The notes under the pieces are model-generated. The model had not been told where the DNA came from and ran no database searches. It saw only the letters and a list, made by a program, of their open reading frames with translations. Both the position numbers and the translations under genes were made by a program. From NCBI RefSeq assembly GCF_009928685.1, contig NZ_WWEO01000034.1, positions 1 through 64,000 of the forward strand: a stretch of 64,000 nt of DNA, read 5' to 3'. Of this stretch, positions 1 to 64,000 are shown in pieces (position 1 is the first letter of the stretch; every line of letters starts with the position of its first letter). The stretch is from Mucilaginibacter agri (GTDB lineage Bacteria > Bacteroidota > Bacteroidia > Sphingobacteriales > Sphingobacteriaceae).

Positions 1-77
1 AACCTTAAAAAATAGCCGCATTATTATGTAAAGTGATATTGTAAAGTAGACGGCTAAACGCACAGGTTTAACCCCTT

Positions 78-1031
78 TTATGATGTTGCTTTACATAATC
101 TTTTACTTTCCATAATGATGGCATTATAAGCACCGAACAAAGTGCCTGCGGTGGTTTCCATTTGTTGGGTTTCGTTACCCATTGCATAAGCAAAGGCATT
201 ATCTACAATGTTCGTGTAGGTGGTGGACAGCTTATCCAGTAAACCCAATTCCAAGTTTTGTATCACTTCCTTATTTGGAGCCATAGCAACCTGTATCAGT
301 TTTTTCACCTGCTTATCCGTAATGCGAACATTTGTCTAGTAATTAAACAGTTCCTGTAATTCCTCGCCCATTTTATGGGAAATGCCCATTAAGGTATGCG
401 CCTGTTTCAGGCGGTCATTAGCCGAGGCGGTATGCCTAATCTTAATAGCGGTGGTGCGGTTGCGCAGGGCGGCATTGAGCGTATTGTTGCAAACGATACG
501 AATTGGTGTAAATGCTGCGGTTATACTGCCGAACCCATCGTGGGAGGTAGTTAAAAACAGGTATTGTTCTATTAAATCCTGTTTGCCAACCTTGATAAAA
601 TCGGGTAATTTGGCGGTGATAAATATCCGCTCTCCTTTACCCAATGCGCCTGCGGTCTCGTATTTGATACCCGTTTCACCCCCTACTATGGCATCAAAGA
701 ATTGAAAGGCATCGGCATTTTGTACCACCTCGTAATCCTTACCCACCACACCCAAAACAGTACTGTTATCGGTGCGAACGGTAGCGAAATAGTTAGGTAC
801 ATTAATTTTAGGAAAGTCGATACTTTCCGCCATTTCATTTAACTCATTCGGTAATGAATTAGTGAACAACGGCCTTTTTTCTACCATATAATCTAAACCC
901 GCATAGCGGATGGCCTCGGCACTGGTCGGGTAATCTTCCACAACCTGCCCTAATCCATGCCATGCTTTTTCCTTTACGCTAAAAAAACTGTGTTTTCCTG
1001 TCTGCTCGTTATAAAAAAGATTATGCGCCAT
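78..1031 (-). pseudogene. DUF932 (phage/plasmid-like TIGR03299 type) gene split by an in-frame TAG
   Basis: The first 231 codons give a DUF932 protein beginning MAHNLFYNEQTGKHSFFSVK and running into the conserved helical part (MGISHKMGEELQELF). An amber codon at 336-338 stops translation, but the same frame continues past it with typical family sequence (NVRITDKQVKKLIQVAMAPN, later QQMETTAGTLFGAYNA) up to 78. Family members known to me often have Trp near the stop position, so a TGG-to-TAG change is possible. The last residues after GAYNA look foreign, while the neighbouring frame reads a plausible KVKDYVK, suggesting a second lesion near 110-120. DUF932 proteins are common on Bacteroidota plasmids and ICEs, where their role is unknown. 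I call it a decaying gene; a sequencing error or readthrough remains possible. Confidence 0.75.
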
Positions 1032-1072
1032 TTTCTTAATATTTAAAAGTTTATAAATTCCTGTGCTACGGT

Positions 1073-1390
1073 TTAATTGGCTTTGGCTGATTTGGTCAGC
1101 ATTTGTATCTGCTCGGTGCGGAATTGCAGGCTTGCCATAGGCTCGCCGTCACGGCTAACCCAAGGTTGAGCGGTCATAAATCCGCTTAATTGCACCAACA
1201 TGCCTTTGGTCAGGTAGGGCGCTATGGCATCGGTGCGCCAGTAGGTACACTCAATAAAGGCGGTTTCTTCCTTGCGTTCGCCCTGTGACTGGTAGGTACG
1301 GTTGACCGCAACCCTGAAGCCTGTTACTTTTTTGTCCTCGTTTACTGCTCTTACGGTAGCGTCTGCTACCAATCTTCCTGTGATTTCCAT
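1073..1390 (-). CDS. ssb: Single-stranded DNA-binding protein (ICE type)
   Basis: A 105-residue protein with a single OB-fold of the SSB family: it opens with MEITGRLVADATVR and contains the family patterns FIECTYWR and KGMLVQLSGF. SSB coats single-stranded DNA during replication, repair and conjugative transfer. The protein ends at LTKSAKAN and has no acidic DDIPF-like tail, which housekeeping SSBs use to recruit partners, so it is probably a specialised mobile-element copy. It lies 41 bp upstream of the broken DUF932 gene on the same strand, a common ICE arrangement. The family call is secure; the transfer role is inferred from context. Confidence 0.9.
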   Translation of the reverse strand: MEITGRLVADATVRAVNEDKKVTGFRVAVNRTYQSQGERKEETAFIECTYWRTDAIAPYLTKGMLVQLSGFMTAQPWVSRDGEPMASLQFRTEQIQMLTKSAKAN

Positions 1391-2120
1391 GACTACTTTT
1401 TTTTATGGTTAAATATTCTGTTTCGCTCAATGACCATTAGTTTTTAAAATTCATTTGGCCTTTGATAGAGGCAGAAAATTTGCGCGGGGGGCTGGCATGC
1501 AAGGCTGACATAGAAAAAATACTACCCGGAGCGCAGCGGAGGTGTGGAGATTTTTTCGGTCACGAAGCCTGGCCTTGCTTGCCGAAGAGGTATAAATTTG
1601 CCTCAAGCAAAGGCTAAATGAACGCTCCTTGTAGTGTCCGCGATTGCTATCCCTCGAAGAATCTTTAGTGCGCTGCGGGGTGGCCCGTATTTGATGCGGG
1701 GAAAAGGCGTCCGCCCAGCCGGCTACCGTTGCCGGCCGAGGCGTCCGTAGGATCATAGACTGCTTTTGCCCGTTCCTGTTGAAATCAAGTCATGTCAATT
1801 GCGAAAAGCGGGGACGGTTTTTTTTATAAATCGAAAATGCAAGGGAAAGCCTAATGTAGCCTGATCGGCGGAGTCCTTCATAGAGTGAAGACTTAACCTT
1901 GCTTTTTTACGGATCGGGCGCGCAGTTTGCAGCGAAGCGAAAATGGCGAAGCCTCCGGTCAGTGATCGCAGCGGCATCCTTTGAAAAAGATATAGCGTAG
2001 AGCAGGGCCCAAAGGGGACCGAAAACAGGAAATAATGTAGGCTTAACTTCTAAGACAAATAAGTATTACGTCGAAGTTTAGACTTTGCCGTTGGTATTGA
2101 GGTGATTTTTATGATCCCGG
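1391..2120. other. 730-bp GC-rich stretch without a convincing gene
   Basis: Between ssb and the Argonaute operon I see no credible gene. Two open frames on the minus strand (1451-1756 and 1795-1977) have odd composition (many Arg, Ser, Cys), resemble no family and lack start signals. The stretch is visibly richer in G+C than the AT-rich genes on its right. It contains a hairpin framed by an 8-bp direct repeat at 1706-1747 and GCTTCGC-type short repeats near 1932-1953. It may hold cis-acting DNA such as a transfer or replication origin, or a structured RNA. None of these can be shown from the sequence. Confidence 0.5.
1706..1747. repeat. GCCGGC hairpin framed by GGCGTCCG direct repeats
   Basis: GGCGTCCG occurs at 1706-1713 and again at 1740-1747. 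Between them GCCGGC occurs at 1718-1723 and 1731-1736. Because GCCGGC is its own reverse complement, the two copies can pair as a 6-bp stem around a 7-base loop (taccgtt). The arrangement could be an iteron-like or protein-binding element in the non-coding stretch upstream of ssb. Function unknown. Confidence 0.5.
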
Positions 2121-2408
2121 TTATTTGGTATCAGATTTAATGACAGAAGGAATAACACTGGACATACTTCTAATGATTAACGGTGCTGAGGCTCCGATGT
2201 GAATGGCCAGCAATTTGTTAACATGTACCTGTCCGTCAAAATACGCGTAGCCGATGAGTGCCCCAAATAAAGGATTGATGATATAAGGTAACCAATAAGC
2301 GATATCTTTAAAATCGGGTCGCCTGCTTTTTGGTACTTTACTTAATTCTAATAAGTTCAAAAGCTGGATACATGTGCTGCCTAATGCTGCAAGAATGATA
2401 GCTTCCAT
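2121..2408 (-). CDS. Small membrane protein at the end of the Argonaute operon
   Basis: A 95-residue protein of no family I recognise. Hydrophobic stretches at about 2-20, 38-57 and 67-85 suggest two or three membrane segments, separated by a basic stretch (KVPKSRRPDF). Its start codon shares one base with the preceding gene's stop, so translation is probably coupled, and it is the last gene of the minus-strand run that begins with the sigma factor. Small membrane proteins in defence operons often act as effectors that disturb the membrane, or as anchors. That is only a contextual suggestion here. Confidence 0.7.
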   Translation of the reverse strand: MEAIILAALGSTCIQLLNLLELSKVPKSRRPDFKDIAYWLPYIINPLFGALIGYAYFDGQVHVNKLLAIHIGASAPLIIRSMSSVIPSVIKSDTK

Positions 2409-2671
2409 TAATCTATCCGGTTTTTAAATGCGCCAACTATTTTTCTGAAAAACGGCTCGGTCTTGCGGAAACGGTCCCTGGTCGTTACTACGGGCTGCAT
2501 ATGATCATCTGTCGACGATACAAAGTCATCCGAGCTGTTGATGACTTCATAAATCTCCGGATTGCTTAACTTTGATCTTTGGGCAATATCCTCTATTTTA
2601 TACCATTGGGCGGCTGGTAAACTTTCTATTGCATCAAGTATTCGTTTTTCATTTTTAGGCTCGGTGCTCAT
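2408..2671 (-). CDS. Small protein, possible winged-helix fold
   Basis: An 87-residue protein not recognised as a known family. Residues about 8-45 (ILDAIESLPAAQWYKIEDIA, then a second helix SNPEIYEVINSS) have the rhythm of a short winged-helix domain. The C-terminus is basic (RDRFRKTEPFFRK, then VGAFKNRID). It sits 51 bp downstream of the metallopeptidase gene and overlaps the next gene by one base. A DNA-binding accessory role is a guess; the operon membership is clear from spacing and strand. Confidence 0.65.
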   Translation of the reverse strand: MSTEPKNEKRILDAIESLPAAQWYKIEDIAQRSKLSNPEIYEVINSSDDFVSSTDDHMQPVVTTRDRFRKTEPFFRKIVGAFKNRID

Positions 2672-2722
2672 GATCTCATAGGATTGGTCTCTCTAAAGTA
2701 CTATAAAAAAAATTGATTTCAT

Positions 2723-3853
2723 TCATCGCAGTAAAGTATTGATTTCTTCGATCTTTGACCGCTCCCACGTCGCAAAATCATCGGGCGAGGTGAAAAGTTT
2801 TGTCCAGGCATCATTCAAAACCCTGGATATGGGCTGGTCATATTTCGCTATCTGGTCCGCATAGGTTCTCAGATCGATTTTTTTGCATCCTTCGAATACG
2901 TTTTCAGCGAGTTCATTCAGTAGATCTTGTGGAAATATATCTGCGTAATTGGCAGGGATAGGATTGTTAGTTGCTTTCAAAAATCTATCCCATGAAGCAT
3001 TGATCTCTATGACTTCGGCCGTATGTCCCATTTTGTTAAGTAGGTAGCAGATCGCCCGCATCCTGGCTTCATCGGAAGGGTGTTTGGCTGAATCGTTATA
3101 TATACTGGAATGTCCGCTGCTCAGCGTACATATCTTAAGATTTGTCCAGGCGTATGCAGGACCGACAAGATAGGTAGCTATCAAATCGCACGAAAACTCC
3201 ATTACCCAGACACTGGCCCACCTGACAAGCTTTTCGCGGTAAAACGTTTTTAAGGTTTGTGCGCGCTGTTCACTATCAACCCGGATAATTTCTCTGTTAT
3301 AAAAAGCCTCAATCGACCTGTTGATCTTTCCGATCAGGAATTTTTCGTACTGGCTAAAAAACAGGTGACCCATTTCGTGGTAAAGGTCAGGTAGATTTAG
3401 CAGGTTACGTTGTTCCCCATTAGGCACCGCAATAATATCATAGCCAGGAAAGGCCCAGAAGTAATCATCAGAATTGCTGATGGTCGTTATGATCGGCGGG
3501 TTCTGAAAAAAGCAATTGATCTCATCATAGATCTTGGTGATCTTTTTCTTGAAATATACTTCGGCTTCATCATAATTGATGATTACCAAAAATCTGAATA
3601 ATTCAATATTTAGGATCTTCTCGTGAATGGTGTTATAACGTATGATGTTATTGGAGGCTAAAGATTCGATATCAAGATCGCCTGAGCTGATCAGGTGCTG
3701 AATCTCCTGAAAAAGCTCATGTAAAAGATCCTTTGTTTTTTGCAAAAAAGGTTCATCGATTTCGGGTGAAATCGTTGACGCATCCAATTCTTCCATCATT
3801 TTTGAAATTTTAGATGCCTGGTCAAAAAACAATCCTTTTAAAAAAGAAATCAT
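2723..3853 (-). CDS. HEMGH zinc metallopeptidase-like protein of the Argonaute operon
   Basis: A 376-residue protein with a gluzincin-type zinc site: HEMGH at 159-163 supplies two histidines and the catalytic glutamate, and a downstream helix around 215-230 (VMEFSCDLIATYLVGPAYA, E219 and D223) supplies a likely third ligand. The first 110 residues are helical and acidic and resemble nothing I know; there is no signal peptide, so it should act in the cytoplasm. The gene overlaps the 147-aa gene upstream by 4 bp. Cytoplasmic gluzincin or ImmA/IrrE-like peptidases beside regulators usually cleave a repressor or an activator, so it may process an operon partner such as the HTH protein or sigma factor. 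The peptidase fold is well supported; the substrate is unknown. Confidence 0.75.
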   Translation of the reverse strand: MISFLKGLFFDQASKISKMMEELDASTISPEIDEPFLQKTKDLLHELFQEIQHLISSGDLDIESLASNNIIRYNTIHEKILNIELFRFLVIINYDEAEVYFKKKITKIYDEINCFFQNPPIITTISNSDDYFWAFPGYDIIAVPNGEQRNLLNLPDLYHEMGHLFFSQYEKFLIGKINRSIEAFYNREIIRVDSEQRAQTLKTFYREKLVRWASVWVMEFSCDLIATYLVGPAYAWTNLKICTLSSGHSSIYNDSAKHPSDEARMRAICYLLNKMGHTAEVIEINASWDRFLKATNNPIPANYADIFPQDLLNELAENVFEGCKKIDLRTYADQIAKYDQPISRVLNDAWTKLFTSPDDFATWERSKIEEINTLLR

Positions 3854-4293
3854 CCGCGACCTTTTCTTAGTTTTCTGAACAATGAACTCCGCTCGCTGTC
3901 AAGAACAGTCAATAAATCATCAAGGATAATCAGATCTTTGCTTTGTATGGGCTTATCATTGGATACCTGATTTATCAGGTTTGGCAAAGCGCTGTTGAGG
4001 TCATGATATTTTGATAACCGGTCTTTATAGTCAAGAATGATCAATGAAGGAATAAAGTCAGACTTTAATTCGTTCTCGTCCATTATCTTTTTGATATTAT
4101 CTAAAAATGCGGTCAGCGTTTTCTTAGCTTCTGCGTGTTCTTCAGCTGACACGGCCAATTTGGGATATTTCCTACGGTTACTTTCATCCGCGAGCAGGTG
4201 TTCTTTTTTAAAAGTTATGACCGAATTATTCACCTTGTCCGAAGTTGCGACCAGTTGGTTGTACTGGTTCGACAAAATACTTACATCACTCAT
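3850..4293 (-). CDS. 147-aa helical protein between Argonaute and peptidase
   Basis: No recognised family. The protein is charged and largely helical, with heptad-like stretches (about 5-35 and 55-75), a central IPSLIILDYKDRLSKYHDLN and a basic end (RSSLFRKLRKGRG). It lies 12 bp downstream of the Argonaute stop and overlaps the peptidase gene by 4 bp, so the three genes are probably translated together. It may be a small partner of the Argonaute or the peptidase. No catalytic motif is visible. Confidence 0.7.
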   Translation of the reverse strand: MSDVSILSNQYNQLVATSDKVNNSVITFKKEHLLADESNRRKYPKLAVSAEEHAEAKKTLTAFLDNIKKIMDENELKSDFIPSLIILDYKDRLSKYHDLNSALPNLINQVSNDKPIQSKDLIILDDLLTVLDSERSSLFRKLRKGRG

Positions 4294-4305
4294 GATAGTT
4301 GAATT

Positions 4306-6693
4306 TTAATTGATGTCCATTAATTCTTCTTCGTCTTCCTCGTCTTCTTCATTGACCTCTCTGGTTGAGGTAAGCGGTTCGAGCAAGGTATCAATCAGCT
4401 TAATAATGACCGGCAGAAAATTACTCTTATCCGGTGCTGAGAACGCTAACATGATCTGACAAAAAATATCTTCCATTACCTTCATAAAATCAAGGTCACC
4501 TTCTTTCATGGATAAATTCAAAGGTCTTGAAGTGCCTTTGATCTGAAAAGGGTAGCCGGTACTAAAAATAAATCCTTCAGTTGGTGACATTAGTTTATAG
4601 GAGCCGGCAACCGGGTTTTCAAGCCGGTCATAGCTATTCGTTTTTGCGGCGATCCTGATCGGTACCGAGCTTTGCTTATGCAGGTCGACCACACCATATT
4701 TTACAGTATCTTTTTGAAGTATCCCTTCAGAGACCAGCGTATTAACCGCTGATTGCAGCGCTTTGAATTCTACGCCGAAACTTCTACCATCGCGTATGAT
4801 AACAATTCCATTGGGGTTAGGTGCGAAAAGCGGGATGTATAATTTTAGCTTTTCATAAATCACCTTATTCAGGGTTTTCGCACGTACTTTTTCCACACGC
4901 TGAGAATTGGTCTTCTGTGGAACTTCTTCAGGATGAAAGATGATTTGCTCCCCATTTTTAAAGAAAAATGTAAAACCTGCATGACGGTCATGTACATCTA
5001 TACCGATGTAGATATCGTAAAATAAGTTTTTTGCAAGCGCATAAGGCCACTTTCTGTTTACGATCAGGTGTTCCAGGACCAGATAAAATAAATAAGAACT
5101 GAAACGCCCTTTCAGCGCTTCCACCACTCTATACTCTACCAAACTGTTTTTACCCGAGGAGGAGAATGGTTTAAAAAAAGAACTGATATTATGGGCAGAA
5201 GCACATTGTACCTTTAAATTGGGATAGAATTTACTTTTCAGCAGTTCATGAAACGTCTTTAAAAACGATTGGGAAAAAGCATCCAGGTCCGGTAATATGA
5301 CCAGTGCGAAACCTTGAGTTGCCTGATGACGCTGGAGCGCTTTCTCTATTTCCTGAATCTGAACCGTTGCAGAAGTGCAACTTTTAACCGGGTATCGGAT
5401 TATCGTAAATTTATCAAATGCGGGAGCTAGTTTTTTGATTAAAAACTCTGCGTTATTTTTAAAAGCTTCGACCAGATTGATATCAATATATTTTTCATCC
5501 GGGACCAAAAGGTACTGGGCGTCAAAAGATGTACGGTTGATAACTCCGTTGTTTTTGATCAGTTGCTTCCTTTGATAAGCAAAATCCCGCATACCAGAAT
5601 TGAACCCGGTGATCTTCAACCTTTGATTATTATGAAATAATAATTCAGGTATCCAAAAGTTTTTGATCTTCTCAACCAGTGGTTCATTGCTGATCACTAA
5701 TTTTCCGGAATTGAACTTTAAATTTTTGAAATAAGAGCTGATGTAATTGTTAATCGCCTCGAATCTTCTCGAAGGGTCTTTGATCGATAAATAATGCAAA
5801 GACTTAACTCTTTCATCTTTGGTGCTGTAAAGCATCCTTGCCAGTGATGTTGCTCCACTGTGAGGGTCCATTGTTCTTCCCGGATAGGTATATGACATCG
5901 AAAGATCATCAGGTTTCACATACCTTTTTAAGTCGGCTCTGCTATTTTCTATTTTCTCGGTGATATAATTTAATACGTTGAAAGTTGACCCATCGCGTAT
6001 AAAATCCTGTTCTTTAATGGTTTTGCCAAAGCCAAGCAGTTCGATCGTATACCAATTGTCGCCGTTCAGATATAAGAATCGCTTACCTTTGTAATTATTT
6101 TCAAAAGTCCTTACGTTCCCCTCATTGATATAATGCGAAAGACAATGCTTGTCAATGTATTTAGTAGAAAGGTCCAAAGCCACATAAAAGTGCCCGTCAG
6201 CCAATCGTGCTAATTTATAAGTGAAGCCCTCAAAAACATTTATAGCTCCCTGAATACCTTTAATAGGTTCCTTTAAAAAAAACTGATGGGTATTTAATTT
6301 CCAAAGATCACGATGCTGCCCTAGCTGCCGCCTGATCTCATAATCAAGAAATTTATAAACAACGTCCAGCTGATGACCCTGAATATTTGTGGAGTCGATC
6401 TGATAAATTTCTGGAAGCAATTTTATTGGAATACTAAAAGGAACGCCATCTACATTCCGGTCTTCCATTTGCTTATCAGCGGGGACTGCGACAAAAAACT
6501 TTTGATTCCTTTTCAATATAGCCGAAGGTCCTTTGGTTACAGAAGATACCTCTTCGGCTATCTTTTGTAATTGCTTATTAACCAATTCGTCTTTTCCTGC
6601 AATAAATGACAGGTCAAACTCTATTAATTTGTAAGAAAAGTCCAGATCAGACAAGTTGTCTACTCGGTACAGATTTAAGATATGATCCTTCAT
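4306..6693 (-). CDS. Long prokaryotic Argonaute (pAgo) with apparently complete catalytic tetrad
   Basis: A 795-residue Argonaute. The PIWI domain begins near residue 530; KWPYAL at 548-553 matches the usual GGxPWxL region, followed by IGIDVHDRHAGF (D566). E601 lies 35 residues after D566, D635 is in IVIIRDGR, and D768 is in LPVIIKLIDTLL. The spacing matches the DEDX tetrad of catalytic pAgos, so guide-directed cleavage is expected. The MID domain shows H482, K486 and Q496 with the spacing of the 5'-phosphate pocket, i.e. an HK rather than YK variant. About 140 residues N-terminal to MID probably contain PAZ-like and linker regions. A very acidic tail (EEDEEDEEE) follows the last catalytic residue. 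The start overlaps the Cas4-like gene by 47 bp, implying coupling. Known pAgos use small DNA or RNA guides against plasmids and phages. Family call secure; guide type unknown. Confidence 0.92.
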   Translation of the reverse strand: MKDHILNLYRVDNLSDLDFSYKLIEFDLSFIAGKDELVNKQLQKIAEEVSSVTKGPSAILKRNQKFFVAVPADKQMEDRNVDGVPFSIPIKLLPEIYQIDSTNIQGHQLDVVYKFLDYEIRRQLGQHRDLWKLNTHQFFLKEPIKGIQGAINVFEGFTYKLARLADGHFYVALDLSTKYIDKHCLSHYINEGNVRTFENNYKGKRFLYLNGDNWYTIELLGFGKTIKEQDFIRDGSTFNVLNYITEKIENSRADLKRYVKPDDLSMSYTYPGRTMDPHSGATSLARMLYSTKDERVKSLHYLSIKDPSRRFEAINNYISSYFKNLKFNSGKLVISNEPLVEKIKNFWIPELLFHNNQRLKITGFNSGMRDFAYQRKQLIKNNGVINRTSFDAQYLLVPDEKYIDINLVEAFKNNAEFLIKKLAPAFDKFTIIRYPVKSCTSATVQIQEIEKALQRHQATQGFALVILPDLDAFSQSFLKTFHELLKSKFYPNLKVQCASAHNISSFFKPFSSSGKNSLVEYRVVEALKGRFSSYLFYLVLEHLIVNRKWPYALAKNLFYDIYIGIDVHDRHAGFTFFFKNGEQIIFHPEEVPQKTNSQRVEKVRAKTLNKVIYEKLKLYIPLFAPNPNGIVIIRDGRSFGVEFKALQSAVNTLVSEGILQKDTVKYGVVDLHKQSSVPIRIAAKTNSYDRLENPVAGSYKLMSPTEGFIFSTGYPFQIKGTSRPLNLSMKEGDLDFMKVMEDIFCQIMLAFSAPDKSNFLPVIIKLIDTLLEPLTSTREVNEEDEEDEEELMDIN

Positions 6694-7642
6694 CGTATGT
6701 ATTATTATTTTTAATTAAATACCCGCACAACAATCTGAAATTGCAGTTCTTGCAGGAAACCTGGTTATTTGTCAGTTCAAAATCCTCTAATTCGATATCG
6801 TCACCGGTCATCAGCGCGATGTCTCTGCTCGTGAGTGTAATATAATCTATGATCGTATTGTATATCTCTTCGGTAAAATCATGTTGTTTCGACGACCCCT
6901 TTAAGAGGTTGACTTCAAAGAGTTTAATGTCTTCAAATAAATATGCGGGTTTACCTGGCGTATCAAGTCGTTTTTTATAGATCGTTAAACCACTGATCTG
7001 TAACTGTCTCGCGTAGTCCGAAACCATGCTATCAGACATTTTCCAGTCGATGATCATTGGCTTCCAGTCATAGGAAGCCAATAAATCCATTTGTGGTTTA
7101 ACGATGGCATTGCCAACATAGACCAACCTGTCTTCTACATTCGGTTTGATCCAGTTGGCCTCTTTTAAAATATCGATCAGATAGCGCCCGTCCATCAAGA
7201 TGATCTCCGGAATATTTATGACCGCTTTTCGGATATCATCATAACATTCTTCAACCTCCTGCTCGGTGAATGGCTGGCCGGTCTCATGAATGTCAAGGAT
7301 ACAATATTCACTTTCCATATTACCCTTTTTTATTTCAGGGTTCTGATAAAGTTTATTCTCAGAAAAGCGGAATTGCTTTTGTGCAAATTCGACCGCTTGT
7401 TCTGACAGGTTTTGAAAATTGAGCTCCTGCTTTTCCGCTATCTTTGGTATAATGATCAATTCTAAAAACTTATCGACCACGCTGCCTTTCCACATCGTCA
7501 GGTTCTGCATAGTGCCAAGTTCATAAGCCTTTCGTCTGATCAAATGTTTTCGGTTATGATTAGCTAAAATGGAAGCGAAGTAATATTTCCGGTTACATTC
7601 CCTCCAGGTATTTACAGTGGTATAAGCCCATTTCACACTCAT
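6647..7642 (-). CDS. Cas4/RecB-like PD-(D/E)XK nuclease with Fe-S cysteines, pAgo partner
   Basis: A 331-residue nuclease. C16 (TWRECNRKYYF) together with C297, C300 and C306 (CKNCNFRLLC) forms the four-cysteine [4Fe-4S] pattern of Cas4 and AddB-like nucleases. The catalytic core is D186 (VKPQMDLL), D199 and K201 (IIDWKM), then a QLQISGLTIY helix at 213-222 matching the QxxxY motif. It is longer than a typical Cas4 (about 200 aa), with an inserted helical region at 60-160. It starts 3 bp after the HTH gene and overlaps the pAgo start. Such nucleases have been noted beside catalytic pAgos, where they could trim or supply guide DNA or degrade the target. The family call is secure; the role in guide supply is inference. 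Confidence 0.88.
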   Translation of the reverse strand: MSVKWAYTTVNTWRECNRKYYFASILANHNRKHLIRRKAYELGTMQNLTMWKGSVVDKFLELIIIPKIAEKQELNFQNLSEQAVEFAQKQFRFSENKLYQNPEIKKGNMESEYCILDIHETGQPFTEQEVEECYDDIRKAVINIPEIILMDGRYLIDILKEANWIKPNVEDRLVYVGNAIVKPQMDLLASYDWKPMIIDWKMSDSMVSDYARQLQISGLTIYKKRLDTPGKPAYLFEDIKLFEVNLLKGSSKQHDFTEEIYNTIIDYITLTSRDIALMTGDDIELEDFELTNNQVSCKNCNFRLLCGYLIKNNNTYDEGSYLKSVPSRQLV

Positions 7643-7645
7643 TTC

Positions 7646-8239
7646 TTACTCACTTAAAAGTTGACGTAGGCGGTTAAGATATTTTTCCATGGCAAGTTTA
7701 TTTTCAAATAATTCTTTGCCATCCGTTTTAGGGGCAATATCAGAAATCATATCCTTTGAAATATAAACGCTCTTGCGAAACGATGGATTGAACGCAGAAA
7801 AGTTGCTTTTTTCTAAATTCTGCTGTTGCAGGATATCATAGGTTTTATGAATCGCACGTTCAGCCTTCTCAAAGGAGATTTTTAGCACTTTCAATAGGTC
7901 CTTCAGTATCACGACCGGAATATTATTTGCATAAATTTTATCTTCTGTAATTTCTTTTACCATGTCCACCGGCAAATTCGAGGTTTCCGCGAGTGATTCT
8001 TCCGATATCGCAGCCTGTTGCATTTTGTCCTGTATCAATTGCCCTAAAGACATGTTGACCAACACACCGCGTAATCTCTCCATAAGACTTTTTTCATGGT
8101 CAAGGCTAAGCGTTTCACTAGGTTGTAGTAAAAGGATATGGCTGATTTCCCGTTCAGCAATAGGATCACTAGCCTCTTTTGCGCTTTCCAGATAATATAT
8201 CCGTAAGGCTTCATCCGTAATATCAATGCGGTTGTTCAT
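7646..8239 (-). CDS. XRE-like HTH protein paired with the sigma factor
   Basis: About 197 residues, taking the ATG at 8239, five bases after the sigma-factor stop; an in-frame ATG at 8260 inside the sigma gene is an alternative. The centre (roughly residues 65-130) has the helix pattern of an XRE/Cro fold: GQLIQDKMQQAAISEESLAE, then a recognition-like helix NLPVDMVKEITEDKI and the LKDLLKVLKIS helix. The N-terminal part is acidic and helical and the C-terminal part is unassigned. No zinc or anti-sigma motif is visible. Its place directly behind the sigma gene suggests that it controls the sigma factor or the operon. The HTH is a pattern match, not a confirmed domain. Confidence 0.75.
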   Translation of the reverse strand: MNNRIDITDEALRIYYLESAKEASDPIAEREISHILLLQPSETLSLDHEKSLMERLRGVLVNMSLGQLIQDKMQQAAISEESLAETSNLPVDMVKEITEDKIYANNIPVVILKDLLKVLKISFEKAERAIHKTYDILQQQNLEKSNFSAFNPSFRKSVYISKDMISDIAPKTDGKELFENKLAMEKYLNRLRQLLSE

Positions 8240-8243
8240 GGCT

Positions 8244-8837
8244 TTATAGTTGTTTTGCAATTAGTTTATCGATCAATTTTTTCTTAGCCCGGTGATGGGT
8301 CACTTTTAACTGTTTGTTTTCAATTCCGAGGAAATCTGATATTTCTTCATAAGTGTAATTTTGGGCCCGTAAAAGCAAAATATCCTTATCTACCGGATCC
8401 AGCTGGTCCAATGCTTCATTTAAGTGGAGCAATTCCGGGCTGTCGATATATTCGGACCGGTAATAGTCCGCGAAAGAAACCTGATTAATATGTTGAATGA
8501 TCTCCTTGGTGTTTTCTTCACTGTTGGTCAGATCGACATACTCTATTTCATGCTCGCTTTGACTGCGGTTCTTCCTAAAGTATTGCCGCAAAAAATTAGT
8601 CAGCACTTTGTACAGAAAGTTATCAAAATGCTGTTTTGATTCAAACTCATAATGAGACAGCTTGAGGATCAATGTTTCCAGCGTTTTGTAGATAACCTCC
8701 CAGGCCTCATCTTCTGATAAATGCCAGTTGCGAGCACAATAGGTATAAAACTTTTTACCGTAGGTGTCATACAATTCTTCAAGGCCTTTGGGGTCTTGAT
8801 TAATGATCAGCTGCATTATGTCTTTGTAATCTATCAT
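8244..8837 (-). CDS. ECF-type RNA polymerase sigma factor, first gene of the pAgo operon
   Basis: A 197-residue sigma-70-family protein of ECF size. Region 2 spans about 20-90 (YCARNWHLSEDEAWEVIYKT, with a basic FRKNRSQ end). Region 4 spans about 135-190 (LDPVDKDILLLRA, then YTYEEISDFLGIENKQLKVT and HHRAKKKLIDKL). It has the normal ECF architecture, and the typical role is to redirect RNA polymerase to a small regulon. It heads the minus-strand operon and is followed by the HTH protein, so it most likely drives its own operon on a signal such as invasion. A sigma factor in the same transcript as a pAgo is unusual. No anti-sigma membrane partner of the FecR type is nearby. Confidence 0.88.
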   Translation of the reverse strand: MIDYKDIMQLIINQDPKGLEELYDTYGKKFYTYCARNWHLSEDEAWEVIYKTLETLILKLSHYEFESKQHFDNFLYKVLTNFLRQYFRKNRSQSEHEIEYVDLTNSEENTKEIIQHINQVSFADYYRSEYIDSPELLHLNEALDQLDPVDKDILLLRAQNYTYEEISDFLGIENKQLKVTHHRAKKKLIDKLIAKQL

Positions 8838-8972
8838 AGCTCTTACTTATATATATGCAATCAGGTTACCGAACGTGTAACTGATAAAATAAAGATACGA
8901 TCTTCGCTTAGTTAATCAGATTGTCGGCCGTTTGGAATGTAGATAAGAATAAGCCTTATATTTAGAACTGTT
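8838..8972. promoter_or_regulatory. Divergent intergenic region between sigma factor and Pif1-like helicase
   Basis: The 135-bp gap separates the start of the sigma-led operon (minus strand) from the helicase gene (plus strand), so both promoters should lie here. It is AT-rich with TA repeats near 8850-8861. For the helicase, TTTG at 8931-8934 and TATATTTA at 8957-8964 resemble Bacteroidota -33 and -7 elements, but the second lies only 8 bp before the ATG, which would leave almost no leader. No clear inverted-repeat operator is visible. Confidence 0.4.
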
Positions 8973-11174
8973 ATGGAGGAAACCGAAAATAAAGAATTAA
9001 AGCTCGTAGAAAAATATATAAACCAGACGAACCGGAATATTTTTTTGACGGGGAAAGCAGGAACCGGCAAGACTACCTTTTTACGACAATTAAAAACAAG
9101 CACCCAAAAAAGTTTCGTTATCGCGGCACCGACAGGTATTGCTGCGCTGAATGCAGGTGGCGTTACCTTACATTCTCTTTTTAACCTTCCAAACGCCCTT
9201 TTCCTGCCAGAGTCAGCGACTAAACAGCCGCTGGTGAATATCATTACCCAGCAGCATGTTTTGAAAAGTGCATCGTACTCAACCGCAAAATTGGAGTTAC
9301 TGAAAAATCTCGAGTTGCTGGTCATTGATGAAGTGTCGATGTTGCGGGCAGACCTACTTGATATGATCGATCTTTTGTTAAGACAATTACGAAGTGAGCT
9401 AACAACTCCCTTCGGAGGCTTACAGGTATTGTTCATTGGTGACCTGTTTCAACTTTCCCCGGTATTGGGCAGTAAAGAGGAGGTTGCATTTTCGGCCTTT
9501 TATCCGTCCCCTTATTTCTTCGATTCAAATGCGGTAAGGCAGTCCGATGTGGTCTATATAGAACTGCATAAAGTATACAGGCAAAGCGACCTGCATTTTA
9601 TCGAACTGCTCAATAAAATAAGGCACAATGAAATTGAACAAAAGGATCTCGATGAGCTAAACAGGAAAATTTTCCTTCCTTCCGAAAATTCAAAAAAGCA
9701 ATTCATAACACTGACATCACATATCAGCAAGGTTGACGAAATCAACGCCCGGAAGCTGTTGGAATTGGGGGGAGAGGCCTATAGCTTTCCGGCGCAGGTG
9801 ACCGGTAAGTTTGACCATAAAAACTTTCCGGGAGAGGCGGTTCTGCATATAAAGCCCGGCGCACAGGTCATGGTAACCAAAAATGACCCGAGCAAAAAGA
9901 AACGATATTATAACGGCAAGATAGGTCAGGTTCACAAGATCTCTGAAGAGGGAATTTCTTTAATTTTCTCCGATAGCATTGAGCCGGTAATGATCCAGAA
10001 AGAAACCTGGAAGAACATCGCTTATGGTTTTGAAAATGAAAAGGCGACGACCACCATGGTCGGTGAATTAAAACAATTCCCAATACGCCTGGCCTGGGCG
10101 GTAACCATTCATAAAAGCCAGGGCTTATCTTTTGACCAGGCAGTTATCGATGCTGCAGATTCATTTTCAGAAGGACAGGTCTATGTTGCACTGAGCCGGC
10201 TGACAAATTTTGAAGGATTATATTTAGCTTCTCCTTTATCAAAGGATATTCTAAAGCAAAACGAAACGGTCGTCAATTATATCAAGGAATGCGAAAAGAG
10301 CTCCTTTCCAGAATCGTTACTTCAGCAAGAGACCAGCCGTTATATTTTTGAACTGTTGATGAATTGTTTTAACTGGAATTTTATTAGCGATCACATTCGA
10401 CTCATTATTCGGCAAGTCGATAGCTGGCGCATTGCTAATAAATTTGAAAAACTGGTAAAAACGGAAGAAATTGATCAGCTAGTTGCACAACAACAGGAAA
10501 TTTCTTTAAAGCTTATACGCCAACTTAGCGACCTGACCGCTGTTGCAATAGTTGACTATTCATTTTTATTTCAGCGAGTTAAAGCGGCACGCGATTATTT
10601 TACCGGGGTGCTTGACAACAAATTAAGCCCACTGGTAAGTGCAGTTCTTTCAAGTGCCGCGTCGGATAAAGATCAAAAAGAGTTTCTTCAATCATTGACT
10701 AAAATGGACGATCTGATTTATCGTAAAAAAGTAGATTTATCCGCAGCGGAAGAACTTGCCAAAGGACTATTGAACGGAATTGACGTTGAAAATCTTTTGT
10801 TGAACTATGAAAACGCTAAAAGACCAGCGCCCGGTCCGCCGCAAGCAATCAAAGCTCCAGTTAAGCATAAGCTAAATTCCAAACAAGCGACTCAGTTAAA
10901 ATCGCTGGAGTACTTTCGGAACCAGTTGACGATACCGGAAATAGCAGCCAAGCGGCAATTAGCCATACACGTGATCGAAAGCCACATTACCGAATTGATC
11001 AAAGCCGGAGCGATAAAATTGCAGGAAGTATTACCCGAAGAAAAAATATCTTTTCTCCTGCCGCTGATTGCAAATGGCAATGTTGATATCAACGAATTGA
11101 GGGTCACAGTTGGAAATGCCTATAGCTTTTTTGAATTGCGAGCTGCCATAAATCATGTAATACGCAATTCTTAG
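8973..11174 (+). CDS. Pif1/RecD-like DNA helicase with C-terminal helix-turn-helix
   Basis: A 733-residue superfamily 1B helicase. Walker A is GKAGTGKTT at 27-35, followed by the Ia motif APTGIAALNAGGVTLHSLF. Walker B is VIDEVSML near 116-123, and the C-terminal motor half carries AVTIHKSQGLSFD and YVALSRLTNFEGLYL. Residues about 640-730 form the HTH extension (TIPEIAAKRQLAIHVIESHI) common in Bacteroidota members of this family. Pif1-like helicases unwind 5'-to-3' and remove DNA or RNA structures. The gene is divergent from the sigma-led pAgo operon and could assist it in unwinding targets, but Bacteroidota often carry a chromosomal copy, so it may be ordinary cargo. Function call secure; link to the operon uncertain. 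Confidence 0.88.
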   Translation: MEETENKELKLVEKYINQTNRNIFLTGKAGTGKTTFLRQLKTSTQKSFVIAAPTGIAALNAGGVTLHSLFNLPNALFLPESATKQPLVNIITQQHVLKSASYSTAKLELLKNLELLVIDEVSMLRADLLDMIDLLLRQLRSELTTPFGGLQVLFIGDLFQLSPVLGSKEEVAFSAFYPSPYFFDSNAVRQSDVVYIELHKVYRQSDLHFIELLNKIRHNEIEQKDLDELNRKIFLPSENSKKQFITLTSHISKVDEINARKLLELGGEAYSFPAQVTGKFDHKNFPGEAVLHIKPGAQVMVTKNDPSKKKRYYNGKIGQVHKISEEGISLIFSDSIEPVMIQKETWKNIAYGFENEKATTTMVGELKQFPIRLAWAVTIHKSQGLSFDQAVIDAADSFSEGQVYVALSRLTNFEGLYLASPLSKDILKQNETVVNYIKECEKSSFPESLLQQETSRYIFELLMNCFNWNFISDHIRLIIRQVDSWRIANKFEKLVKTEEIDQLVAQQQEISLKLIRQLSDLTAVAIVDYSFLFQRVKAARDYFTGVLDNKLSPLVSAVLSSAASDKDQKEFLQSLTKMDDLIYRKKVDLSAAEELAKGLLNGIDVENLLLNYENAKRPAPGPPQAIKAPVKHKLNSKQATQLKSLEYFRNQLTIPEIAAKRQLAIHVIESHITELIKAGAIKLQEVLPEEKISFLLPLIANGNVDINELRVTVGNAYSFFELRAAINHVIRNS

Positions 11175-11202
11175 TCCTGTCTGACAATATACGATAACCG
11201 AT

Positions 11203-11421
11203 TTAACCATTTAAACCATCGGCTGTCCAGCCTGAATAGGATAAATATAACATGACTAAGCCCAATATGATCAGGATGGAAATTTTAATGTAGTTGCCCA
11301 GGTCATGTTCTTTTTCATGCGACAAATCACCTTTACCGCATAATTTATAGATGATCCGAATTGCACCACTGACCAATAGCGCAAAAAGGCATATCGCCAG
11401 GTAAACCTTGAGTTCATCCAT
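11203..11421 (-). CDS. Small two-helix membrane protein
   Basis: A 72-residue protein with two hydrophobic helices (about 5-24 and 46-64) and a charged loop (GKGDLSHEKEHDLGN). It resembles no family I know. It converges with the helicase gene (28 bp apart) and is divergent from the metal-resistance run. It is probably expressed on its own. Confidence 0.55.
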   Translation of the reverse strand: MDELKVYLAICLFALLVSGAIRIIYKLCGKGDLSHEKEHDLGNYIKISILIILGLVMLYLSYSGWTADGLNG

Positions 11422-11540
11422 AGTTCTAAGATACGTCTATTTAAAGATAATAGCTATTTACTGTGATTCAATTAATTGGCGCGAAAATTGCTCAAATGGG
11501 AATGTTGCAATTCTTAAAATTGTTACGTAGTTTTGACGCA

Positions 11541-11855
11541 ATGAGGTTGTTTAGTTTAATCATGTGTATAATCGTTCTTTCGCTGGGCCTGATGCCCTGC
11601 AAGGACAGTAATGCCGTGGCTAAGTCGTATACCAAATATGCTGTAGAAGCGGCACACCATGGATCAAATCCTGTACAGGACGCCTGCTCCCCATTTTGCC
11701 ATTGCTCTTGTTGCAACACTCCCTCGCTTACCGCGATCAGACCCCTATTATTTTCAATACCATTAGAAGTGGACAATTCCTACCCGGAATTACAAACTTC
11801 CAAAATCAAGAACAGGAATTTAGTTATCTGGCAACCGCCGAAATTAATTGCTTAA
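11541..11855 (+). CDS. DUF6660-like secreted protein at the head of the metal operon
   Basis: About 104 residues from the ATG at 11541, chosen because it places a signal peptide (MRLFSLIMCIIVLSLGLMPC) at the N-terminus; an upstream start at 11463 would bury it. The mature part has a Cys/His cluster (CSPFCHCSCCN at about 54-64) that could bind metal. Small proteins of this kind commonly precede CzcA/CusA pumps in Bacteroidota (DUF6660). It may be a periplasmic metal-binding or sensing protein. Family call moderate. Confidence 0.7.
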   Translation: MRLFSLIMCIIVLSLGLMPCKDSNAVAKSYTKYAVEAAHHGSNPVQDACSPFCHCSCCNTPSLTAIRPLLFSIPLEVDNSYPELQTSKIKNRNLVIWQPPKLIA

Positions 11856-11920
11856 TACCCTTTCGTAAGCATGCTTTTCAGCATGTTAAAGCATTTTAAT
11901 TAATTTTTATTTCATCAGGT

Positions 11921-12106
11921 ATGGCTCGAAAAAAAAGAGCCCTCCCGAACAAGCATCGTGTTGTTTACTATAACCGTAAGGTTAAACCTAAACCTGCATG
12001 GATGCGCATTACCCGTATCATCGGTATGATCATCGTCGTGACCGCCCTGATATTGGCAATGATCGGTATGGCTATGAAGTATTACCACGTGGTAACCAAG
12101 CACTAA
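11921..12106 (+). CDS. Small basic single-pass membrane protein before CzcA
   Basis: A 61-residue protein: a strongly basic N-terminal third (ARKKRALPNKHRVVYYNRK) followed by one hydrophobic helix (about 29-52). Its stop is 6 bp before the CzcA start, so it is probably co-translated. It may be a small accessory subunit of the pump. I know no family for it, and short length limits confidence. Confidence 0.5.
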   Translation: MARKKRALPNKHRVVYYNRKVKPKPAWMRITRIIGMIIVVTALILAMIGMAMKYYHVVTKH

Positions 12107-12112
12107 ATTCAC

Positions 12113-15100
12113 ATGTTAAATAAGATCATCAATTTTTCCATCAACAATAAGCTGGTCATCGGGCTGTTTACGCTCGCACTGATCGGCTGGGGGATCTATT
12201 CCCTCAAGCAGCTACCTATAGACGCCGTTCCGGATATCACGAATAACCAGGTACAGGTGATCACTTTAAGTCCTTCACTTGCTACCCAGGAAGTGGAACG
12301 GCTGATCTCTTACCCGGTTGAGCAAACAATGGCGACCATTCCCCGCATCGAGCAGGTTCGTTCACTTTCCCGCTTCGGACTTTCAGTGGTGACCATTGTC
12401 TTCCACGATGACGTGGATATCTACTGGGCCAGGCAGCAGGTTAACGAAAAGCTGTCTGAAGCAAAAAACAATATACCGGCCGGATTAGGTAATCCTGAAA
12501 TTTCACCAATCTCCACCGGGCTCGGCGAGATCTACCAGTACGTCATCCATGCGAAGGAGGGATTTGAAAAGAAATATGACGCGCGCGAGCTGCGCAGCAT
12601 ACAGGATTGGATCGTTCGCCGCCAGTTGTTAGGCACGCCCGGTATAGCCGAGGTAAATAGTTTTGGCGGTTTGCTGAAACAATACGAGATCGCACTGGAC
12701 CCCGACAAGCTGCGCAGCCTTAATCTGAGCATCAGCGAGGTATTTAATGCGCTGGAGCAGAATAACCAAAACACCGGTGGCGCATATATTGATAAAAAAC
12801 CTAACGCATACTTTATTCGCAGCGAGGGATTTGTGGGAAATATTGACGACATCAACAAGATCGTTGTTAAAAATAACACGAACGGATTGCCGGTACTGGT
12901 CCGCGATATTGCGACGGTCGGCATTAGCAATTCCATCCGTTACGGCGCGCTTACCAGGTCAACTGTTAACAGCGAAGGCGAAGCGGTCGGCGGCATCGTG
13001 ATGATGCTTAAAGGAGCGAACGCTAACAACGTAGTTAAACAGGTCAAAGAAAAGATCGAACGCATTAATAAAACGCTGCCTGAAGGCGTGACGGTCGAGC
13101 CGTTCCTTGACCGCAGCGCATTAGTTGACCGCGCGATAGGCACGGTGGCCAAAAACCTGATCGAAGGGGCGCTCATCGTGATCTTCGTACTCGTTATATT
13201 CCTGGGTAATCTGCGAGCAGGCCTGGTGGTTGCTTCGGTTATTCCGTTGGCGATGCTTTTCGCAATTTGTCTCATGAACGTATTCGGCGTTTCAGGGAAC
13301 CTGATGAGCCTGGGCGCGATAGATTTCGGCCTCATTGTCGATGGCGCGGTCATTATCGTCGAGGCGACCATGCACCTATTGGCGGTCAATAACCCCGGCA
13401 GGGCATTTACCCAAAAGGAAATGGATGAGCAGGTAGAACAATCTGCCGGCCGGATGATGAGCGCTGCAGCTTTCGGCCAGATCATTATCCTGATCGTTTA
13501 TTTACCGATTTTGGCGCTGGTAGGGATTGAAGGCAAAATGTTTGGCCCTATGGCGCAGACCGTTTCCTTTGCAATCTTGGGAGCATTCTTATTGTCCTTG
13601 ACCTATGTACCGATGGTATCTTCTTTGTTCCTCAGTAAAAATCAGAACCATAAGAAAAATTTTTCCGACCGGATGATGGATGCTATCCATCGCCGTTATC
13701 TCCCTATGATCAAAGGCGCGCTAAATAGACGCCTGATCGTTGTGGGCAGCGCGGTGGCTTTGCTGGTTGTCAGCATTATCATTTTTACCCGCATGGGCGG
13801 CGAGTTTATCCCAACGCTTGAAGAAGGTGACTTTGCTGTGGAAACCCGCTTGCTGACCGGAAGCTCCCTTTCCCAAACAATAGATAAGGTCAACCAGGCA
13901 TCACAAATACTGGTTAAAAGGTTTCCCGAAGTGAAGGAGGTGATCGGAAAGATCGGTGCAGCGGAAATCCCAACTGACCCGATGCCGATGGACGCTTGTG
14001 ACCTTACGGTAATACTAAAGAATAAAAAGGAGTGGAAAACCACGCAAAGCCGGGAAGAACTGGCTAACCTCATGGCCAAAGCCCTGGAAGAAGTTCCCGG
14101 TGTTTCTTTTGGCTTTTCTCAGCCCATACAGTTGAGGTCGAATGAGCTGATCTCCGGCGTACGCCAGGATATCGGTATCAAAATATTTGGCGATGATCTC
14201 GATGCATTGACGGATCTGTCTAAACAGATCGGCAAGATCGTTGGTTCGGTAAAAGGTGCTAAAGATATTTATTTAGAGCAGGCCACCGGCTTACCGCAGA
14301 TCGTGGTCAAGATCAACCGGGATAAGATCGCGCAATACGGCTTAAGTGTCGGAACGGTTAACCAGGCGCTCAATACTGCTTTTGCCGGACAATCGGCAGG
14401 ATTGGTTTATGAAGGTGAGCGCCGTTATGATATGGTGGTCCGACTATCACTGGCCAACAGGCAGGGCATTAATGATGTAAAAAACCTTTATGTGACCGCT
14501 CCTAACGGCAACCAGGTTCCCCTGGAACAACTGGCTGACGTTTCCTTCGAGATAGGCCCTAATCAGATCCAGCGGGAAGATACCAAAAGACGCATTATCG
14601 TCGGCCTGAACGTACGCGGCCGTGATATTCAAAGCGTGGTAACCGAGATTCAGCAGAAATTAAATGCGCAGATCAAATTCCCGCCGGGATATTACGTAAG
14701 CTATGGCGGGCAGTTTGAGAATTTGAAAGAAGCGACCAAGCGCCTTTCAGTTGCCGTACCAGTTGCCTTATTGTTAATTATTTTATTGCTGTACTTCTCC
14801 TTCGGGTCGTTCAACCAGTCTTTGCTGATCTTCTCCGCCATTCCAATGGCTGCTATCGGTGGTGTATTCGCTTTATTGCTGAGGGGCATGCCTTTCAGTA
14901 TTTCTGCCGGCGTTGGCTTTATTGCCTTGTTCGGGGTTGCTGTGTTAAACGGCATCGTACTGATCACTGAATTTAACCGCTTGAAAAAGTCGGGTAAAAA
15001 AGACCTGAAAGCTATCGTTTTGGAAGGTACTGAAGTGCGTCTGCGGCCAGTATTAATGACCGCCACAGTGGCTTCACTTGGTTTCCTGCCAATGGCCATT

Positions 15101-16483
15101 TCGACCGCTGCAGGTGCCGAGGTTCAAAAACCGCTGGCAACCGTCGTGATCGGCGGACTTATCACTTCCACCATCTTAACATTAATCGTTTTACCCGTGT
15201 TATATACCTATTTCGAAAAATGGCGTGACAAAAAGGTCAAAGCCATTCCGGCTGCTGTTATTGCTTTATTTGTTTTATTTGGCTTGCCGGCCAAAGCGCA
15301 GACAGTTCCCGCTCAGCCGCTGAATATTCAGCAAGCCATTTCTACTGCCGTTACCAATAATCAAAATGTGCAGTCATCCCGCTTACAGATCACCCAGCAG
15401 CAGGCGCTCAAGGGCAGCGCTACGGAATTGGGTAAAACCGACTTCAATATCCAGTACGGACAGATCAACAGTGTAAAAAGGGATAACAATATCAGTATCC
15501 AGCAAAACATCCCTTTTCCCGGTCTATACAAAAATCAGCGCGACGTTTATAATGCCAGGATCGGGGCGGCGGAAATCGGCCTGAATGTAACCAAGAACCA
15601 GCTGACTTACGAGGTGAGGCAATCTTATACACAGCTGGCCTATTATGTCGCCCTTCAGAAATTGTATTTCAGCCAGGATTCGATCTACAGTGCTTTTCTA
15701 AAAGCGGCCGCGCTACGCTATAAAACCGGTGAAACGAACCTGCTGGAAAAAACGACCGCTGAAACGCAATACAACGAGGTTAAAAATCAGATGATGAAAA
15801 ATCAGTCTGATATCGTAGCGGCCAGGTCGGAACTGAGGCGCTTGCTGAATACCCGGGATAGTATTATCGTTACGCCCGGCCAATTCGTTAAAACGACCGA
15901 GGCCATTCCGTATGCCGACAGCAGCATTGTTAAAAACCCCTTATTGGCTTATCAAAAGCAACAGATAGTCATTGCCGATAAGAACATCAACCTGGAAAAG
16001 TCCCGATCAGGTCCGGACTTTACGGTCGGTTATTTTAACCAGTCCATCATTGGCGTCCAAAATGTTAACGGGCAGGACCGCAACTATTCCGGTTCCAACC
16101 GTTTCCAGGGGGTACAGGCAGGTATATCCCTACCATTGTTTTTTAAACCCTACGCGGCGCGGATAAAAGCGGCAAAGATCGACAAGCAGGTTAGTGAATC
16201 ACAATACAGCCTTTTCCAAACCAATCTGCAAAGCCAGTATCAGCAGGCTTATCAGGATGTGATCAAGAATGCACGAAGCATCGAATATTACGAGAAAAGC
16301 GCCCTGCCTAACACCAATCTGATCCTGAAACAAGGCCAGATTGCCTTCCAGAGTGGTGATATCGGTTATATCGAATTCGCTCAGGCGCTGCGTACTTATT
16401 CTGAGATCAGGTTCAATTACCTGCAAGCTATTAACCAGTACAATCAATCCGTTTACACGCTACAATACCTTATCGGTTTATAA
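12113..16483 (+). CDS. czcA: CzcA-type heavy-metal RND pump fused to a TolC-like outer-membrane channel
   Basis: A 1456-residue fusion. Residues 1 to about 1040 are a complete HME-RND transporter starting MLNKIINFSINNKLVIGLF. The TM4 proton-relay segment DFGLIVDGAVIIVEA (D404, D410, E417) is of the CzcA divalent-metal kind, not the CusA copper kind. An internal hydrophobic stretch ending PAKAQ near residue 1063 looks like a signal peptide, and from there to the end the sequence is a TolC/CzcC-like outer-membrane factor (two repeats with long coiled helices, e.g. VRQSYTQLAYYVALQKL). Such fusions recur in Bacteroidota. The product should export Zn, Co, Cd or Ni across both membranes with the adaptor that follows 8 bp downstream. 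The internal signal implies cleavage or a special topology. Confidence 0.92.
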   Translation: MLNKIINFSINNKLVIGLFTLALIGWGIYSLKQLPIDAVPDITNNQVQVITLSPSLATQEVERLISYPVEQTMATIPRIEQVRSLSRFGLSVVTIVFHDDVDIYWARQQVNEKLSEAKNNIPAGLGNPEISPISTGLGEIYQYVIHAKEGFEKKYDARELRSIQDWIVRRQLLGTPGIAEVNSFGGLLKQYEIALDPDKLRSLNLSISEVFNALEQNNQNTGGAYIDKKPNAYFIRSEGFVGNIDDINKIVVKNNTNGLPVLVRDIATVGISNSIRYGALTRSTVNSEGEAVGGIVMMLKGANANNVVKQVKEKIERINKTLPEGVTVEPFLDRSALVDRAIGTVAKNLIEGALIVIFVLVIFLGNLRAGLVVASVIPLAMLFAICLMNVFGVSGNLMSLGAIDFGLIVDGAVIIVEATMHLLAVNNPGRAFTQKEMDEQVEQSAGRMMSAAAFGQIIILIVYLPILALVGIEGKMFGPMAQTVSFAILGAFLLSLTYVPMVSSLFLSKNQNHKKNFSDRMMDAIHRRYLPMIKGALNRRLIVVGSAVALLVVSIIIFTRMGGEFIPTLEEGDFAVETRLLTGSSLSQTIDKVNQASQILVKRFPEVKEVIGKIGAAEIPTDPMPMDACDLTVILKNKKEWKTTQSREELANLMAKALEEVPGVSFGFSQPIQLRSNELISGVRQDIGIKIFGDDLDALTDLSKQIGKIVGSVKGAKDIYLEQATGLPQIVVKINRDKIAQYGLSVGTVNQALNTAFAGQSAGLVYEGERRYDMVVRLSLANRQGINDVKNLYVTAPNGNQVPLEQLADVSFEIGPNQIQREDTKRRIIVGLNVRGRDIQSVVTEIQQKLNAQIKFPPGYYVSYGGQFENLKEATKRLSVAVPVALLLIILLLYFSFGSFNQSLLIFSAIPMAAIGGVFALLLRGMPFSISAGVGFIALFGVAVLNGIVLITEFNRLKKSGKKDLKAIVLEGTEVRLRPVLMTATVASLGFLPMAISTAAGAEVQKPLATVVIGGLITSTILTLIVLPVLYTYFEKWRDKKVKAIPAAVIALFVLFGLPAKAQTVPAQPLNIQQAISTAVTNNQNVQSSRLQITQQQALKGSATELGKTDFNIQYGQINSVKRDNNISIQQNIPFPGLYKNQRDVYNARIGAAEIGLNVTKNQLTYEVRQSYTQLAYYVALQKLYFSQDSIYSAFLKAAALRYKTGETNLLEKTTAETQYNEVKNQMMKNQSDIVAARSELRRLLNTRDSIIVTPGQFVKTTEAIPYADSSIVKNPLLAYQKQQIVIADKNINLEKSRSGPDFTVGYFNQSIIGVQNVNGQDRNYSGSNRFQGVQAGISLPLFFKPYAARIKAAKIDKQVSESQYSLFQTNLQSQYQQAYQDVIKNARSIEYYEKSALPNTNLILKQGQIAFQSGDIGYIEFAQALRTYSEIRFNYLQAINQYNQSVYTLQYLIGL

Positions 16484-16491
16484 TCAAAGAC

Positions 16492-17730
16492 ATGAAAATT
16501 AACATTAAAAACATAGGAAGACTGGCTATCATTTTAGCCCTGCCATTTATGATCAGTTCTTGCGGCAGCAAGCCGGCCGAAGATACAGAGACCAAGGCTA
16601 AACCGGATACCGCACACAAAGAAGATAAGAACACGGTGGAAGTTACCGCCGCCCAGTATCGGGCCATCGGCATCTCTATGGGCTCTACAGAATTGAAAGG
16701 CCTTGCCGGGCTTTTAAAAGTAAATGGCTTTATTGATGTACCGCCGCAGAACCTGGTTAGCGTAACTACGCAAATGGGCGGGATCATTAAATCCACACCC
16801 TTATTACAAGGCAGCAGCGTGAACAAAGGTGAAGTGATCGCCGTATTGCAAAACCAGGACTACGTACAGCTGCAACAGGATTATCTGGAAAGCAAAAGCC
16901 AACTGGAGCTTAGTGATTCAGAATATAAAAGACAGCAGGAATTAGCGAAGCAAAATGTCAACTCGCAGAAGGTATTACAGCAAGCCAAAGCCCAGTACCA
17001 GACGATGCTGGCCCGGGAAAACGCTTTAAAGCAACGCCTGCGACTGATCAATATCAGCCCGGAGAGCCTGGCTGCCGGAAATATCCGTAGCTCCATCAAT
17101 ATCTATGCGCCGATCAGCGGCTATGTAACCAAGGTCAATGTTAATACCGGCAAGTTCATCAACCCGAACGATGTGATGTTCGAGATCGTGAACAGCTCCA
17201 ATCTGCACGTAGAGCTGAACGTCTTTGAAAAAGACGCGGAGAAGGTTAAGCCCGGGCAACGGGTAAGATTCAACCTATCCAATGATTCTACTGATCGTAT
17301 TGCGACCGTGCAGCTGGTTGGCCGCGAGATCAACACCGATAAAACCGTTACGGTACATGCCATCGCCAAGGGCAGCATCAAATTCATTCCGGGAACCTAT
17401 CTGAAAGCGTTTATCGAAACCGGCAGCAGCCAGGTAACAGCTTTACCGGAATCGGCGATAGTCGATTACCAGGGCAAAAAATATGTTTTCGCGCAATCCC
17501 CTGTTAAAAAGATCAGTGGTCACCAGCATGAGAAGGATGAACCCGAAAGTGTAAAAGAAGCGGCCGGGGAATCTTTTCACTTTGAAATGGTGGAAGTGAC
17601 GACCGGCATTTCTGATGGTGGATTCACAGAAGTGCAGTTACCGCAGGATCTCGACCTGAAGGGCCGTATCGTCATGAAAGGCGCTTATGACCTGCTATCC
17701 AAAATGAAGAACAGCGAAGAAGAAGAATAA
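16492..17730 (+). CDS. czcB: RND efflux periplasmic adaptor lipoprotein (CzcB/CusB type)
   Basis: A 412-residue membrane-fusion protein. The N-terminus carries a lipoprotein signal with lipobox ISSC (C24) followed by GSKPAEDTE, so it is anchored in the inner membrane. Next come a barrel-sandwich half (MGGIIKSTPLLQGSSVNKGE), a helical hairpin (about 125-185), the second half (IYAPISGYVTKVNVNTGKF) and the beta-barrel domain. A His/Glu-rich insertion near 340-350 (SGHQHEKDEPE) could bind metal. It bridges the pump and the outer-membrane part of the preceding fusion protein. Spacing of 8 bp upstream and 6 bp downstream supports one operon. Confidence 0.9.
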   Translation: MKINIKNIGRLAIILALPFMISSCGSKPAEDTETKAKPDTAHKEDKNTVEVTAAQYRAIGISMGSTELKGLAGLLKVNGFIDVPPQNLVSVTTQMGGIIKSTPLLQGSSVNKGEVIAVLQNQDYVQLQQDYLESKSQLELSDSEYKRQQELAKQNVNSQKVLQQAKAQYQTMLARENALKQRLRLINISPESLAAGNIRSSINIYAPISGYVTKVNVNTGKFINPNDVMFEIVNSSNLHVELNVFEKDAEKVKPGQRVRFNLSNDSTDRIATVQLVGREINTDKTVTVHAIAKGSIKFIPGTYLKAFIETGSSQVTALPESAIVDYQGKKYVFAQSPVKKISGHQHEKDEPESVKEAAGESFHFEMVEVTTGISDGGFTEVQLPQDLDLKGRIVMKGAYDLLSKMKNSEEEE

Positions 17731-17736
17731 AACGCC

Positions 17737-19917
17737 ATGATGGGCCTGTTTAAATACTTAATACCAAAAACTATGAAAAAGAAAGTTAATGCAACGCCGG
17801 CCGTAAAGGAACAACCGGTTAAGAAAAAAGCAGGCCCTGCTGCTGACAGCAAAAAAAAGGGCGAGCCTGAAGTAAACGACAAACCAAAAACCGGAAATGA
17901 ACATAAAGGTGATGACCACGAGGAAGAAGAAGGTCACGACCATGAGCATGGCGGGATCTTCGGGAAAAACACAGAGATGATCTTCGCCATTATTTGCGGC
18001 GTTGCGCTTGGCGCTGGCTGGGGATTGTCTTTTATCAGTGGCCTGCCAAGCTGGTTAAGCTTAGCCTTATATCTGACCGCTTATTTCTTTGGCGGATTTT
18101 TTACCGCCAAGGAAGCAGTGGAAACTATTCTTAAAGGCGGTTTTGAAATCGACTTTTTAATGCTTGTCGCGGCCATCGGTGCAGGGATACTTGGTGCCTG
18201 GGTGGAGGGGGCTTTATTACTGTTCCTTTTCAGCCTCGGACATTCCCTGGAGCATTATGCAATGGGTAAAGCACGCAAATCCATCGCGGCGCTGACCAGT
18301 CTTGCCCCGCCGACCGCGCTCGTTTCAAGAGACGGTAAACAGGAGGAAGTACGTATCGAGGAACTGGTATTAGGCGATATCATCATCATTAAACCGAACA
18401 GCAAAATACCTGCCGACGGCGTCGTGGTCAAGGGCGAAGGAAGCGTGAACCAGGCCCCCATTACCGGGGAAAGTGTGCCGGTTGACAAATCGCCGGTACC
18501 TGATGCCAGTAAGGATTTCAGTAATGAAGCCAGTATCAAACCACAATACCGTGTATTCGCGGGTACGATCAACGGCGCTTCCGCTTTAGAGGTCAAGGTG
18601 ATCAAAGAGGCCAAAGATTCTACCATCAGCCGTTTAGTTAAAATGGTGAACGAGGCGGAAAAGCAAAAGTCACCGACCCAACTGTTTACCGATAAGTTTG
18701 AGAAATTCTTTGTACCGGCGGTACTGATCCTGGTAGTAGCCTTGTGCTTTGCCTATCTGGTGATCGATGAGCCTTTTGCCAAGAGCTTTTACCGCGCAAT
18801 GTCGGTACTGGTTGCGGCCAGTCCTTGTGCACTTGCCATATCAACGCCAAGTGCGGTACTCGCCGGGGTTGCACGCGCCGCCCGTGGTGGTGTACTGATC
18901 AAAGGCGGCAGGCCTCTGGAGGACCTTGGTTCCCTGAATGCCATAGCTTTCGACAAGACCGGTACTTTAACGGAAGGGAAACCGCAGTTGACCAACGCGC
19001 TGCCTTTCGATAAGATCACGGAAGAAGAATTGCTGACGCTGGCCGTAGCGGTCGAAAAGCTAAGCGACCATCCGCTGGCCGAAGCCATCGTTTTGGGTGC
19101 CATGGAAAAGTTAAAAAAAGCGCATATACCGGAAGCGCATAATGTAAAAGGTATTACCGGGCGAGGTGTTCAGGCCGAAGTTGGCGGTAAAAAAGTGCTC
19201 ATCGGCAACAAAGCCCTGTTCGAAAAAACTATACTTGATGGACTTTTAAAACAGGTGGAAGATCTTGAAAAGGAAGGCCATACGACCATGCTGGTCAAAC
19301 GGGACAAGGATTTTATCGGCTTGCTGTCCTTAATGGATGTACCGCGCAAGGAAGCCAAACATGTGCTTTCGGAACTGAGCAGCCTGGGCATTAAGAAAAT
19401 GGTTATGCTGACCGGCGATAACCAGCAGGTGGCAGACGCGGTCGCCAAACAGATCGGCATTACCGAAGCCTGGGGCGACCTGATGCCGGAAGATAAAGTG
19501 AAGGCTGTTCAAAAGCTGGACAAGTCAGAAAAAATGGTGGCCATGATCGGCGACGGGGTGAATGACGCGCCGGCTATGGCTAAAAGTACCGTCGGTATCG
19601 CCATGGGCGCAGCCGGTTCGGATGTGGCACTGGAAACGGCGGATATCGCCCTGATGGGGGACAAGCTGGAAAGCCTGCCGTTTGCAATCGGATTGAGCCG
19701 TAAGGCCAAAGGGATCATCAAACAAAATCTTTGGATCAGCCTGGGTATGGTTGCGGTTTTAATCCCGCTGACCGTATTAGGTATAGCCTCGATCGGCCCG
19801 GCGGTGATCGCGCATGAAGGTTCTACCCTGTTGGTAGTGTTTAACGCTTTGCGCCTGCTGGCTTATGATAGCGCTCATAAAAATGTAGCTAAGACTAAAA
19901 AACGAAAGGATGCTTAA
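17737..19917 (+). CDS. P1B-4-type metal-exporting P-type ATPase with His-rich N-terminus
   Basis: A 726-residue P-type ATPase. It contains the phosphorylation motif DKTGT at 406-410, TGES in the actuator domain, SDHPLAEA and GDGVNDAPA. The membrane metal site is SPC (362-364) with HEGST at 693-697 in the last helices. This SPC plus HEGxT pair is characteristic of P1B-4 (CoaT/CtpD-like) pumps handling Co, Zn, Fe or Cd rather than copper. It has no HMA domain; instead the first 75 residues are Lys-rich and then His/Glu-rich (DDHEEEEGHDHEHGG). It should pump metal from cytoplasm to periplasm for onward export by the Czc system. It overlaps the Nramp-like gene by 8 bp. Confidence 0.92.
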   Translation: MMGLFKYLIPKTMKKKVNATPAVKEQPVKKKAGPAADSKKKGEPEVNDKPKTGNEHKGDDHEEEEGHDHEHGGIFGKNTEMIFAIICGVALGAGWGLSFISGLPSWLSLALYLTAYFFGGFFTAKEAVETILKGGFEIDFLMLVAAIGAGILGAWVEGALLLFLFSLGHSLEHYAMGKARKSIAALTSLAPPTALVSRDGKQEEVRIEELVLGDIIIIKPNSKIPADGVVVKGEGSVNQAPITGESVPVDKSPVPDASKDFSNEASIKPQYRVFAGTINGASALEVKVIKEAKDSTISRLVKMVNEAEKQKSPTQLFTDKFEKFFVPAVLILVVALCFAYLVIDEPFAKSFYRAMSVLVAASPCALAISTPSAVLAGVARAARGGVLIKGGRPLEDLGSLNAIAFDKTGTLTEGKPQLTNALPFDKITEEELLTLAVAVEKLSDHPLAEAIVLGAMEKLKKAHIPEAHNVKGITGRGVQAEVGGKKVLIGNKALFEKTILDGLLKQVEDLEKEGHTTMLVKRDKDFIGLLSLMDVPRKEAKHVLSELSSLGIKKMVMLTGDNQQVADAVAKQIGITEAWGDLMPEDKVKAVQKLDKSEKMVAMIGDGVNDAPAMAKSTVGIAMGAAGSDVALETADIALMGDKLESLPFAIGLSRKAKGIIKQNLWISLGMVAVLIPLTVLGIASIGPAVIAHEGSTLLVVFNALRLLAYDSAHKNVAKTKKRKDA

Positions 19918-21226
19918 AAAGGTAAAAAAGTTCTTTGGTGCCTTAGGCCCCGGGATCGTAACAGGAGCAAGTGACGATGATCCGTCAGGCATTGCCACCT
20001 ATTCTCAGGCGGGTGCCAAATATGGCATGGCAACACTCTGGACAGTGCTGGTCACTTTTCCGCTTATGGCGGCTATCCAGGAAATGTGCGCTCGGATCGG
20101 TCTCATCACTTCGGCCGGGCTGACCACCACCCTGAAGCAGCATTACGGCAAACCGGTGCTTTACCTGATGGTAATATTCAGCGTACCTGCCATTATTTTG
20201 AACATCGGGGCGGATATTGCCGCTATGGGTGCTGTCGCGAACTTGTTGGTGCCTTCCGTGCCGCCAATTTACTTTAGCATACTTTTTACAGGGCTGCTAC
20301 TGTTCTTTATCGTCTACCTTCCTTATCAAAAGTTAGCCGCGGTATTAAAATACCTGTGCCTGACGCTGCTGCTTTATATAGCGGTACCATTCTTTACCAA
20401 ACCCGACTGGGGTGAGGTGTTAAAACAGACCGTAGTGCCTACCATCAAATGGGATAAAGATTTCATTGGCGTATTGGTCGCTATCCTGGGTACCACCATC
20501 TCTCCCTATCTTTTTTTCTGGCAAACGGCCATGGAAGCCGAGGATGTGAAAGCAGTTAAAAGGCAAGTCATGATCAATAAGCGATTACTTACCTTAAGCG
20601 ATGATTTTCCGGATAACGGGGAGAAAAGGGAAAAACGCCTGCTGACCATGCTGATCCAAAAGATGAGCATCGATGTGAATCTCGGCATGTTCCTGTCTAA
20701 CCTGATCATGTTTTTCACGATCCTGGCTACCGGTACGGCACTTTATAGTCACGGTGTCAGAAACATAGCTACAGTGGAACAGGCGGCCAAAGCCCTCGAA
20801 CCGGTGGCCGGCAAACTCTCCTACCTGCTGTTCGCGGTTGGCATCATTGGAACGGGTTTTCTGGCTATTCCCGTATTGAGCGGTTCCTTATCCTATATCG
20901 TAACAGAAACATTTGGCCTGAAAGGCAGTCTGGATAAGAAGTTCAAACAAGCAAAAGCCTTTTATGCGATCCTGATCGTTTCCGTTTTACTGGGATTGAG
21001 CATTAATTATTTTGGGATCAACCCGGTCGATGCGCTTTTATACACCGCCATACTTTACGGAGTCACCTGTCCGGTCATCATTGCCATCGTATTGCATATT
21101 GCCAACAACAAAGACATTATGGGTGATTACACGAATAAATGGCTGTCGAATACGCTGGGCGGACTATGCCTGCTGGTCATGACCATAGGTGCCGGATTTT
21201 TGATCTACCTGCAATTCTGGAAATAA
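19910..21226 (+). CDS. Nramp-family transporter with altered metal-site motifs
   Basis: A 438-residue, roughly 11-helix Nramp/SLC11-fold protein. Canonical manganese/iron Nramps have DPGN in helix 1 and MPH in helix 6. Here helix 1 reads DPSG (D24-G27) and the helix 6 segment AILGTTISPYLFFWQT has SPY (198-200), so the Asn, Met and His ligands are replaced. Similar changes are known in Nramp-related transporters whose substrate differs (for example magnesium). The fold also appears in the helix 1 region (FGALGPGIVTGASD) and in ARIGLITSAGL. Substrate cannot be assigned; import of a hard cation such as Mg is a possibility given the MgtC-like gene downstream. It overlaps the ATPase gene by 8 bp. 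Confidence 0.88.
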   Translation: MLKKVKKFFGALGPGIVTGASDDDPSGIATYSQAGAKYGMATLWTVLVTFPLMAAIQEMCARIGLITSAGLTTTLKQHYGKPVLYLMVIFSVPAIILNIGADIAAMGAVANLLVPSVPPIYFSILFTGLLLFFIVYLPYQKLAAVLKYLCLTLLLYIAVPFFTKPDWGEVLKQTVVPTIKWDKDFIGVLVAILGTTISPYLFFWQTAMEAEDVKAVKRQVMINKRLLTLSDDFPDNGEKREKRLLTMLIQKMSIDVNLGMFLSNLIMFFTILATGTALYSHGVRNIATVEQAAKALEPVAGKLSYLLFAVGIIGTGFLAIPVLSGSLSYIVTETFGLKGSLDKKFKQAKAFYAILIVSVLLGLSINYFGINPVDALLYTAILYGVTCPVIIAIVLHIANNKDIMGDYTNKWLSNTLGGLCLLVMTIGAGFLIYLQFWK

Positions 21227-21227
21227 C

Positions 21228-21890
21228 ATGAAAGCGATCAATCTGGAATTCCCCGTTATATTAGTTGGCCTGGTTTTTTTAGGCCTGGTCACTTTTACCT
21301 GTCTGGCGAATACGGCGGTGACCTCGCAGTTAACGGCGTTTAACCAACATATAGGATCGGCTATCAATAATGCCCGGTTTTCCTTAATGGATACGCTATC
21401 TCCGCATATCGGCAGTTTTTATTTCTGGATACCGTTCTATTGTTGCCTGATCTTATTGTTAGCTGGTTTCGACCGGGTGAAATTCTTAAGAACCTTCCTG
21501 TTTTTCACAGCCTATCTGTTGATAGCCGGTTTTTGCACCTGGCTGTTAAATTTAATGGGCTCACGATTTTTACCCGAAAGTAGTACAAACTTTCACTATA
21601 ACTACAGTGGCCTGGCAATGGACCGTTCGCTGATCTGCATAAATGCGACGCTTTCCTTTGGCGCAGCAATTTTCATTTCCCTGTTTTTAGACAGAAGGTT
21701 TACCGTTATTAAAGCGGCGTTGCTGCTTTTTAGCCTGGTGATCATCTATAATCTGATCTACCTCGGGGGCGACCTGCCTGTCACTTTATTGCTGGGCATG
21801 GTAGCCGGCGTAGCGACTGCATTGCTCTGCAAATCCTGGTTTAAAAGGCTTAGCGACGAATCAACGATCAACAAATTTATAGCATCATGA
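21228..21890 (+). CDS. Degenerate PAP2-like membrane protein
   Basis: A 220-residue protein with about five to six membrane helices. The layout and the ending (IIYNLIYLGGDLPVTLLLGM) resemble the PAP2 phosphatase pattern SRVYLGVHYPSDVLAG, and DRSLICINATLSFGAA takes the place of the PSGH motif. The catalytic His and Arg residues of PAP2 enzymes are missing at both places, so if related it is probably inactive as a phosphatase. It follows the Nramp-like gene by one base and overlaps the ZIP gene by 4 bp. The role may be structural or in lipid/ion handling; unknown. Confidence 0.6.
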   Translation: MKAINLEFPVILVGLVFLGLVTFTCLANTAVTSQLTAFNQHIGSAINNARFSLMDTLSPHIGSFYFWIPFYCCLILLLAGFDRVKFLRTFLFFTAYLLIAGFCTWLLNLMGSRFLPESSTNFHYNYSGLAMDRSLICINATLSFGAAIFISLFLDRRFTVIKAALLLFSLVIIYNLIYLGGDLPVTLLLGMVAGVATALLCKSWFKRLSDESTINKFIAS

Positions 21891-22612
21891 CTTCCAAAGA
21901 AATATTGTTTTCCGTCATTCCGGTATTGCTGCTTTGTTCCGGCGGGCTCATTGCCTTATACCGTCCGCCCGGTTCAGCCCTGAAAAGCTTCGTGCTTCAC
22001 TTTGCGGCGGGGGTGGTTTTCTCTGTAGTGGCCGTTGAGCTATTACCGGACATGATCAAAATTCATGATGCCAAATCTATTATCATAGGCTTTACCGCAG
22101 GCATTACAGCCATGCTGCTGATCAAACATTATACGGAAAAATTAGCGGTTAAAGAAAGTGCAACTTCAGAAGCTAAAGGCTTACCGTGGGGTATCTTGAC
22201 CGCTATCGGAGTTGACCTGCTGCTGGATGGTATCCTGTTGGGAATAGGTTTCGCGGCCGGTGCCAAAGAGGGTGTTCTACTGGCATTAGCATTAGCGCTG
22301 GAATGTTTTTCCTTGGGAATGGCTACCGTAACGACCCTGCTGGGTTCAGCCCTATCCAGGAAAACGGTCACCATTATCCTGCTTGTTTTAAGCGTGCTGT
22401 TCATCATCGGTGCGCTGATCGGCTTATTATTATTACATGCAGCAGGAGACAAGGTCCTGGAACTGATCCTTTCCTTCGGTTCAGCGGCTCTTTTATTCCT
22501 GGTAACAGAAGAACTGCTGGTAGAGGCGCATGAGGAACGGGATTCTCCCATATTTACCGGAGCATTCTTTGGCGGGTTTTTAATTTTCATGATCCTGGGC
22601 ATGGTCATATAA
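21887..22612 (+). CDS. ZIP-family metal transporter
   Basis: A 241-residue ZIP (SLC39) protein with eight predicted helices. Helix 2 region reads LHFAAGVVFSVVAVELLPD; helix 4 has VDLLLDGILLGIGFAAG, matching HNxxDG without the His; helix 5 has LALECFSLGMA in place of HExPE; and an EELLVEAHEE segment follows helix 7. The central loop contains little histidine (KESATSEAKG). Altered histidines suggest a changed metal preference or direction. ZIPs move Zn, Fe or other divalent ions into the cytoplasm; a ZIP in an export operon is unusual. It is inside the metal operon, overlapping the gene before by 4 bp. Confidence 0.85.
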   Translation: MTSKEILFSVIPVLLLCSGGLIALYRPPGSALKSFVLHFAAGVVFSVVAVELLPDMIKIHDAKSIIIGFTAGITAMLLIKHYTEKLAVKESATSEAKGLPWGILTAIGVDLLLDGILLGIGFAAGAKEGVLLALALALECFSLGMATVTTLLGSALSRKTVTIILLVLSVLFIIGALIGLLLLHAAGDKVLELILSFGSAALLFLVTEELLVEAHEERDSPIFTGAFFGGFLIFMILGMVI

Positions 22613-22619
22613 CAACATC

Positions 22620-23309
22620 ATGGCGAAAAAAAATAAATTCAATATTTATCTGATGGATGCCCATCACAAACTATATGTGTCGCTGGTAGTGGCCGCCATA
22701 TTTTTTATGCTGCTGATCGGCCGTTTTTCCGGCCCTATTCATTTTATGATCACCTGGCTGGCTTATGCCGCTACGTCACTAACGCTATCAGGCCTGACCA
22801 TTTTCAATATACACCCGGCAGAGATCAGCCGTGAGGCACATGACCAGGATTCGAGCCGGACACTTGTTTTTGGTTTTGCGTTGCTGGCCTCGCTGGCAAG
22901 CCTTTTTGCGATCCTGATCCTGCTGAAAAGCACTGCTGCGGGGGATAAAGAGCAAATGACCGGGCAAATATTATTGTCACTGGCTTCAGTAGTAAGCTCC
23001 TGGGTGCTGGTGCATACCATCTTCACCTTCAGGTATGCGCATTTTTTTTACTGCGATATCGATAAGGATGCCGACGGAAAAAATCCTAAGCCCGGCGGGT
23101 TGCAGTTTCCGGAGGAGGATAAGCCCGATTATCTGGACTTCTGTTATTTTTCTTTTGTGATCGGTATGACCTTCCAGGTCTCCGATGTGCAGATCACCTC
23201 AAAAAGGATCAGACGGCTGGCGCTTATGCATGGCCTGCTCTCCTTTGGGTTTAATACCATTATTGTAGCACTCAGCATTAATGTCGTTGCCGGCTTAATG
23301 CAAAAATAG
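22620..23309 (+). CDS. DUF1345 membrane protein
   Basis: A 229-residue membrane protein of the DUF1345 family. It has the family core WVLVHTIFTFRYAHFFYCD, the GGLQFPEEDKPDYLDFCYFS segment and GMTFQVSDVQITSKRIRR, then a final pair of helices (NTIIVALSINVVAGL). Five membrane helices are expected. The family is widespread and its function unknown. It follows the ZIP gene by 7 bp in the same operon. Confidence 0.85.
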   Translation: MAKKNKFNIYLMDAHHKLYVSLVVAAIFFMLLIGRFSGPIHFMITWLAYAATSLTLSGLTIFNIHPAEISREAHDQDSSRTLVFGFALLASLASLFAILILLKSTAAGDKEQMTGQILLSLASVVSSWVLVHTIFTFRYAHFFYCDIDKDADGKNPKPGGLQFPEEDKPDYLDFCYFSFVIGMTFQVSDVQITSKRIRRLALMHGLLSFGFNTIIVALSINVVAGLMQK

Positions 23310-23317
23310 ATCAACTT

Positions 23318-23494
23318 ATGAAATGGACGAACGCAGACTACCCTTATGAAATGAACGACTTGGAACCGCATGTCAGGGAAAAGGCGATTGAGATCGCTAA
23401 CCAATTGAGAGATGAAAGAGTTGTCTCTGAATTGAATATTGTTTCGGAGGCGATCAAACGCGCGCAGGAATGGTTTTTAGAAATGGAAGGGTAA
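23318..23494 (+). CDS. Short conserved-looking protein (58 aa)
   Basis: The reading frame starts MKWTNADYPYEMNDLEPHVR and ends EWFLEMEG. It lies 8 bp after the DUF1345 stop and 1 bp before the next ATG, which is the spacing of a real operon gene. The WTNxDYP opening with a REKAIEIANQL helix resembles small bacterial proteins of about 60 residues with unknown role that I have seen annotated as hypothetical. Function unknown. Confidence 0.65.
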   Translation: MKWTNADYPYEMNDLEPHVREKAIEIANQLRDERVVSELNIVSEAIKRAQEWFLEMEG

Positions 23495-23495
23495 T

Positions 23496-24098
23496 ATGAA
23501 GATTGAATTTAAAGCATCTACAGAGGAGGGCTTGAACAAATACCTATTTGTAAAACAGCCTGATGAAAGCCGGGAAGGCGAAAACGCGCATATTAGTTTT
23601 CATCATTACCTGCTTTTAGCAAGCCGCCTGACCGAGGGAAAGTCCTGTTTTGTGCTGACCCGGTATTCGCCCTACTTAAAGGAAGTGCTTACGGGAGTTC
23701 AATCAACGGATTGGCATTATAATGTGATCGCAGACGATTTTCAGGGTCTGGGTGCTGACCTGGGGTTTAGTCTTTCGCACAAGTTGACTAACGGCAATTC
23801 GGTTAAAGAGCAAAGCGCTTACTTCCCTTTAAGGGACCTGTTGACCTTGCGAAGTTTTCCGGAAGATACCTTTGGGGACAAATCATCGCACGTTAGCATA
23901 TTCGCTTTAAAACCCGGAACAACGGAAGATATCCGGTCATTTTTAAATGCAAAAAGAGCCCCTTACCTACCTGAGCTTTTACTTGGAAATGAACTTTTTA
24001 TACATATTTCCTGCAGCAAATCATCCGGTTACTATGATACAATTTTAATAAAATCAGTTCAAAGCCTGGCATCAGTAATCACGGTGACCAGTACCTAA
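23496..24098 (+). CDS. Hypothetical protein (200 aa)
   Basis: No family recognised. It is soluble, mixed alpha/beta, without signal peptide or membrane helix. Noticeable segments are SFHHYLLLASRLTEGKSCFV and DFQGLGADLGFSLSHKL. It sits between the 58-aa gene (1 bp) and the MgtC-like gene (13 bp) in the long plus-strand run, so it is probably co-expressed with the metal and envelope genes. Confidence 0.65.
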   Translation: MKIEFKASTEEGLNKYLFVKQPDESREGENAHISFHHYLLLASRLTEGKSCFVLTRYSPYLKEVLTGVQSTDWHYNVIADDFQGLGADLGFSLSHKLTNGNSVKEQSAYFPLRDLLTLRSFPEDTFGDKSSHVSIFALKPGTTEDIRSFLNAKRAPYLPELLLGNELFIHISCSKSSGYYDTILIKSVQSLASVITVTST

Positions 24099-24111
24099 TT
24101 ATAAAGTTAAA

Positions 24112-24585
24112 ATGGGAATAAACACTGAAAGCGAATGGACAATCGTCCTGAAATTATTACTGGCCGTTTTCCTTGGTGGGGTTGTTGGCCTCGACAGGGA
24201 AAAACATGGCAGGAGTGCCGGCATCCGGACTTACGCCGCGGTTTGCCTGGGTGCCACATTATTCACGGCGATTGGTGAACATTTGGGTGATTTGGCTGCC
24301 GCATCCAGGATAATAGCAAATATTTTGGTGGGTATTGGGTTTTTAGGTGCGGGGATCATTTATAAAAATGACGTGACCAATAGCTCAAACGGGTTAACCA
24401 CAGCCGCTACTATTTGGTGCACTGCCGGAATAGGTGTGGCAGTAGGCATGAATATGCTGATCATCGCTTTTGTAGCAACAGGGGCACTATACGCATTACT
24501 TGCGCTTCATCATCAAAGCTGGTATACTAACTGGAAGAAAAAGATGCACGCTAAACACGGAACTGAAAAAAACGACGAGGAATAA
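24112..24585 (+). CDS. MgtC/SapB family membrane protein
   Basis: A 157-residue protein with the MgtC hallmark segments: GLDREKHGRSAGIRTYAAVC, then ILVGIGFLGAGIIYKND and SNGLTTAATIWCTAGIGVAV, giving four to five helices. It lacks the long C-terminal cytoplasmic domain of virulence MgtC, so it is a short SapB-type form. The family modulates the F1Fo ATPase and Mg-related physiology in other bacteria; direct transport is doubtful. It is 2 bp upstream of the site-2-protease-like gene. Confidence 0.9.
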   Translation: MGINTESEWTIVLKLLLAVFLGGVVGLDREKHGRSAGIRTYAAVCLGATLFTAIGEHLGDLAAASRIIANILVGIGFLGAGIIYKNDVTNSSNGLTTAATIWCTAGIGVAVGMNMLIIAFVATGALYALLALHHQSWYTNWKKKMHAKHGTEKNDEE

Positions 24586-24587
24586 CC

Positions 24588-25919
24588 ATGGAAATAGTAA
24601 TCATGATCGTCCAGTTCATGCTGGGCATTTCGTTAATGGTGACCGTTCATGAATTGGGACATTTCCTGGCTGCAAGAGCCATTGGCATAAAAGTGAAAAA
24701 ATTCTATTTGTTTTTTGACACCTTCGGCTGGCGCCTGTTTCGCTTTCATTACAAAGGCACCGAATTTGGAATTGGCTGGTTACCCATTGGCGGGTATATA
24801 CGGATGATAGGTACTATCGCCGATGATGAGAATGAGCCGGATGAAGATGTTAACGTCCCTACGACCCAACGCTATTATTCAAAACCGGTTTGGCAGCGCA
24901 TGATAGTTATGTCAGCCGGAATTTTGATGAATCTTTTGCTTGCCTTAGTCATTTATTGCAGCCTTTTCTTGTATTACGGGCGAAATCAGATCACAGGTCT
25001 TGGCAGCAGTTTTACGATCCTTCCCGGGGAACTCGGAATTCAAGCAGGCCTTCAGCCGGGAGATCAGGTAACCGCGATCAATGCCGATTCATTGCTTTAT
25101 GAAGACGAATTGCTTAGTACTCATTTAATGCATGGCAATACGGTACTTTCCATTGTTCGGAAACATGGCAACGAAAGGGTGCACTTGCATGTAGCGGTTT
25201 CCCCAAAGATCATGCAGCTGGTAGCTGATAAAGGCTTAACCCAGTTCTTCTCCATTAAAGCAGGGTTTAAAATCGATTCCGTATATACCAATCTCGATCT
25301 ACGGAAGAATACTGCATTTAAAAATGCGCATATCATTGCATTGAATGGTGATTCCGTGCGAACCTATAATGATTTTATCATCCGTCTGAAGGAGAATAAG
25401 CAACGGCAATTATATCTGACGGTCATTCATGATGGAAAAACCAATACCATGCTGGCCCATCGTGACAAGGATGGTCATATTGGCTTTAGTCTTGATAGCA
25501 AGCTGCCATCCTATAAACCGGAAAGTATTAATATCAGCCAATCCCTGACTGCAGGTTCGTCCAAAGTTTGGAACACCATCAGTGAAAACACCAAAGGATT
25601 AAGCCAGATAGTTAAAGGGGAAGTTAAAGTGAAGGATGGGTTACTTGGACCTATAAGGATCGCCGGCCTTTTCAGCAGCCATTTCGATGGAAAACGATTT
25701 TGGAGCTTGGTCGCCTTATTATCGACAGGACTTGGCCTGATCAACCTCCTTCCTCTGGCTCCCCTTGATGGTGGAGTTATGGCGGTCCTTTTTTGGGAAG
25801 CATTAACCGGAAAAAAAGCCAGCCGAAACTTTTGGGCAGGGTTTTACCTGTCAGGCCTGTTGTTTGTTATTCTGCTTTCGGCTTATATTCTTTTCAATGA
25901 TATTCGTTCAATAACCTAA
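24588..25919 (+). CDS. M50 site-2 protease-like membrane metallopeptidase (RseP family)
   Basis: A 443-residue intramembrane zinc protease. HELGH at 21-25 lies in the first helix, the following strand VKKFYLFFDTFGWRLF is typical of RseP, and the third zinc ligand is in PLAPLDGG (D394). A PDZ-like domain spans about 130-200 (GELGIQAGLQPGDQVTAINA). RseP-type enzymes release anti-sigma factors or signal peptides in the membrane. A second copy in an accessory operon could act on a local substrate, for example a peptide or an anti-sigma factor, but none is evident. Catalytic residues appear intact. Confidence 0.9.
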   Translation: MEIVIMIVQFMLGISLMVTVHELGHFLAARAIGIKVKKFYLFFDTFGWRLFRFHYKGTEFGIGWLPIGGYIRMIGTIADDENEPDEDVNVPTTQRYYSKPVWQRMIVMSAGILMNLLLALVIYCSLFLYYGRNQITGLGSSFTILPGELGIQAGLQPGDQVTAINADSLLYEDELLSTHLMHGNTVLSIVRKHGNERVHLHVAVSPKIMQLVADKGLTQFFSIKAGFKIDSVYTNLDLRKNTAFKNAHIIALNGDSVRTYNDFIIRLKENKQRQLYLTVIHDGKTNTMLAHRDKDGHIGFSLDSKLPSYKPESINISQSLTAGSSKVWNTISENTKGLSQIVKGEVKVKDGLLGPIRIAGLFSSHFDGKRFWSLVALLSTGLGLINLLPLAPLDGGVMAVLFWEALTGKKASRNFWAGFYLSGLLFVILLSAYILFNDIRSIT

Positions 25920-25930
25920 CCTGATTAACA

Positions 25931-26524
25931 ATGCTAACAGAATTGATCAAACAGATAGAGAGCCATGTGACCGGTCTATTATTACACCAGTTACCGTCGG
26001 GCATGTTCTACCACAATATCAACCACACCCGCCAAATGGTGGCAGCTGTAGCCGAGTTATCCGGCCAGATGCTGTTTAACGAATGGGAACGCCATATTTT
26101 ACAGGCATCGGCCTGGTTCCATGATAGTGGTTATTGTTACAGCTATGATGGCCATGAGGCGATCAGTATGACTTTGGCCGGTGATTTTTTAAGAGAAAAA
26201 GGCGTAAAGGACAATTTTATTCATTCCGTTAATGAATGCATCAGGGCTACCAAAATGCCCCAACATCCTACCTCGGCCATGCAGAGTGTGATGTGCGATG
26301 CAGATATGCGTCACCTTTCATTACCTGATTACGAATTGCAGTCGGCCAGTTTACGTCAGGAGTGGGCAGTTCATTTGAAGAGGGACTTTAGCGAAAAGGA
26401 TTGGCATCGCCAGAATCTTGAATTTTTGACCAGCCATCGTTACTTCACCACCCCAGCCAGGTCATTTTGGGAACCACAAAAAATTTTAAATATTAATTAT
26501 TTAAGACTATTGCTCAACGAATAA
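25931..26524 (+). CDS. HD-domain metal-dependent phosphohydrolase
   Basis: A 197-residue HD-superfamily protein. H28 and H32 lie in FYHNINHTRQM, the HD pair is at 64-65 (WFHDSGY), H75/E76 are in DGHEAIS, and D124/D126 follow in VMCDADMRH. These fit a metal-binding nucleotidase or phosphodiesterase site. No partner domain. It starts 11 bp after the protease gene. The substrate is not predictable; proteins of this size are often annotated as predicted metal-dependent HD hydrolases. Confidence 0.85.
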   Translation: MLTELIKQIESHVTGLLLHQLPSGMFYHNINHTRQMVAAVAELSGQMLFNEWERHILQASAWFHDSGYCYSYDGHEAISMTLAGDFLREKGVKDNFIHSVNECIRATKMPQHPTSAMQSVMCDADMRHLSLPDYELQSASLRQEWAVHLKRDFSEKDWHRQNLEFLTSHRYFTTPARSFWEPQKILNINYLRLLLNE

Positions 26525-26527
26525 GAT

Positions 26528-27115
26528 ATGAAACAGATGCGCCTGATCTTATTGGTATTCTTTTTTTACACAAGCGTTGGCTTTGCTCAAATAGCAGACA
26601 AGCAAGTGCAAGTGATAAGTTATCTTGAAGCCCTTCAAAATACTGCTGATTCCCTGTTAAAAAATACACCCCGAAAAGAGTCAGGTGAATCGTATTTCAA
26701 TATTTCGGATGTCTTATATGCTAAAGCACGTCAAATAACAACACAAGAGGTATTCCGTCAAAGGGATATGGCAAACTCAGGATTTATGGTGACGATGCAG
26801 CAATTGTTAAAAAAGCTTCAGGCCGATCTGTATAAGGATAAGCCAGCTTTAGCCAATCTTGATATACCTGATAATTTGGGTATAACAGTAAAGGCAGCAC
26901 TGACCAATTTTTTCCGCATTCAACCACCTTTAGGCCTTGAACAGGATCAGCGCTATGCATGGGTAATGATTCAGGTCTTTGAAAATCTCGACCAGATATC
27001 AGTAGGTCTTTTACAAGAGCGGCTCACTGCTGAACTCCGAAAAAGTATCCTGCAACGTTTGGTAGTACAGCAAAATATTATCAGTCGATTAAAGCAATAT
27101 CAGAAAACTAACTAA
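26528..27115 (+). CDS. Secreted protein of unknown function (195 aa)
   Basis: A signal peptide (MKQMRLILLVFFFYTSVGFA) is followed by a helical, Gln-rich protein with no Cys and no motif I know (e.g. VTMQQLLKKLQADLYKDKPA, IQPPLGLEQDQRYAWVMIQV). It should be periplasmic. The gene starts 3 bp after the HD gene; the 60-bp gap after it contains a GCCGGCCGGC palindrome at 27141-27150. Confidence 0.65.
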   Translation: MKQMRLILLVFFFYTSVGFAQIADKQVQVISYLEALQNTADSLLKNTPRKESGESYFNISDVLYAKARQITTQEVFRQRDMANSGFMVTMQQLLKKLQADLYKDKPALANLDIPDNLGITVKAALTNFFRIQPPLGLEQDQRYAWVMIQVFENLDQISVGLLQERLTAELRKSILQRLVVQQNIISRLKQYQKTN

Positions 27116-27175
27116 TACAGATCCAGAAAAATTCCGGTTTGCCGGCCGGCGGTCTGATAAAAACCAAAATACAAA

Positions 27176-27766
27176 ATGAAGAATCACGAGTATATGACCG
27201 CCGAAATCCGGGAGCATCTGGAAGCAACGCAAACACTAACCGAAACAGTTTTTTTAGATAAAATAGAACAGGCTGCTGCTATGATCATTGACACGATCAA
27301 TAATGGTAAAAAACTACTGCTGTTTGGAAATGGTGGCAGCGCAAGTGATGCCCAGCACATTGCAGCAGAATTTACAGGCCGTTATGTGAGGGAGCGGCGC
27401 GGCTTGCCCGCTATTGCGCTGACAACGGATACTTCTGCGCTTACGGCGATAGGAAATGACTATGGATTTGCCGCCGTTTTTGCACGACAAGTGGAAGCAT
27501 TGGCCCAGGAAGGTGATCTGGTGATCGGTATATCCACAAGCGGGAATAGTGAAAATGTGGTTGCCGGATTATTCGAAGCTAAAAACAGGGGTTGCCGTCT
27601 GATTGGGCTATCCGGGGCGGACGGTGGTATGGTATCGGTTATTTGCGACGTTACCTTAAATGTTAATAGCAAGGTTACAGCGCGTGTACAGGAAATGCAT
27701 ATCCTGGTGGGACATTTATTATGCAGCGCAACAGACAGAATGTTCGCACCGGCAGATAAACCCTAA
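27176..27766 (+). CDS. gmhA: Phosphoheptose isomerase-like SIS-domain protein
   Basis: A 196-residue SIS-fold protein matching GmhA (sedoheptulose-7-phosphate isomerase) in length and motifs: LFGNGGSASDAQHIAAEFTG with E65, ALTTDTSALTAIGNDYGF, GISTSGNSENV, and QEMHILVGH with H180. E65 and H180 align with the catalytic pair of the E. coli enzyme. The usual role is the first step of heptose synthesis for lipopolysaccharide. No other heptose gene is near; it lies 18 bp upstream of the LanB gene, so an accessory role in a peptide or envelope pathway is possible. The enzyme family is secure, the context odd. Confidence 0.88.
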   Translation: MKNHEYMTAEIREHLEATQTLTETVFLDKIEQAAAMIIDTINNGKKLLLFGNGGSASDAQHIAAEFTGRYVRERRGLPAIALTTDTSALTAIGNDYGFAAVFARQVEALAQEGDLVIGISTSGNSENVVAGLFEAKNRGCRLIGLSGADGGMVSVICDVTLNVNSKVTARVQEMHILVGHLLCSATDRMFAPADKP

Positions 27767-27784
27767 AATTCATTTCGGCCTCTG

Positions 27785-30700
27785 ATGAGTTATCATTTTT
27801 CAAAATATATTCTACAGCGCATACCCATCTTTCCGGTAAACCGTTACAGGCAGCCACTATCCGAAACGCTGCTTGATCCCTTATTTCAGGCGGCCCTTTT
27901 TCTGGCCAGTCCCCAATTCTATGCGCGACTGTTAAATGCCGGCTTTGACATCTCAAAAATGAACGGCAGGGAAATTAAAAGCGCTACGCGGTACCTGAAC
28001 CGCGCATGTTTTCGTTCAACGCCTTTCGGATATTTTGCATCGGTCAATGTTGGCGTGTGGGAAAGTGGCGGACATATTCATTTAAGAGAAAATGCTGATG
28101 AAATGCAATCATTTATTCAACCTGCGGAATTGGTCTTACAATCTTTATTCCGGCAACGAGCAGCTGAAAATCCAAATATTAGCTATGAACCTAATCCGAC
28201 TTTGTATCGGGTAAAGAAACATTTTCGCTTTATCAGGGAAGAGTCGGGCAATAATCATAAAAGAAGCTATCAATTACAGTCTTCTTTATATGCGGTAATT
28301 TTAAATGCGCTGTTAAAGTATTGCAAAAACGGAAAAAGCAGGAATTTAATCATTGCGCGGATCTGCAGGGATGCGCGATGTACGCAGGAAGAGGGGGTTG
28401 AATACTTCGAATTTTTGAAGGATGCACAAATCTTGCTTCCAAAGCAGCGTGCGACGATCACTGGCCATGTTGAAGATCTTTTGGATCACAAATCGCTAAC
28501 CATTAATACGGCGATATTAAATTTAGGCCCTGCATATGAATTAAAAAAGCAAGGCTTGTTATTAGCGCCATCCCTTCAAATTCTCGACAGCCGGTTGCGA
28601 ACGCTCATCGCTGAACCTGCTGAAGAAAAAAGCCTGCTTAATACAATATTGGTTCGCAAAACAACGGTCAATTCAGTCGATATCAGTTACCAGGCAGATT
28701 TGAAACAGGGTTTATCTGCGTTGGACAAATTATGCCCGGAAGACCAGTTACCGGCATTAAAGGAATTTAAAGGAAAATTCCGAAAGCACTTTGAAGGTGA
28801 ACGTATCCCTTTATTACTGGCGCTTGATCCTGAATTGGGTATCGGCTACCAGGCAGAACCGCTTGAATCACCGAATCCATTATTAGAAACCGTTAATATC
28901 CGTCCAAGGGGCGGAAGACTGTCAACAGTATTCTGGACCGAAGCCCACCGATGTCTGATGGCCTCCTGGATTAAAATGGAGAGCCGGAACGATACCGTAA
29001 TATTCCTGGAGGAAAAGGAATTAAATAGACTGCCGGGATCTCAGCCCTCAGTTACCAACCTTGGTTCTTCGGCGCTTTTTAATATAAGTGAGGATGGGGT
29101 ATTTATTGAAAGTGCCGGAGGGTGTAACCCGCTTGCACTAATTGGTCGGTTTACACTGGCTGATCCTTCGATTTCAAGGGTCGGTAAAGATATTGCCGCG
29201 CAAATTGAAAGTTTAAACCCCGACCTGATCTTTGCCGAGATCCTGCATTTGGCAGACCCCCATATAGATAATGTAAATCGCCGTGAGCAGTTATGGACCT
29301 ACCAGCTGCCTGTACTGGCAGCCAGTATTCCTGGAACGGAAACCATAACACTTGATGACCTTTACGTAGAACTGGCCGGGAGCGTGGCGCTGATTTGGTC
29401 GAAAAAACATCAAAAGTACGTTATTCCGAGGTTAACCAGCGCTTATAACCATAGTATTGACCAGCTTCCTCTGTTTCGCTTCCTTGCTGATCTTTCTTAT
29501 CAATACGGGCGGACGCAATTGTCTTTTGATCTCAGCCATTATTTTCCGGGTTTCAGTTATTATCCCCGGGTAATGTATCAGGGCGTAATACTCAGTTTGG
29601 CTACCTGGATCATCAGCCCTGATGAATTAATGCAACTTCAAAACGAAAACGGAGGAACCGAGGCTTTCATGAAATTAGCTGAAAGGCATCGGTTACCGAA
29701 GAAATTCATAGTTTCCGAGGGAGACCAACAACTGGTTTTTGATCAGCTTAAGGAGGAAGATTTACGCCTATTCCGTGAGACAATACGTACTCATAGACAA
29801 ATGGTCATTCGTGAATACCTCCCGCAAAAATCAAAAGAAGCAGTAATCGGTTCAGAATCGGGCAACCAATATCATGTTCAGTTTAATGCTGTTATGATAC
29901 CCGATGAACCCCTTCATTTGCCGGCACCGCATTTTGTAGCTACAGAACACCATCAGCAACGGAAATTTATCCCGGGTACTGAATGGCTTTATCTGAAACT
30001 GTATATTCCGCGCTTAGCCGTGAACCGATTACTGCTTCAGTTGCAAAAGGTGATCAATAAAAAGTTCATCCATGGCAGAATCAGCCGCTGGTTTTTTATC
30101 CGTTATGAAGATCACGCGCCGCATATTCGTTTACGTTTTAAGTTCGATCCCTTAGATATCGATGCTGTATTAGCGGCTTTACGGTTAGTGTTGGAAGATA
30201 ATGTGCACCAGCATCTGATCAGGGAATATCAATTAGATGTGTACAGCAGGGAACTGGAAAGATACCAGGCAGCCGGCATCGAAGAAACCGAGGAATTTTT
30301 TTGGTATAGCAGTGAATTTGTAGTGCATTTTTTAAAAGCCATAAAGTCCGGCAATCGTATTCCGTCCTTTCAGGCTGCTGCATTTACTGTTAAAGTGATC
30401 ACCGAAGGCTTTTATTCTGCTGCAGAGCAACAACTGGAGTTTTGGCAAAACGCATTTGAAAACTATTTTACAGAGTTTGAAGGAAAGAACATCAAAGTCG
30501 AACTTGACCATAAATACCGTGTTCACAGCCAGGAACTCGATGTTTTTCTGCATGCGCTGGAACCCTTTCCGGAAAAACAGCTTCAGCATTGGCTGAAAAA
30601 AATGCGGCTTAAAGCGATAGAAATTAATAAAAAGCTTGATAATAATGCGTCAAAAAGAGACTACCTGCTTAGTCTTATACATGTGCACCTGAATAGGATG

Positions 30701-30796
30701 TTTGCCGACCAGCAGCGGGAACAGGAAATGGTCATTTATTTTTTGTTATCTAAATGGATGCGTTCCAGAATTGCCAGGCAAAAAAAGGGTATCTAA
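27785..30796 (+). CDS. Full-length LanB-type lantibiotic dehydratase
   Basis: A 1003-residue class I lanthipeptide dehydratase. The N-terminal glutamylation domain begins FPVNRYRQPLSETLLDPLFQ and has the conserved CFRSTPFGYFASVNVG (about 75-90). The C-terminal elimination domain (SpaB_C type) begins near 730 (GTEWLYLKLYIPRL, then SRWFFIRYEDHAPHIRLRFK). Both domains are present in one chain, as in true LanBs, so it should use glutamyl-tRNA to convert Ser/Thr to dehydroamino acids. No LanC cyclase, protease-transporter or LanT is found nearby. The candidate substrate is the Thr-rich peptide encoded about 1.9 kb downstream. It ends 2 bp from the convergent response regulator. Confidence 0.9.
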   Translation: MSYHFSKYILQRIPIFPVNRYRQPLSETLLDPLFQAALFLASPQFYARLLNAGFDISKMNGREIKSATRYLNRACFRSTPFGYFASVNVGVWESGGHIHLRENADEMQSFIQPAELVLQSLFRQRAAENPNISYEPNPTLYRVKKHFRFIREESGNNHKRSYQLQSSLYAVILNALLKYCKNGKSRNLIIARICRDARCTQEEGVEYFEFLKDAQILLPKQRATITGHVEDLLDHKSLTINTAILNLGPAYELKKQGLLLAPSLQILDSRLRTLIAEPAEEKSLLNTILVRKTTVNSVDISYQADLKQGLSALDKLCPEDQLPALKEFKGKFRKHFEGERIPLLLALDPELGIGYQAEPLESPNPLLETVNIRPRGGRLSTVFWTEAHRCLMASWIKMESRNDTVIFLEEKELNRLPGSQPSVTNLGSSALFNISEDGVFIESAGGCNPLALIGRFTLADPSISRVGKDIAAQIESLNPDLIFAEILHLADPHIDNVNRREQLWTYQLPVLAASIPGTETITLDDLYVELAGSVALIWSKKHQKYVIPRLTSAYNHSIDQLPLFRFLADLSYQYGRTQLSFDLSHYFPGFSYYPRVMYQGVILSLATWIISPDELMQLQNENGGTEAFMKLAERHRLPKKFIVSEGDQQLVFDQLKEEDLRLFRETIRTHRQMVIREYLPQKSKEAVIGSESGNQYHVQFNAVMIPDEPLHLPAPHFVATEHHQQRKFIPGTEWLYLKLYIPRLAVNRLLLQLQKVINKKFIHGRISRWFFIRYEDHAPHIRLRFKFDPLDIDAVLAALRLVLEDNVHQHLIREYQLDVYSRELERYQAAGIEETEEFFWYSSEFVVHFLKAIKSGNRIPSFQAAAFTVKVITEGFYSAAEQQLEFWQNAFENYFTEFEGKNIKVELDHKYRVHSQELDVFLHALEPFPEKQLQHWLKKMRLKAIEINKKLDNNASKRDYLLSLIHVHLNRMFADQQREQEMVIYFLLSKWMRSRIARQKKGI

Positions 30797-30798
30797 GC

Positions 30799-31527
30799 CT
30801 ACCGGTTGGTTTTGATCAGCCTTTCATCCATACGTTCTAAAAATGCCTGTTTATATTGGTCACCCATCATTAGACTTTCGCCGTTATGTAAACGGACTTG
30901 CGCCCTTTCAATCACCTTAACAAAATTTATGTTGACAATGAATGATCGGTGAATGCGGGCAAATATGGTTTTCGGCAAATGCCGTTCAATTTCTTTAATA
31001 GTCAGGTAAGTGGTGTGCTTTCCATCATTTGTATATATATGGATATAATTTGCTGAGCCTTCCATGTAGATCACTTCGTCAAATCTGATTTTGACCAGCC
31101 TGCCCTTAACCTCACTTTTGATCGTGAAAAAATCATCCATTGGCGCTGCGGCAATTTTTGCCGGCCTGATAATTTTTCTTCTGGCTTTTTGAATGCATTT
31201 AGCAAAGCGCTCATAATTGATCGGCTTTAACAAAAAATCGAAAGCTTCCCGGTCAAAGGCCTGGAGTGCATATTCTGGAAACGCGGTTGTAAAAACCACC
31301 GTTGTATACAGGTTGACCATTCCTGCCAGTTCCAGGCCGGATAATTGTCGCATATCAACATCAACAAAAGTGATATCAGGTGCGTTTTCACCGGTAAGAA
31401 ATGGTAGTGCCTCCAGTGGATTTTGCGCCTGACCTATCAGCGTCAGGTCGGGCGTTAACTCAATATATTCTTTTAGAAGCGCAATAGCATCCGGTTCATC
31501 GTCGATCACGTAGCAGGTAAAATTCAT
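30799..31527 (-). CDS. LytTR-family response regulator
   Basis: A 242-residue two-domain regulator: a receiver domain (1-120) with acidic patch DD at 9-10, probable phospho-acceptor D56 in FVDVDMRQLSG and TTAFPEYA, then a LytTR DNA-binding domain (about 135-235; IKSEVKGRLVKIRFDEVIYM, HIYTNDGKHTTYLTIKEIE, IHRSFIVNIN). It overlaps the kinase gene by 4 bp, so they form a two-component pair. Convergent with LanB, it probably controls the peptide locus. LytTR regulators paired with bacteriocin genes are common. Confidence 0.92.
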   Translation of the reverse strand: MNFTCYVIDDEPDAIALLKEYIELTPDLTLIGQAQNPLEALPFLTGENAPDITFVDVDMRQLSGLELAGMVNLYTTVVFTTAFPEYALQAFDREAFDFLLKPINYERFAKCIQKARRKIIRPAKIAAAPMDDFFTIKSEVKGRLVKIRFDEVIYMEGSANYIHIYTNDGKHTTYLTIKEIERHLPKTIFARIHRSFIVNINFVKVIERAQVRLHNGESLMMGDQYKQAFLERMDERLIKTNR

Positions 31528-32582
31528 AGGTTCAGGGTTAAGGTTATCTTATATATACTGTCATTTTCTGTGACGGCAAGCTGGTGCCTTTCAGGAAATA
31601 AGTTGGCTAAACGTTTTTTAATATTTTTTAAACCTACGCCGCTGCTGGGATAGGGCGTGCTTTTTCTTTTCAGATTTTGTGTAGTAAAATGCAGGCCGTT
31701 TTGATTGACCTCCAGGTCGATCTTACCTGAATTACTCCTATCGCCAAGATCCCCATGTTTAAGCATATTCTCTACCAGGGTAAGAAGGATTAGCGGGGGG
31801 ATCATCACTTCTTTAAGCTTTCCCTTTTTAGTGAACTTAAGATATATTTCACCTTGAAACCGTAACGCACTTAGTTCAATCAGTTTATCGATCTGTCCAA
31901 TTTCCGCTAATAATGGAACCATCCGGTTATCCTGACTGCTTAATAAAGAGTAGCGCATCAATTCGGAAAGGAGCATGACTCCCTTGCCTGCCCTGTCTGA
32001 AAGTTTATGGACCGCATTAAAAATGAAGTTCAGCGTATTAAAAAGTAAATGAGGACTGATCTGATTTTGCAAAAAGGCATTTTCGGCGGTGATAAATTTG
32101 TTCTCCAGCTCCAGTGAACGGGTAATTTGTCTAAGACTTTCCTTTTCCATGAAGTGGTTCCGTTCCTTAAACTTTACCATATATAGCATCGACCAATAAG
32201 CGATACTGAACCCTATAAAAAATATTTCCCGGAATATATTGGTGAGATAAATCTTTTCATGCATTGTATCTAAGGCATACCGGACCGGGCCGCCGCCGGT
32301 TAGCCAGACATCAATATGAAGTTTCATCCATAAGAAGAACAATAATTCGAGGATGATCAATGCAATGGAGATCAAATAGGGTCGCGAGGTTCTAAAAAAT
32401 GCAAAGTCTAAAATGATGTGGGCGTTTCCATAGAATAGGAATATATTCAGCGCATAATAAATAACATATTGAAGTGGTGAGGCGAGTAGACCAACGGTAA
32501 TATTGATTAAGGCAAGTTCATAAAGAATGAACAAAGCCCAAACCAGTAGGTGTCTGAACAAAATAACCTTTGATATATTCAT
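31524..32582 (-). CDS. LytS/YehU-type sensor histidine kinase
   Basis: About 352 residues from the ATG at 32582, chosen because it starts with the first membrane helix (MNISKVILFRHLLVWALFIL); an upstream in-frame start at 32621 would add charged residues. Four membrane helices (10-135) have no large extracellular sensor domain. The His_kinase dimerisation motif NQISPHLLFNTLNFIF carries H178, and the ATPase part has VENMLKHGDLGD and SGVGLKNIKKRL. It would pass phosphate to the overlapping LytTR regulator and may sense a membrane or peptide signal. Divergent from the precursor peptide gene. Confidence 0.9.
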   Translation of the reverse strand: MNISKVILFRHLLVWALFILYELALINITVGLLASPLQYVIYYALNIFLFYGNAHIILDFAFFRTSRPYLISIALIILELLFFLWMKLHIDVWLTGGGPVRYALDTMHEKIYLTNIFREIFFIGFSIAYWSMLYMVKFKERNHFMEKESLRQITRSLELENKFITAENAFLQNQISPHLLFNTLNFIFNAVHKLSDRAGKGVMLLSELMRYSLLSSQDNRMVPLLAEIGQIDKLIELSALRFQGEIYLKFTKKGKLKEVMIPPLILLTLVENMLKHGDLGDRSNSGKIDLEVNQNGLHFTTQNLKRKSTPYPSSGVGLKNIKKRLANLFPERHQLAVTENDSIYKITLTLNL

Positions 32583-32644
32583 TATAACGTCTCTGCGGGC
32601 ATTTGCCTTTCTGCATATCACAATTGCCTCTCTGTGTAATAAAG

Positions 32645-32675
32645 TTTAGGTTCGATTTTCATCACGGTAGTTTTG
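32645..32675 (+). promoter_or_regulatory. Bacteroidota-type promoter for the precursor peptide
   Basis: TTTA (32645-32648) is followed after exactly 19 bp by TAGTTTTG (32668-32675). The second matches the TAnnTTTG -7 consensus of Bacteroidota; the first matches the -33 TTTG in three of four bases. Transcription would start near 32682, about 10 bp before the ATG at 32693. The element lies within the 110-bp gap to the kinase gene, a likely place for LytTR control. Confidence 0.5.
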
Positions 32676-32692
32676 ATATAAAAATTACCAAT

Positions 32693-32875
32693 ATGAAAAA
32701 CATTAAATCAAAAAGGTTGCACAAAAGTTTAGAAACTATTTGCGACTTTAACAGGGGAAATACAAAAGCTTACAGCGAAACTACCAAGCCCACTGAAACA
32801 GATCCAACCACGGCAACGGTCACCATCATCATCACAACAGTTAATACGGGGCACGCGGGGAAAATGTTAATATAA
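32693..32875 (+). CDS. Thr-rich RiPP precursor peptide, class I lanthipeptide-like, no Cys in core
   Basis: A 60-residue peptide beginning MKNIKSKRLHKSLETICDFN, resembling the Lys-rich leaders of Bacteroidota class I lanthipeptide precursors (KLxLxKETI pattern). The following part, from about residue 30, has ten to twelve Thr (e.g. TDPTTATVTIIITTVNTG) and ends HAGKMLI. The only Cys is C17 in the leader, so the presumed core cannot form lanthionine rings. I chose the ATG at 32693 because it gives this leader; a longer frame from 32603 has no family sense. It follows a good promoter and sits beside a LytTR/LytS pair and a LanB gene. It could be a linear dehydrated peptide, a decayed lanthipeptide or a signal peptide for the kinase. 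Confidence 0.7.
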   Translation: MKNIKSKRLHKSLETICDFNRGNTKAYSETTKPTETDPTTATVTIIITTVNTGHAGKMLI

Positions 32876-32968
32876 AGTTAAATATTATTTAATTTTTTCC
32901 CGTCAACTAAATATCCTAAACCCTCGGTTATGTAGCTTATATTAATTGGAAACAAATATTTCAGTGTT

Positions 32969-34114
32969 TTGCTTAAGTCAGAATTATCAAATGTGGAGGA
33001 TTGTGTCGGGATTATTGTTAACACAAAAGAAATAATAAGCGAGCCCGGCAATGCAGTTGTTCAGGCAGCGCTATATGAGCGGTTGGTCTCGTCCTGCACA
33101 GAACTAAAACAAAGAATGATAAGCGAGGTGTTCGGCTCCGCCAAAGACCATGTTATCAGGCGTTACGTACAGTTCCACCAGGCCGGATTGATCACTTTAT
33201 CAGATATCGTATTTCAACACGTTCGCAAGGTCGAGGTGCCATTGATCCCCGGGAAAAGCGAATTGCTGATTAAGACCTTAAGCGCCTTGCAGCAATTGCT
33301 CGAATTTATCGCCCGGCAATTTTATGCCTATTTTGATCTTATTCATGGGATCACCCAATATGAAAGCGATCTCACCAGTAATCAATTCCGGTCTAAAATT
33401 GAAACGCTTGCACCATTATTGGAGCGGCAACCCATCGAGCCATCGTTGGTCAATGTGTTTTTCAGGAGCATGGAAGATAGTTTGGATCAATTACGTGTCC
33501 AAACCATCAGTTACGAGCAAGCGATCTATGTTGATCAACTGCTCCGGCTTATTCAGTTGAAACTGGAAGAAGGGAATACGGATACTATACGTTTTACGGC
33601 TTTACTGTATCAGCAGAATTTTAACAGCACCTATTTTGAGTCCTGGTACCGCCAGACCCATTTGACTGTACAAAACGGCGGAACACACGTGGAGTCAAAA
33701 AGATTGATCATAGAACCAATTTCACAGGTCCTGGGTATTTCGGCCGGCCGCAAGCCATTAGATATGCTATTACGCGATTGGCTGTCCGATCATATCGCGA
33801 CAGGCCCGCAATCAGCGACCCGCAAGATAAAACAGGAAGTTGTGGTGCCCCGGTTGCCTTTGATCCTTTCCGTGCCGCAACTCGCACTCTTTGTTAGGCT
33901 TTGTTATCTGGAAGGGTGCTTTCAAATATCGAACATATCTAATATCATGCGATTCTTTACGGATCATTTTGAGACCAAAAAACAACCCCATGTTTCTGTT
34001 AAAAGCTTTAGCCGAGCATTTTATAGTGCGGACCAGGCTACCGCTGCCATGGTCAGGGATTTCCTGCAACGAATGATCATTATGATCGATAAAACCTATT
34101 TTCCCAAAACATAA
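32969..34114 (+). CDS. ICE-associated hypothetical protein, RteC-related C-terminus
   Basis: About 381 residues if started at TTG 32969; no ATG lies near, so the N-terminus is uncertain. The protein is helical. The end (VKSFSRAFYSADQATAAMVR, then IMIDKTYFPK) resembles the tail of RteC-like proteins of Bacteroidota ICEs, which are followed here by a true RteC-like gene. The protein probably belongs to the transfer regulation module. No catalytic motif. Confidence 0.55.
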   Translation: MLKSELSNVEDCVGIIVNTKEIISEPGNAVVQAALYERLVSSCTELKQRMISEVFGSAKDHVIRRYVQFHQAGLITLSDIVFQHVRKVEVPLIPGKSELLIKTLSALQQLLEFIARQFYAYFDLIHGITQYESDLTSNQFRSKIETLAPLLERQPIEPSLVNVFFRSMEDSLDQLRVQTISYEQAIYVDQLLRLIQLKLEEGNTDTIRFTALLYQQNFNSTYFESWYRQTHLTVQNGGTHVESKRLIIEPISQVLGISAGRKPLDMLLRDWLSDHIATGPQSATRKIKQEVVVPRLPLILSVPQLALFVRLCYLEGCFQISNISNIMRFFTDHFETKKQPHVSVKSFSRAFYSADQATAAMVRDFLQRMIIMIDKTYFPKT

Positions 34115-34209
34115 ATCAACGCCTATGGGATAGTGATACCTGCCTGCACTGTTTGAGACACTTGTTATGGAGAACGGGTGGCGGTGCGATTTACTTAAAG
34201 CGATAAACT

Positions 34210-35043
34210 ATGTTAACTAAATTTAGCGACCGTTTATATGCTGATCTGAACAGGGATTTAAATGCCCTAACGCTTGAAGAAGATCAGTTGATCAAGCGGT
34301 ATGAAAAAAGCATTCATGCTTGTGTTAAATACCTGAAAAAATTAAAAGACTTTTGCAAGGTTAATGATCCGGGTACACCCGCTGAAGAAATTCAATTCTT
34401 CAAGCATATCAAACCTAAGTTCAAATCCCAGCTCATCTATTACCAATCATTACTTAACCTTGAGATCCGGCGTCCGATTGGTGATTGCAGTGCGATTTCC
34501 GATTACCTGAAGAATGAAGCAAAGGTTCTGCACCATTTTTTTGAATGTAACTTATCTTTCTATCAGTACGTCCGGACTCAGGCGACCTATTTGGATGATT
34601 ATTACTTTGTACGAGGAAACTATGATGTCTACCTCGATCCGGATCAATGCGTAATCGACTTCGATCCTGCCTTTAGTACCACCCATGACCACAAGTTGGC
34701 GCAGGTACTGGCCAGTGAAATGCTACAGGAACACCTGCAATCTGCTGTGCAGCGGTTACACCAGAAGGATACTGTTATGGTTACGGATATGGAGTTAAGG
34801 GATTTTGACTGGCAGCAAACCAAATGCGGACTGATCGAACTCATCTATTGCTGGCACGCCACGGAGGCCTTCGGCAAAAAGAACTTGAAAAGCATCGTGA
34901 AATTTATAGAAAAAGTATTCAATGTATCGCTGGGTAACTTCTATGACACCTTTGACTGGTTGAGCAGCAGACCCAGCCCGACGACCTATATCGATGAAAT
35001 GAAAGAGGCTTTCCTCCTTCGCGTTCAGAAACGACTTAAATAA
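34210..35043 (+). CDS. rteC: RteC-like regulator of ICE transfer
   Basis: A 277-residue RteC-domain protein: EEIQFFKHIKPKFKSQLIYY is the family signature, followed by helical segments and the C-terminal LIELIYCWHATEAFGKKNLK and FNVSLGNFYDTFDWLSSRPS. In CTnDOT, RteC activates excision genes in response to a two-component system. Here it lies upstream of the tra genes and is followed by a terminator. No antibiotic-resistance gene is nearby, so the inducing signal may differ. Confidence 0.88.
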   Translation: MLTKFSDRLYADLNRDLNALTLEEDQLIKRYEKSIHACVKYLKKLKDFCKVNDPGTPAEEIQFFKHIKPKFKSQLIYYQSLLNLEIRRPIGDCSAISDYLKNEAKVLHHFFECNLSFYQYVRTQATYLDDYYFVRGNYDVYLDPDQCVIDFDPAFSTTHDHKLAQVLASEMLQEHLQSAVQRLHQKDTVMVTDMELRDFDWQQTKCGLIELIYCWHATEAFGKKNLKSIVKFIEKVFNVSLGNFYDTFDWLSSRPSPTTYIDEMKEAFLLRVQKRLK

Positions 35044-35052
35044 ACGGTCGTA

Positions 35053-35078
35053 AAGCGGCTCAAAAGGCCGCTTTTTTT
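35053..35078 (+). terminator. Rho-independent terminator after rteC
   Basis: A 7-bp stem AAGCGGC (35053-35059) and GCCGCTT (35067-35073) with a TCAAAAG loop is followed by a run of T. It lies 10 bp after the rteC stop and separates the regulator from the tra operon. Confidence 0.85.
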
Positions 35079-35196
35079 ATGATACAGGCAGATTAACACT
35101 ATCCGAGTCGGATGAACTCGGATGCCCGGGAGGCGGTATTTGAGGAACTTTGATCCATCATCGGCAGCAATGGGGCTGCCGATTAAACTTCAGGTT

Positions 35197-35775
35197 ATGT
35201 TACAGCATTTAACATGGTCAGCTTACGGAGCCGGAGTACTGGTGATCGCAGGAATTTATTATGCCGTTATAGGTTTGACCTATTATCGTTTTGAATTGGG
35301 TAATCTTTTGCGCCGCATATCGGGAAAGCCGGCAGTTGCCCTGTCATCCGTCCAAGGTGACTTTATTATTCCCACTGCTGATATCGTTGGCGGAACGCGA
35401 ACCGATGGGATGGATATCGTAGATCAGGAGGAGCTCGTTTTTGCTTCGCCTGATGAGGAAAGGCCGGTTGCCGCACTTGTACAGCCGATCCGGCCGAACC
35501 TTGGCGAGGTGCACCTGCTCGGTGAATTTTCAGAAATGGTATCAGAAACGAAGACCCTGATCAGGGTCATCAACGAATCCAATGAAAGCAAGGAAAATTT
35601 CGAGATGCTTTTCCGGCTGATCGTACAAAAATATTCCGACCTGGCGGGTACCGGTTATGTAGACCAGATCAACGCCTACCTGCTGGCAGAAGGTGCCGAC
35701 CTCTTTCCCTTTACCCTAACGAACAGCGAATTACAAAACTATTGGTTGAACGAAACAAAATTACAAAGCGCATGA
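35197..35775 (+). CDS. ICE membrane-anchored protein upstream of TraE
   Basis: About 192 residues from the ATG at 35197, chosen because it starts just before the single membrane helix (LTWSAYGAGVLVIAGIYYAV); an ATG at 35122 would add a hydrophilic stretch. The rest is soluble and acidic, with a helical C-terminal half. It overlaps the TraE start by 4 bp (ATGA). Proteins of this shape commonly open tra operons of sphingobacterial ICEs; function unknown. Confidence 0.7.
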   Translation: MLQHLTWSAYGAGVLVIAGIYYAVIGLTYYRFELGNLLRRISGKPAVALSSVQGDFIIPTADIVGGTRTDGMDIVDQEELVFASPDEERPVAALVQPIRPNLGEVHLLGEFSEMVSETKTLIRVINESNESKENFEMLFRLIVQKYSDLAGTGYVDQINAYLLAEGADLFPFTLTNSELQNYWLNETKLQSA

Positions 35776-36116
35776 AAACGAACAGATCAAAACATCTTAC
35801 AGGCGTGGTACAATTCGCCTTTAAGGTTTGGAGCGGGATCTCTTTCCTGTTAGTAGCAGGATTGACATCCGCCATGGCCCAGGATGGGAATGCCGGTATT
35901 AACCAAGCGACCTCACAGGTAAAAAGCTATTTCGACACCGGAACGAACCTAATGTATGCCATCGGTGCCATCGTCGGGCTGGTCGGAGCGATCAAAGTTT
36001 ATAAGAAATGGAACGATGGTGAGCATGACACCGGCAAGGTTGCTTCCAGTTGGTTCGGTAGCTGTATCTTTTTGGTGGTGGTGGCTACGGTGCTTAAATC
36101 ATTTTTCGGGGTTTAA
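35772..36116 (+). CDS. traE: DUF4134 conjugal transfer protein TraE
   Basis: A 114-residue protein from the ATG overlapping the previous stop. A signal peptide ends near TSAMAQDGNAG; then come two helices, with the family segments LMYAIGAIVGLVGAIKVYKK and DTGKVASSWFGSCIFLVVVA. DUF4134 proteins are the VirB2-like (pilin-like) component in CTnDOT-type systems. The next gene, TraF, follows as expected. Confidence 0.9.
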   Translation: MKTNRSKHLTGVVQFAFKVWSGISFLLVAGLTSAMAQDGNAGINQATSQVKSYFDTGTNLMYAIGAIVGLVGAIKVYKKWNDGEHDTGKVASSWFGSCIFLVVVATVLKSFFGV

Positions 36117-36153
36117 TCAAGTGATCAAAATTAAAAGGAAGGAAATTGTAATC

Positions 36154-36468
36154 ATGGCGATCTATCAAATAAATAAAGGCATCAATAAAGCCATCGAATT
36201 TAAAGGTTTGAAGGCTCAATATATTGGTTACCTCGGCGCAGGCCTGGTAGGCTTGCTCGTCCTTTTCGCCATACTGTATATTACCGGTGTGCCGGTCTAT
36301 ATATGTATGCTGGTCATTGCCGGTGCGGGTACCTTATTGTTTACCCAGGTTTACCGGTTCAGCCATAAGTATGGCCAATACGGACTGATGAAACGCGGTG
36401 CCAGGCGATTCCTGCCCGGGTATCTGAAATTTAATTCACGCAAATTATTCACCCGAAGAACCTATTGA
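36154..36468 (+). CDS. traF: DUF4133 conjugal transfer protein TraF
   Basis: A 104-residue protein starting MAIYQINKGINKAIEFKGLK, the DUF4133 signature, with two helices (about 24-70) and a basic end (GARRFLPGYLKFNSRKLFTR). It is VirB3-like. The start at 36154 is supported by a purine-rich AAAGGAAGGAAA just upstream, a rare strong ribosome site in this window. It precedes the TraG ATPase as in all CTnDOT-like loci. Confidence 0.9.
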   Translation: MAIYQINKGINKAIEFKGLKAQYIGYLGAGLVGLLVLFAILYITGVPVYICMLVIAGAGTLLFTQVYRFSHKYGQYGLMKRGARRFLPGYLKFNSRKLFTRRTY

Positions 36469-36470
36469 TC

Positions 36471-38912
36471 ATGGCCGCCTACACTAAAGCAGAACAAATC
36501 TTTCCGATCTATAAGGTCGAACATGATTGCATGGTTTCCGTTTATGGGGACCTGACCATCGCGTACAGTTTACAATTACCGGAGCTATTCACACTTTCGG
36601 AAGAAGATTATGAAAACTATCATCAATCCTGGGTCAGAGCGATCAAGGTACTGCCGAGACACAGCGTTTTACATAAGCAGGATATTTTTATACGTTCTGC
36701 ATACAATGGTGCGGAAGGACTGCCGGAGAACTTTCTTACCAGGGCTGCTGACCGGCATTTTAAAGGCCGTCCTTTTTTGAAGCATACCTGTTACCTGATG
36801 CTAACCAAAAAAGCCGCTGACCGCAAACAGGCAACCAGCGGTTTTTCAGGAATCATGCGTAAAAGCGTTAGTCCAAGGCAAACAACTGATGGAAGGATGC
36901 TGACCGAGTTTTTGGAAAAAGCAGGCCAGTTCGAGCGCATCCTGTGTGACAGTGGGTTAGTGACGATGCAGCGGTTGAAAGATCAGGAACTTTGCGGAAC
37001 GGCTAACCGTCCGGGCCTGCTGGAACAGTATTGCTTTCTTTCGGACAAAGACAGTCAGCCCCTGCTGAAAGATATCCATTTAAAAGACCGTTTGCAGATC
37101 GGAGATCAGCACGCCCAGCTTTTCACACTGGGAGACTGTGAGGATCTACCGGGCGTTTGCGGCAGCAGGTTGACCTATGATAAATACAGTACCGATAAAA
37201 CCAAGTTTCCGATAGGTTTTGCCGCACAGCTTAACCTGCTGCTGCCCTGCGATCACATATACAACCAATATATTTTCATTGGTGATACGGGGAAGGTATT
37301 GAAGCAGTTGGAAGCCAAAAAGCTGCGTTTACAATCACTTTCCGCTTATAGTCGGGAGAATGCGATCAGCCGCGACGCAACCAATGACTTTCTTAATGAA
37401 GCTATCGGCCAGCAACGCCTCCCGGTCAAAGCGCATTTTAATGTGCTGGCCTGGACCGAGAACCGCGATCAATTGCAGGAGATCAAAAATCAGGTCGGCT
37501 CAGCAATGGCTCAGATCGGAGCTTCCGTTAAACTGGAGTCTGACGCTGCCGCGCAGGTATGGTGGGCCGGTATTCCCGGCAATGCCGCTGATTTTCCGGA
37601 GAATGACACGTTTGATACCTTCCTTGAACAAAGCACCTGTTTTCTGAACCTGGAGACGAATTACCGCAGCGATCAGCCAGCCTCAGGCATTCGTTTTTGT
37701 GACCGGCTGACAGGCAGGCCTGTTTTCGTCGACCTGTTCGATGCACCACGAAATACCGGGATCACTTCCAATATGGGTATGCTGGTCTGCGGCACGTCCG
37801 GTGGTGGTAAAAGTATGACCGTCAACCATATTTTGCGCACTTTGTACGATCAGGGTGCACATTGTGTCACTGTCGATATCGGCGGTAGTTATAAAGGTTT
37901 ATGTGAACTGGTCGGCGGTTACTATTTTACTTACGAGGAACACAACCCGATCCGTTTTAATCCTTTTTTCCTGCCTCCCGGACAGCTACTGGATACCGAG
38001 AAAAAGGAGAGCCTGAAAGCATTGCTGGTGACGCTATGGAAACAGGAAGATGAAAGTTTTATCCGCAGTGAGTATGTGGCGCTATCGAACGCGCTCCAGG
38101 GTTATTATGACCATATTGGTCAAAATGCGGCTGAATTTGCCTGCTTTAATTCATTTTTCGAATACCTGGAACAGCATTATGTGGAGTTGCTCAAAAAGCA
38201 GAAAGTAAAAGATAAAGATTTTGATATCGATAACTTCCTCTATGTGCTTCGCCCATATTACAAGGGGGGCGAGTTCGATTACCTGCTGAATGCGACCGGC
38301 AACCTGAACCTTCTCGATCAGCGTTTTGTCGTCATTGAACTGGATTCGATCAAAGACCATCCGATCCTTTTCCCGGTAGTAACCCTGATCATTATGGAAA
38401 TGTTCCTTTCTAAAATGCGCAAGCTTCAGGGGGTGCGCAAAGTGCTGACGATAGATGAGGCCTGGAAGGCTATCGCCAATTCAGGCATGGCCGGATTTAT
38501 CCAGTATGCTTTTAAGACCATGCGGAAATTCAACGGCGTGCCGAATGTCGTTACCCAGGAACTGGATGATCTCATCAGTTCCCCCATTATCAAGGATGCG
38601 ATCATTAATAACGCCGATATCAAGATTTTGATGGATATGCGGAAGTTCATGAACAAATTCGATAAGCTGCAGGATACGCTGGGCATGTCCGATAAAGGTA
38701 AGACCCAGGTCCTGTCGGTGAATAAGGATAACCGGGAGATCTACATCGACCTCGGCGGGCAGGTAATGAAGGTCTATAAAAATGAATTGGCCCCGGAAGA
38801 ATATTTTGCTTATACCACAGAGGGAAGGGAGCGGGTCAAAGTCCAGGAGTACGCTGCCAAACATGGCAGTATGGAAAAGGGCATTGAGGCCCTGGTCGCG
38901 GAACGTAAATAA
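36471..38912 (+). CDS. traG: TraG-family conjugation ATPase (VirB4-like)
   Basis: About 813 residues from the ATG at 36471, two bases after the TraF stop. An N-terminal VirB4/TraG domain (KAEQIFPIYKVEHDCMVSVY) is followed by an ATPase domain with Walker A CGTSGGGKSM near 440 and Walker B VLTIDEAW near 662. The conserved VVTQELDDLISSPIIKDAII segment follows. It energises assembly of the mating channel. Length and motifs are normal. Confidence 0.93.
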   Translation: MAAYTKAEQIFPIYKVEHDCMVSVYGDLTIAYSLQLPELFTLSEEDYENYHQSWVRAIKVLPRHSVLHKQDIFIRSAYNGAEGLPENFLTRAADRHFKGRPFLKHTCYLMLTKKAADRKQATSGFSGIMRKSVSPRQTTDGRMLTEFLEKAGQFERILCDSGLVTMQRLKDQELCGTANRPGLLEQYCFLSDKDSQPLLKDIHLKDRLQIGDQHAQLFTLGDCEDLPGVCGSRLTYDKYSTDKTKFPIGFAAQLNLLLPCDHIYNQYIFIGDTGKVLKQLEAKKLRLQSLSAYSRENAISRDATNDFLNEAIGQQRLPVKAHFNVLAWTENRDQLQEIKNQVGSAMAQIGASVKLESDAAAQVWWAGIPGNAADFPENDTFDTFLEQSTCFLNLETNYRSDQPASGIRFCDRLTGRPVFVDLFDAPRNTGITSNMGMLVCGTSGGGKSMTVNHILRTLYDQGAHCVTVDIGGSYKGLCELVGGYYFTYEEHNPIRFNPFFLPPGQLLDTEKKESLKALLVTLWKQEDESFIRSEYVALSNALQGYYDHIGQNAAEFACFNSFFEYLEQHYVELLKKQKVKDKDFDIDNFLYVLRPYYKGGEFDYLLNATGNLNLLDQRFVVIELDSIKDHPILFPVVTLIIMEMFLSKMRKLQGVRKVLTIDEAWKAIANSGMAGFIQYAFKTMRKFNGVPNVVTQELDDLISSPIIKDAIINNADIKILMDMRKFMNKFDKLQDTLGMSDKGKTQVLSVNKDNREIYIDLGGQVMKVYKNELAPEEYFAYTTEGRERVKVQEYAAKHGSMEKGIEALVAERK

Positions 38913-38935
38913 GGCAAACCATAAAATCGAAACAT

Positions 38936-39313
38936 ATGAAAACTATCCTGTCTATTATGATGATGACCAGCCTGCTTTTGAGCATGGCGGCATGCAACCG
39001 GGTGGAAGATAAAGCCATCGCCGGTGTCTATGTAACGCAGTTCGAGAACGAGTACTCGCGTACCAACGACACGCTCGTGATCACGGCCTATAACCTGGCG
39101 GGCCATACCTATACGGTTGAAAGGCACAGCGGTTTCAATAAGATAAGGGATGGCAAAGTAATGCCGAGAGAATTCAAGCAACAACGCTGGACAGCAGTTT
39201 ATACTAAGGAGAACCAAGTATTATCGGAGGCGGAACTGGGCCGTAAATTATTTCTTAAACCGGATAGGCAGGAATTGGTGCTCGGCAGTACCGTTTACCG
39301 CATGATCAAATAA
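38936..39313 (+). CDS. Small tra-operon lipoprotein
   Basis: A 125-residue protein with a lipoprotein signal (LLLSMAAC, C20) and a beta-rich mature part (VYVTQFENEYSRTNDTLVIT, then KLFLKPDRQELVLGSTVYRM). Such lipoproteins are often found between traG and traI in Bacteroidota ICEs. A role in the outer part of the channel or in entry exclusion is possible but unproven. Confidence 0.75.
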   Translation: MKTILSIMMMTSLLLSMAACNRVEDKAIAGVYVTQFENEYSRTNDTLVITAYNLAGHTYTVERHSGFNKIRDGKVMPREFKQQRWTAVYTKENQVLSEAELGRKLFLKPDRQELVLGSTVYRMIK

Positions 39314-39351
39314 TATAGCAATCACATCTGCAAATTGAAAGGAGGGAAAAA

Positions 39352-40035
39352 ATGAAAGCGTATTTGAAAATAAGTGTTGTACTGATGTTGTTCATGCTCG
39401 CGGTCAGCAGGCCGGAACCGGCCAAAGCGCAATTCGTGATCGGAGAGGTGATCAAACTAACGGTCACTAAAGTTATCAAAGCCATCGACCTGAAGGTACA
39501 GCGGATGCAGAACCAAACGATCTGGTTACAAAATGCACAGAAAGCGATCGAGAACGAGTTATCCAAACTTCGACTCTCTGAGATTTCCGGCTGGACGGAA
39601 GATCAGAAACAACTGTTCGGTACCTATTATGACGAACTTTGGAAGATTAAAGCTACCATTGCTTATTATCAGCGGATCAAGGATGTTGCCGCAAGGCAGG
39701 TAGCGCTGGTAAATAAATATCATCAGGCCTGGAACCTTTTTAGGCAGGATACGCATTTCAGCACGGCCGAGCTACAGCAGATGACCTCCGTTTATACCGG
39801 TATCCTGTCGGCAAGTGAAAGGAACCTGGATGACGTGATGAACGTGGTGAGCAGTGGAAAAACCCAAATGAGTGATGAGCAAAGGCTGGAACTGATCAAC
39901 AAGGCAGCGGACCGGCTGGATGAGAACTATAGCGACCTGACCCGCTTTAATGCTGAAAACCAAATGCTAAGCCTCCAGCGTAGTAAGGCTTCGGGTGATG
40001 TTAAAACAACGAAGCAACTTTATGGCCTGCAATAA
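39352..40035 (+). CDS. traI: TraI-like (DUF4141-type) conjugal transfer protein
   Basis: A 227-residue protein with a signal peptide ending near PAKAQF, then a long helical part with heptads (IKAIDLKVQRMQNQTIWLQN) and a C-terminal pattern SSGKTQMSDEQRLELI, ending QRSKASGDVKTTKQLYGLQ. It sits in the traI position. The architecture recalls VirB5-like periplasmic components. It is the first of three similar tandem genes; an AGGAGGGAAAAA site lies just upstream. Confidence 0.8.
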   Translation: MKAYLKISVVLMLFMLAVSRPEPAKAQFVIGEVIKLTVTKVIKAIDLKVQRMQNQTIWLQNAQKAIENELSKLRLSEISGWTEDQKQLFGTYYDELWKIKATIAYYQRIKDVAARQVALVNKYHQAWNLFRQDTHFSTAELQQMTSVYTGILSASERNLDDVMNVVSSGKTQMSDEQRLELINKAADRLDENYSDLTRFNAENQMLSLQRSKASGDVKTTKQLYGLQ

Positions 40036-40684
40036 TAACATAGTGTACAGGGGATGGATCAGGGTCATTATCCTGACAGGGTGCTTGCTGACAACTGCGC
40101 AGATAAAGGGTCAGACCTTTGCGGAATGGTTTAAGCAAAAAAGCACGCAAAAGAAGTACCTGCTGCAGCAAATCGAAGCCTTGCAGGTATACTCCGGCTA
40201 CCTAAGGAAAGGCTATGCTATCGCTAAAGGCGGTTTGGGTACCATTTCCGGTTCCTTATTAGCGGAGAACGGGCTGCACGGCAGCTATTACACGGAACTG
40301 AAAAGAGTGAACCCGGTAGTAGCCAACAACAGCGATGTTAAGGAGATCATCCAATGGCAGGCCGACATAATCAAAATTTCTAACAACTGGAGCCGGATCA
40401 ACGGGTTGAACAGCGGAGAGATACAATATTTGGGCAGTGTACGGCGAACGCTACTGACTGACTGCGAACAGCTCATCAATACGTTGCAGAATGTGGTGAG
40501 TGATGGAAAAATGGAAATGAGCGATGCCGACCGGCTGAAGCTGATCCAGCGGCTGCATTCCGAAATGCAGTCGAACTACCGGTTCGCGGGCGGGTTCAGC
40601 GCTCAAGCCAAAAGTTATGCCGCCCAGCGGTTACAACAACAAACAGACAATCAATTCCTGGGTAAAACCTATGGGATAAAATAG
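40022..40684 (+). CDS. Second TraI-region paralogue, secreted helical protein
   Basis: About 220 residues from the ATG at 40022, which overlaps the previous gene by 14 bp; ATG at 39998 is an alternative. It has a signal peptide (VIILTGCLLTTAQIKGQTFA), long helices and the same C-terminal pattern as its neighbours (SDGKMEMSDADRLKLIQR, ending GKTYGIK). It is a diverged tandem duplicate within the tra operon, probably periplasmic. Confidence 0.75.
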   Translation: MACNNNIVYRGWIRVIILTGCLLTTAQIKGQTFAEWFKQKSTQKKYLLQQIEALQVYSGYLRKGYAIAKGGLGTISGSLLAENGLHGSYYTELKRVNPVVANNSDVKEIIQWQADIIKISNNWSRINGLNSGEIQYLGSVRRTLLTDCEQLINTLQNVVSDGKMEMSDADRLKLIQRLHSEMQSNYRFAGGFSAQAKSYAAQRLQQQTDNQFLGKTYGIK

Positions 40685-40696
40685 AAAGGAAACGTC

Positions 40697-41338
40697 ATGA
40701 AAGTCAAAGTTTGGATATTAGGGGGAATCACTCTCATGGTCGGAATGATCGAACCGGGACGATGCTTTGCCCAGGTGCAGGAAATGCAGCAATTATTGCT
40801 GAATATTGAGAAACTGACCCAAATGAAAAGTATCCTGTCGGATATGAAAACCGGGTACCAGATCTACCAGCAGGGTTATGGCAGTATATCCTCCTTAGCC
40901 AAAGGCAACTTTAGCCTGCATGAAACCTATTTGAACGGCTTATTAGCCGTTAGCCCATCGGTCAAAAACTATGCACGCATCGCGGACATCCTTTCGCTGC
41001 AAGCCAGCCTGGTCAGTGAATATAAACGCAAACAGGCCCTGTTTAGGCAAAGCGGTAGCTTTTCGGTCGGTGAACTGAGTTATATCAGCGACGTTTACGC
41101 CCGGCTGGTCAGCCAAACGCTAAACGATGCCGGTGAGTTGGCCGATATCCTGATGGCCGGTAAGCTGCGCATGTCGGATGCCGACCGCATCAGGGCTATA
41201 GACCGCATTTACACGGGAAGTTCAGACCGGCTCCAGTTCCTCCGAAGCTTCAATAACCAGGGCATGGCCATCTCCCTGCAACGATCCAAAGAGAGCGGAG
41301 ATACCCGGACGCTCAACCGACTTTACGGAATCCAATAA
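40697..41338 (+). CDS. Third TraI-region paralogue, secreted helical protein
   Basis: A 213-residue protein with a signal peptide ending near RCFAQVQE, long helices and the C-terminal pattern AGKLRMSDADRIRAIDRI, then ISLQRSKESGDTRTLNRLYG. The end is very close to that of the first paralogue (QRSKxSGD), so duplication is likely. It is 10 bp before TraJ. Confidence 0.75.
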   Translation: MKVKVWILGGITLMVGMIEPGRCFAQVQEMQQLLLNIEKLTQMKSILSDMKTGYQIYQQGYGSISSLAKGNFSLHETYLNGLLAVSPSVKNYARIADILSLQASLVSEYKRKQALFRQSGSFSVGELSYISDVYARLVSQTLNDAGELADILMAGKLRMSDADRIRAIDRIYTGSSDRLQFLRSFNNQGMAISLQRSKESGDTRTLNRLYGIQ

Positions 41339-41348
41339 AGCAAAAATC

Positions 41349-42536
41349 ATGAAAAAATTATTGATGACAACCGCCCTGATGGCGGTAACTGGAACCTTTT
41401 TGCCCTTAATTTCCCATGCTGAGGGGCTGGCTAATGACATTCACGGGCTGCAAAGCGTACTCGATGGTGTTTATAATGATATGCTGGGTATGTGCAGTAA
41501 CCTGGTAGGTGTAGGCCAAGGCATTGCCGGATTTGGCGCGCTGTGGTATATCGCGGCAAGGGTCTACCGGCAGATCGCCAATGCGGAGCCACTGGATTTT
41601 TATCCGCTGATGCGACCATTCGGCATAGGGCTGGCGATTATCCTCTTCCCCGCTGTGATCGGGCTCATCAACGGCATTATGCAGCCCACGGTCAGTGCTA
41701 CCGGCAGCATGGTACAGAACTCCGACGCGGCGATCGCCCGGCTGCTGCAAGCGAAGGAAGCCGCTGTAGAAAAAACAGATGCCTGGCAAATGTACCATGG
41801 CGCTGACGGGGATGGCGACCGAGAAAAATGGTACAAATACACGCATCCCGATGACCAGACGGGGGACGGTGAAGGTATGCTGGCGAGTATTGGCAATGAT
41901 ATGAAGTTTGCTATGGCCAAGGCTTCCTACAATTTCCGGAACACCGTCAAGGAATGGATGTCCGAGATCTTACAAGTCTGTTATGAAGCGGCCGCGTTAT
42001 GTATCAACACCATCCGGACCTTTTACCTGATCGTACTGGCCATTCTCGGGCCGCTGGTGCTCGGCATATCCGTATTTGACGGTTTCCAGCATGTGTTGAC
42101 CTCCTGGCTGGCCAAATACATTAACGTCTTTCTATGGCTACCGGTGGCTAATATTTTCGGGGCGATCATTGGAAAGGTGCAGGAGAACATGCTGCAGATC
42201 GATATCGGTCAGGTCCAAAATTCCGGAGATACCTTCTTCAGCGCAACCGACACTGCTTACCTCATCTTTCTGCTGATCGGCATTATCGGTTATTTCACAG
42301 TGCCAAGCGTCGCCAATTATATCGTGAATGCAGGTGGCGGGCACGGTCTGCTGCAAAAGGTGAATACCATGGTGGTCAGTACCAGCAACACGGCTGTGCA
42401 AACGGGCGGGATGATCGGCGGCCGCGCGGAGCAGGGCGGCGCTAACCTGATCAATGCGCCCAGGGATTTCATGTCCGGCTACAACGGCACTGCCGGAAAT
42501 AAGGACCAGTACCAGACACAAAAACTATCTTCTTAA
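41349..42536 (+). CDS. traJ: TraJ multi-pass channel protein (VirB6-like)
   Basis: A 395-residue protein with a signal peptide (MKKLLMTTALMAVTGTFLPL) and six or more hydrophobic helices. Family segments include WYIAARVYRQIANAEPLDFY, LMRPFGIGLAIILFPAVIGL and FYLIVLAILGPLVLGISVFD. It occupies the traJ position and should form the inner-membrane part of the mating channel. The hydrophilic, Gly-rich tail is usual. Confidence 0.9.
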   Translation: MKKLLMTTALMAVTGTFLPLISHAEGLANDIHGLQSVLDGVYNDMLGMCSNLVGVGQGIAGFGALWYIAARVYRQIANAEPLDFYPLMRPFGIGLAIILFPAVIGLINGIMQPTVSATGSMVQNSDAAIARLLQAKEAAVEKTDAWQMYHGADGDGDREKWYKYTHPDDQTGDGEGMLASIGNDMKFAMAKASYNFRNTVKEWMSEILQVCYEAAALCINTIRTFYLIVLAILGPLVLGISVFDGFQHVLTSWLAKYINVFLWLPVANIFGAIIGKVQENMLQIDIGQVQNSGDTFFSATDTAYLIFLLIGIIGYFTVPSVANYIVNAGGGHGLLQKVNTMVVSTSNTAVQTGGMIGGRAEQGGANLINAPRDFMSGYNGTAGNKDQYQTQKLSS

Positions 42537-42559
42537 TAATCACCCTAAAATCGAAAGTT

Positions 42560-43180
42560 ATGTTTAGTCATTTAAAAAATATCGAAACCGCCTTTAAGCA
42601 TATCAGGCAATTCAGCCTGTTCCTGATCATCGGCAATGTGCTAACAATGGGCTTTTGTATCTACAAGACCACGCAAGTCGTCAATGCAGCGCAAAACCGC
42701 GTTCACATCCTTTACAATGGCAAACTGCTGGAAGCTTCGGCTTCCGACAGGAAGTCCAATTTACCGGTCGAGCTGCGGGACCATATCCGCACCTTTCATG
42801 AGTACTTCTTTGATCTCAGCCCGGATGACAAAGCGATCCAGGCCAATGTGAACAAAGCTTTGTACCTGGCCGATGAATCTGCCAAAAGGGAATACGATAA
42901 TCTCAGGGAGGCAGGCTACTACAATAACCTGATCTCAGCCAATATCTCACAGGAGATCCACGTGGACAGCACCCGGCTCAACGGCAATCAATGGCCGTAT
43001 AATTTTACCTGTTATGCGACGGAAAAACTGGTTCGTTCCAGCGGAACGGTTTACCGTAAGCTGGTTACGCAAGGCGAGATCAGGGACCTGGCAGAACAAT
43101 CCGATAATAACCCGCATGGCTTTCTGATCCAGCATTGGGAAGTACTGGCCAACCGGGATACAACGATAATCAATAATTGA
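42560..43180 (+). CDS. traK: TraK conjugal transfer protein (VirB8-like)
   Basis: A 206-residue protein with one N-terminal membrane helix (FSLFLIIGNVLTMGFCIYKT) and a periplasmic domain (RDHIRTFHEYFFDLSPDDKA, IHVDSTRLNGNQWPYNFTCY). Length and order match TraK of CTnDOT-like elements, a VirB8-like assembly factor. Confidence 0.9.
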   Translation: MFSHLKNIETAFKHIRQFSLFLIIGNVLTMGFCIYKTTQVVNAAQNRVHILYNGKLLEASASDRKSNLPVELRDHIRTFHEYFFDLSPDDKAIQANVNKALYLADESAKREYDNLREAGYYNNLISANISQEIHVDSTRLNGNQWPYNFTCYATEKLVRSSGTVYRKLVTQGEIRDLAEQSDNNPHGFLIQHWEVLANRDTTIINN

Positions 43181-43181
43181 T

Positions 43182-43520
43182 ATGTGCTTCCTGAAACGAA
43201 AAACAAGCAAAAACAATGAGGCGACCGACCGTATGGCCGGTGTGATCGCGGGCAGTATCCTGAAGTGGCAGCGCCGTACTTCAGCGCGGCTAAATGAAAG
43301 CGTTAACCGTCAATCCAAAAACACACAGCTCCGGTGGTTCTGGCTTTGCTGCGGTTTGGCCTTGTTCGCACTGGTTTGCAGTGTTATACTTACCAGCCGC
43401 AGCACCACTTTACCGCGTATACATGATCCGGCATTACCTACCCATATCGGGCAAAGCTCCGCCGGTCCGCCCAAGCCTCAGGATAGACAGAAAACAGATT
43501 CATTAAATCATCAAAAATAA
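43182..43520 (+). CDS. TraL-like small membrane protein
   Basis: A 112-residue protein with a basic cytoplasmic start, one membrane helix (about 55-72, FWLCCGLALFALVCSVIL) and a short Pro-rich periplasmic tail. It fills the traL slot between traK and traM and is 1 bp from the traK stop. Sequence identity to TraL cannot be judged by eye. Confidence 0.65.
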   Translation: MCFLKRKTSKNNEATDRMAGVIAGSILKWQRRTSARLNESVNRQSKNTQLRWFWLCCGLALFALVCSVILTSRSTTLPRIHDPALPTHIGQSSAGPPKPQDRQKTDSLNHQK

Positions 43521-43525
43521 ATACT

Positions 43526-44629
43526 ATGGAAACTATCAATGAAACCAGCGGCCAGACACCGCTGAATCCTGAGTTCAGGAAAAAGAGAAAATTCTACCTG
43601 GTGATACCTCTACTGATCCTGCCGTTTATGACCATGGCCTTTTGGGCACTCGGTGGCGGCAGCGGTAAACCGGACAATAACCAAGTGAGCCAGCAAAAAG
43701 GCATCAATATGGCCCTGCCGTCCGCACAATTCAAAACCCGCGAAGCCAGCAATAAGATGGATATCTACCAAAGTGCAGCCAAAGACAGCGCGAAAAAGAG
43801 TGAAGGCGCAGGCAGCGAGTTTATGCAGCAGATGGGTTTTGATCCTGCCAGCGTGGACAGTGCCGCGGTCAGTAAGGACAACCCGGCCGGCCCTGATCTG
43901 AAGCGCAGTACAGCAGATATCCAGTCGGACCGCATCAGCGCGAAGCTGGCCGCCATCAACCGCCAGATCAGCCAGCCTGCTACGCCCTATGAAAATGCAG
44001 ATGATAGCCGTTCGGTCAAAAAACTCAACCGGATGATGAAAGCCATGAACTCATCGTCAGCGAAAGACCCTGAAATGGAACAGTTGAACGCTATGCTGAC
44101 AAAAATCCAAGCGATACAAAATCCAGGCTCTGTCAGCAAGCCTGCTGTAAAAAAAGAAAGGGACAGCGCATTTAAAGCGATACCCGCCATGATCGACGGG
44201 CGTCAAAAAGTATTGAACGGCGGCACAGTACGGCTGAAGCTCACAGATTCCATCCGCCTGCGCGGGGAGAGGCTGCCTAAAGGCCAGCTGATCTACGGGG
44301 CCTGCCAGGTGACCAATCAACGCCTGTTGCTAACCATAGAAAATATCCGGCTGGATAAAAAGATCATCCCGGTCAACCTGACGGTTTTTGCACTGGACGG
44401 CATGCCGGGCATTCCGGCACCGGAAGCTGATCTTGGCGGCGCTGCCGGAACGGGAGCTGATAATGCAGTACAAAGCATGCAGATCATGAGTATGGATGCC
44501 AGCCTGGGAGCGCAAGCGGCCGCCGGTGGGATCAACGCCGCTAAAGGCCTTTTCAGTAAGAAAGTTCGTAAGATCAAAGTCAAGCTAAAAGATGAATACC
44601 CCGTGCTTTTAAAGGTCAATAAATTTTAA
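43526..44629 (+). CDS. traM: TraM conjugative transposon protein
   Basis: A 367-residue protein with an N-terminal membrane helix (FYLVIPLLILPFMTMAFWAL), a long low-complexity, Ser/Asp/Lys-rich spacer crossing the periplasm, and a C-terminal beta domain (AMIDGRQKVLNGGTVRLKLT, LPKGQLIYGACQVTNQRLLL). This is the TraM architecture. TraM is a VirB10-like bridge to the outer-membrane complex. Confidence 0.9.
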   Translation: METINETSGQTPLNPEFRKKRKFYLVIPLLILPFMTMAFWALGGGSGKPDNNQVSQQKGINMALPSAQFKTREASNKMDIYQSAAKDSAKKSEGAGSEFMQQMGFDPASVDSAAVSKDNPAGPDLKRSTADIQSDRISAKLAAINRQISQPATPYENADDSRSVKKLNRMMKAMNSSSAKDPEMEQLNAMLTKIQAIQNPGSVSKPAVKKERDSAFKAIPAMIDGRQKVLNGGTVRLKLTDSIRLRGERLPKGQLIYGACQVTNQRLLLTIENIRLDKKIIPVNLTVFALDGMPGIPAPEADLGGAAGTGADNAVQSMQIMSMDASLGAQAAAGGINAAKGLFSKKVRKIKVKLKDEYPVLLKVNKF

Positions 44630-44633
44630 GCGT

Positions 44634-45662
44634 ATGAAACCAGTGAACAGAGTGCTCCTTGCCTTTAAAGGCTGGGAGGATAAAAAAAATGAGTTGCAGC
44701 CGTTGCTGAAATCGGGAACGACCGATGAGCGGGCTATGCTGGCCCTGCAACTGGAACACCTGCGACAGGCCGGGCATCGCCTGCGCCATACGGCAAGGCC
44801 GGATGAAAAGCCTTTTCTCAGGCTGTTGGAGAACCAGTTGAACAGGCTGGAAAAGCAGCTTTATCCAAATTTCTTGCAGCGCATCCTGCTCCGGTTAAAA
44901 GATCGCATTTTCGACGGACCAGCTTACCTGGAACAGCAGGGCCGGCAGCGCGCGGCCAACATGGAAACGCTAAAACAACAATTGCGTGAACGTGGGCTGA
45001 GTTCAGTTGCCGGAAAGCTGGAGCAGCATTTAGACCCGGATCACCGGCAGGTATGCTTACCGCTGGATTGCCAGTTAACGGCGGACAAGCGGCTAAATCT
45101 CGACCTGCATTTCGACAAGGATGTTTACGGCAATTTTCAATTGGGAAAATTGGAGGGCACTTTGGTGGAAAATGGTAAAGCGGAACGTTATCATTCCTTT
45201 GAATTACCGGACTGGCCGGGCCTTAAAGCGGATCAGGTGCTCAGTTTGCTGGAAGGGCGCGCGCTGAAACAGCATTACACGGACGCTACCGGCCATGAAA
45301 ATACACGCTGGGTGGAGGTAGGCAATCAGGGCGTTCAGCATTATTCGCCGGACCATGGTTTTGATATCGCTACGACATTGGCAGCCCTGCCGAACATCAC
45401 CCGCAATAAGGAGGAACTGACCCAATATCTGGAAAACGGCCAATGTGTGCCGACACACTGGAAGCAGAACGGACAGTTCCAGAACATTTTCGTGCAGGCC
45501 GATCCTGCGAATGGCAGCCTCAAAATCTTCGATGCCAAAATGAAGCCGGTCAGTGCGGAACAGCTCAGCCAAAAAGCGCAGCAACAGGAAAAAAACCGGA
45601 AACCCTCCGTGGTGATGAAACCTACACGGCAGAGCCAAAAGAACGGGCATAAGGTCCATTAA
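44634..45662 (+). CDS. DUF3945/DUF4099-like ICE protein
   Basis: A 342-residue protein. Residues 1-115 are helical and Leu/Arg-rich. The second half carries a beta-strand domain with the landmark LLEGRALKQHYT, HGFDIATTLAAL and IFDAKMKPVSAEQLSQ, shared with the next gene. Such proteins accompany tra operons in Bacteroidota. It stands where traN would be expected, but it has no recognisable TraN sequence. The basic tail suggests nucleic-acid contact. Confidence 0.65.
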   Translation: MKPVNRVLLAFKGWEDKKNELQPLLKSGTTDERAMLALQLEHLRQAGHRLRHTARPDEKPFLRLLENQLNRLEKQLYPNFLQRILLRLKDRIFDGPAYLEQQGRQRAANMETLKQQLRERGLSSVAGKLEQHLDPDHRQVCLPLDCQLTADKRLNLDLHFDKDVYGNFQLGKLEGTLVENGKAERYHSFELPDWPGLKADQVLSLLEGRALKQHYTDATGHENTRWVEVGNQGVQHYSPDHGFDIATTLAALPNITRNKEELTQYLENGQCVPTHWKQNGQFQNIFVQADPANGSLKIFDAKMKPVSAEQLSQKAQQQEKNRKPSVVMKPTRQSQKNGHKVH

Positions 45663-45686
45663 CTAATCATTGCAATCAATCAGACT

Positions 45687-46844
45687 ATGGAAAAGGCGGT
45701 CAATTTTTATGAACTGAAGACGCAATTACAGGAACTTGGCTACAACGACCCGGCAAACCTGGATGAATTGCGCGGAATGGTTTACAGCGATAAACAACTC
45801 CATGATATCTATTCCAAACAGGATGGAGCCGAGTTCACCTTGTCGTATCAATGGGATAAGGCACATGGTTACCAACTCTATTGCATCGATGCTTCGTTGA
45901 ACATTCCCGGAAAACAGAATAACCAGGTGATGCAATATCTCCGGCCGGATGTCCCAGCGCCAATGGCACTGGAACTTTTGACGCTTAGCCTATCGGTACG
46001 AAACGGCCATGACCCCTTTATGCCTCTAAGCAAACCCGAAACAGAACAATATATCCATGAATTAAAATCAAATGTTATGAACACACAAAATTTAGAATTT
46101 CTGAAAAAAAGCCTGCTGAACCTTGGCTTCGGCGATAAGGTAAACAAAGAGCTGGAGCAACAGATCAGTAAGGGAACCCCCGAGTTCGTACTGAATGCTA
46201 AACACGAATTCAACCAGAAGCCGGTAGACTATCAATTGTATTTTAAAGCCGGTGAAAACGAAGGCATGTATTTCTTCAACAAGTATGACGCGGCGCTGCA
46301 CAAGGGGAAAGACCAGGAAGTTAACCAAACCTTTTATATCAATAAAGGAAACGGCATTACCGCCAAAGAGGCATTCAACCTGATGGAAGGCCGTGCCGTA
46401 CATAAACAGTTGTTCAATAAAGAGGGTGAAAAGTACCATGCCTGGTTACAGCTCGACCCGGAAAATCTAACCCAAAACGGCAGTAAGGAGATCAAGAGGT
46501 TCAATGAAAATTACGGCTTCGACCTGGAGCAGGTTTTGACCGGGAAAGGCATTAAAGAAATGGACAATGCCGAAAGCAAGGAAAGCTTGTTAAAATCCAT
46601 CCGCAAAGGGAATGCCCAGCAGATCACGGTTATTAACGGAAAGGAGGATACCAAATATTTTGTTTCCGCCAGCCCGCAATTTAAAACCATTGACCTGTAC
46701 GATGACAAAATGAAGCGCATCAAACGCGAAGAATTACTACAGGCATCGCAAAAGACCAGTACTACCCAAAAACAGACCCGGCAGCAGAAGGAGGGCCTGC
46801 CTGAAAAAAAGCAGCAGTCGCGTAAGCGGAAAATGACAGTTTAA
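45687..46844 (+). CDS. DUF3945/DUF4099-like ICE protein with internal duplication
   Basis: A 385-residue protein related to the gene before (NLMEGRAVHKQLF, YGFDLEQVLTG, LYDDKMKRIKREELLQ). The beginning (FYELKTQLQELGYND) is repeated at about 135 (LEFLKKSLLNLGFGDKVNKE), so the N-terminal module occurs twice. A second possible start lies at the ATG at 46077, opposite the second copy. The C-terminus is very basic and Gln/Lys-rich. The gene ends 8 bp before a strong terminator, closing the tra operon. Confidence 0.7.
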   Translation: MEKAVNFYELKTQLQELGYNDPANLDELRGMVYSDKQLHDIYSKQDGAEFTLSYQWDKAHGYQLYCIDASLNIPGKQNNQVMQYLRPDVPAPMALELLTLSLSVRNGHDPFMPLSKPETEQYIHELKSNVMNTQNLEFLKKSLLNLGFGDKVNKELEQQISKGTPEFVLNAKHEFNQKPVDYQLYFKAGENEGMYFFNKYDAALHKGKDQEVNQTFYINKGNGITAKEAFNLMEGRAVHKQLFNKEGEKYHAWLQLDPENLTQNGSKEIKRFNENYGFDLEQVLTGKGIKEMDNAESKESLLKSIRKGNAQQITVINGKEDTKYFVSASPQFKTIDLYDDKMKRIKREELLQASQKTSTTQKQTRQQKEGLPEKKQQSRKRKMTV

Positions 46845-46852
46845 GTAAAAAA

Positions 46853-46879
46853 GGCGGGATTATCTTCCCGCCTTTTTTT
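46853..46879 (+). terminator. Rho-independent terminator of the tra operon
   Basis: A 7-bp stem GGCGGGA (46853-46859) and TCCCGCC (46866-46872), loop ttatct, followed by seven T. A-tract before the stem also makes it usable on the other strand. Confidence 0.9.
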
Positions 46880-46925
46880 AATTTATGGGTCTATTTTTAA
46901 CTTCGCATAACAGTTACTTAACGAA

Positions 46926-48035
46926 ATGGAAATAGAAGAATACTACGATGCCTTAACAGGTTTTGCCCAAACCATCAATGAAACCGGAATATCGCCAGAG
47001 CAATTCATTAGTGACCTGATCAATAATGATCATGATAAGATTGACAAACTCATCAGTTTCAGGCAAGACTTTTTAGGCGTCACCGAACTGAACCGTGCCA
47101 GCGGTTATATATCGATGGGTTATTTTAAAGCATATGAGGGTGTAAAAAGAGAGACCTGTTTTGTGATCTGTTTTGAACTGACCGAACAGGTGATCAAGTT
47201 AGAATATCGCCAACGTTGTGAAACCTATAGCTTAACCCAGCCGATCTTTCAGGCCGAGCCCAGTCTGGCCGAGCATATCCGGAGGAAGGACTCTGGTAAT
47301 TATGATAATGAATTGATCGACCTATCAGCTGTTGATCAAATAGGCGATACGGAGATTATTAAATATAAAGACCATTACTTTTTGATTGATTATTGCTTAA
47401 ATCCTTCAGAGTTAGGTTGGATAAAGGCGACCTTCCCGGATAATCCATTGTTTATCCGTTTGAAACCCTATAAAGTATTTGACAAACAACCTCAAGGCCG
47501 ACTGTTTGAATCCATACTCATGCCCGCAAATCCGAATTGGTGGAAAACCTTAAACATTCACAACAGGGATAAAGAAGGGGCGGCCTATCAATTAGGAGAG
47601 GACGAATATCCAGATAATCCCCAAGCGCTATGGGAATATAAAGTCAAGAACATAAATCGGCTGGAAGTGATCGCTAAGCGTGATAATAATGGAAATTTGT
47701 CCATGATGCTGGAGGAATTAACTGGGATGGATCATAATAATATGGTTTTCGGTCGATGTATTCATTTAGACACCGATGATAAACAGGGAACGAATGCCAA
47801 TGATGCGATATTAAATCATTTGGACCTTGCGATCAATGTATATGAGGACGACAATGGTAAAAAACGATTAACGGAAAATTTAGCTCACGGTCAGGTCACG
47901 AGCAATGCGAGTTACCGTACTCATTTATTACGTATTGAAAACGTACCATTTAAATCATTGGTCGGCTTCGCTCTCTTATTTTTTAAATCTCAAACACTAA
48001 TCCAGGAATGGTTTGAGGACCAGTTCTCTAAATGA
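46926..48035 (+). CDS. Hypothetical protein (369 aa), accessory region
   Basis: No family recognised. It is soluble and acidic, with mixed alpha/beta segments (ISMGYFKAYEGVKRETCFVI, LLRIENVPFKSLVGFALLFF). It begins 46 bp after the tra terminator and overlaps the convergent ART-like gene by 8 bp, so it probably has its own promoter. It might be cargo unrelated to transfer. Confidence 0.6.
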   Translation: MEIEEYYDALTGFAQTINETGISPEQFISDLINNDHDKIDKLISFRQDFLGVTELNRASGYISMGYFKAYEGVKRETCFVICFELTEQVIKLEYRQRCETYSLTQPIFQAEPSLAEHIRRKDSGNYDNELIDLSAVDQIGDTEIIKYKDHYFLIDYCLNPSELGWIKATFPDNPLFIRLKPYKVFDKQPQGRLFESILMPANPNWWKTLNIHNRDKEGAAYQLGEDEYPDNPQALWEYKVKNINRLEVIAKRDNNGNLSMMLEELTGMDHNNMVFGRCIHLDTDDKQGTNANDAILNHLDLAINVYEDDNGKKRLTENLAHGQVTSNASYRTHLLRIENVPFKSLVGFALLFFKSQTLIQEWFEDQFSK

Positions 48036-48777
48036 AGTCACCGTGTTCATCACCTATTTGCCCCAGAGACCTATAAAGAAAAGGGTCCCGATCAGTTCCA
48101 TCAGTAAATAATGCAACACTCCATATATCGCTACGAGGAATTCTGGCGTGAAAGAAATCAGGCGACATCGGATCGGCTGGAAGGATCAGCCATTCCTTAT
48201 CGTTACGGGCAAACTGAACAGCTCCATCTAAGGCATGATCGGAATTGTGTTTGATCAGGTATCGTTCGCTATTAACCAAAATCAAAGAATGCGATGTCGC
48301 ACCGTTATTACAGATCTCGCAACCAGCATTTCTAACCAGTTGAGCTTCCAATCGGCTCATTATATCTGGAGCATTCGATTCCTTTATGGCGGAATTACAT
48401 GCGTACCGATAGAGATAAATTCCATCATTAAGATCTAATACCTTGCTCATGTCGATGTTCAGTGTGAAAAGATAACGTGTCTCCATGTAATTGTCAGCGG
48501 TCGGCTTCAAATTCAATCGGCCTCGTTCCGAAAGCCAATAGATCGCTCGATTTTTATCCTCTGAAAAGGAGATAAAGTCTGTCGTATCGTAGTAGCGCAC
48601 GTCGCTGGGGATAGAACGATCAGGACGAACATGTTTTTGAATTGCCGATATTAACCCTTCGCGCTTAATATATGCTGGGTCACCAACACCGAAAGTTTTA
48701 CTTCTTATTCCATCAAGGCGAAAGCGGCCAGGTAAAGTACCGGTATTGCATAAACAGTCTCCCCTGTATAATTTCAT
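48028..48777 (-). CDS. ADP-ribosyltransferase-like protein
   Basis: A 249-residue protein with the outline of an ART fold: YRG with R5 at the N-terminus, TTDFISFSEDKNRAIYW with S70/S72 in the middle and NDKEWLILPAD with E195 at the end, corresponding to an R-S-E triad. Such proteins modify proteins or nucleic acids using NAD and often act as toxins or phage-defence effectors. There is no signal peptide. No clear antitoxin neighbour is present; the divergent gene is a PD-(D/E)XK protein. The motif match is by eye. Confidence 0.5.
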   Translation of the reverse strand: MKLYRGDCLCNTGTLPGRFRLDGIRSKTFGVGDPAYIKREGLISAIQKHVRPDRSIPSDVRYYDTTDFISFSEDKNRAIYWLSERGRLNLKPTADNYMETRYLFTLNIDMSKVLDLNDGIYLYRYACNSAIKESNAPDIMSRLEAQLVRNAGCEICNNGATSHSLILVNSERYLIKHNSDHALDGAVQFARNDKEWLILPADPMSPDFFHARIPRSDIWSVALFTDGTDRDPFLYRSLGQIGDEHGDFI

Positions 48778-48815
48778 ATGATAATAGTTAATTTAGCGGA
48801 ACCTAAAATTATAAA

Positions 48816-49853
48816 TTGAAACCGAACCTTTTTAGCATCGCGACAAAAGAATTACATCAGGACGCATTCATTGCGTGGCTTGTTCAATGGGCGGACCCGA
48901 AAAACGCAAGCTACGATGAAACTTTACATCGCCTTGGAATAACTTTTGTAAAGGCATTACTCGCTAAACGTTATCCGGTCACTGACGAACCTTTGTTAAA
49001 GGTTCGCTGCGGCCGGCAGTGGGAAAATATTGATGTTTACGTTGAAGTAGAAACAGCAACGGTGAAATATCTCATCGTTATTGAAGATAAAACTTTTACG
49101 AAAAAAAGAGAAGGGCAATTGGAACGTTACCACTTATCCGGCGAACGGTGGTGTAAAAAGTTTGGCGCAAAATTATGCTGCGTTTATTTAAAAACAGGAA
49201 GCGAGTCGCAAAAAAGTCTTAACCTGATCAAAAAAGATGGTTTTGCGACATTTGACCGAAAAGATTTTATTGCTATTCTGGATCAATATCCGTCAAGCGG
49301 AAGTGATATTCTAACCGATTTTAGGGTCAGGTTACACCAGTTGCAGATGGCGCATGATGCTTTTGAGACTACGCAGCTTGGCCAATGGGACGATGCCTGC
49401 TGGATCGGGTTTTATCAATATCTTGAAAAAAATTTGGGTATCATAGATTGGAACCTGGTTAATCCGCCCAGCGGTGCCAGTTTTTGGAATGCTGTTTTGA
49501 ACTGGGACTATTGGAATGGGTTTCCTGTATATTTACAGATCGAACAAGGGAAATTATGTTTTAAGATATCTTATATCGATGCCGAGATAGATACCGAACT
49601 TAGTAAATCCGAGTTGAGAAATCGCTGGTATGAAATCGTTCGCAAAGCAGCACAAAGGCAAAATGAAGATGCTATTCATCGGCCAAACCGTTTCGGTGTT
49701 GGAGATTACATGACCACTGCCGTTGTTAACGCCGCAGACTGGCTTGGTGACCCGAAACAAAATATCGACCCTGTTGCCGTAATTTCTCGCTTACGGCATT
49801 ACAAAAATTTCCTCAAAAGCTTATTGCCGAATGAAAACCATACGATTGCTTAG
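48816..49853 (+). CDS. PD-(D/E)XK superfamily nuclease-like protein
   Basis: A 345-residue protein of the PDDEXK_4 kind. It starts at TTG 48816, justified because the family usually begins MxNxFSxxTxELxQDAFIxW, and this protein begins MKPNLFSIATKELHQDAFIA. The catalytic core is D73 (NIDVYVEV), E90/K92 (IVIEDK) and QLERYH (101-106). The family is frequent in defence islands and mobile elements. It is divergent from the ART-like gene and converges with the HTH-like gene (4-bp overlap). Confidence 0.78.
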   Translation: MKPNLFSIATKELHQDAFIAWLVQWADPKNASYDETLHRLGITFVKALLAKRYPVTDEPLLKVRCGRQWENIDVYVEVETATVKYLIVIEDKTFTKKREGQLERYHLSGERWCKKFGAKLCCVYLKTGSESQKSLNLIKKDGFATFDRKDFIAILDQYPSSGSDILTDFRVRLHQLQMAHDAFETTQLGQWDDACWIGFYQYLEKNLGIIDWNLVNPPSGASFWNAVLNWDYWNGFPVYLQIEQGKLCFKISYIDAEIDTELSKSELRNRWYEIVRKAAQRQNEDAIHRPNRFGVGDYMTTAVVNAADWLGDPKQNIDPVAVISRLRHYKNFLKSLLPNENHTIA

Positions 49854-50140
49854 AAGAGGCCATATTGCAGACCTATCTGCGCTTTACCTTCAAATGCTGG
49901 ATTTGTACTGTAAAAACCCGCAATGTGTTTTGTATATGGGCAATGGCCAAACTTAATGAGTTTGATCTTTCCAGACTTTTGCAGTCGCGCGACGTAGCGA
50001 CAGATATTTGGCCTCAAAATGCCTGTTTGTACCTCTACCATCCGCATTGTTGACGGCTCTTTAAAAAATGCCGAAAATGTTCTCAATAACTCATTGGAGT
50101 CTTTAGACCGTTTTCTCTCCACAGGCTTGATCTCTTGCAT
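49850..50140 (-). CDS. Small winged-helix-like protein
   Basis: A 96-residue protein with an HTH-like centre (FKEPSTMRMVEVQTGILRPN, ICRYVARLQKSGKIKLIKFG) typical of small winged-helix proteins in Bacteroidota accessory DNA. It may be a regulator of neighbouring genes. It overlaps the nuclease stop by 4 bp on the opposite strand. Confidence 0.65.
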   Translation of the reverse strand: MQEIKPVERKRSKDSNELLRTFSAFFKEPSTMRMVEVQTGILRPNICRYVARLQKSGKIKLIKFGHCPYTKHIAGFYSTNPAFEGKAQIGLQYGLF

Positions 50141-50216
50141 AACTTCTTATTTTCATGCAAGTTGCGATATGCTATTTTCCTTATTGTACACAATGAAACT
50201 AAGGAAAGTAAAGACA

Positions 50217-51674
50217 TTAAAGCTTTTTGATCAATGTCTCTAATTGATGATGATAATCCTTGAACGCCCGTTTATGCGTGTTCCCAAACGATCTTTTATC
50301 AATATTTAAATCAGGTATTAGCTGATTAATCAGTTCAGTCTTTTTGCCCGCGGTCAAGCCCGTACGAATCTTTCCTGCGCGGTCTAAAATATCAAACCAG
50401 GCAACGATGGCGCTTTTACTTCGTTCCCCCAAGCGGTAGTGACCTTGCTCATTTAAAATAGGCGGTTCAACCTTTTTTAAAATTTCAAGGAATTGCGAAG
50501 TTCTTAAAGGGTCCAAAAAAAGACTGCCCGTATCTTTTTCAGCGTGCTTTTGCAATTGGCTTTCGGGAAGCAGCCCGCGCTTGTCTTTCATCCAGACTCG
50601 GAACACGTCTGCTTTTTTGATACTGGCTCCCTGAAAGGAACTTTTAAGATTTGCATTTCCGATAATCTCTACGTAATTCAAAAAGTCTTCTTTTCTTGCC
50701 GGGGTAAGTTCAAATTGCTCATCTAATAACGCCTTAAGTGCATCGGCAGTAGCCGATTTGAAAGCATGTAGAAATTTCGTTTCCAGAACAATTTGCCTGA
50801 GCCGAAACTGCTTTTTAATATTGCCCGGAGCGGTCCTTTCAGAGAATTGATAATTATTAAGATCATAAGAAAAAAAACGATCATGCCAGTCGTAATAACC
50901 GTGTCCCCGGTCAATCACTTGAGTGGAGGTAGCAATTTCTTCTTTTGCTAAACGATCATCCTCTCCCAAGCTTAACAATTGGTCTTTAGTTTCCTGGAAA
51001 ATTTCATCCGCATAAGCCTTAAGTATGATAAATCTTTTTCTGACCGAATTTTTTTCAGGTTCTGATAGCTTTTTGACAACCATCAAAATCGTCAGTTCTG
51101 TGTCAATGTCAGCTGCAAGCATTACTTCAAGCAGGGCGGTCCGGAATTTCAAGTCATGAATTTTATCAAGCTCTTTCACTATGCTTTTGGACGCTGCCCG
51201 GGCATAGGCCTGATAACTAGATACGTCGGTATGATCAATGGCGTATTGCTTGAATACGTCAAGCTGATCGGCGATCTGTTTGAGAAGCTTCGCCAAAGTT
51301 GTTTCTAAAATCCGATGGCCGTAATATTTTTGTTCTAATGTCTTGGCCACTGCCATTTTGAAGAATTCTTCAGTAAGCCGTTTGGACAAGGTTTCAAGGG
51401 GAGTATCTGCTACAAAGCCAGCAGCGATCGGATGGCTGTTGGAGCTGACGGTTCGCGTACGGGTATGGCTTTCAGCTCTATCTTGCTCCCATTCTTTATC
51501 TGTGAAAAACTCACGCAGGTACAAATATGGTTTTGGCTGCAAGGGCGCTTGCAAATAGTCTTGTTTAAGAATGTCAATAAAATGGGTATCTGACAGTATC
51601 ACTTCCTTAAACGGGAATGGAGAAAATTTTAATTCATGATCAAAATCGATATCAATATTTTCGGCTAACTTCAT
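50217..51674 (-). CDS. Hypothetical protein (485 aa), accessory region
   Basis: No family recognised. A long helical, soluble protein with notable segments PYLYLREFFTDKEWEQDRAE and DRGHGYYDWHDRFFSYDLNN. It shows no catalytic motif I can defend. Its divergent neighbour at 51730 has a nuclease-like core; the 55-bp gap between them probably holds both promoters. It could be a defence partner, but nothing in the sequence proves it. Confidence 0.65.
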   Translation of the reverse strand: MKLAENIDIDFDHELKFSPFPFKEVILSDTHFIDILKQDYLQAPLQPKPYLYLREFFTDKEWEQDRAESHTRTRTVSSNSHPIAAGFVADTPLETLSKRLTEEFFKMAVAKTLEQKYYGHRILETTLAKLLKQIADQLDVFKQYAIDHTDVSSYQAYARAASKSIVKELDKIHDLKFRTALLEVMLAADIDTELTILMVVKKLSEPEKNSVRKRFIILKAYADEIFQETKDQLLSLGEDDRLAKEEIATSTQVIDRGHGYYDWHDRFFSYDLNNYQFSERTAPGNIKKQFRLRQIVLETKFLHAFKSATADALKALLDEQFELTPARKEDFLNYVEIIGNANLKSSFQGASIKKADVFRVWMKDKRGLLPESQLQKHAEKDTGSLFLDPLRTSQFLEILKKVEPPILNEQGHYRLGERSKSAIVAWFDILDRAGKIRTGLTAGKKTELINQLIPDLNIDKRSFGNTHKRAFKDYHHQLETLIKKL

Positions 51675-51729
51675 TTAATAAATCGGGTATTCAGAAACCT
51701 AAGTTAAAATTAAGGAATTAAAAGATCGA

Positions 51730-52956
51730 ATGAACTATTTGGATGAATGGTATCAGACACTGCAAGCCTTCAAATGGAAGAATGCATTGATCAATGACCC
51801 GCATTTTCGGAATCTCGAAGCCATCAGAAATGAGATCGCTGCTTTCATTCCTCCTGATGACTTTGAATTATCGCTGACCAAGAGCCATGACAACTGGCTT
51901 TTACATATCCTCTTCGATAAGCAACCTAACTCGATCTATTTGCTGAACGAAGTAGCGGAACTCCTAAGGTTTTACCGGAACTTGCCAGATAAGGAATCTT
52001 TAAAGCTGTTTCAGAAAAATGGCAAGATCAATTATAAGGGGTTTAACGAAAAGCTTTTTGAACTTCAGGTTAACTACCTTTTGCGTTCGGGGGGACTGGA
52101 GCCGAAAATAGGTCAATATTATTTGCTGGATGGAAATAAAAAGGAGATCGACTTACTGGTGCATTATCATGGGCAAACCTATAATATTGAAGTAACCAAG
52201 TATTACGATGTCTTTACAGAGTCCTTGCTTGGACTTGCCACGGATATCATTGGGTCACTTCACCTCACTACGATCAAACGTACGTTGACGATGGATGAAA
52301 TATTTTCAGGCTATTTTGCATTTAAGAAGAGAAATGAAGAAGTGGTAAGGCAAAACAAAAATCTTTTTCATAAGGGCGTTAAAGATTTCATTCATGGTTA
52401 CCGGTCTGTTAAGGAAAATACGATCCTCCATCCGGCTAAAAAAGAGACAGATGATTACGTTTTTTTGATCGAACCCGTATTCAGCCAGAATTATGAGCGT
52501 CTTTATGATGGGGAACTGGGCAAATATCCGGGTTACATTAAGTTTAAAATCGAGGCGAACCTGCAGACCAACAGATATCATGCGAATACTTATGCAGCCA
52601 CCAGGACGAGTGTAGCAGATGGAAACAAACGTTTGGTTTCAAAGATAAGAGAGAAATTGCGCCAACATCATAAGTTCGAGGATGGGTTACTGGTTATCGT
52701 GATCGCCATTGAAGAGATATTCAGTAGCTTTTCCAATAACCGTGCTATTCCTATCCGTCAAAGAGACGTTGATAAACGGGCCATTCATGCAGAGATCCGC
52801 GGAAAGGCGGCTGTAGTTTTACTGTTTAAAGAATTGAAGTCTGATGGGGTGTCCTATCAGAAAATGACTTTTGGTGATCGCGTAGCGCACCAAGACATCT
52901 TTGAGGTCATTAAGAAAATTTATCCTAATATCCGTTATCTGCCGGAAGCGTCCTGA
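51730..52956 (+). CDS. Possible PD-(D/E)XK nuclease-like protein
   Basis: A 408-residue protein. Residues about 105-160 resemble a restriction-endonuclease core: an N-terminal helix with E111 (FELQVNYLLRSGG), then KKEIDLLVHY with D141 and YNIEVTKYY with E154 and T156/K157. The spacing fits, but the lysine is one position off the usual ExK. The remaining C-terminal 240 residues are basic and unassigned. It converges with the 146-aa gene (stop codons adjacent). Function inferred only. Confidence 0.55.
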   Translation: MNYLDEWYQTLQAFKWKNALINDPHFRNLEAIRNEIAAFIPPDDFELSLTKSHDNWLLHILFDKQPNSIYLLNEVAELLRFYRNLPDKESLKLFQKNGKINYKGFNEKLFELQVNYLLRSGGLEPKIGQYYLLDGNKKEIDLLVHYHGQTYNIEVTKYYDVFTESLLGLATDIIGSLHLTTIKRTLTMDEIFSGYFAFKKRNEEVVRQNKNLFHKGVKDFIHGYRSVKENTILHPAKKETDDYVFLIEPVFSQNYERLYDGELGKYPGYIKFKIEANLQTNRYHANTYAATRTSVADGNKRLVSKIREKLRQHHKFEDGLLVIVIAIEEIFSSFSNNRAIPIRQRDVDKRAIHAEIRGKAAVVLLFKELKSDGVSYQKMTFGDRVAHQDIFEVIKKIYPNIRYLPEAS

Positions 52957-53397
52957 TCAGAGCTTATCCAGATTTTTTCTTTCCTCCTCCGGGAAATCGA
53001 TGTATTTGGAAAGGTCCTTCACCATTTTGCGCGCAAACACCGCACCTTCCGCACTACTCGTCATGATATCATCGTCGCCCAGGTCCGTGTGCTCGCCGTA
53101 AATCGCTTTTTTCAATTCCTGGCGATGATTTAACTCGTCCAGTTTGTTGCCCATCTTTTGGACCAGCGTATAGTCCGGAATGCCGTTTTGTAACAGGTCG
53201 GGAAAGTTTTTAAATGGAGCGAGTTTTACATTAATGACTTTTTGCATCACCTCACCCCATTGCAGAACTTCGCTAAGTGAGTATACGGGGTTATTCCGGT
53301 GCTGCATATCCAGTACCAAAGCCAGAAACATTTCAGGGGTTCCATTCCATGATGGTTTCAGCTTAAAAGCGCGCATGATGAAAGACAGGAAACTCAT
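52957..53397 (-). CDS. Hypothetical protein (146 aa) at the end of the polymerase operon
   Basis: No family recognised. Helical and soluble, with segments PEMFLALVLDMQHRNNPVYS and HTDLGDDDIMTSSAEGAVFA. It lies 51 bp downstream of the Rieske-like gene on the minus strand, so it may be the last gene of the DinB-DnaE run. Its role is unknown. Confidence 0.6.
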   Translation of the reverse strand: MSFLSFIMRAFKLKPSWNGTPEMFLALVLDMQHRNNPVYSLSEVLQWGEVMQKVINVKLAPFKNFPDLLQNGIPDYTLVQKMGNKLDELNHRQELKKAIYGEHTDLGDDDIMTSSAEGAVFARKMVKDLSKYIDFPEEERKNLDKL

Positions 53398-53448
53398 AGT
53401 ATCATCTGTTAGCTATGAGCAAATATCATAAATAATTCTGACTAAAGT

Positions 53449-53961
53449 TTACCGCTCTCCTTCGGCAATGATTACCTGCATTACAGCGTCGGCTGTCAAA
53501 TGATGCATCGGGCAAACTAATCTTCCATTTCTCTCCAGCATTTCGGTACCAAAATGCGGGCAACGTTTGCCTTTGCACGAGCGCCCGACGAAAGACTGAT
53601 ACCAGGCATGGTAATTTATCAGGTTCTCCGAGCCGGCTTCCGGAGGTTCGGTTGAAAACAATAAGCCCGTACTTTGGCGTTCTAAAAGCAACCGGCGTTT
53701 TACAAGTTTAAGGAAGTTGTAACTGCCGTTGTTATGGGTAACAATTACCGTTAGCGTATGGCCGTCACTTACCTTGAACCAATGTCGCATTCTGGGGTGA
53801 ATCTCGAAGCGGCCATCAATGTGATAGTGTTCATGTGGGAAACCAAATTGAGGATCGGCATGCAAATTGTCAAACACCGGTATATAAAACAGTAAGCCGT
53901 CACCCTTCCACCTTAGTTCGGCACAGGTCACCTCATACGTTTTACCGATTTCATATTGCAT
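53449..53961 (-). CDS. Rieske-like [2Fe-2S] protein
   Basis: A 170-residue protein. The C-terminus has C134-P-H136 (RCPHFGTEM) and C150-P-M-H153 (VCPMHHL), i.e. C-x-H-x13-C-x2-H, the ligand pattern of Rieske clusters, with 13 rather than the usual 15 or more residues between. An extra C129 precedes it. The N-terminal part is beta-rich (DNLHADPQFGFPHEHYHIDG). Rieske proteins carry electrons; its place beside polymerase genes is unexpected. Zinc binding is an alternative. Confidence 0.6.
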   Translation of the reverse strand: MQYEIGKTYEVTCAELRWKGDGLLFYIPVFDNLHADPQFGFPHEHYHIDGRFEIHPRMRHWFKVSDGHTLTVIVTHNNGSYNFLKLVKRRLLLERQSTGLLFSTEPPEAGSENLINYHAWYQSFVGRSCKGKRCPHFGTEMLERNGRLVCPMHHLTADAVMQVIIAEGER

Positions 53962-53979
53962 AGTCCAAACTACGAAATA

Positions 53980-54213
53980 TTATTTAGCGTGCGCCCGGAG
54001 TTTTTCGCCGATCACCTGCAGGTCCATGGTGGTGTAATACAGTGCGCCTAAGGGCTGATAATCGCCACTTTTTTCTTGGGCGATATATCCTTTGAAGCAA
54101 CCGCCCGCCGTGATCATAAAACATGGCCCTGTCTCGCCCGGCATCGCTTTTTTATCCAATTGAAGTTCGGTTGGCTGGCCGTCAATCAGGCACTGAATGT
54201 TTATCCTATCCAT
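53980..54213 (-). CDS. Hypothetical protein (77 aa) next to DnaE
   Basis: A small soluble protein (MDRINIQCLIDGQPTELQLD, GPCFMITAGGCFKGYIAQEK) of no known family. It lies 31 bp downstream of the DnaE-type gene and 18 bp upstream of the Rieske-like gene on the same strand, so it belongs to the same transcript. Confidence 0.6.
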   Translation of the reverse strand: MDRINIQCLIDGQPTELQLDKKAMPGETGPCFMITAGGCFKGYIAQEKSGDYQPLGALYYTTMDLQVIGEKLRAHAK

Positions 54214-54244
54214 ATGTTAAAAATTTAATGAGCTCATCAGTATA

Positions 54245-57193
54245 TCAGGAAATTACCGGGTTAGGTAAAATGGGAAGTTTAGCAAATTTCAAAACCTCCA
54301 GGCTGGCAAAGCCAAATTCTGCCACGACCTTACCCAATATGAGGTAACAGCCCGCTCCCCGGAAGGGATACATGGGCGTGTTATTAGGAAAATGTACAGT
54401 ATCAAAAGCGTTGCCTTCAACGTCAAGAAAGTTACCGAACCACATTCGTTGGCTGTTTTTGGTGTGCACTGTTTTCTCGCAAACGTAAAGGCCGACCATT
54501 CTTACAACTTGTCCAATATGATTAATGAGATCATTCGCGCCTATTTCACCCCGATAGTCAGTTTGCAGTAATTCAAACATGGTCATGCTTAGCGGAAAAC
54601 CAAGCAACTCCAGTTCATGGTAAGCATTTTCCAGTCTGGTATTGACCAGGACGGGTAAGGAATAATTTTTTGTTTCCAGCTGGAACAATTCTGCATCATT
54701 GTTAGGTTTAGCTTTTGCACCCATTAATAAGTGAACAGCCCACAATAATTCTTTTTTGCTTTTGCCGGTAAAGCGCAACGCGCCGACACGAATGAGAATG
54801 ATGACCTGCTCTAAACCGATAGCTGTCCTTTTGATGAAATCTTCCAGGTTTTGGTAAGGCCCGTTCGTTTTGCGTTCTTCGGGGATCAGTTCAATATACA
54901 CGCCGTTTAAACCATGAATGCCAATGAAGCCTAAGTAAACGTCAACTCCGCTGATATTTACGGCACTGTCGCTGTTATTGACGCAGGGTAAGTGTACGAT
55001 ACCGCCGGCACTTTGTAGTTCCTGAACATAAACGAGCCGATTACCCTGATAGAAGCCGCCATAGTTATTTAATACAGCGACCATAAATTCCCGTGGGAAA
55101 TAAGTTTTTAAATACAGGCTTTGATAGCTTTCTACTGCAAAGCTGGCCGAATGTGCTTTGGAAAAACTGTACCCGGCAAAAGAACTGACCTGACGCCAAA
55201 CTTCGGCAGCGATATCGTCCGGCCTTTCCAGTCTTTTGGAGCCAGTGAAAAAACTTTGCTTGATTCGGTTCATTTCCTGTTCCGAACGCCATTTGCCACT
55301 CATGCCCCGACGTAGAATGTCGGCATCAGTGCCATCCATACCCGCAAAGTGAATGCAGATTTTAATCACATCTTCCTGGTAGACCATCACGCCATAAGTT
55401 TCCTCCAATTGCTCTTTCATGACGGGATGCAGGTACTTTACGTCTTTAGGGTTATGGTGCCGTTTGATGTATTCGCCCATCATACCGGAACTGGCAACGC
55501 CCGGACGAATTATAGAACTGGCCGCAACCAGCACGAGGTAACTATCGCAGCCGAGCTTGCGGTTTAGCTGTATCATAGCGGGAGATTCGATATAAAAACA
55601 GCCTTTGGTATTTCCGACCCTCAGATTGGCGTTTATCGCCGGGTCTTTCATAAACGTCTTAACTTGGTGAATATCGATCTTGCGTTGCTGATTTCCTTCT
55701 ATTAATTGCACCGCCACTTTAATATGGCCGATCCCCCGCTGGCTAAGGATGTCATATTTATCAAAACCGATATTTTCAGCTTCGTACATATCCCATTGCA
55801 CGGTAGCCATACCTTTTGGCGGCAGGTCGAGTGCCGTATAATACGTGATCGGCTCCTCGGTAATCAAGACACCACCGGCATGGATCGAACGCTGGTTAGG
55901 CATATTGGCCATGCGCTCGTGGATTGCGACGATCTTGCGAAATGTATCGTTATTTTGATTAATTGCTGCGCGGGTCTGGTCGGTAAACCCGTCGATCTCC
56001 GCTTTCGGTAAACCCATCACTTTGCCGATCTCACGGATAATGCTACGGTCTTTAAAAGTTGACATGGTGCCTAAAAGCGCGGTATGCTGGCTGCCATAAC
56101 GTTTAAATATATAATCCTGCACATCTTCACGTTCATCCCAGGAATAATCAATATCAAAATCCGGCGGCGATGTGCGCTGCGCGTTGAGGAACCGTTCAAA
56201 ATATAAATTCAGCTCTATCGGGTCTACATCTGTGATCTTCAGGCAATAGGCCACGATGCTGTTGGCACCTGAACCTCGGCCAACATGGTAGTACCCTTGT
56301 GAATTGGAATAACGGATAATATCCCAGGTGATCAGGAAATAGGCGCAAAAGTCCAGTTCGTATATAACCTTTAATTCGTGCCTTATCCTTTTCTGCGCCT
56401 CCTTATTTGACTTGCCGTAGCGATATTCCATGCCGCTGAGGGCCAGTTTTTCCAGCAGCTCCCGGTCATTCTTTTTGTTGCCGGTAAAAGTACGGCGGTT
56501 AAGGTTTACCCGGCCTTTAGGATAATCCATCACGCAGCGGTTCATTAGATTCCGCGTATTATCCAAGATGAAGGCATAACGGGAGAATTTTGCTTCCAGC
56601 TGACCCGGCGGCAGAAACATGTCACTGGGACGGCATTTGTCGGATGCAGTTACTTCAGTTAATACCACATTCAAATCGATGCCCCTGAGATATTCGTGCA
56701 GGCGGTACTCGATCTTATCAGCCACAACAACGGGCTGAAGGGCCAGTAACTTCGACTTAACGGTTGACAGGTCAACATTAAACAAGCTGTTCAGCTGGTC
56801 ATAGCGAATGCCGAGATATTCGTTATCTGATAAAGTTTTTTCATTGGGGTAAGGGTAAACGATAAATGCGTTTTTAAAAGGCGGTGCCTCATCCGGCAAG
56901 GGCTTCTTTTGCAAATTATGTTCCGATAAGAAATCATTTAGTTCCTTCATGCCCTCCTTGTTCTGCGCGATGCCGAAGTACAGTAACTGTTTATCCCTTC
57001 TGAATTCCAGTCCGGCGATCGGCTTGACCTGTTTGGCCTCGCATTCCCGCATAAACTCCATGATCCCCGTAGAGTTGTTGATATCCGTCAGTACCATTTG
57101 CGTAACACCGTAACCCACCGCTTCTTCGACCAATGCCGGGATCGACATGGTGCCGTAGCGTAGGCTGTATTGCGAGTGCACGTTAATGTACAT
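54245..57193 (-). CDS. dnaE2: DnaE-type DNA polymerase III alpha subunit (error-prone-like)
   Basis: A 982-residue C-family polymerase, shorter than housekeeping DnaE (about 1160). An N-terminal PHP domain begins MYINVHSQYSLRYG. The palm carries PDFDIDY with D347 and D349, and NIGFDKYDILSQRGIGHI supplies the third acidic residue. After the finger region (YSFSKAHSASFAVESYQSLY) comes a helix-hairpin-helix and an OB domain; the tau-binding C-terminus is absent. The DinB gene lies 8 bp upstream in the same direction. Such pairs resemble the ImuB/DnaE2 mutagenesis system used for translesion synthesis under SOS control. Assignment to DnaE2 rather than an ordinary plasmid DnaE is inference. Confidence 0.85.
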   Translation of the reverse strand: MYINVHSQYSLRYGTMSIPALVEEAVGYGVTQMVLTDINNSTGIMEFMRECEAKQVKPIAGLEFRRDKQLLYFGIAQNKEGMKELNDFLSEHNLQKKPLPDEAPPFKNAFIVYPYPNEKTLSDNEYLGIRYDQLNSLFNVDLSTVKSKLLALQPVVVADKIEYRLHEYLRGIDLNVVLTEVTASDKCRPSDMFLPPGQLEAKFSRYAFILDNTRNLMNRCVMDYPKGRVNLNRRTFTGNKKNDRELLEKLALSGMEYRYGKSNKEAQKRIRHELKVIYELDFCAYFLITWDIIRYSNSQGYYHVGRGSGANSIVAYCLKITDVDPIELNLYFERFLNAQRTSPPDFDIDYSWDEREDVQDYIFKRYGSQHTALLGTMSTFKDRSIIREIGKVMGLPKAEIDGFTDQTRAAINQNNDTFRKIVAIHERMANMPNQRSIHAGGVLITEEPITYYTALDLPPKGMATVQWDMYEAENIGFDKYDILSQRGIGHIKVAVQLIEGNQQRKIDIHQVKTFMKDPAINANLRVGNTKGCFYIESPAMIQLNRKLGCDSYLVLVAASSIIRPGVASSGMMGEYIKRHHNPKDVKYLHPVMKEQLEETYGVMVYQEDVIKICIHFAGMDGTDADILRRGMSGKWRSEQEMNRIKQSFFTGSKRLERPDDIAAEVWRQVSSFAGYSFSKAHSASFAVESYQSLYLKTYFPREFMVAVLNNYGGFYQGNRLVYVQELQSAGGIVHLPCVNNSDSAVNISGVDVYLGFIGIHGLNGVYIELIPEERKTNGPYQNLEDFIKRTAIGLEQVIILIRVGALRFTGKSKKELLWAVHLLMGAKAKPNNDAELFQLETKNYSLPVLVNTRLENAYHELELLGFPLSMTMFELLQTDYRGEIGANDLINHIGQVVRMVGLYVCEKTVHTKNSQRMWFGNFLDVEGNAFDTVHFPNNTPMYPFRGAGCYLILGKVVAEFGFASLEVLKFAKLPILPNPVIS

Positions 57194-57201
57194 GAGAAAT
57201 T

Positions 57202-58359
57202 TTAAAGATTAAGATTGATGCCGGATGCAAGTTTGATGGAGTCTGGGCCGAATCGCCGCCGGATCTTATCCATCGCCTGGCAAAGACTGTATTGCTCTTC
57301 TGAAGCGGTATACAGATCGATCTGCTCAAAGCCATTGACCAGATTAGACAAACGGACACCGACGAGGCGGATCAGCAACCTTTTTTGATAGGCGGCTTTA
57401 AATAATTCTTTTGTCTTTTTGATAAGCGGTCCATCCAATGCCGTGTAAGGTATGGTCGCTTGTTTGGTGACATCCTCACGTGTAGAATATCGCACCGTCA
57501 CCGTTACGCAGGCAGTTTGCTTTTTCTTTTGACGCAGCTCAAAAGCCAGTTCCATGACCATAGAAACTAAGAGGTCATTGATCGCCGCGAGGTCTATGCT
57601 GTCATTTTTGAAAGTGCTCTGCGTACCAATAGACTTTTGTTCCTGATAGGGAATGATGGGTGATTCGTCGATACCCTTGGCTTTCTGTAACAGCCAGATT
57701 CCATTTTTACCCAGTATACTATTCATGTATTCCGGGTGCACCTGTGAAAGTTCATAGATGCGTTTAATACCCATATCACTCAGCTTAATGAATGTTTTTT
57801 CACCTAAGCCGGGAATTTTGCGGATAGATAAAGGATTCAAAAATGGCTGAACTACGGCTTTTTCTATGTTCAATTCGCCGTTAGGCTTGCATTCATTGGT
57901 CGCCATTTTGGAAACCGTCTTATTTACAGACAGGCCGAAAGAAATGGGCAATGCCGTTTCTTTCATGACTTTGGCCCGTAACTCTTTCGCATATTTTAAT
58001 GTACCGAAATGACGATCCATACCGGTCATATCGATGTAATGCTCATCGATACTCGCTTTTTCAATAAGCGGCACGTTGTCTTTTAAAATTTCGGTGATCT
58101 CATGCGATGCTTTTGAATATTCATCCATGTTGCCCCTGATCCAGATCCCATGCGGGCAGAGCATACGCGCCATGCGGGCGGGCATGGCAGAATGGATACC
58201 AAACTTTCTTGCTTCATAACTGCACGACGCTACCACTCCACGGTCGGAAAGGCTACCGATAATGACCGGTTTACCTACTAACTGTGGATTTTTCCGGACC
58301 TCTACGGATACGAAAAACGCATCCTGGTCCATGTGGATGATCTGGCGGTCGGTGCTCAT
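57202..58359 (-). CDS. dinB: DinB/UmuC-family translesion polymerase (Y family)
   Basis: About 385 residues from the ATG at 58359 (MSTDRQIIHMDQDAFFVSVE), which fits the family start; a start at 58398 would add 13 residues. Catalytic residues are in HMDQDAFF and ASIDEHYIDMTG; a helix-hairpin-helix (IRKIPGLGEKTFIKLSDMG) and little-finger domain follow. It inserts nucleotides opposite damage. It is first in the minus-strand operon with the DnaE-type gene, suggesting joint induction. No clear clamp-binding peptide at the end. Confidence 0.88.
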   Translation of the reverse strand: MSTDRQIIHMDQDAFFVSVEVRKNPQLVGKPVIIGSLSDRGVVASCSYEARKFGIHSAMPARMARMLCPHGIWIRGNMDEYSKASHEITEILKDNVPLIEKASIDEHYIDMTGMDRHFGTLKYAKELRAKVMKETALPISFGLSVNKTVSKMATNECKPNGELNIEKAVVQPFLNPLSIRKIPGLGEKTFIKLSDMGIKRIYELSQVHPEYMNSILGKNGIWLLQKAKGIDESPIIPYQEQKSIGTQSTFKNDSIDLAAINDLLVSMVMELAFELRQKKKQTACVTVTVRYSTREDVTKQATIPYTALDGPLIKKTKELFKAAYQKRLLIRLVGVRLSNLVNGFEQIDLYTASEEQYSLCQAMDKIRRRFGPDSIKLASGINLNL

Positions 58360-58444
58360 ATGTATGCTTTGATTCGATATAAAATGTTTAAAGTTCAACC
58401 ATATTAAAAATTGCTTTCTTTTGTTCGGAAAGCGGACAACAAAA

Positions 58445-58480
58445 CTAATACTAAAAATATTAGCATTTTGTTTATATTTG
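58445..58480 (+). promoter_or_regulatory. Promoter with inverted-repeat operator for the damage cassette
   Basis: CTAATA (58445-58450) and TATTAG (58458-58463) form a perfect inverted repeat with a 7-bp spacer. TATATTTG (58473-58480) matches the TAnnTTTG -7 element exactly; transcription of the 162-aa and HMCES genes would start near 58487. The repeat covers the place of the -33 element, as an operator for a repressor would. The region also lies upstream of dinB, so one site could control both directions. No LexA-like gene is visible in the window. Confidence 0.5.
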
Positions 58481-58505
58481 AAAATATTTTTGGAGACTGG
58501 GCTAA

Positions 58506-58994
58506 ATGGCTGATAGCTTGTTTTATAATCCTTTCCTGCGCATCAAGGACGATACCCTGAAAAAATTACTGGGTACAGGCAAGCGTTATGTGGTAATCCA
58601 GCGGTTTCAATGGCCTGGTCAGCCTCCCCAAAAGACCTTTCTTTTGTCAGCCTATGCTAATGAACCGGAAGCGCGCTTTCATGAACAGCAATTGCGACCT
58701 AACGAAGGTAAATTGCAAGACCTGCTGGATCTGAACCAGTATCAGGCGATCAGCAAGCTTTTGAAAAACGAATCGGGCCTGACGGTCTTCTACAATGGCA
58801 CGATAGATGCTAAGCATGAGAAAAGGTTGCAGAAGGCCTTTGTGAAGAACGTTTCTGCTTATATTCACTATATCAGGATGAAAAAAGAAGATCATTATGA
58901 TGTACGTATATTTGCAGAGTACGGCCGGTTGAAAGCTGAGATCACATCGGGTGAAAATAGCCATACCGCATTATTTTACGATATGATCAAATAG
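58506..58994 (+). CDS. Hypothetical protein (162 aa) upstream of HMCES
   Basis: No known family. Soluble, mixed alpha/beta protein starting MADSLFYNPFLRIKDDTLKK and ending SHTALFYDMIK. The gene is 1 bp before the HMCES gene and directly follows the operator region, so it is probably part of the damage response. Its close pairing with HMCES suggests a functional link that I cannot specify. Confidence 0.65.
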   Translation: MADSLFYNPFLRIKDDTLKKLLGTGKRYVVIQRFQWPGQPPQKTFLLSAYANEPEARFHEQQLRPNEGKLQDLLDLNQYQAISKLLKNESGLTVFYNGTIDAKHEKRLQKAFVKNVSAYIHYIRMKKEDHYDVRIFAEYGRLKAEITSGENSHTALFYDMIK

Positions 58995-58995
58995 T

Positions 58996-59805
58996 ATGTG
59001 CAGGGATATCAGTTTCCATTCAGAAATACAGATTGTTACTCAGGATTTCAAAGGGATTCAGTTGGCCCCCAATCCCGCGCACTATCCAACGGACATGGTT
59101 CATGTGACCTGCGAGATATTGCCAACCTACCCCATCGTGGTTAACCGGAAAGCGCTGGCCCTGGCTAATATGGGCTGGGGGGTGATCAACACGTGGATCG
59201 ATGATCCTCGCGAACGCCAGTCGCAGCGTTCCAATATGGTTAATGCACGCTCGGAAAGAATTGTCGGCGACAAAAAATCGTATTGGTACCGCATAAGGCA
59301 GAATCGCTGTTTAATCCCGACGACAGGTATCTACGAGCACCGCGAAGTGGCTGGCTTCAGAAATAAAATCCCCTATCATATCAGCCTGGAAGGCCGCAAA
59401 CAATTTTACGTACCCGCCCTATACCAGGTCAGTCAGGAGGTAGATCAATATACCGGCGATCTGTACAATATCGCCACCTTCACCATGATCACGCGGGGCG
59501 CGAATGAAAAAATGAGATGGATACACAATTCCGGCGATAATAAGCACCGGATGCCATTGTTTCTTACCCCGGAAATGGAACAGGCGTGGGTATTGGATGA
59601 CCTTGGCGATGATGACATGGAGGAGTTTTTTCATTTCGAAATGCCATCTGACGCTATAGCGCATCATCCGGTTTATTCCATTCGCAGCCGTAAACCAAAG
59701 CCGGAAGGTATTGTGCCGAACGCCTACTACGATTGGGGTAAAAAGTTACCTGTCTACGGTCAGGAGAAAGAGAGTGACGATGGCGTACAATCTTCTCTGT
59801 TTTAG
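58996..59805 (+). CDS. yedK: SOS response-associated HMCES/YedK (SRAP) protein
   Basis: A 269-residue SRAP-family protein. The catalytic Cys is C2 (MCRDIS), exposed after Met removal. N83 (NARSERI), E114 (GIYEHRE) and H185 (KHRMP) match the family active site. HMCES proteins crosslink to abasic sites in single-stranded DNA and protect them. Together with DinB and the DnaE-type polymerase it forms a mobile damage-tolerance cassette. The call is secure. Confidence 0.92.
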   Translation: MCRDISFHSEIQIVTQDFKGIQLAPNPAHYPTDMVHVTCEILPTYPIVVNRKALALANMGWGVINTWIDDPRERQSQRSNMVNARSERIVGDKKSYWYRIRQNRCLIPTTGIYEHREVAGFRNKIPYHISLEGRKQFYVPALYQVSQEVDQYTGDLYNIATFTMITRGANEKMRWIHNSGDNKHRMPLFLTPEMEQAWVLDDLGDDDMEEFFHFEMPSDAIAHHPVYSIRSRKPKPEGIVPNAYYDWGKKLPVYGQEKESDDGVQSSLF

Positions 59806-59833
59806 TTGATAATTCATTAAGCAGGGTCGAAGG

Positions 59834-60343
59834 ATGAGCAACACAAGTTGGAGACGCTTTGATTTTAGACGGGCGTCATTAAATGTGACGATCATGGGTT
59901 TACAGCAAACAATCGATGTGCTACATGCTCAGACGGAGGAAATCCATTGGTATGATGGTGATTGGTTCCTTGAGGAAAGTGAGCCTATTTATGGTTTGGC
60001 ATTTATCGCCTTTCAAAATTATATTAACGGCAGTATTAAAGATTTTGACGGCGACACCACTAAAAAAACGGGTTATTATAAAAAAGGGAAGCCGCTAACC
60101 GGCTTTAGTAAAACTGATATCGAGTTGATCATAGCCCTGGCAAATTATGCTAAACATAAAGATGAAGGGCATCCGCATAAAGGTACCGCTGAGGTCTTAA
60201 ATGAATTAGGCTTAAATTTCACGGACGTTATTTACCTTGATCAATCTGCAATGTTTCAGGGCCTGGAACTACTTGATAGCAAGTGGGAACTATCGGCTAT
60301 CCTGGAAAGTGTGATTGCCTGGCGGGAAAGCTTATGGACTTAA
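59834..60343 (+). CDS. Hypothetical protein (169 aa)
   Basis: No family recognised. The start is MSNTSWRRFDFRRASLNVTI; the centre is acidic (SIKDFDGDTTKKTGYYKKGK) and then ALANYAKHKDEGHPHKG. It lies 28 bp after HMCES and 28 bp before the DUF4365-like gene, so it could belong with either. Function unknown. Confidence 0.6.
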   Translation: MSNTSWRRFDFRRASLNVTIMGLQQTIDVLHAQTEEIHWYDGDWFLEESEPIYGLAFIAFQNYINGSIKDFDGDTTKKTGYYKKGKPLTGFSKTDIELIIALANYAKHKDEGHPHKGTAEVLNELGLNFTDVIYLDQSAMFQGLELLDSKWELSAILESVIAWRESLWT

Positions 60344-60371
60344 ATTACTATTTCAGTAAATTAGCCTAATC

Positions 60372-62345
60372 ATGGCATTCAAAAATTTTCCTCAGGTCGA
60401 TCAGGCGTCCATTAATAGTGAACGCTCTGAAAACGTGCTGGAAAGATTATTTAGCCAGGCCAACGGTTTTATATCCCGAAAGGAAAACCCGGATAAAGGT
60501 TGCGATTATGATGTCGAACTGATCGTTGATGATACCAATGCTTATAACTGGCGTTTTGGTATACAGCTTAAAAGTGTGGAAAAAATTGCTGTCGTCGACG
60601 AAGGCCTCTTTATTTCTTATGCCTTTAAAACCTCCCGTTTAAATTATTTGCTTAATCGACCTGTAGGCGATGGCTTAATTGTCATCTTTGATGATGCTGC
60701 AGATATTGCTTATTATGATTTTGCGCAAGCGGTATACAAACGGCTAACTGTGGAACGCGGTTCAGAAGCATGGCATGAAAACGAAAAAGTAAATATCCAT
60801 ATGCCGGTTACTAACGTTCTGAATGCAGTTAGCGTTAAAACCGTCCATCAATGGTTCGCGAAAAACTTTACAACAGCTTCGTTTATCTTAAGATCACAAG
60901 GTCCCCGCTATGATTTTCCGGTGATCGCGAGCCAGGATGACGAATTTGATGTGCACAATCCTGAAAAGGTAAAGGATCTTTTGCTTAAATACGGATTTGG
61001 CTTGATGCGGGCGCATGACGTACCCCTGCTCTATGACATGATCAGGGTCGTACCCCATGCTACTTTGGAACGCCATCCTGAATTGCTGATCATGGCGGCG
61101 ATCGTAAATGGTGAAGTCGGAGCGCGGTACGAATCTCAGCACCTCATTCAAAAATTAAAACGCAGATCGCTTATTACCGATGAGCATGCCCACCTGCTTC
61201 GGTTCACCGAGTTGAAAAACAGGTTCGGCCTTGGCGAAATTGATATTAAAGAATTTGTAACTGAACTGAAAGAAGAGCGGCAAAAAGTGCAATCTCCGCA
61301 AAATCAGATCGTGCTTGACTTGAATATTATCCTGCACGAGTTGCTCATGCCGAAATTTTATCATCAGCTGCCCGCCGGTATTTATGAGCGCATCAGGTCT
61401 GCCTATCAGCGTATCCAAACTTTGGACGTTGATCCGCAGGGGAAACAGATGCTGGAGGTTTGGAATACAGAGAACCTGGCTTCCTTCATCGCATATTATC
61501 GCCTTAAACAACTCAATCAATTGGCGATACAACGCAGCATGGGTGTAAAAAACCGGTCTGCTGAACTCGTAAAGGAATCGACCATGCTGGCCAATTTACA
61601 GCAGGAACTTTTCAGTGAACTTGAGCGGCTGTTTAAGGTCGGTCAGGACACCGGTGATAAATTACTGCAAGCCTATACAATCCTGGTAAGGTCCAGTTAT
61701 GTGTTAACCCAGGAGATCGATGTCATTTCCCAGATGCCTGTACTGAATGACATCAAATTTCATAACAAGGAAATGTTCCTCAATACTGTGACGTTGAGCC
61801 TTCAGGCAGCGGATTTATTCAGAGATCTTAACTTTTTCGAACCGGCCTACCGAAGTTTATATTACGGTATTGAATTATTAACTGTTTCCAGGGAGGTCCA
61901 TCATTACAAAGATGATTTTGATCTTGAGTTTTTAATGAAAGTCAAGTCTGACATGGAACAGCATTGGGAGCTGTATTCTTATGAGTTAGTCGTGCCGGGG
62001 TTCATTAAAAAGTTGGCTACCGAAAATAAGCAGCATGAGGAGCGGCCTATGAGTATTACTAAAGACTTAGATGATGAGCAGCTCCTTAACATGGCTAAGG
62101 GATTTTGTCAGGCTATGAACTTACCGCATCCATGTGTGCGCTACGTATTAGACGAGCTGAAAGGGTACCGGACGTTTTATCGCGCAAATACCGATGGTTA
62201 TGAGATCAAACGGGCCCCGCTGCATCCGCTTTATGAAGCAGAATACCATCAACCGGTAAAGTTTATCATTCGGAATAATGCTACAGGCATTGTTTCGCTC
62301 CCTGTTCAAAATGTAGAGACGCAGCTAAAGTCATGGGGATTATAG
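60372..62345 (+). CDS. DUF4365-like nuclease-domain protein with helical C-terminus
   Basis: A 657-residue protein. The first 150 residues resemble DUF4365, a PD-(D/E)XK-type domain: E24 in NVLERLFSQANGF, GCDYDVEL with D45/D47 and FGIQLKSV with Q65 and K67. The remaining 500 residues are helical, possibly repeat-like, and may sense or bind. DUF4365 proteins are often found in defence islands. It is followed 51 bp later by the HEVVH protein. Confidence 0.65.
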   Translation: MAFKNFPQVDQASINSERSENVLERLFSQANGFISRKENPDKGCDYDVELIVDDTNAYNWRFGIQLKSVEKIAVVDEGLFISYAFKTSRLNYLLNRPVGDGLIVIFDDAADIAYYDFAQAVYKRLTVERGSEAWHENEKVNIHMPVTNVLNAVSVKTVHQWFAKNFTTASFILRSQGPRYDFPVIASQDDEFDVHNPEKVKDLLLKYGFGLMRAHDVPLLYDMIRVVPHATLERHPELLIMAAIVNGEVGARYESQHLIQKLKRRSLITDEHAHLLRFTELKNRFGLGEIDIKEFVTELKEERQKVQSPQNQIVLDLNIILHELLMPKFYHQLPAGIYERIRSAYQRIQTLDVDPQGKQMLEVWNTENLASFIAYYRLKQLNQLAIQRSMGVKNRSAELVKESTMLANLQQELFSELERLFKVGQDTGDKLLQAYTILVRSSYVLTQEIDVISQMPVLNDIKFHNKEMFLNTVTLSLQAADLFRDLNFFEPAYRSLYYGIELLTVSREVHHYKDDFDLEFLMKVKSDMEQHWELYSYELVVPGFIKKLATENKQHEERPMSITKDLDDEQLLNMAKGFCQAMNLPHPCVRYVLDELKGYRTFYRANTDGYEIKRAPLHPLYEAEYHQPVKFIIRNNATGIVSLPVQNVETQLKSWGL

Positions 62346-62396
62346 CATCATTGTAAAACAATACCTCCTGCTGCAAGGATTAATTATCTTTGTATT

Positions 62397-62987
62397 ATGA
62401 GCATTCAGGAAGAAAATATGCAGGCCTACGAACAATTACTACCTATTTTCCTTGCAGAGGCTGAAGAGCTTTTTGGTCCCAAAAACGATTATATATTCAT
62501 TGGCATCGGCTATCATAATCATCCGCCGAGAATGTACATGTTTGATAAAGACCCTTTTTCGGGAGAAGAGTATTATAAAGTCGACCTGTATGGTGTTGGG
62601 GCAATAAATGATAGGAAAGACGGCATTTTTCAATTGTCTCATGAAGTTGTACACCTGCTGTCACCTGTTCCTCAGGACACCGATGAAAATGACGTCAATC
62701 GTGTAAATTATTTGGAAGAAGGCATGGCTACGTATTTCGCCAAACGTGTTACAGAGCGAGAAACAGCGGATTATGATTTTTGTAACAATGCCATGCTGAA
62801 AGATGAAAAGTACTTTACGGCTTATATGCGCTATCAGTCACTTAAAGAAATTGATACAGAAGCCGTAAAAAAATTGAGGACCATACAACCTATCATTCCA
62901 TTGATTCAAGCAGAAGACTTTGTTGCTGCCGGATTGGATGTGCCTCAAAATCTCATCAATGCGCTGCTCGAAAAATTTCCGGAATGA
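62397..62987 (+). CDS. HEVVH metallopeptidase-like protein
   Basis: A 196-residue protein with HEVVH at 82-86 (QLSHEVVHLL) and YLEEGMATYFA around 105-115, where E107 or E108 would be the third zinc ligand of a gluzincin. There is no signal peptide. Like the HEMGH protein of the Argonaute operon it is cytoplasmic and lies next to a nuclease-like gene, suggesting an activating or inactivating protease. The substrate is unknown. Confidence 0.7.
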   Translation: MSIQEENMQAYEQLLPIFLAEAEELFGPKNDYIFIGIGYHNHPPRMYMFDKDPFSGEEYYKVDLYGVGAINDRKDGIFQLSHEVVHLLSPVPQDTDENDVNRVNYLEEGMATYFAKRVTERETADYDFCNNAMLKDEKYFTAYMRYQSLKEIDTEAVKKLRTIQPIIPLIQAEDFVAAGLDVPQNLINALLEKFPE

Positions 62988-63069
62988 TTAATCATTGTTA
63001 ACAGGTTAGGAATTTGTCAAACATCGTCATGGGGACGTCGCCTTCTTTATCATCCTTACGCTAATTGGA

Positions 63070-63987
63070 TCACTGCGTATTACTGTTGAGTATTTCCTTT
63101 TTTAGGTTGTCGAAAAAAGGCCAGGTGATCTTTGCTACCGGATTCACTCTTGGCCACATGATATAACGATCAAAAAAATCAGTTCCGTCCAGTAACTGTT
63201 TAAATCGATGATAAGTATATATTTTATACTGACCATTCAGCATATATATAGTGGGCGTGTTGATAATAAAGATCCCTTCAAGTTTGTACTTTGAAATATC
63301 TAAATTTGGCGTTTTAAACTGGATACGTAGATGCTCCTCGAATAGGGAAAGATTCTCATTCAGAAAATTGAGCTTTTCCTCCATCTTTGCATTGTAACCA
63401 TCATTAGTGAATTTGCTGATATCCTGATACCAGCCATGCATTTCATACCGTTTGGTCAGGTTCTTGCAATCAGCAATATAGATCGTGTCTTTCAGGATAA
63501 ATATAAAATCGATCTCTCCGGGTTTCAGGTTAATGGAAACGTGTTGATGATCCTTTTTGAATAGCACCTTTATATTGCGGTCATATAATATTCCCTTAGT
63601 TTTTAATGCCGCTTCAACCGGGTCTTCCAGAATATCTTTGTGTTTTGCTTTAAAATCTTTGACCAATTGAGCCATAAATGCTAATTGGTTCCAGTTATCC
63701 GGATATTTACCCATGGTCAGGTTATTCTGAAAAAGCGTGTTCATCGCTTCCTCAAATGAATACGGGTAAACCAAGACACAATCTTCCTGGTCTATTGTTA
63801 GCGTCAATAATGGCCGGTGAATAATCCTTTTGCCTAAATACGGTTTTTCAACTGCGTTACGGATGCTCGCAACGTTATTTTTATTCAATAGCAAACCTTT
63901 AATAAAAGGCTCGATCGTTTCCTTCGCGCCCTTTTCAGAAAGGAAGGTCAAAAGTTCCTTTAAGGTAACAAAACGGGGCGGTGTCAT
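63070..63987 (-). CDS. Restriction-like (PD-(D/E)XK) nuclease-domain protein
   Basis: A 305-residue protein. The core is KPGEIDFIFI with E158/D160 and IADCKNL with D173 and K175, preceded by a helix (DPVEAALKTKGI, E126), giving a PD-(D/E)XK arrangement of the NERD/VRR kind. It would cut or bind DNA. The N-terminal 100 residues are unassigned. It is convergent with the peptidase-like gene (82 bp apart) and close to the window edge. Confidence 0.65.
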   Translation of the reverse strand: MTPPRFVTLKELLTFLSEKGAKETIEPFIKGLLLNKNNVASIRNAVEKPYLGKRIIHRPLLTLTIDQEDCVLVYPYSFEEAMNTLFQNNLTMGKYPDNWNQLAFMAQLVKDFKAKHKDILEDPVEAALKTKGILYDRNIKVLFKKDHQHVSINLKPGEIDFIFILKDTIYIADCKNLTKRYEMHGWYQDISKFTNDGYNAKMEEKLNFLNENLSLFEEHLRIQFKTPNLDISKYKLEGIFIINTPTIYMLNGQYKIYTYHRFKQLLDGTDFFDRYIMWPRVNPVAKITWPFFDNLKKEILNSNTQ

Positions 63988-64000
63988 ATTATGTAGCTTT

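Follow-up and report, generated by a model that had tools for sequence, protein, structure and literature searches.

A cassette consisting of a LanB dehydratase, a Thr-rich precursor peptide and a LytS/LytTR kinase-regulator pair was found in Mucilaginibacter agri (contig NZ_WWEO01000034.1, positions 1 to 64,000; this whole 64,000-nucleotide stretch is hereafter called the window). Its product looks like a linear, chemically modified peptide signal of a new kind, carried here on a mobile DNA element. The best explanation of the whole, to which we give an even chance of being right, is a LanB-made, LytTR-controlled, self-induced signal that is linear and rich in dehydrobutyrine. The arrangement is not a one-off, as it recurs within the genome and in related bacteria. 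The features of the window are as follows:

27785..30796, + strand: LanB dehydratase, 1003 aa, with glutamylation and elimination domains
30799..31527, − strand: LytTR response regulator, 242 aa (PF04397, E 4e-21; PF00072, E 8.2e-14)
31524..32621, − strand: LytS-type membrane histidine kinase, 365 aa open frame from GTG (PF06580, E 1.8e-16)
32609..32639, + strand: putative LytTR operator with two half sites of 10 bp each at a spacing of 21 bp
32668..32675, + strand: TAnnTTTG (pattern scan), which we take to be a possible Bacteroidota −7 promoter element
32693..32875, + strand: precursor peptide, 60 aa, with a Thr-rich core from TDPTTATV on, divergent from the kinase-regulator pair (family alignment, profile search, pN versus pS)
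32969..34114, + strand: P381, a helical protein with weak C-terminal similarity to RteC (phmmer; model pLDDT 84.5)
34210..35043, + strand: homologue of RteC, regulator of CTnDOT-like elements (PF09357, E 4e-62)
36465..38912, + strand: TraG conjugation ATPase, marking a conjugative element (TIGR03783, E 8.6e-288)

The LanB dehydratase

The original prediction held the dehydratase to be complete, and the comparisons bear this out. Pfam coverage is nearly end to end, with PF04738 at residues 31–662 (E 2.7e-72) and PF14028 at residues 734–990 (E 1e-51), and NisB aligns over residues 20–992. Equivalents of NisB Y80, R83, R87, R786 and H961 are present in the LanBs of 43/43 loci, and that of R826 in 42/43. 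The residues for elimination in NisB, R786, R826 and H961, correspond to R784, R826 and H966 of the window LanB. The two-domain LanB with catalytic residues expected of a class I lanthipeptide cluster is present. The genome encodes three LanBs, each with a kinase, a regulator and a related peptide (3/3).

Some LanB relatives catalyse other chemistry, and the thiopeptide-type model TIGR03891 matches the C-terminal domain of the window LanB; both points speak for aminoacyl transfer or thiopeptide-like cyclisation in place of dehydration. This is nevertheless highly improbable, given the presence of both domains and the match to the elimination residues of NisB. PEARLs are small LanB ligases without the elimination domain, and the window LanB, possessing PF14028 with its residues, falls outside that definition. 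Dehydration is the likely activity, and the peptide is very probably the LanB substrate.

The precursor peptide and its homologues

The peptide ORF (32603–32875) begins with TTG; the start kept across the family is the ATG at 32693. The peptide contains 13 Thr, 3 Ser and a single Cys at residue 17 of 60, in agreement with the predicted Thr-rich precursor whose sole Cys lies in the leader. A chance origin of the ORF was rejected in view of same-place homologues, a pN lower than pS and the joint occurrence of peptide and LanB. Homologues occupy the same position at all three LanB loci of the genome and in 24/26 of the most similar named loci, and pN was lower than pS in 13/13 of the peptide pairs listed (63–96% amino acid identity; nine pairs distinct). 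Among the matches listed, the peptide profile matched 10/13 LanB-bearing and 0/12 LanB-free genomes; several of its 27 training peptides come from genomes also counted in this tally. No NCBIfam precursor family fits: among 27 peptides scanned, isolated ones gave weak matches (best E 0.011, Shiga toxin models), which were taken as chance.

Core composition was compared across 43 non-redundant loci, the relatives considered being the best 80 of 171. This set omits duplicates of named loci (L161, L165, L168, L172 and L173), a near copy of L024 (L175), L181 (aligned frame without the usual start, apparently frame-broken), L180 (uncertain start) and the distant L060, L071 and L081; despite their weak profile scores (E 0.47 and 0.037, respectively), L159 and L184 were admitted by eye. 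In this comparison, of the kind that the original prediction had proposed, the core is free of Cys in 38/43 loci, with 32% Thr, which supports the predicted linear product. A core Cys in the other 5/43 counts against the best explanation. The window peptide lacks the core Cys expected of a class I lanthipeptide, and the related peptides at the two other LanB loci of the genome have no Cys at all. A leader Cys is found in 19/43 loci and is absent from 24/43.

LanC, export and proteolysis

No LanC lies near the window LanB, as predicted, and the LanC of a class I lanthipeptide cluster is accordingly missing from the window; a whole-genome search located the sole LanC of the genome on another contig. 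Its domain belongs to a kinase-LanC fusion in a separate cluster, beside its own Cys-rich peptide. A distant LanC with a second, Cys-containing precursor had been named in advance as evidence against the linear product; formally such a pair exists, although in this separate fusion cluster.

The LanC survey comprised 36 cassette-bearing genomes (35/37 other peptide-positive genomes and G165; G257 and G279, with weak matches, were omitted). A LanC match was found in 18/36 and none in the other 18/36. As other cassette genomes have no LanC, the LanC of this genome does not explain the cassettes generally, and completion of the pathway by a LanC elsewhere was set aside on account of these LanC-free genomes and the fusion of the genome's own LanC to a kinase. 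LanC directly beside LanB was checked at 28 loci in 27 genomes (L013 left out); the adjoining LanC at Chitinophaga L023, like the LanC matches in half of the cassette genomes, counts against the best explanation. A separate version of the cassette, with kinase, regulator and a Cys-free peptide whose leader differs from that of Bacteroidota, is present in Acidobacteriota, and LanC is absent from 5/5 of its genomes searched.

A lanthipeptide or thiol adduct, formed with a LanC or other thiol partner encoded elsewhere, could draw on the LanC domain of this genome, on the matches in 18 of the cassette genomes and on the leader Cys seen in the window peptide and in 19/43 loci. It is nonetheless very improbable in view of the 18 genomes without a match, the fused LanC with a Cys-rich peptide of its own, and the frequency with which leader Cys (24/43) and core Cys (38/43) are missing. 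A linear product is, with somewhat less assurance than the substrate assignment, probable. The predicted product, both dehydrated and linear, is likely in the light of the Cys-free cores, the retained LanB residues and the LanC-free half of the genomes surveyed, a support that is comparative rather than chemical.

As to the predicted lack of protease and exporter, none linked to the cassette was seen among the window ORFs scanned with Pfam (a subset of the ORFs), a point against the best explanation, and no C39 exporter domain was found in the genome. The prediction does not hold for the window as a whole, since an M50 protease (24588–25919) and an RND/HlyD efflux set (12113–17730) lie upstream of the cassette. 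Both stand among metal-transport genes and were called unrelated to the cassette, and the gene content on that side varies between related loci. The peptide is presumed to be exported.

The kinase-regulator pair and the putative operator

The hydrophobic segments of the kinase fall within its first half, and an in-frame ATG near 32582, read from the sequence, is its likelier start. The pair is present in 24/26 of the closest named loci and in 26/31 same-genus LanB windows, six of which are identical or nearly identical to named loci. The peptide gene adjoins a membrane kinase and a regulator, as in autoinducer circuits.

A LytTR-site-like direct repeat with 21-bp spacing begins 80–93 bp before the peptide start in 36/43 loci. 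This spacing was the best across the 43 upstream regions, as judged against five mononucleotide shuffles uncorrected for shared ancestry. An operator matrix trained without the window's clade detected the site in 13/13 clade loci, and a clade-trained matrix in 16/30, and 12/24, of the others; the first result is strong, the second weak and a point against the explanation. In the same clade (n = 13), TAnnTTTG occurs at −23 to −25 in eight loci and at −34 in L009, and four loci are without it. No operator was seen upstream of lanB in the window's clade, which counts against the best explanation, and this candidate was set aside for that reason; some other loci, e.g., L047 and L186, gave moderate scores there.

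Sensing of the peptide by the LytS/LytTR pair, also part of the original prediction, gains indirect support from the constancy of the pair as a neighbour and from the LytTR-type repeat upstream of the peptide gene. Covariation of peptide and kinase sensor adds nothing specific, as the LytTR domain behaves alike and the leader exceeds the core; because of these two controls, the partial Mantel test was dropped as proof of sensing. Whether the mature peptide acts as a signal is, in our estimate, evenly balanced. A linear dehydrated antimicrobial whose production is merely regulated by the two-component pair would accord with the mostly antimicrobial nature of LanB products and the frequency of kinase-regulator pairs in lantibiotic clusters, as described in PMC3091789. 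We consider it unlikely: among the labelled gene families in the contexts listed, none for immunity, export or proteolysis is found repeatedly beside the cassette, and the kinase-regulator pair is.

The mobile-element context

The window has adjacent rteC and transfer genes, as do CTnDOT-like elements, and rteC follows the cassette in 10/10 intact, testable loci of the window's clade. A tie between cassette and conjugative elements does not hold generally, a point against the best explanation. Our cut-off gave 54 strong P381 places, 12 of them in genomes outside the TraG search; of the remaining 42, 18 are near TraG among the TraG matches listed (95 places). SusC occurs near the cassette in 13/43 loci, a raw count not used as evidence.

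Foldseek returned nothing for P381 at E ≤ 0.001. VIA-align matches, reaching Z 9.8 (MukF, rmsd 3.3, 122 residues) and involving mostly residues 1–133, were rejected as common for helical models. P381 adjoins the cassette in 26/43 loci. This proximity, together with the lack of a linked exporter and of a C39 domain, would suit a modified peptide that is not secreted but kept inside the cell or its envelope, where it would act directly on its regulators, e.g., the kinase, P381 or RteC. Such a role is rather improbable, as 17/43 loci have no P381 beside them and LytS-type kinases usually sense from the membrane.

Proposed working of the cassette and comparison with known systems

In the preferred explanation, that of a self-induced signal, the LytS kinase would activate the LytTR regulator, which would bind the direct repeat ahead of the divergently oriented peptide gene, thereby switching on its expression. 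LanB would recognise the N-terminal leader and, using glutamyl-tRNA, convert core Thr to dehydrobutyrine; with neither core Cys nor LanC, the product would stay linear. For two other LanBs from Bacteroidota, dehydration is reported to be complete only with a Bacteroidota GluRS and tRNA-Glu pair (PMC9993889). The mature peptide may then be sensed by the same kinase. Given the location of the cassette in a conjugative element beside rteC, the signal would most likely feed into regulation of that element, though control of the element by the signal is a tentative proposal, held with less than even confidence.

Class I lanthipeptide systems such as nisin (NisA, B, C, T, P, R, K) share with the cassette a LanB of full length whose active-site residues are the same, a short Thr-rich leader-core peptide and a two-component pair. 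They differ from it in that no LanC, exporter or protease is linked here, the core is mostly Cys-free and a LytTR-type regulator adjoins the peptide gene. The agr/com LytTR autoinducer circuits likewise combine a peptide gene by a membrane kinase and LytTR regulator, a peptide-modifying enzyme and an upstream LytTR-like direct repeat; here, however, the enzyme is LanB, the hosts are Gram-negative, an exporter was not found and autoinduction is putative. Linaridins are largely linear peptides with Thr-derived dehydrobutyrines and so resemble, by description, the proposed product, but they are not known to be made by LanB, the enzyme of the window cassette.

In CTnDOT, RteB activates rteC, as reported in PMC1976400. 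In the window, too, rteC and the transfer genes have a two-component pair close by, but this pair is LytS/LytTR rather than RteA/RteB and is accompanied by a peptide and LanB, and the link to rteC is positional. A LanB-containing cluster of the same genus, from Mucilaginibacter lappiensis, has a thiopeptide-like lantibiotic dehydratase but differs in having six precursors together with two enzymes of the radical SAM type, and its description in PMC9062424 mentions no two-component pair. According to their descriptions, a large lanthipeptide survey began from LanC and dropped ORFs whose core had no Cys (PMC7268733), and screening for lanC was likewise part of an earlier survey (PMC3091789); the cassette family would be missed by both.

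It is conceivable, at somewhat under even odds, that ring-free, LanB-made, dehydrobutyrine-rich signals with their own LytS/LytTR pairs are widespread in Bacteroidota and Acidobacteriota, forming a pheromone switch upstream of rteC in some conjugative elements. If the linear dehydrated signal is real, the role of LanB would extend beyond lanthipeptides, Bacteroidota would obtain a defined, testable peptide-signalling circuit, and there would be a concrete hypothesis on the control of some of their conjugative elements.

Organisation of the LanB cassette

The cassette of Mucilaginibacter agri comprises genes for LanB, a LytTR regulator, a LytS-type kinase and a short Thr-rich peptide. Regulator and kinase genes are arranged tail to tail with lanB, and the peptide gene is divergent from the kinase gene. 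The features of the window discussed here are as follows.

12113-25919, metal-handling genes (RND/HlyD efflux, P-type ATPase, Nramp, weak ZIP match, MgtC) and an M50 protease
27785-32875, the cassette
27785-30796, lanB
32969-34114, forward strand, P381, a helical protein encoded between the peptide gene and rteC
54245-58398, DNA polymerase III alpha-like gene adjoining an IMS-family (Y-type) polymerase gene

The original observation of a complete dehydratase was borne out: LanB contains both PF04738 (residues 31-662) and PF14028 (residues 734-990) as Pfam matches, and aligns with NisB over residues 20 to 992. By position counting in this alignment, NisB Y80/R83/R87 correspond to Y70/R73/R77, and NisB R786/R826/H961 to R784/R826/H966. 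According to the NisB studies, mutants of the first triad have reduced or abolished dehydration (PMC4341554), and mutants of the second keep glutamylation and lose elimination (PMC4979651). Among 43 non-redundant cassettes, whose LanBs are 24-44% identical to that of the window, the matching residues are identical in all 43 loci, except R826 (42 of 43).

The peptide is 60 aa long and, as had been proposed, is Thr-rich with its sole Cys in the leader: it has 13 Thr, and the Cys is residue 17. The core, from TDPTTATV onward, contains 8 Thr and no Cys. Peptides of the 43 loci measure 46-67 aa, and 34 carry the DP[T/I] motif at which the core begins. The core holds a mean of 6.9 Thr residues (32%), compared with 4.7% Thr in the other three cassette proteins (LanB, kinase and regulator) from these loci. 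A check of these loci for precursor Cys favoured a Cys-free core in 38 of 43 and went against it in five (L027, L028, L029, L182 and L184); a Cys ahead of the core was found in 19 of 43. In all 13 listed peptide pairs (63-96% aa identity, 9 distinct), pN was lower than pS. No NCBIfam family fits the peptides.

Distribution of the cassette

The M. agri genome search revealed three LanBs, the third seen as two pieces. The other two loci, L007 and L008, each have a LytS/LytTR pair beside LanB and Thr-rich, Cys-free peptides of 49 and 46 aa, divergent from the kinase gene. A peptide profile, built on 27 peptides including M. agri's own, matched exactly three places in this genome.

Named genomes were scanned with the three LanBs as queries, and the best 80 of 171 relatives were retained. 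In 24 of the 26 most similar loci among these 80 (L009-L034, from Mucilaginibacter, Pedobacter, Daejeonella, one Chitinophaga and one MAG), LanB, regulator, kinase and peptide occur together; the remaining two, L016 and L018, have no kinase and are apparently broken. A same-genus sample comprised 31 windows at LanB places among the matches listed, from 18 further genomes; six of the windows are copies or near copies of named loci. The kinase-regulator pair is present in 26 of these 31 windows. Where it is absent, LanC lies near LanB in three (L164, L169, L177) and is not found nearby in two (L160, L187); L170 has the pair and adjoins the LanC cluster of L169. The peptide was recognised in 24 of the 26 pair-bearing windows, 22 at E <= 0.01 and two by eye. 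The profile search found no peptide in L171 or L188, the latter with one possible candidate. L171 (2937-10406) carries a single kinase-regulator pair between two LanB-like genes, and the family peptide was not found there.

Among same-genus genomes covered by both searches, the profile matched in 10 of 13 LanB-bearing versus 0 of 12 LanB-free genomes (Fisher p 1.1e-4), some of which overlap the profile training set. The observation made on the window locus is confirmed and extends beyond the window. In eight loci (L008, L025, L027, L028, L029, L031, L163 and L182), lanB is directly preceded or followed by SusC and SusD genes, arranged in similar order.

Similar, independent arrangements occur in more distant bacteria. 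In seven Geothrix/Holophagaceae loci (Acidobacteriota), LanB is accompanied by a LytS-like kinase and a LytTR-like regulator. Their peptides are Cys-free in 6/6 loci examined, with a different leader (SFRKESIQ) and short, Thr-rich ends, e.g., TLTTTIFT; a search of five of the genomes found LanC in none. Six Dyadobacter-type LanB loci also have the pair, with mostly KKERLVNL-like leaders and ends with zero or one Cys; 5/6 genomes have a LanC match. No recognisable peptide was found in several other LanB loci with the pair (L047, L067, L088).

Putative LytTR operator

A two-block motif was searched upstream of the 43 peptide genes at spacings of 17 to 26. The best spacing, 21 bp, gave 12.7 bits per locus, compared with 9.3-11.2 for other spacings and 7.2-7.6 for five shuffles, and the site begins at -93 to -80 relative to the peptide start in 36/43 loci. 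A model trained without the window's clade (L009-L021) located the best site between -95 and -80 in 13/13 clade loci (3/13 and 2/13 at spacings 20 and 22). The converse model, trained on the clade, did so in 16/30 (10/30 and 1/30), and a third split recovered the site in 12/24 (10/24 and 4/24). TAnnTTTG follows at -25 to -23 in 8/13 clade members. Known LytTR sites are described as direct repeats of 9 bp, mostly separated by 12 bp and located just 5' of the promoter (PMC6193735). In a whole-window scan the putative site ranked first (17.9; next 13.8), which is no proof alone, since shuffled windows reach 11.8-19.0.

Relation to LanC

The search for a distant LanC yielded one, albeit within a kinase-LanC fusion: the sole PF05147 match of the genome is the C-terminal part of this 782-aa protein on another contig. 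The fusion belongs to L006 (contig C10, 5460-9431), together with a Cys-rich peptide of seven CGTSNEPG units and 15 Cys and a protein that matches HopA1 below threshold. L006 is a second peptide-modification cluster of the genome, and resembles class III-V lanthipeptide systems.

Of 36 cassette-bearing same-genus genomes, 18 have a PF05147 match at E <= 0.001 and 18 do not; a preceding set of 27 genomes, which overlaps this one, includes 15 without a LanC match, and 11 of those have a complete cassette. The cassette is thus independent of LanC. In L023 (Chitinophaga sp. CF118, 4773-9070), LanC adjoins LanB and a peptide whose core is free of Cys, possibly as an intermediate or as a second cluster next door.

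Genomic neighbourhood

P381, RteC and TraG genes are located to the right of the window cassette. RteC follows the cassette in 10/10 intact, assessable clade loci, a count omitting L010 (sequence ends too early) and the broken L016 and L018; upstream genes differ between related loci. In CTnDOT, rteC is switched on by RteB, and its product governs the excision and transfer genes (PMC1976400). Given this cascade and the adjacency of RteC, we hypothesise that the cassette may feed into the control of the conjugative element. The tie of cassette and P381 to conjugative elements is not general: among the matches listed, 18/95 TraG places are no more than 15 kb from a strong P381; in the genomes searched for TraG, 18/42 strong P381 places are close to a TraG place; and neither RteC nor TraG was found in the 20 kb taken around L007 and L008.

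The similarity of the P381 C-terminus to RteC is weak (39 columns, probability 49%), and fold comparison gave no informative match. More distant P381-like proteins lie beside an RteC homologue, a kinase-LanC fusion (862/873 aa) and SusD in L190 (5263-14964) and L192 (4712-14941); L190 also has Pfam matches to a cyclic-nucleotide-binding protein and a redoxin near the P381-like gene.

Product and role

The window enzyme is a class I LanB, as in class I lanthipeptide systems; however, core Cys and LanC are two of the defining features of class I lanthipeptides, and the cassette shows neither. One large survey took LanC as its starting point and discarded ORFs without core Cys (PMC7268733), an older lanC-based screen noted Bacteroidota in which LanBs outnumber LanB-LanC clusters (PMC3091789), and a Bacteroidales survey did not find LanB in that order (PMC10352776). 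No recognised description of the cassette was found in the open-access literature searched.

Peptide and kinase-sensor distances correlate (r 0.33, p 0.001, controlling for kinase core, receiver and LanB), non-specifically, as a similar correlation with the sensor holds for the LytTR domain (0.44), and within the peptide it is higher for the leader than for the core (0.30 versus 0.22).

The linear dehydrated peptide originally suggested is the best-supported product, given cores free of Cys (38/43), retained LanB residues and cassette-bearing genomes without LanC (18/36). Signalling is the best-supported candidate role of the cassette.
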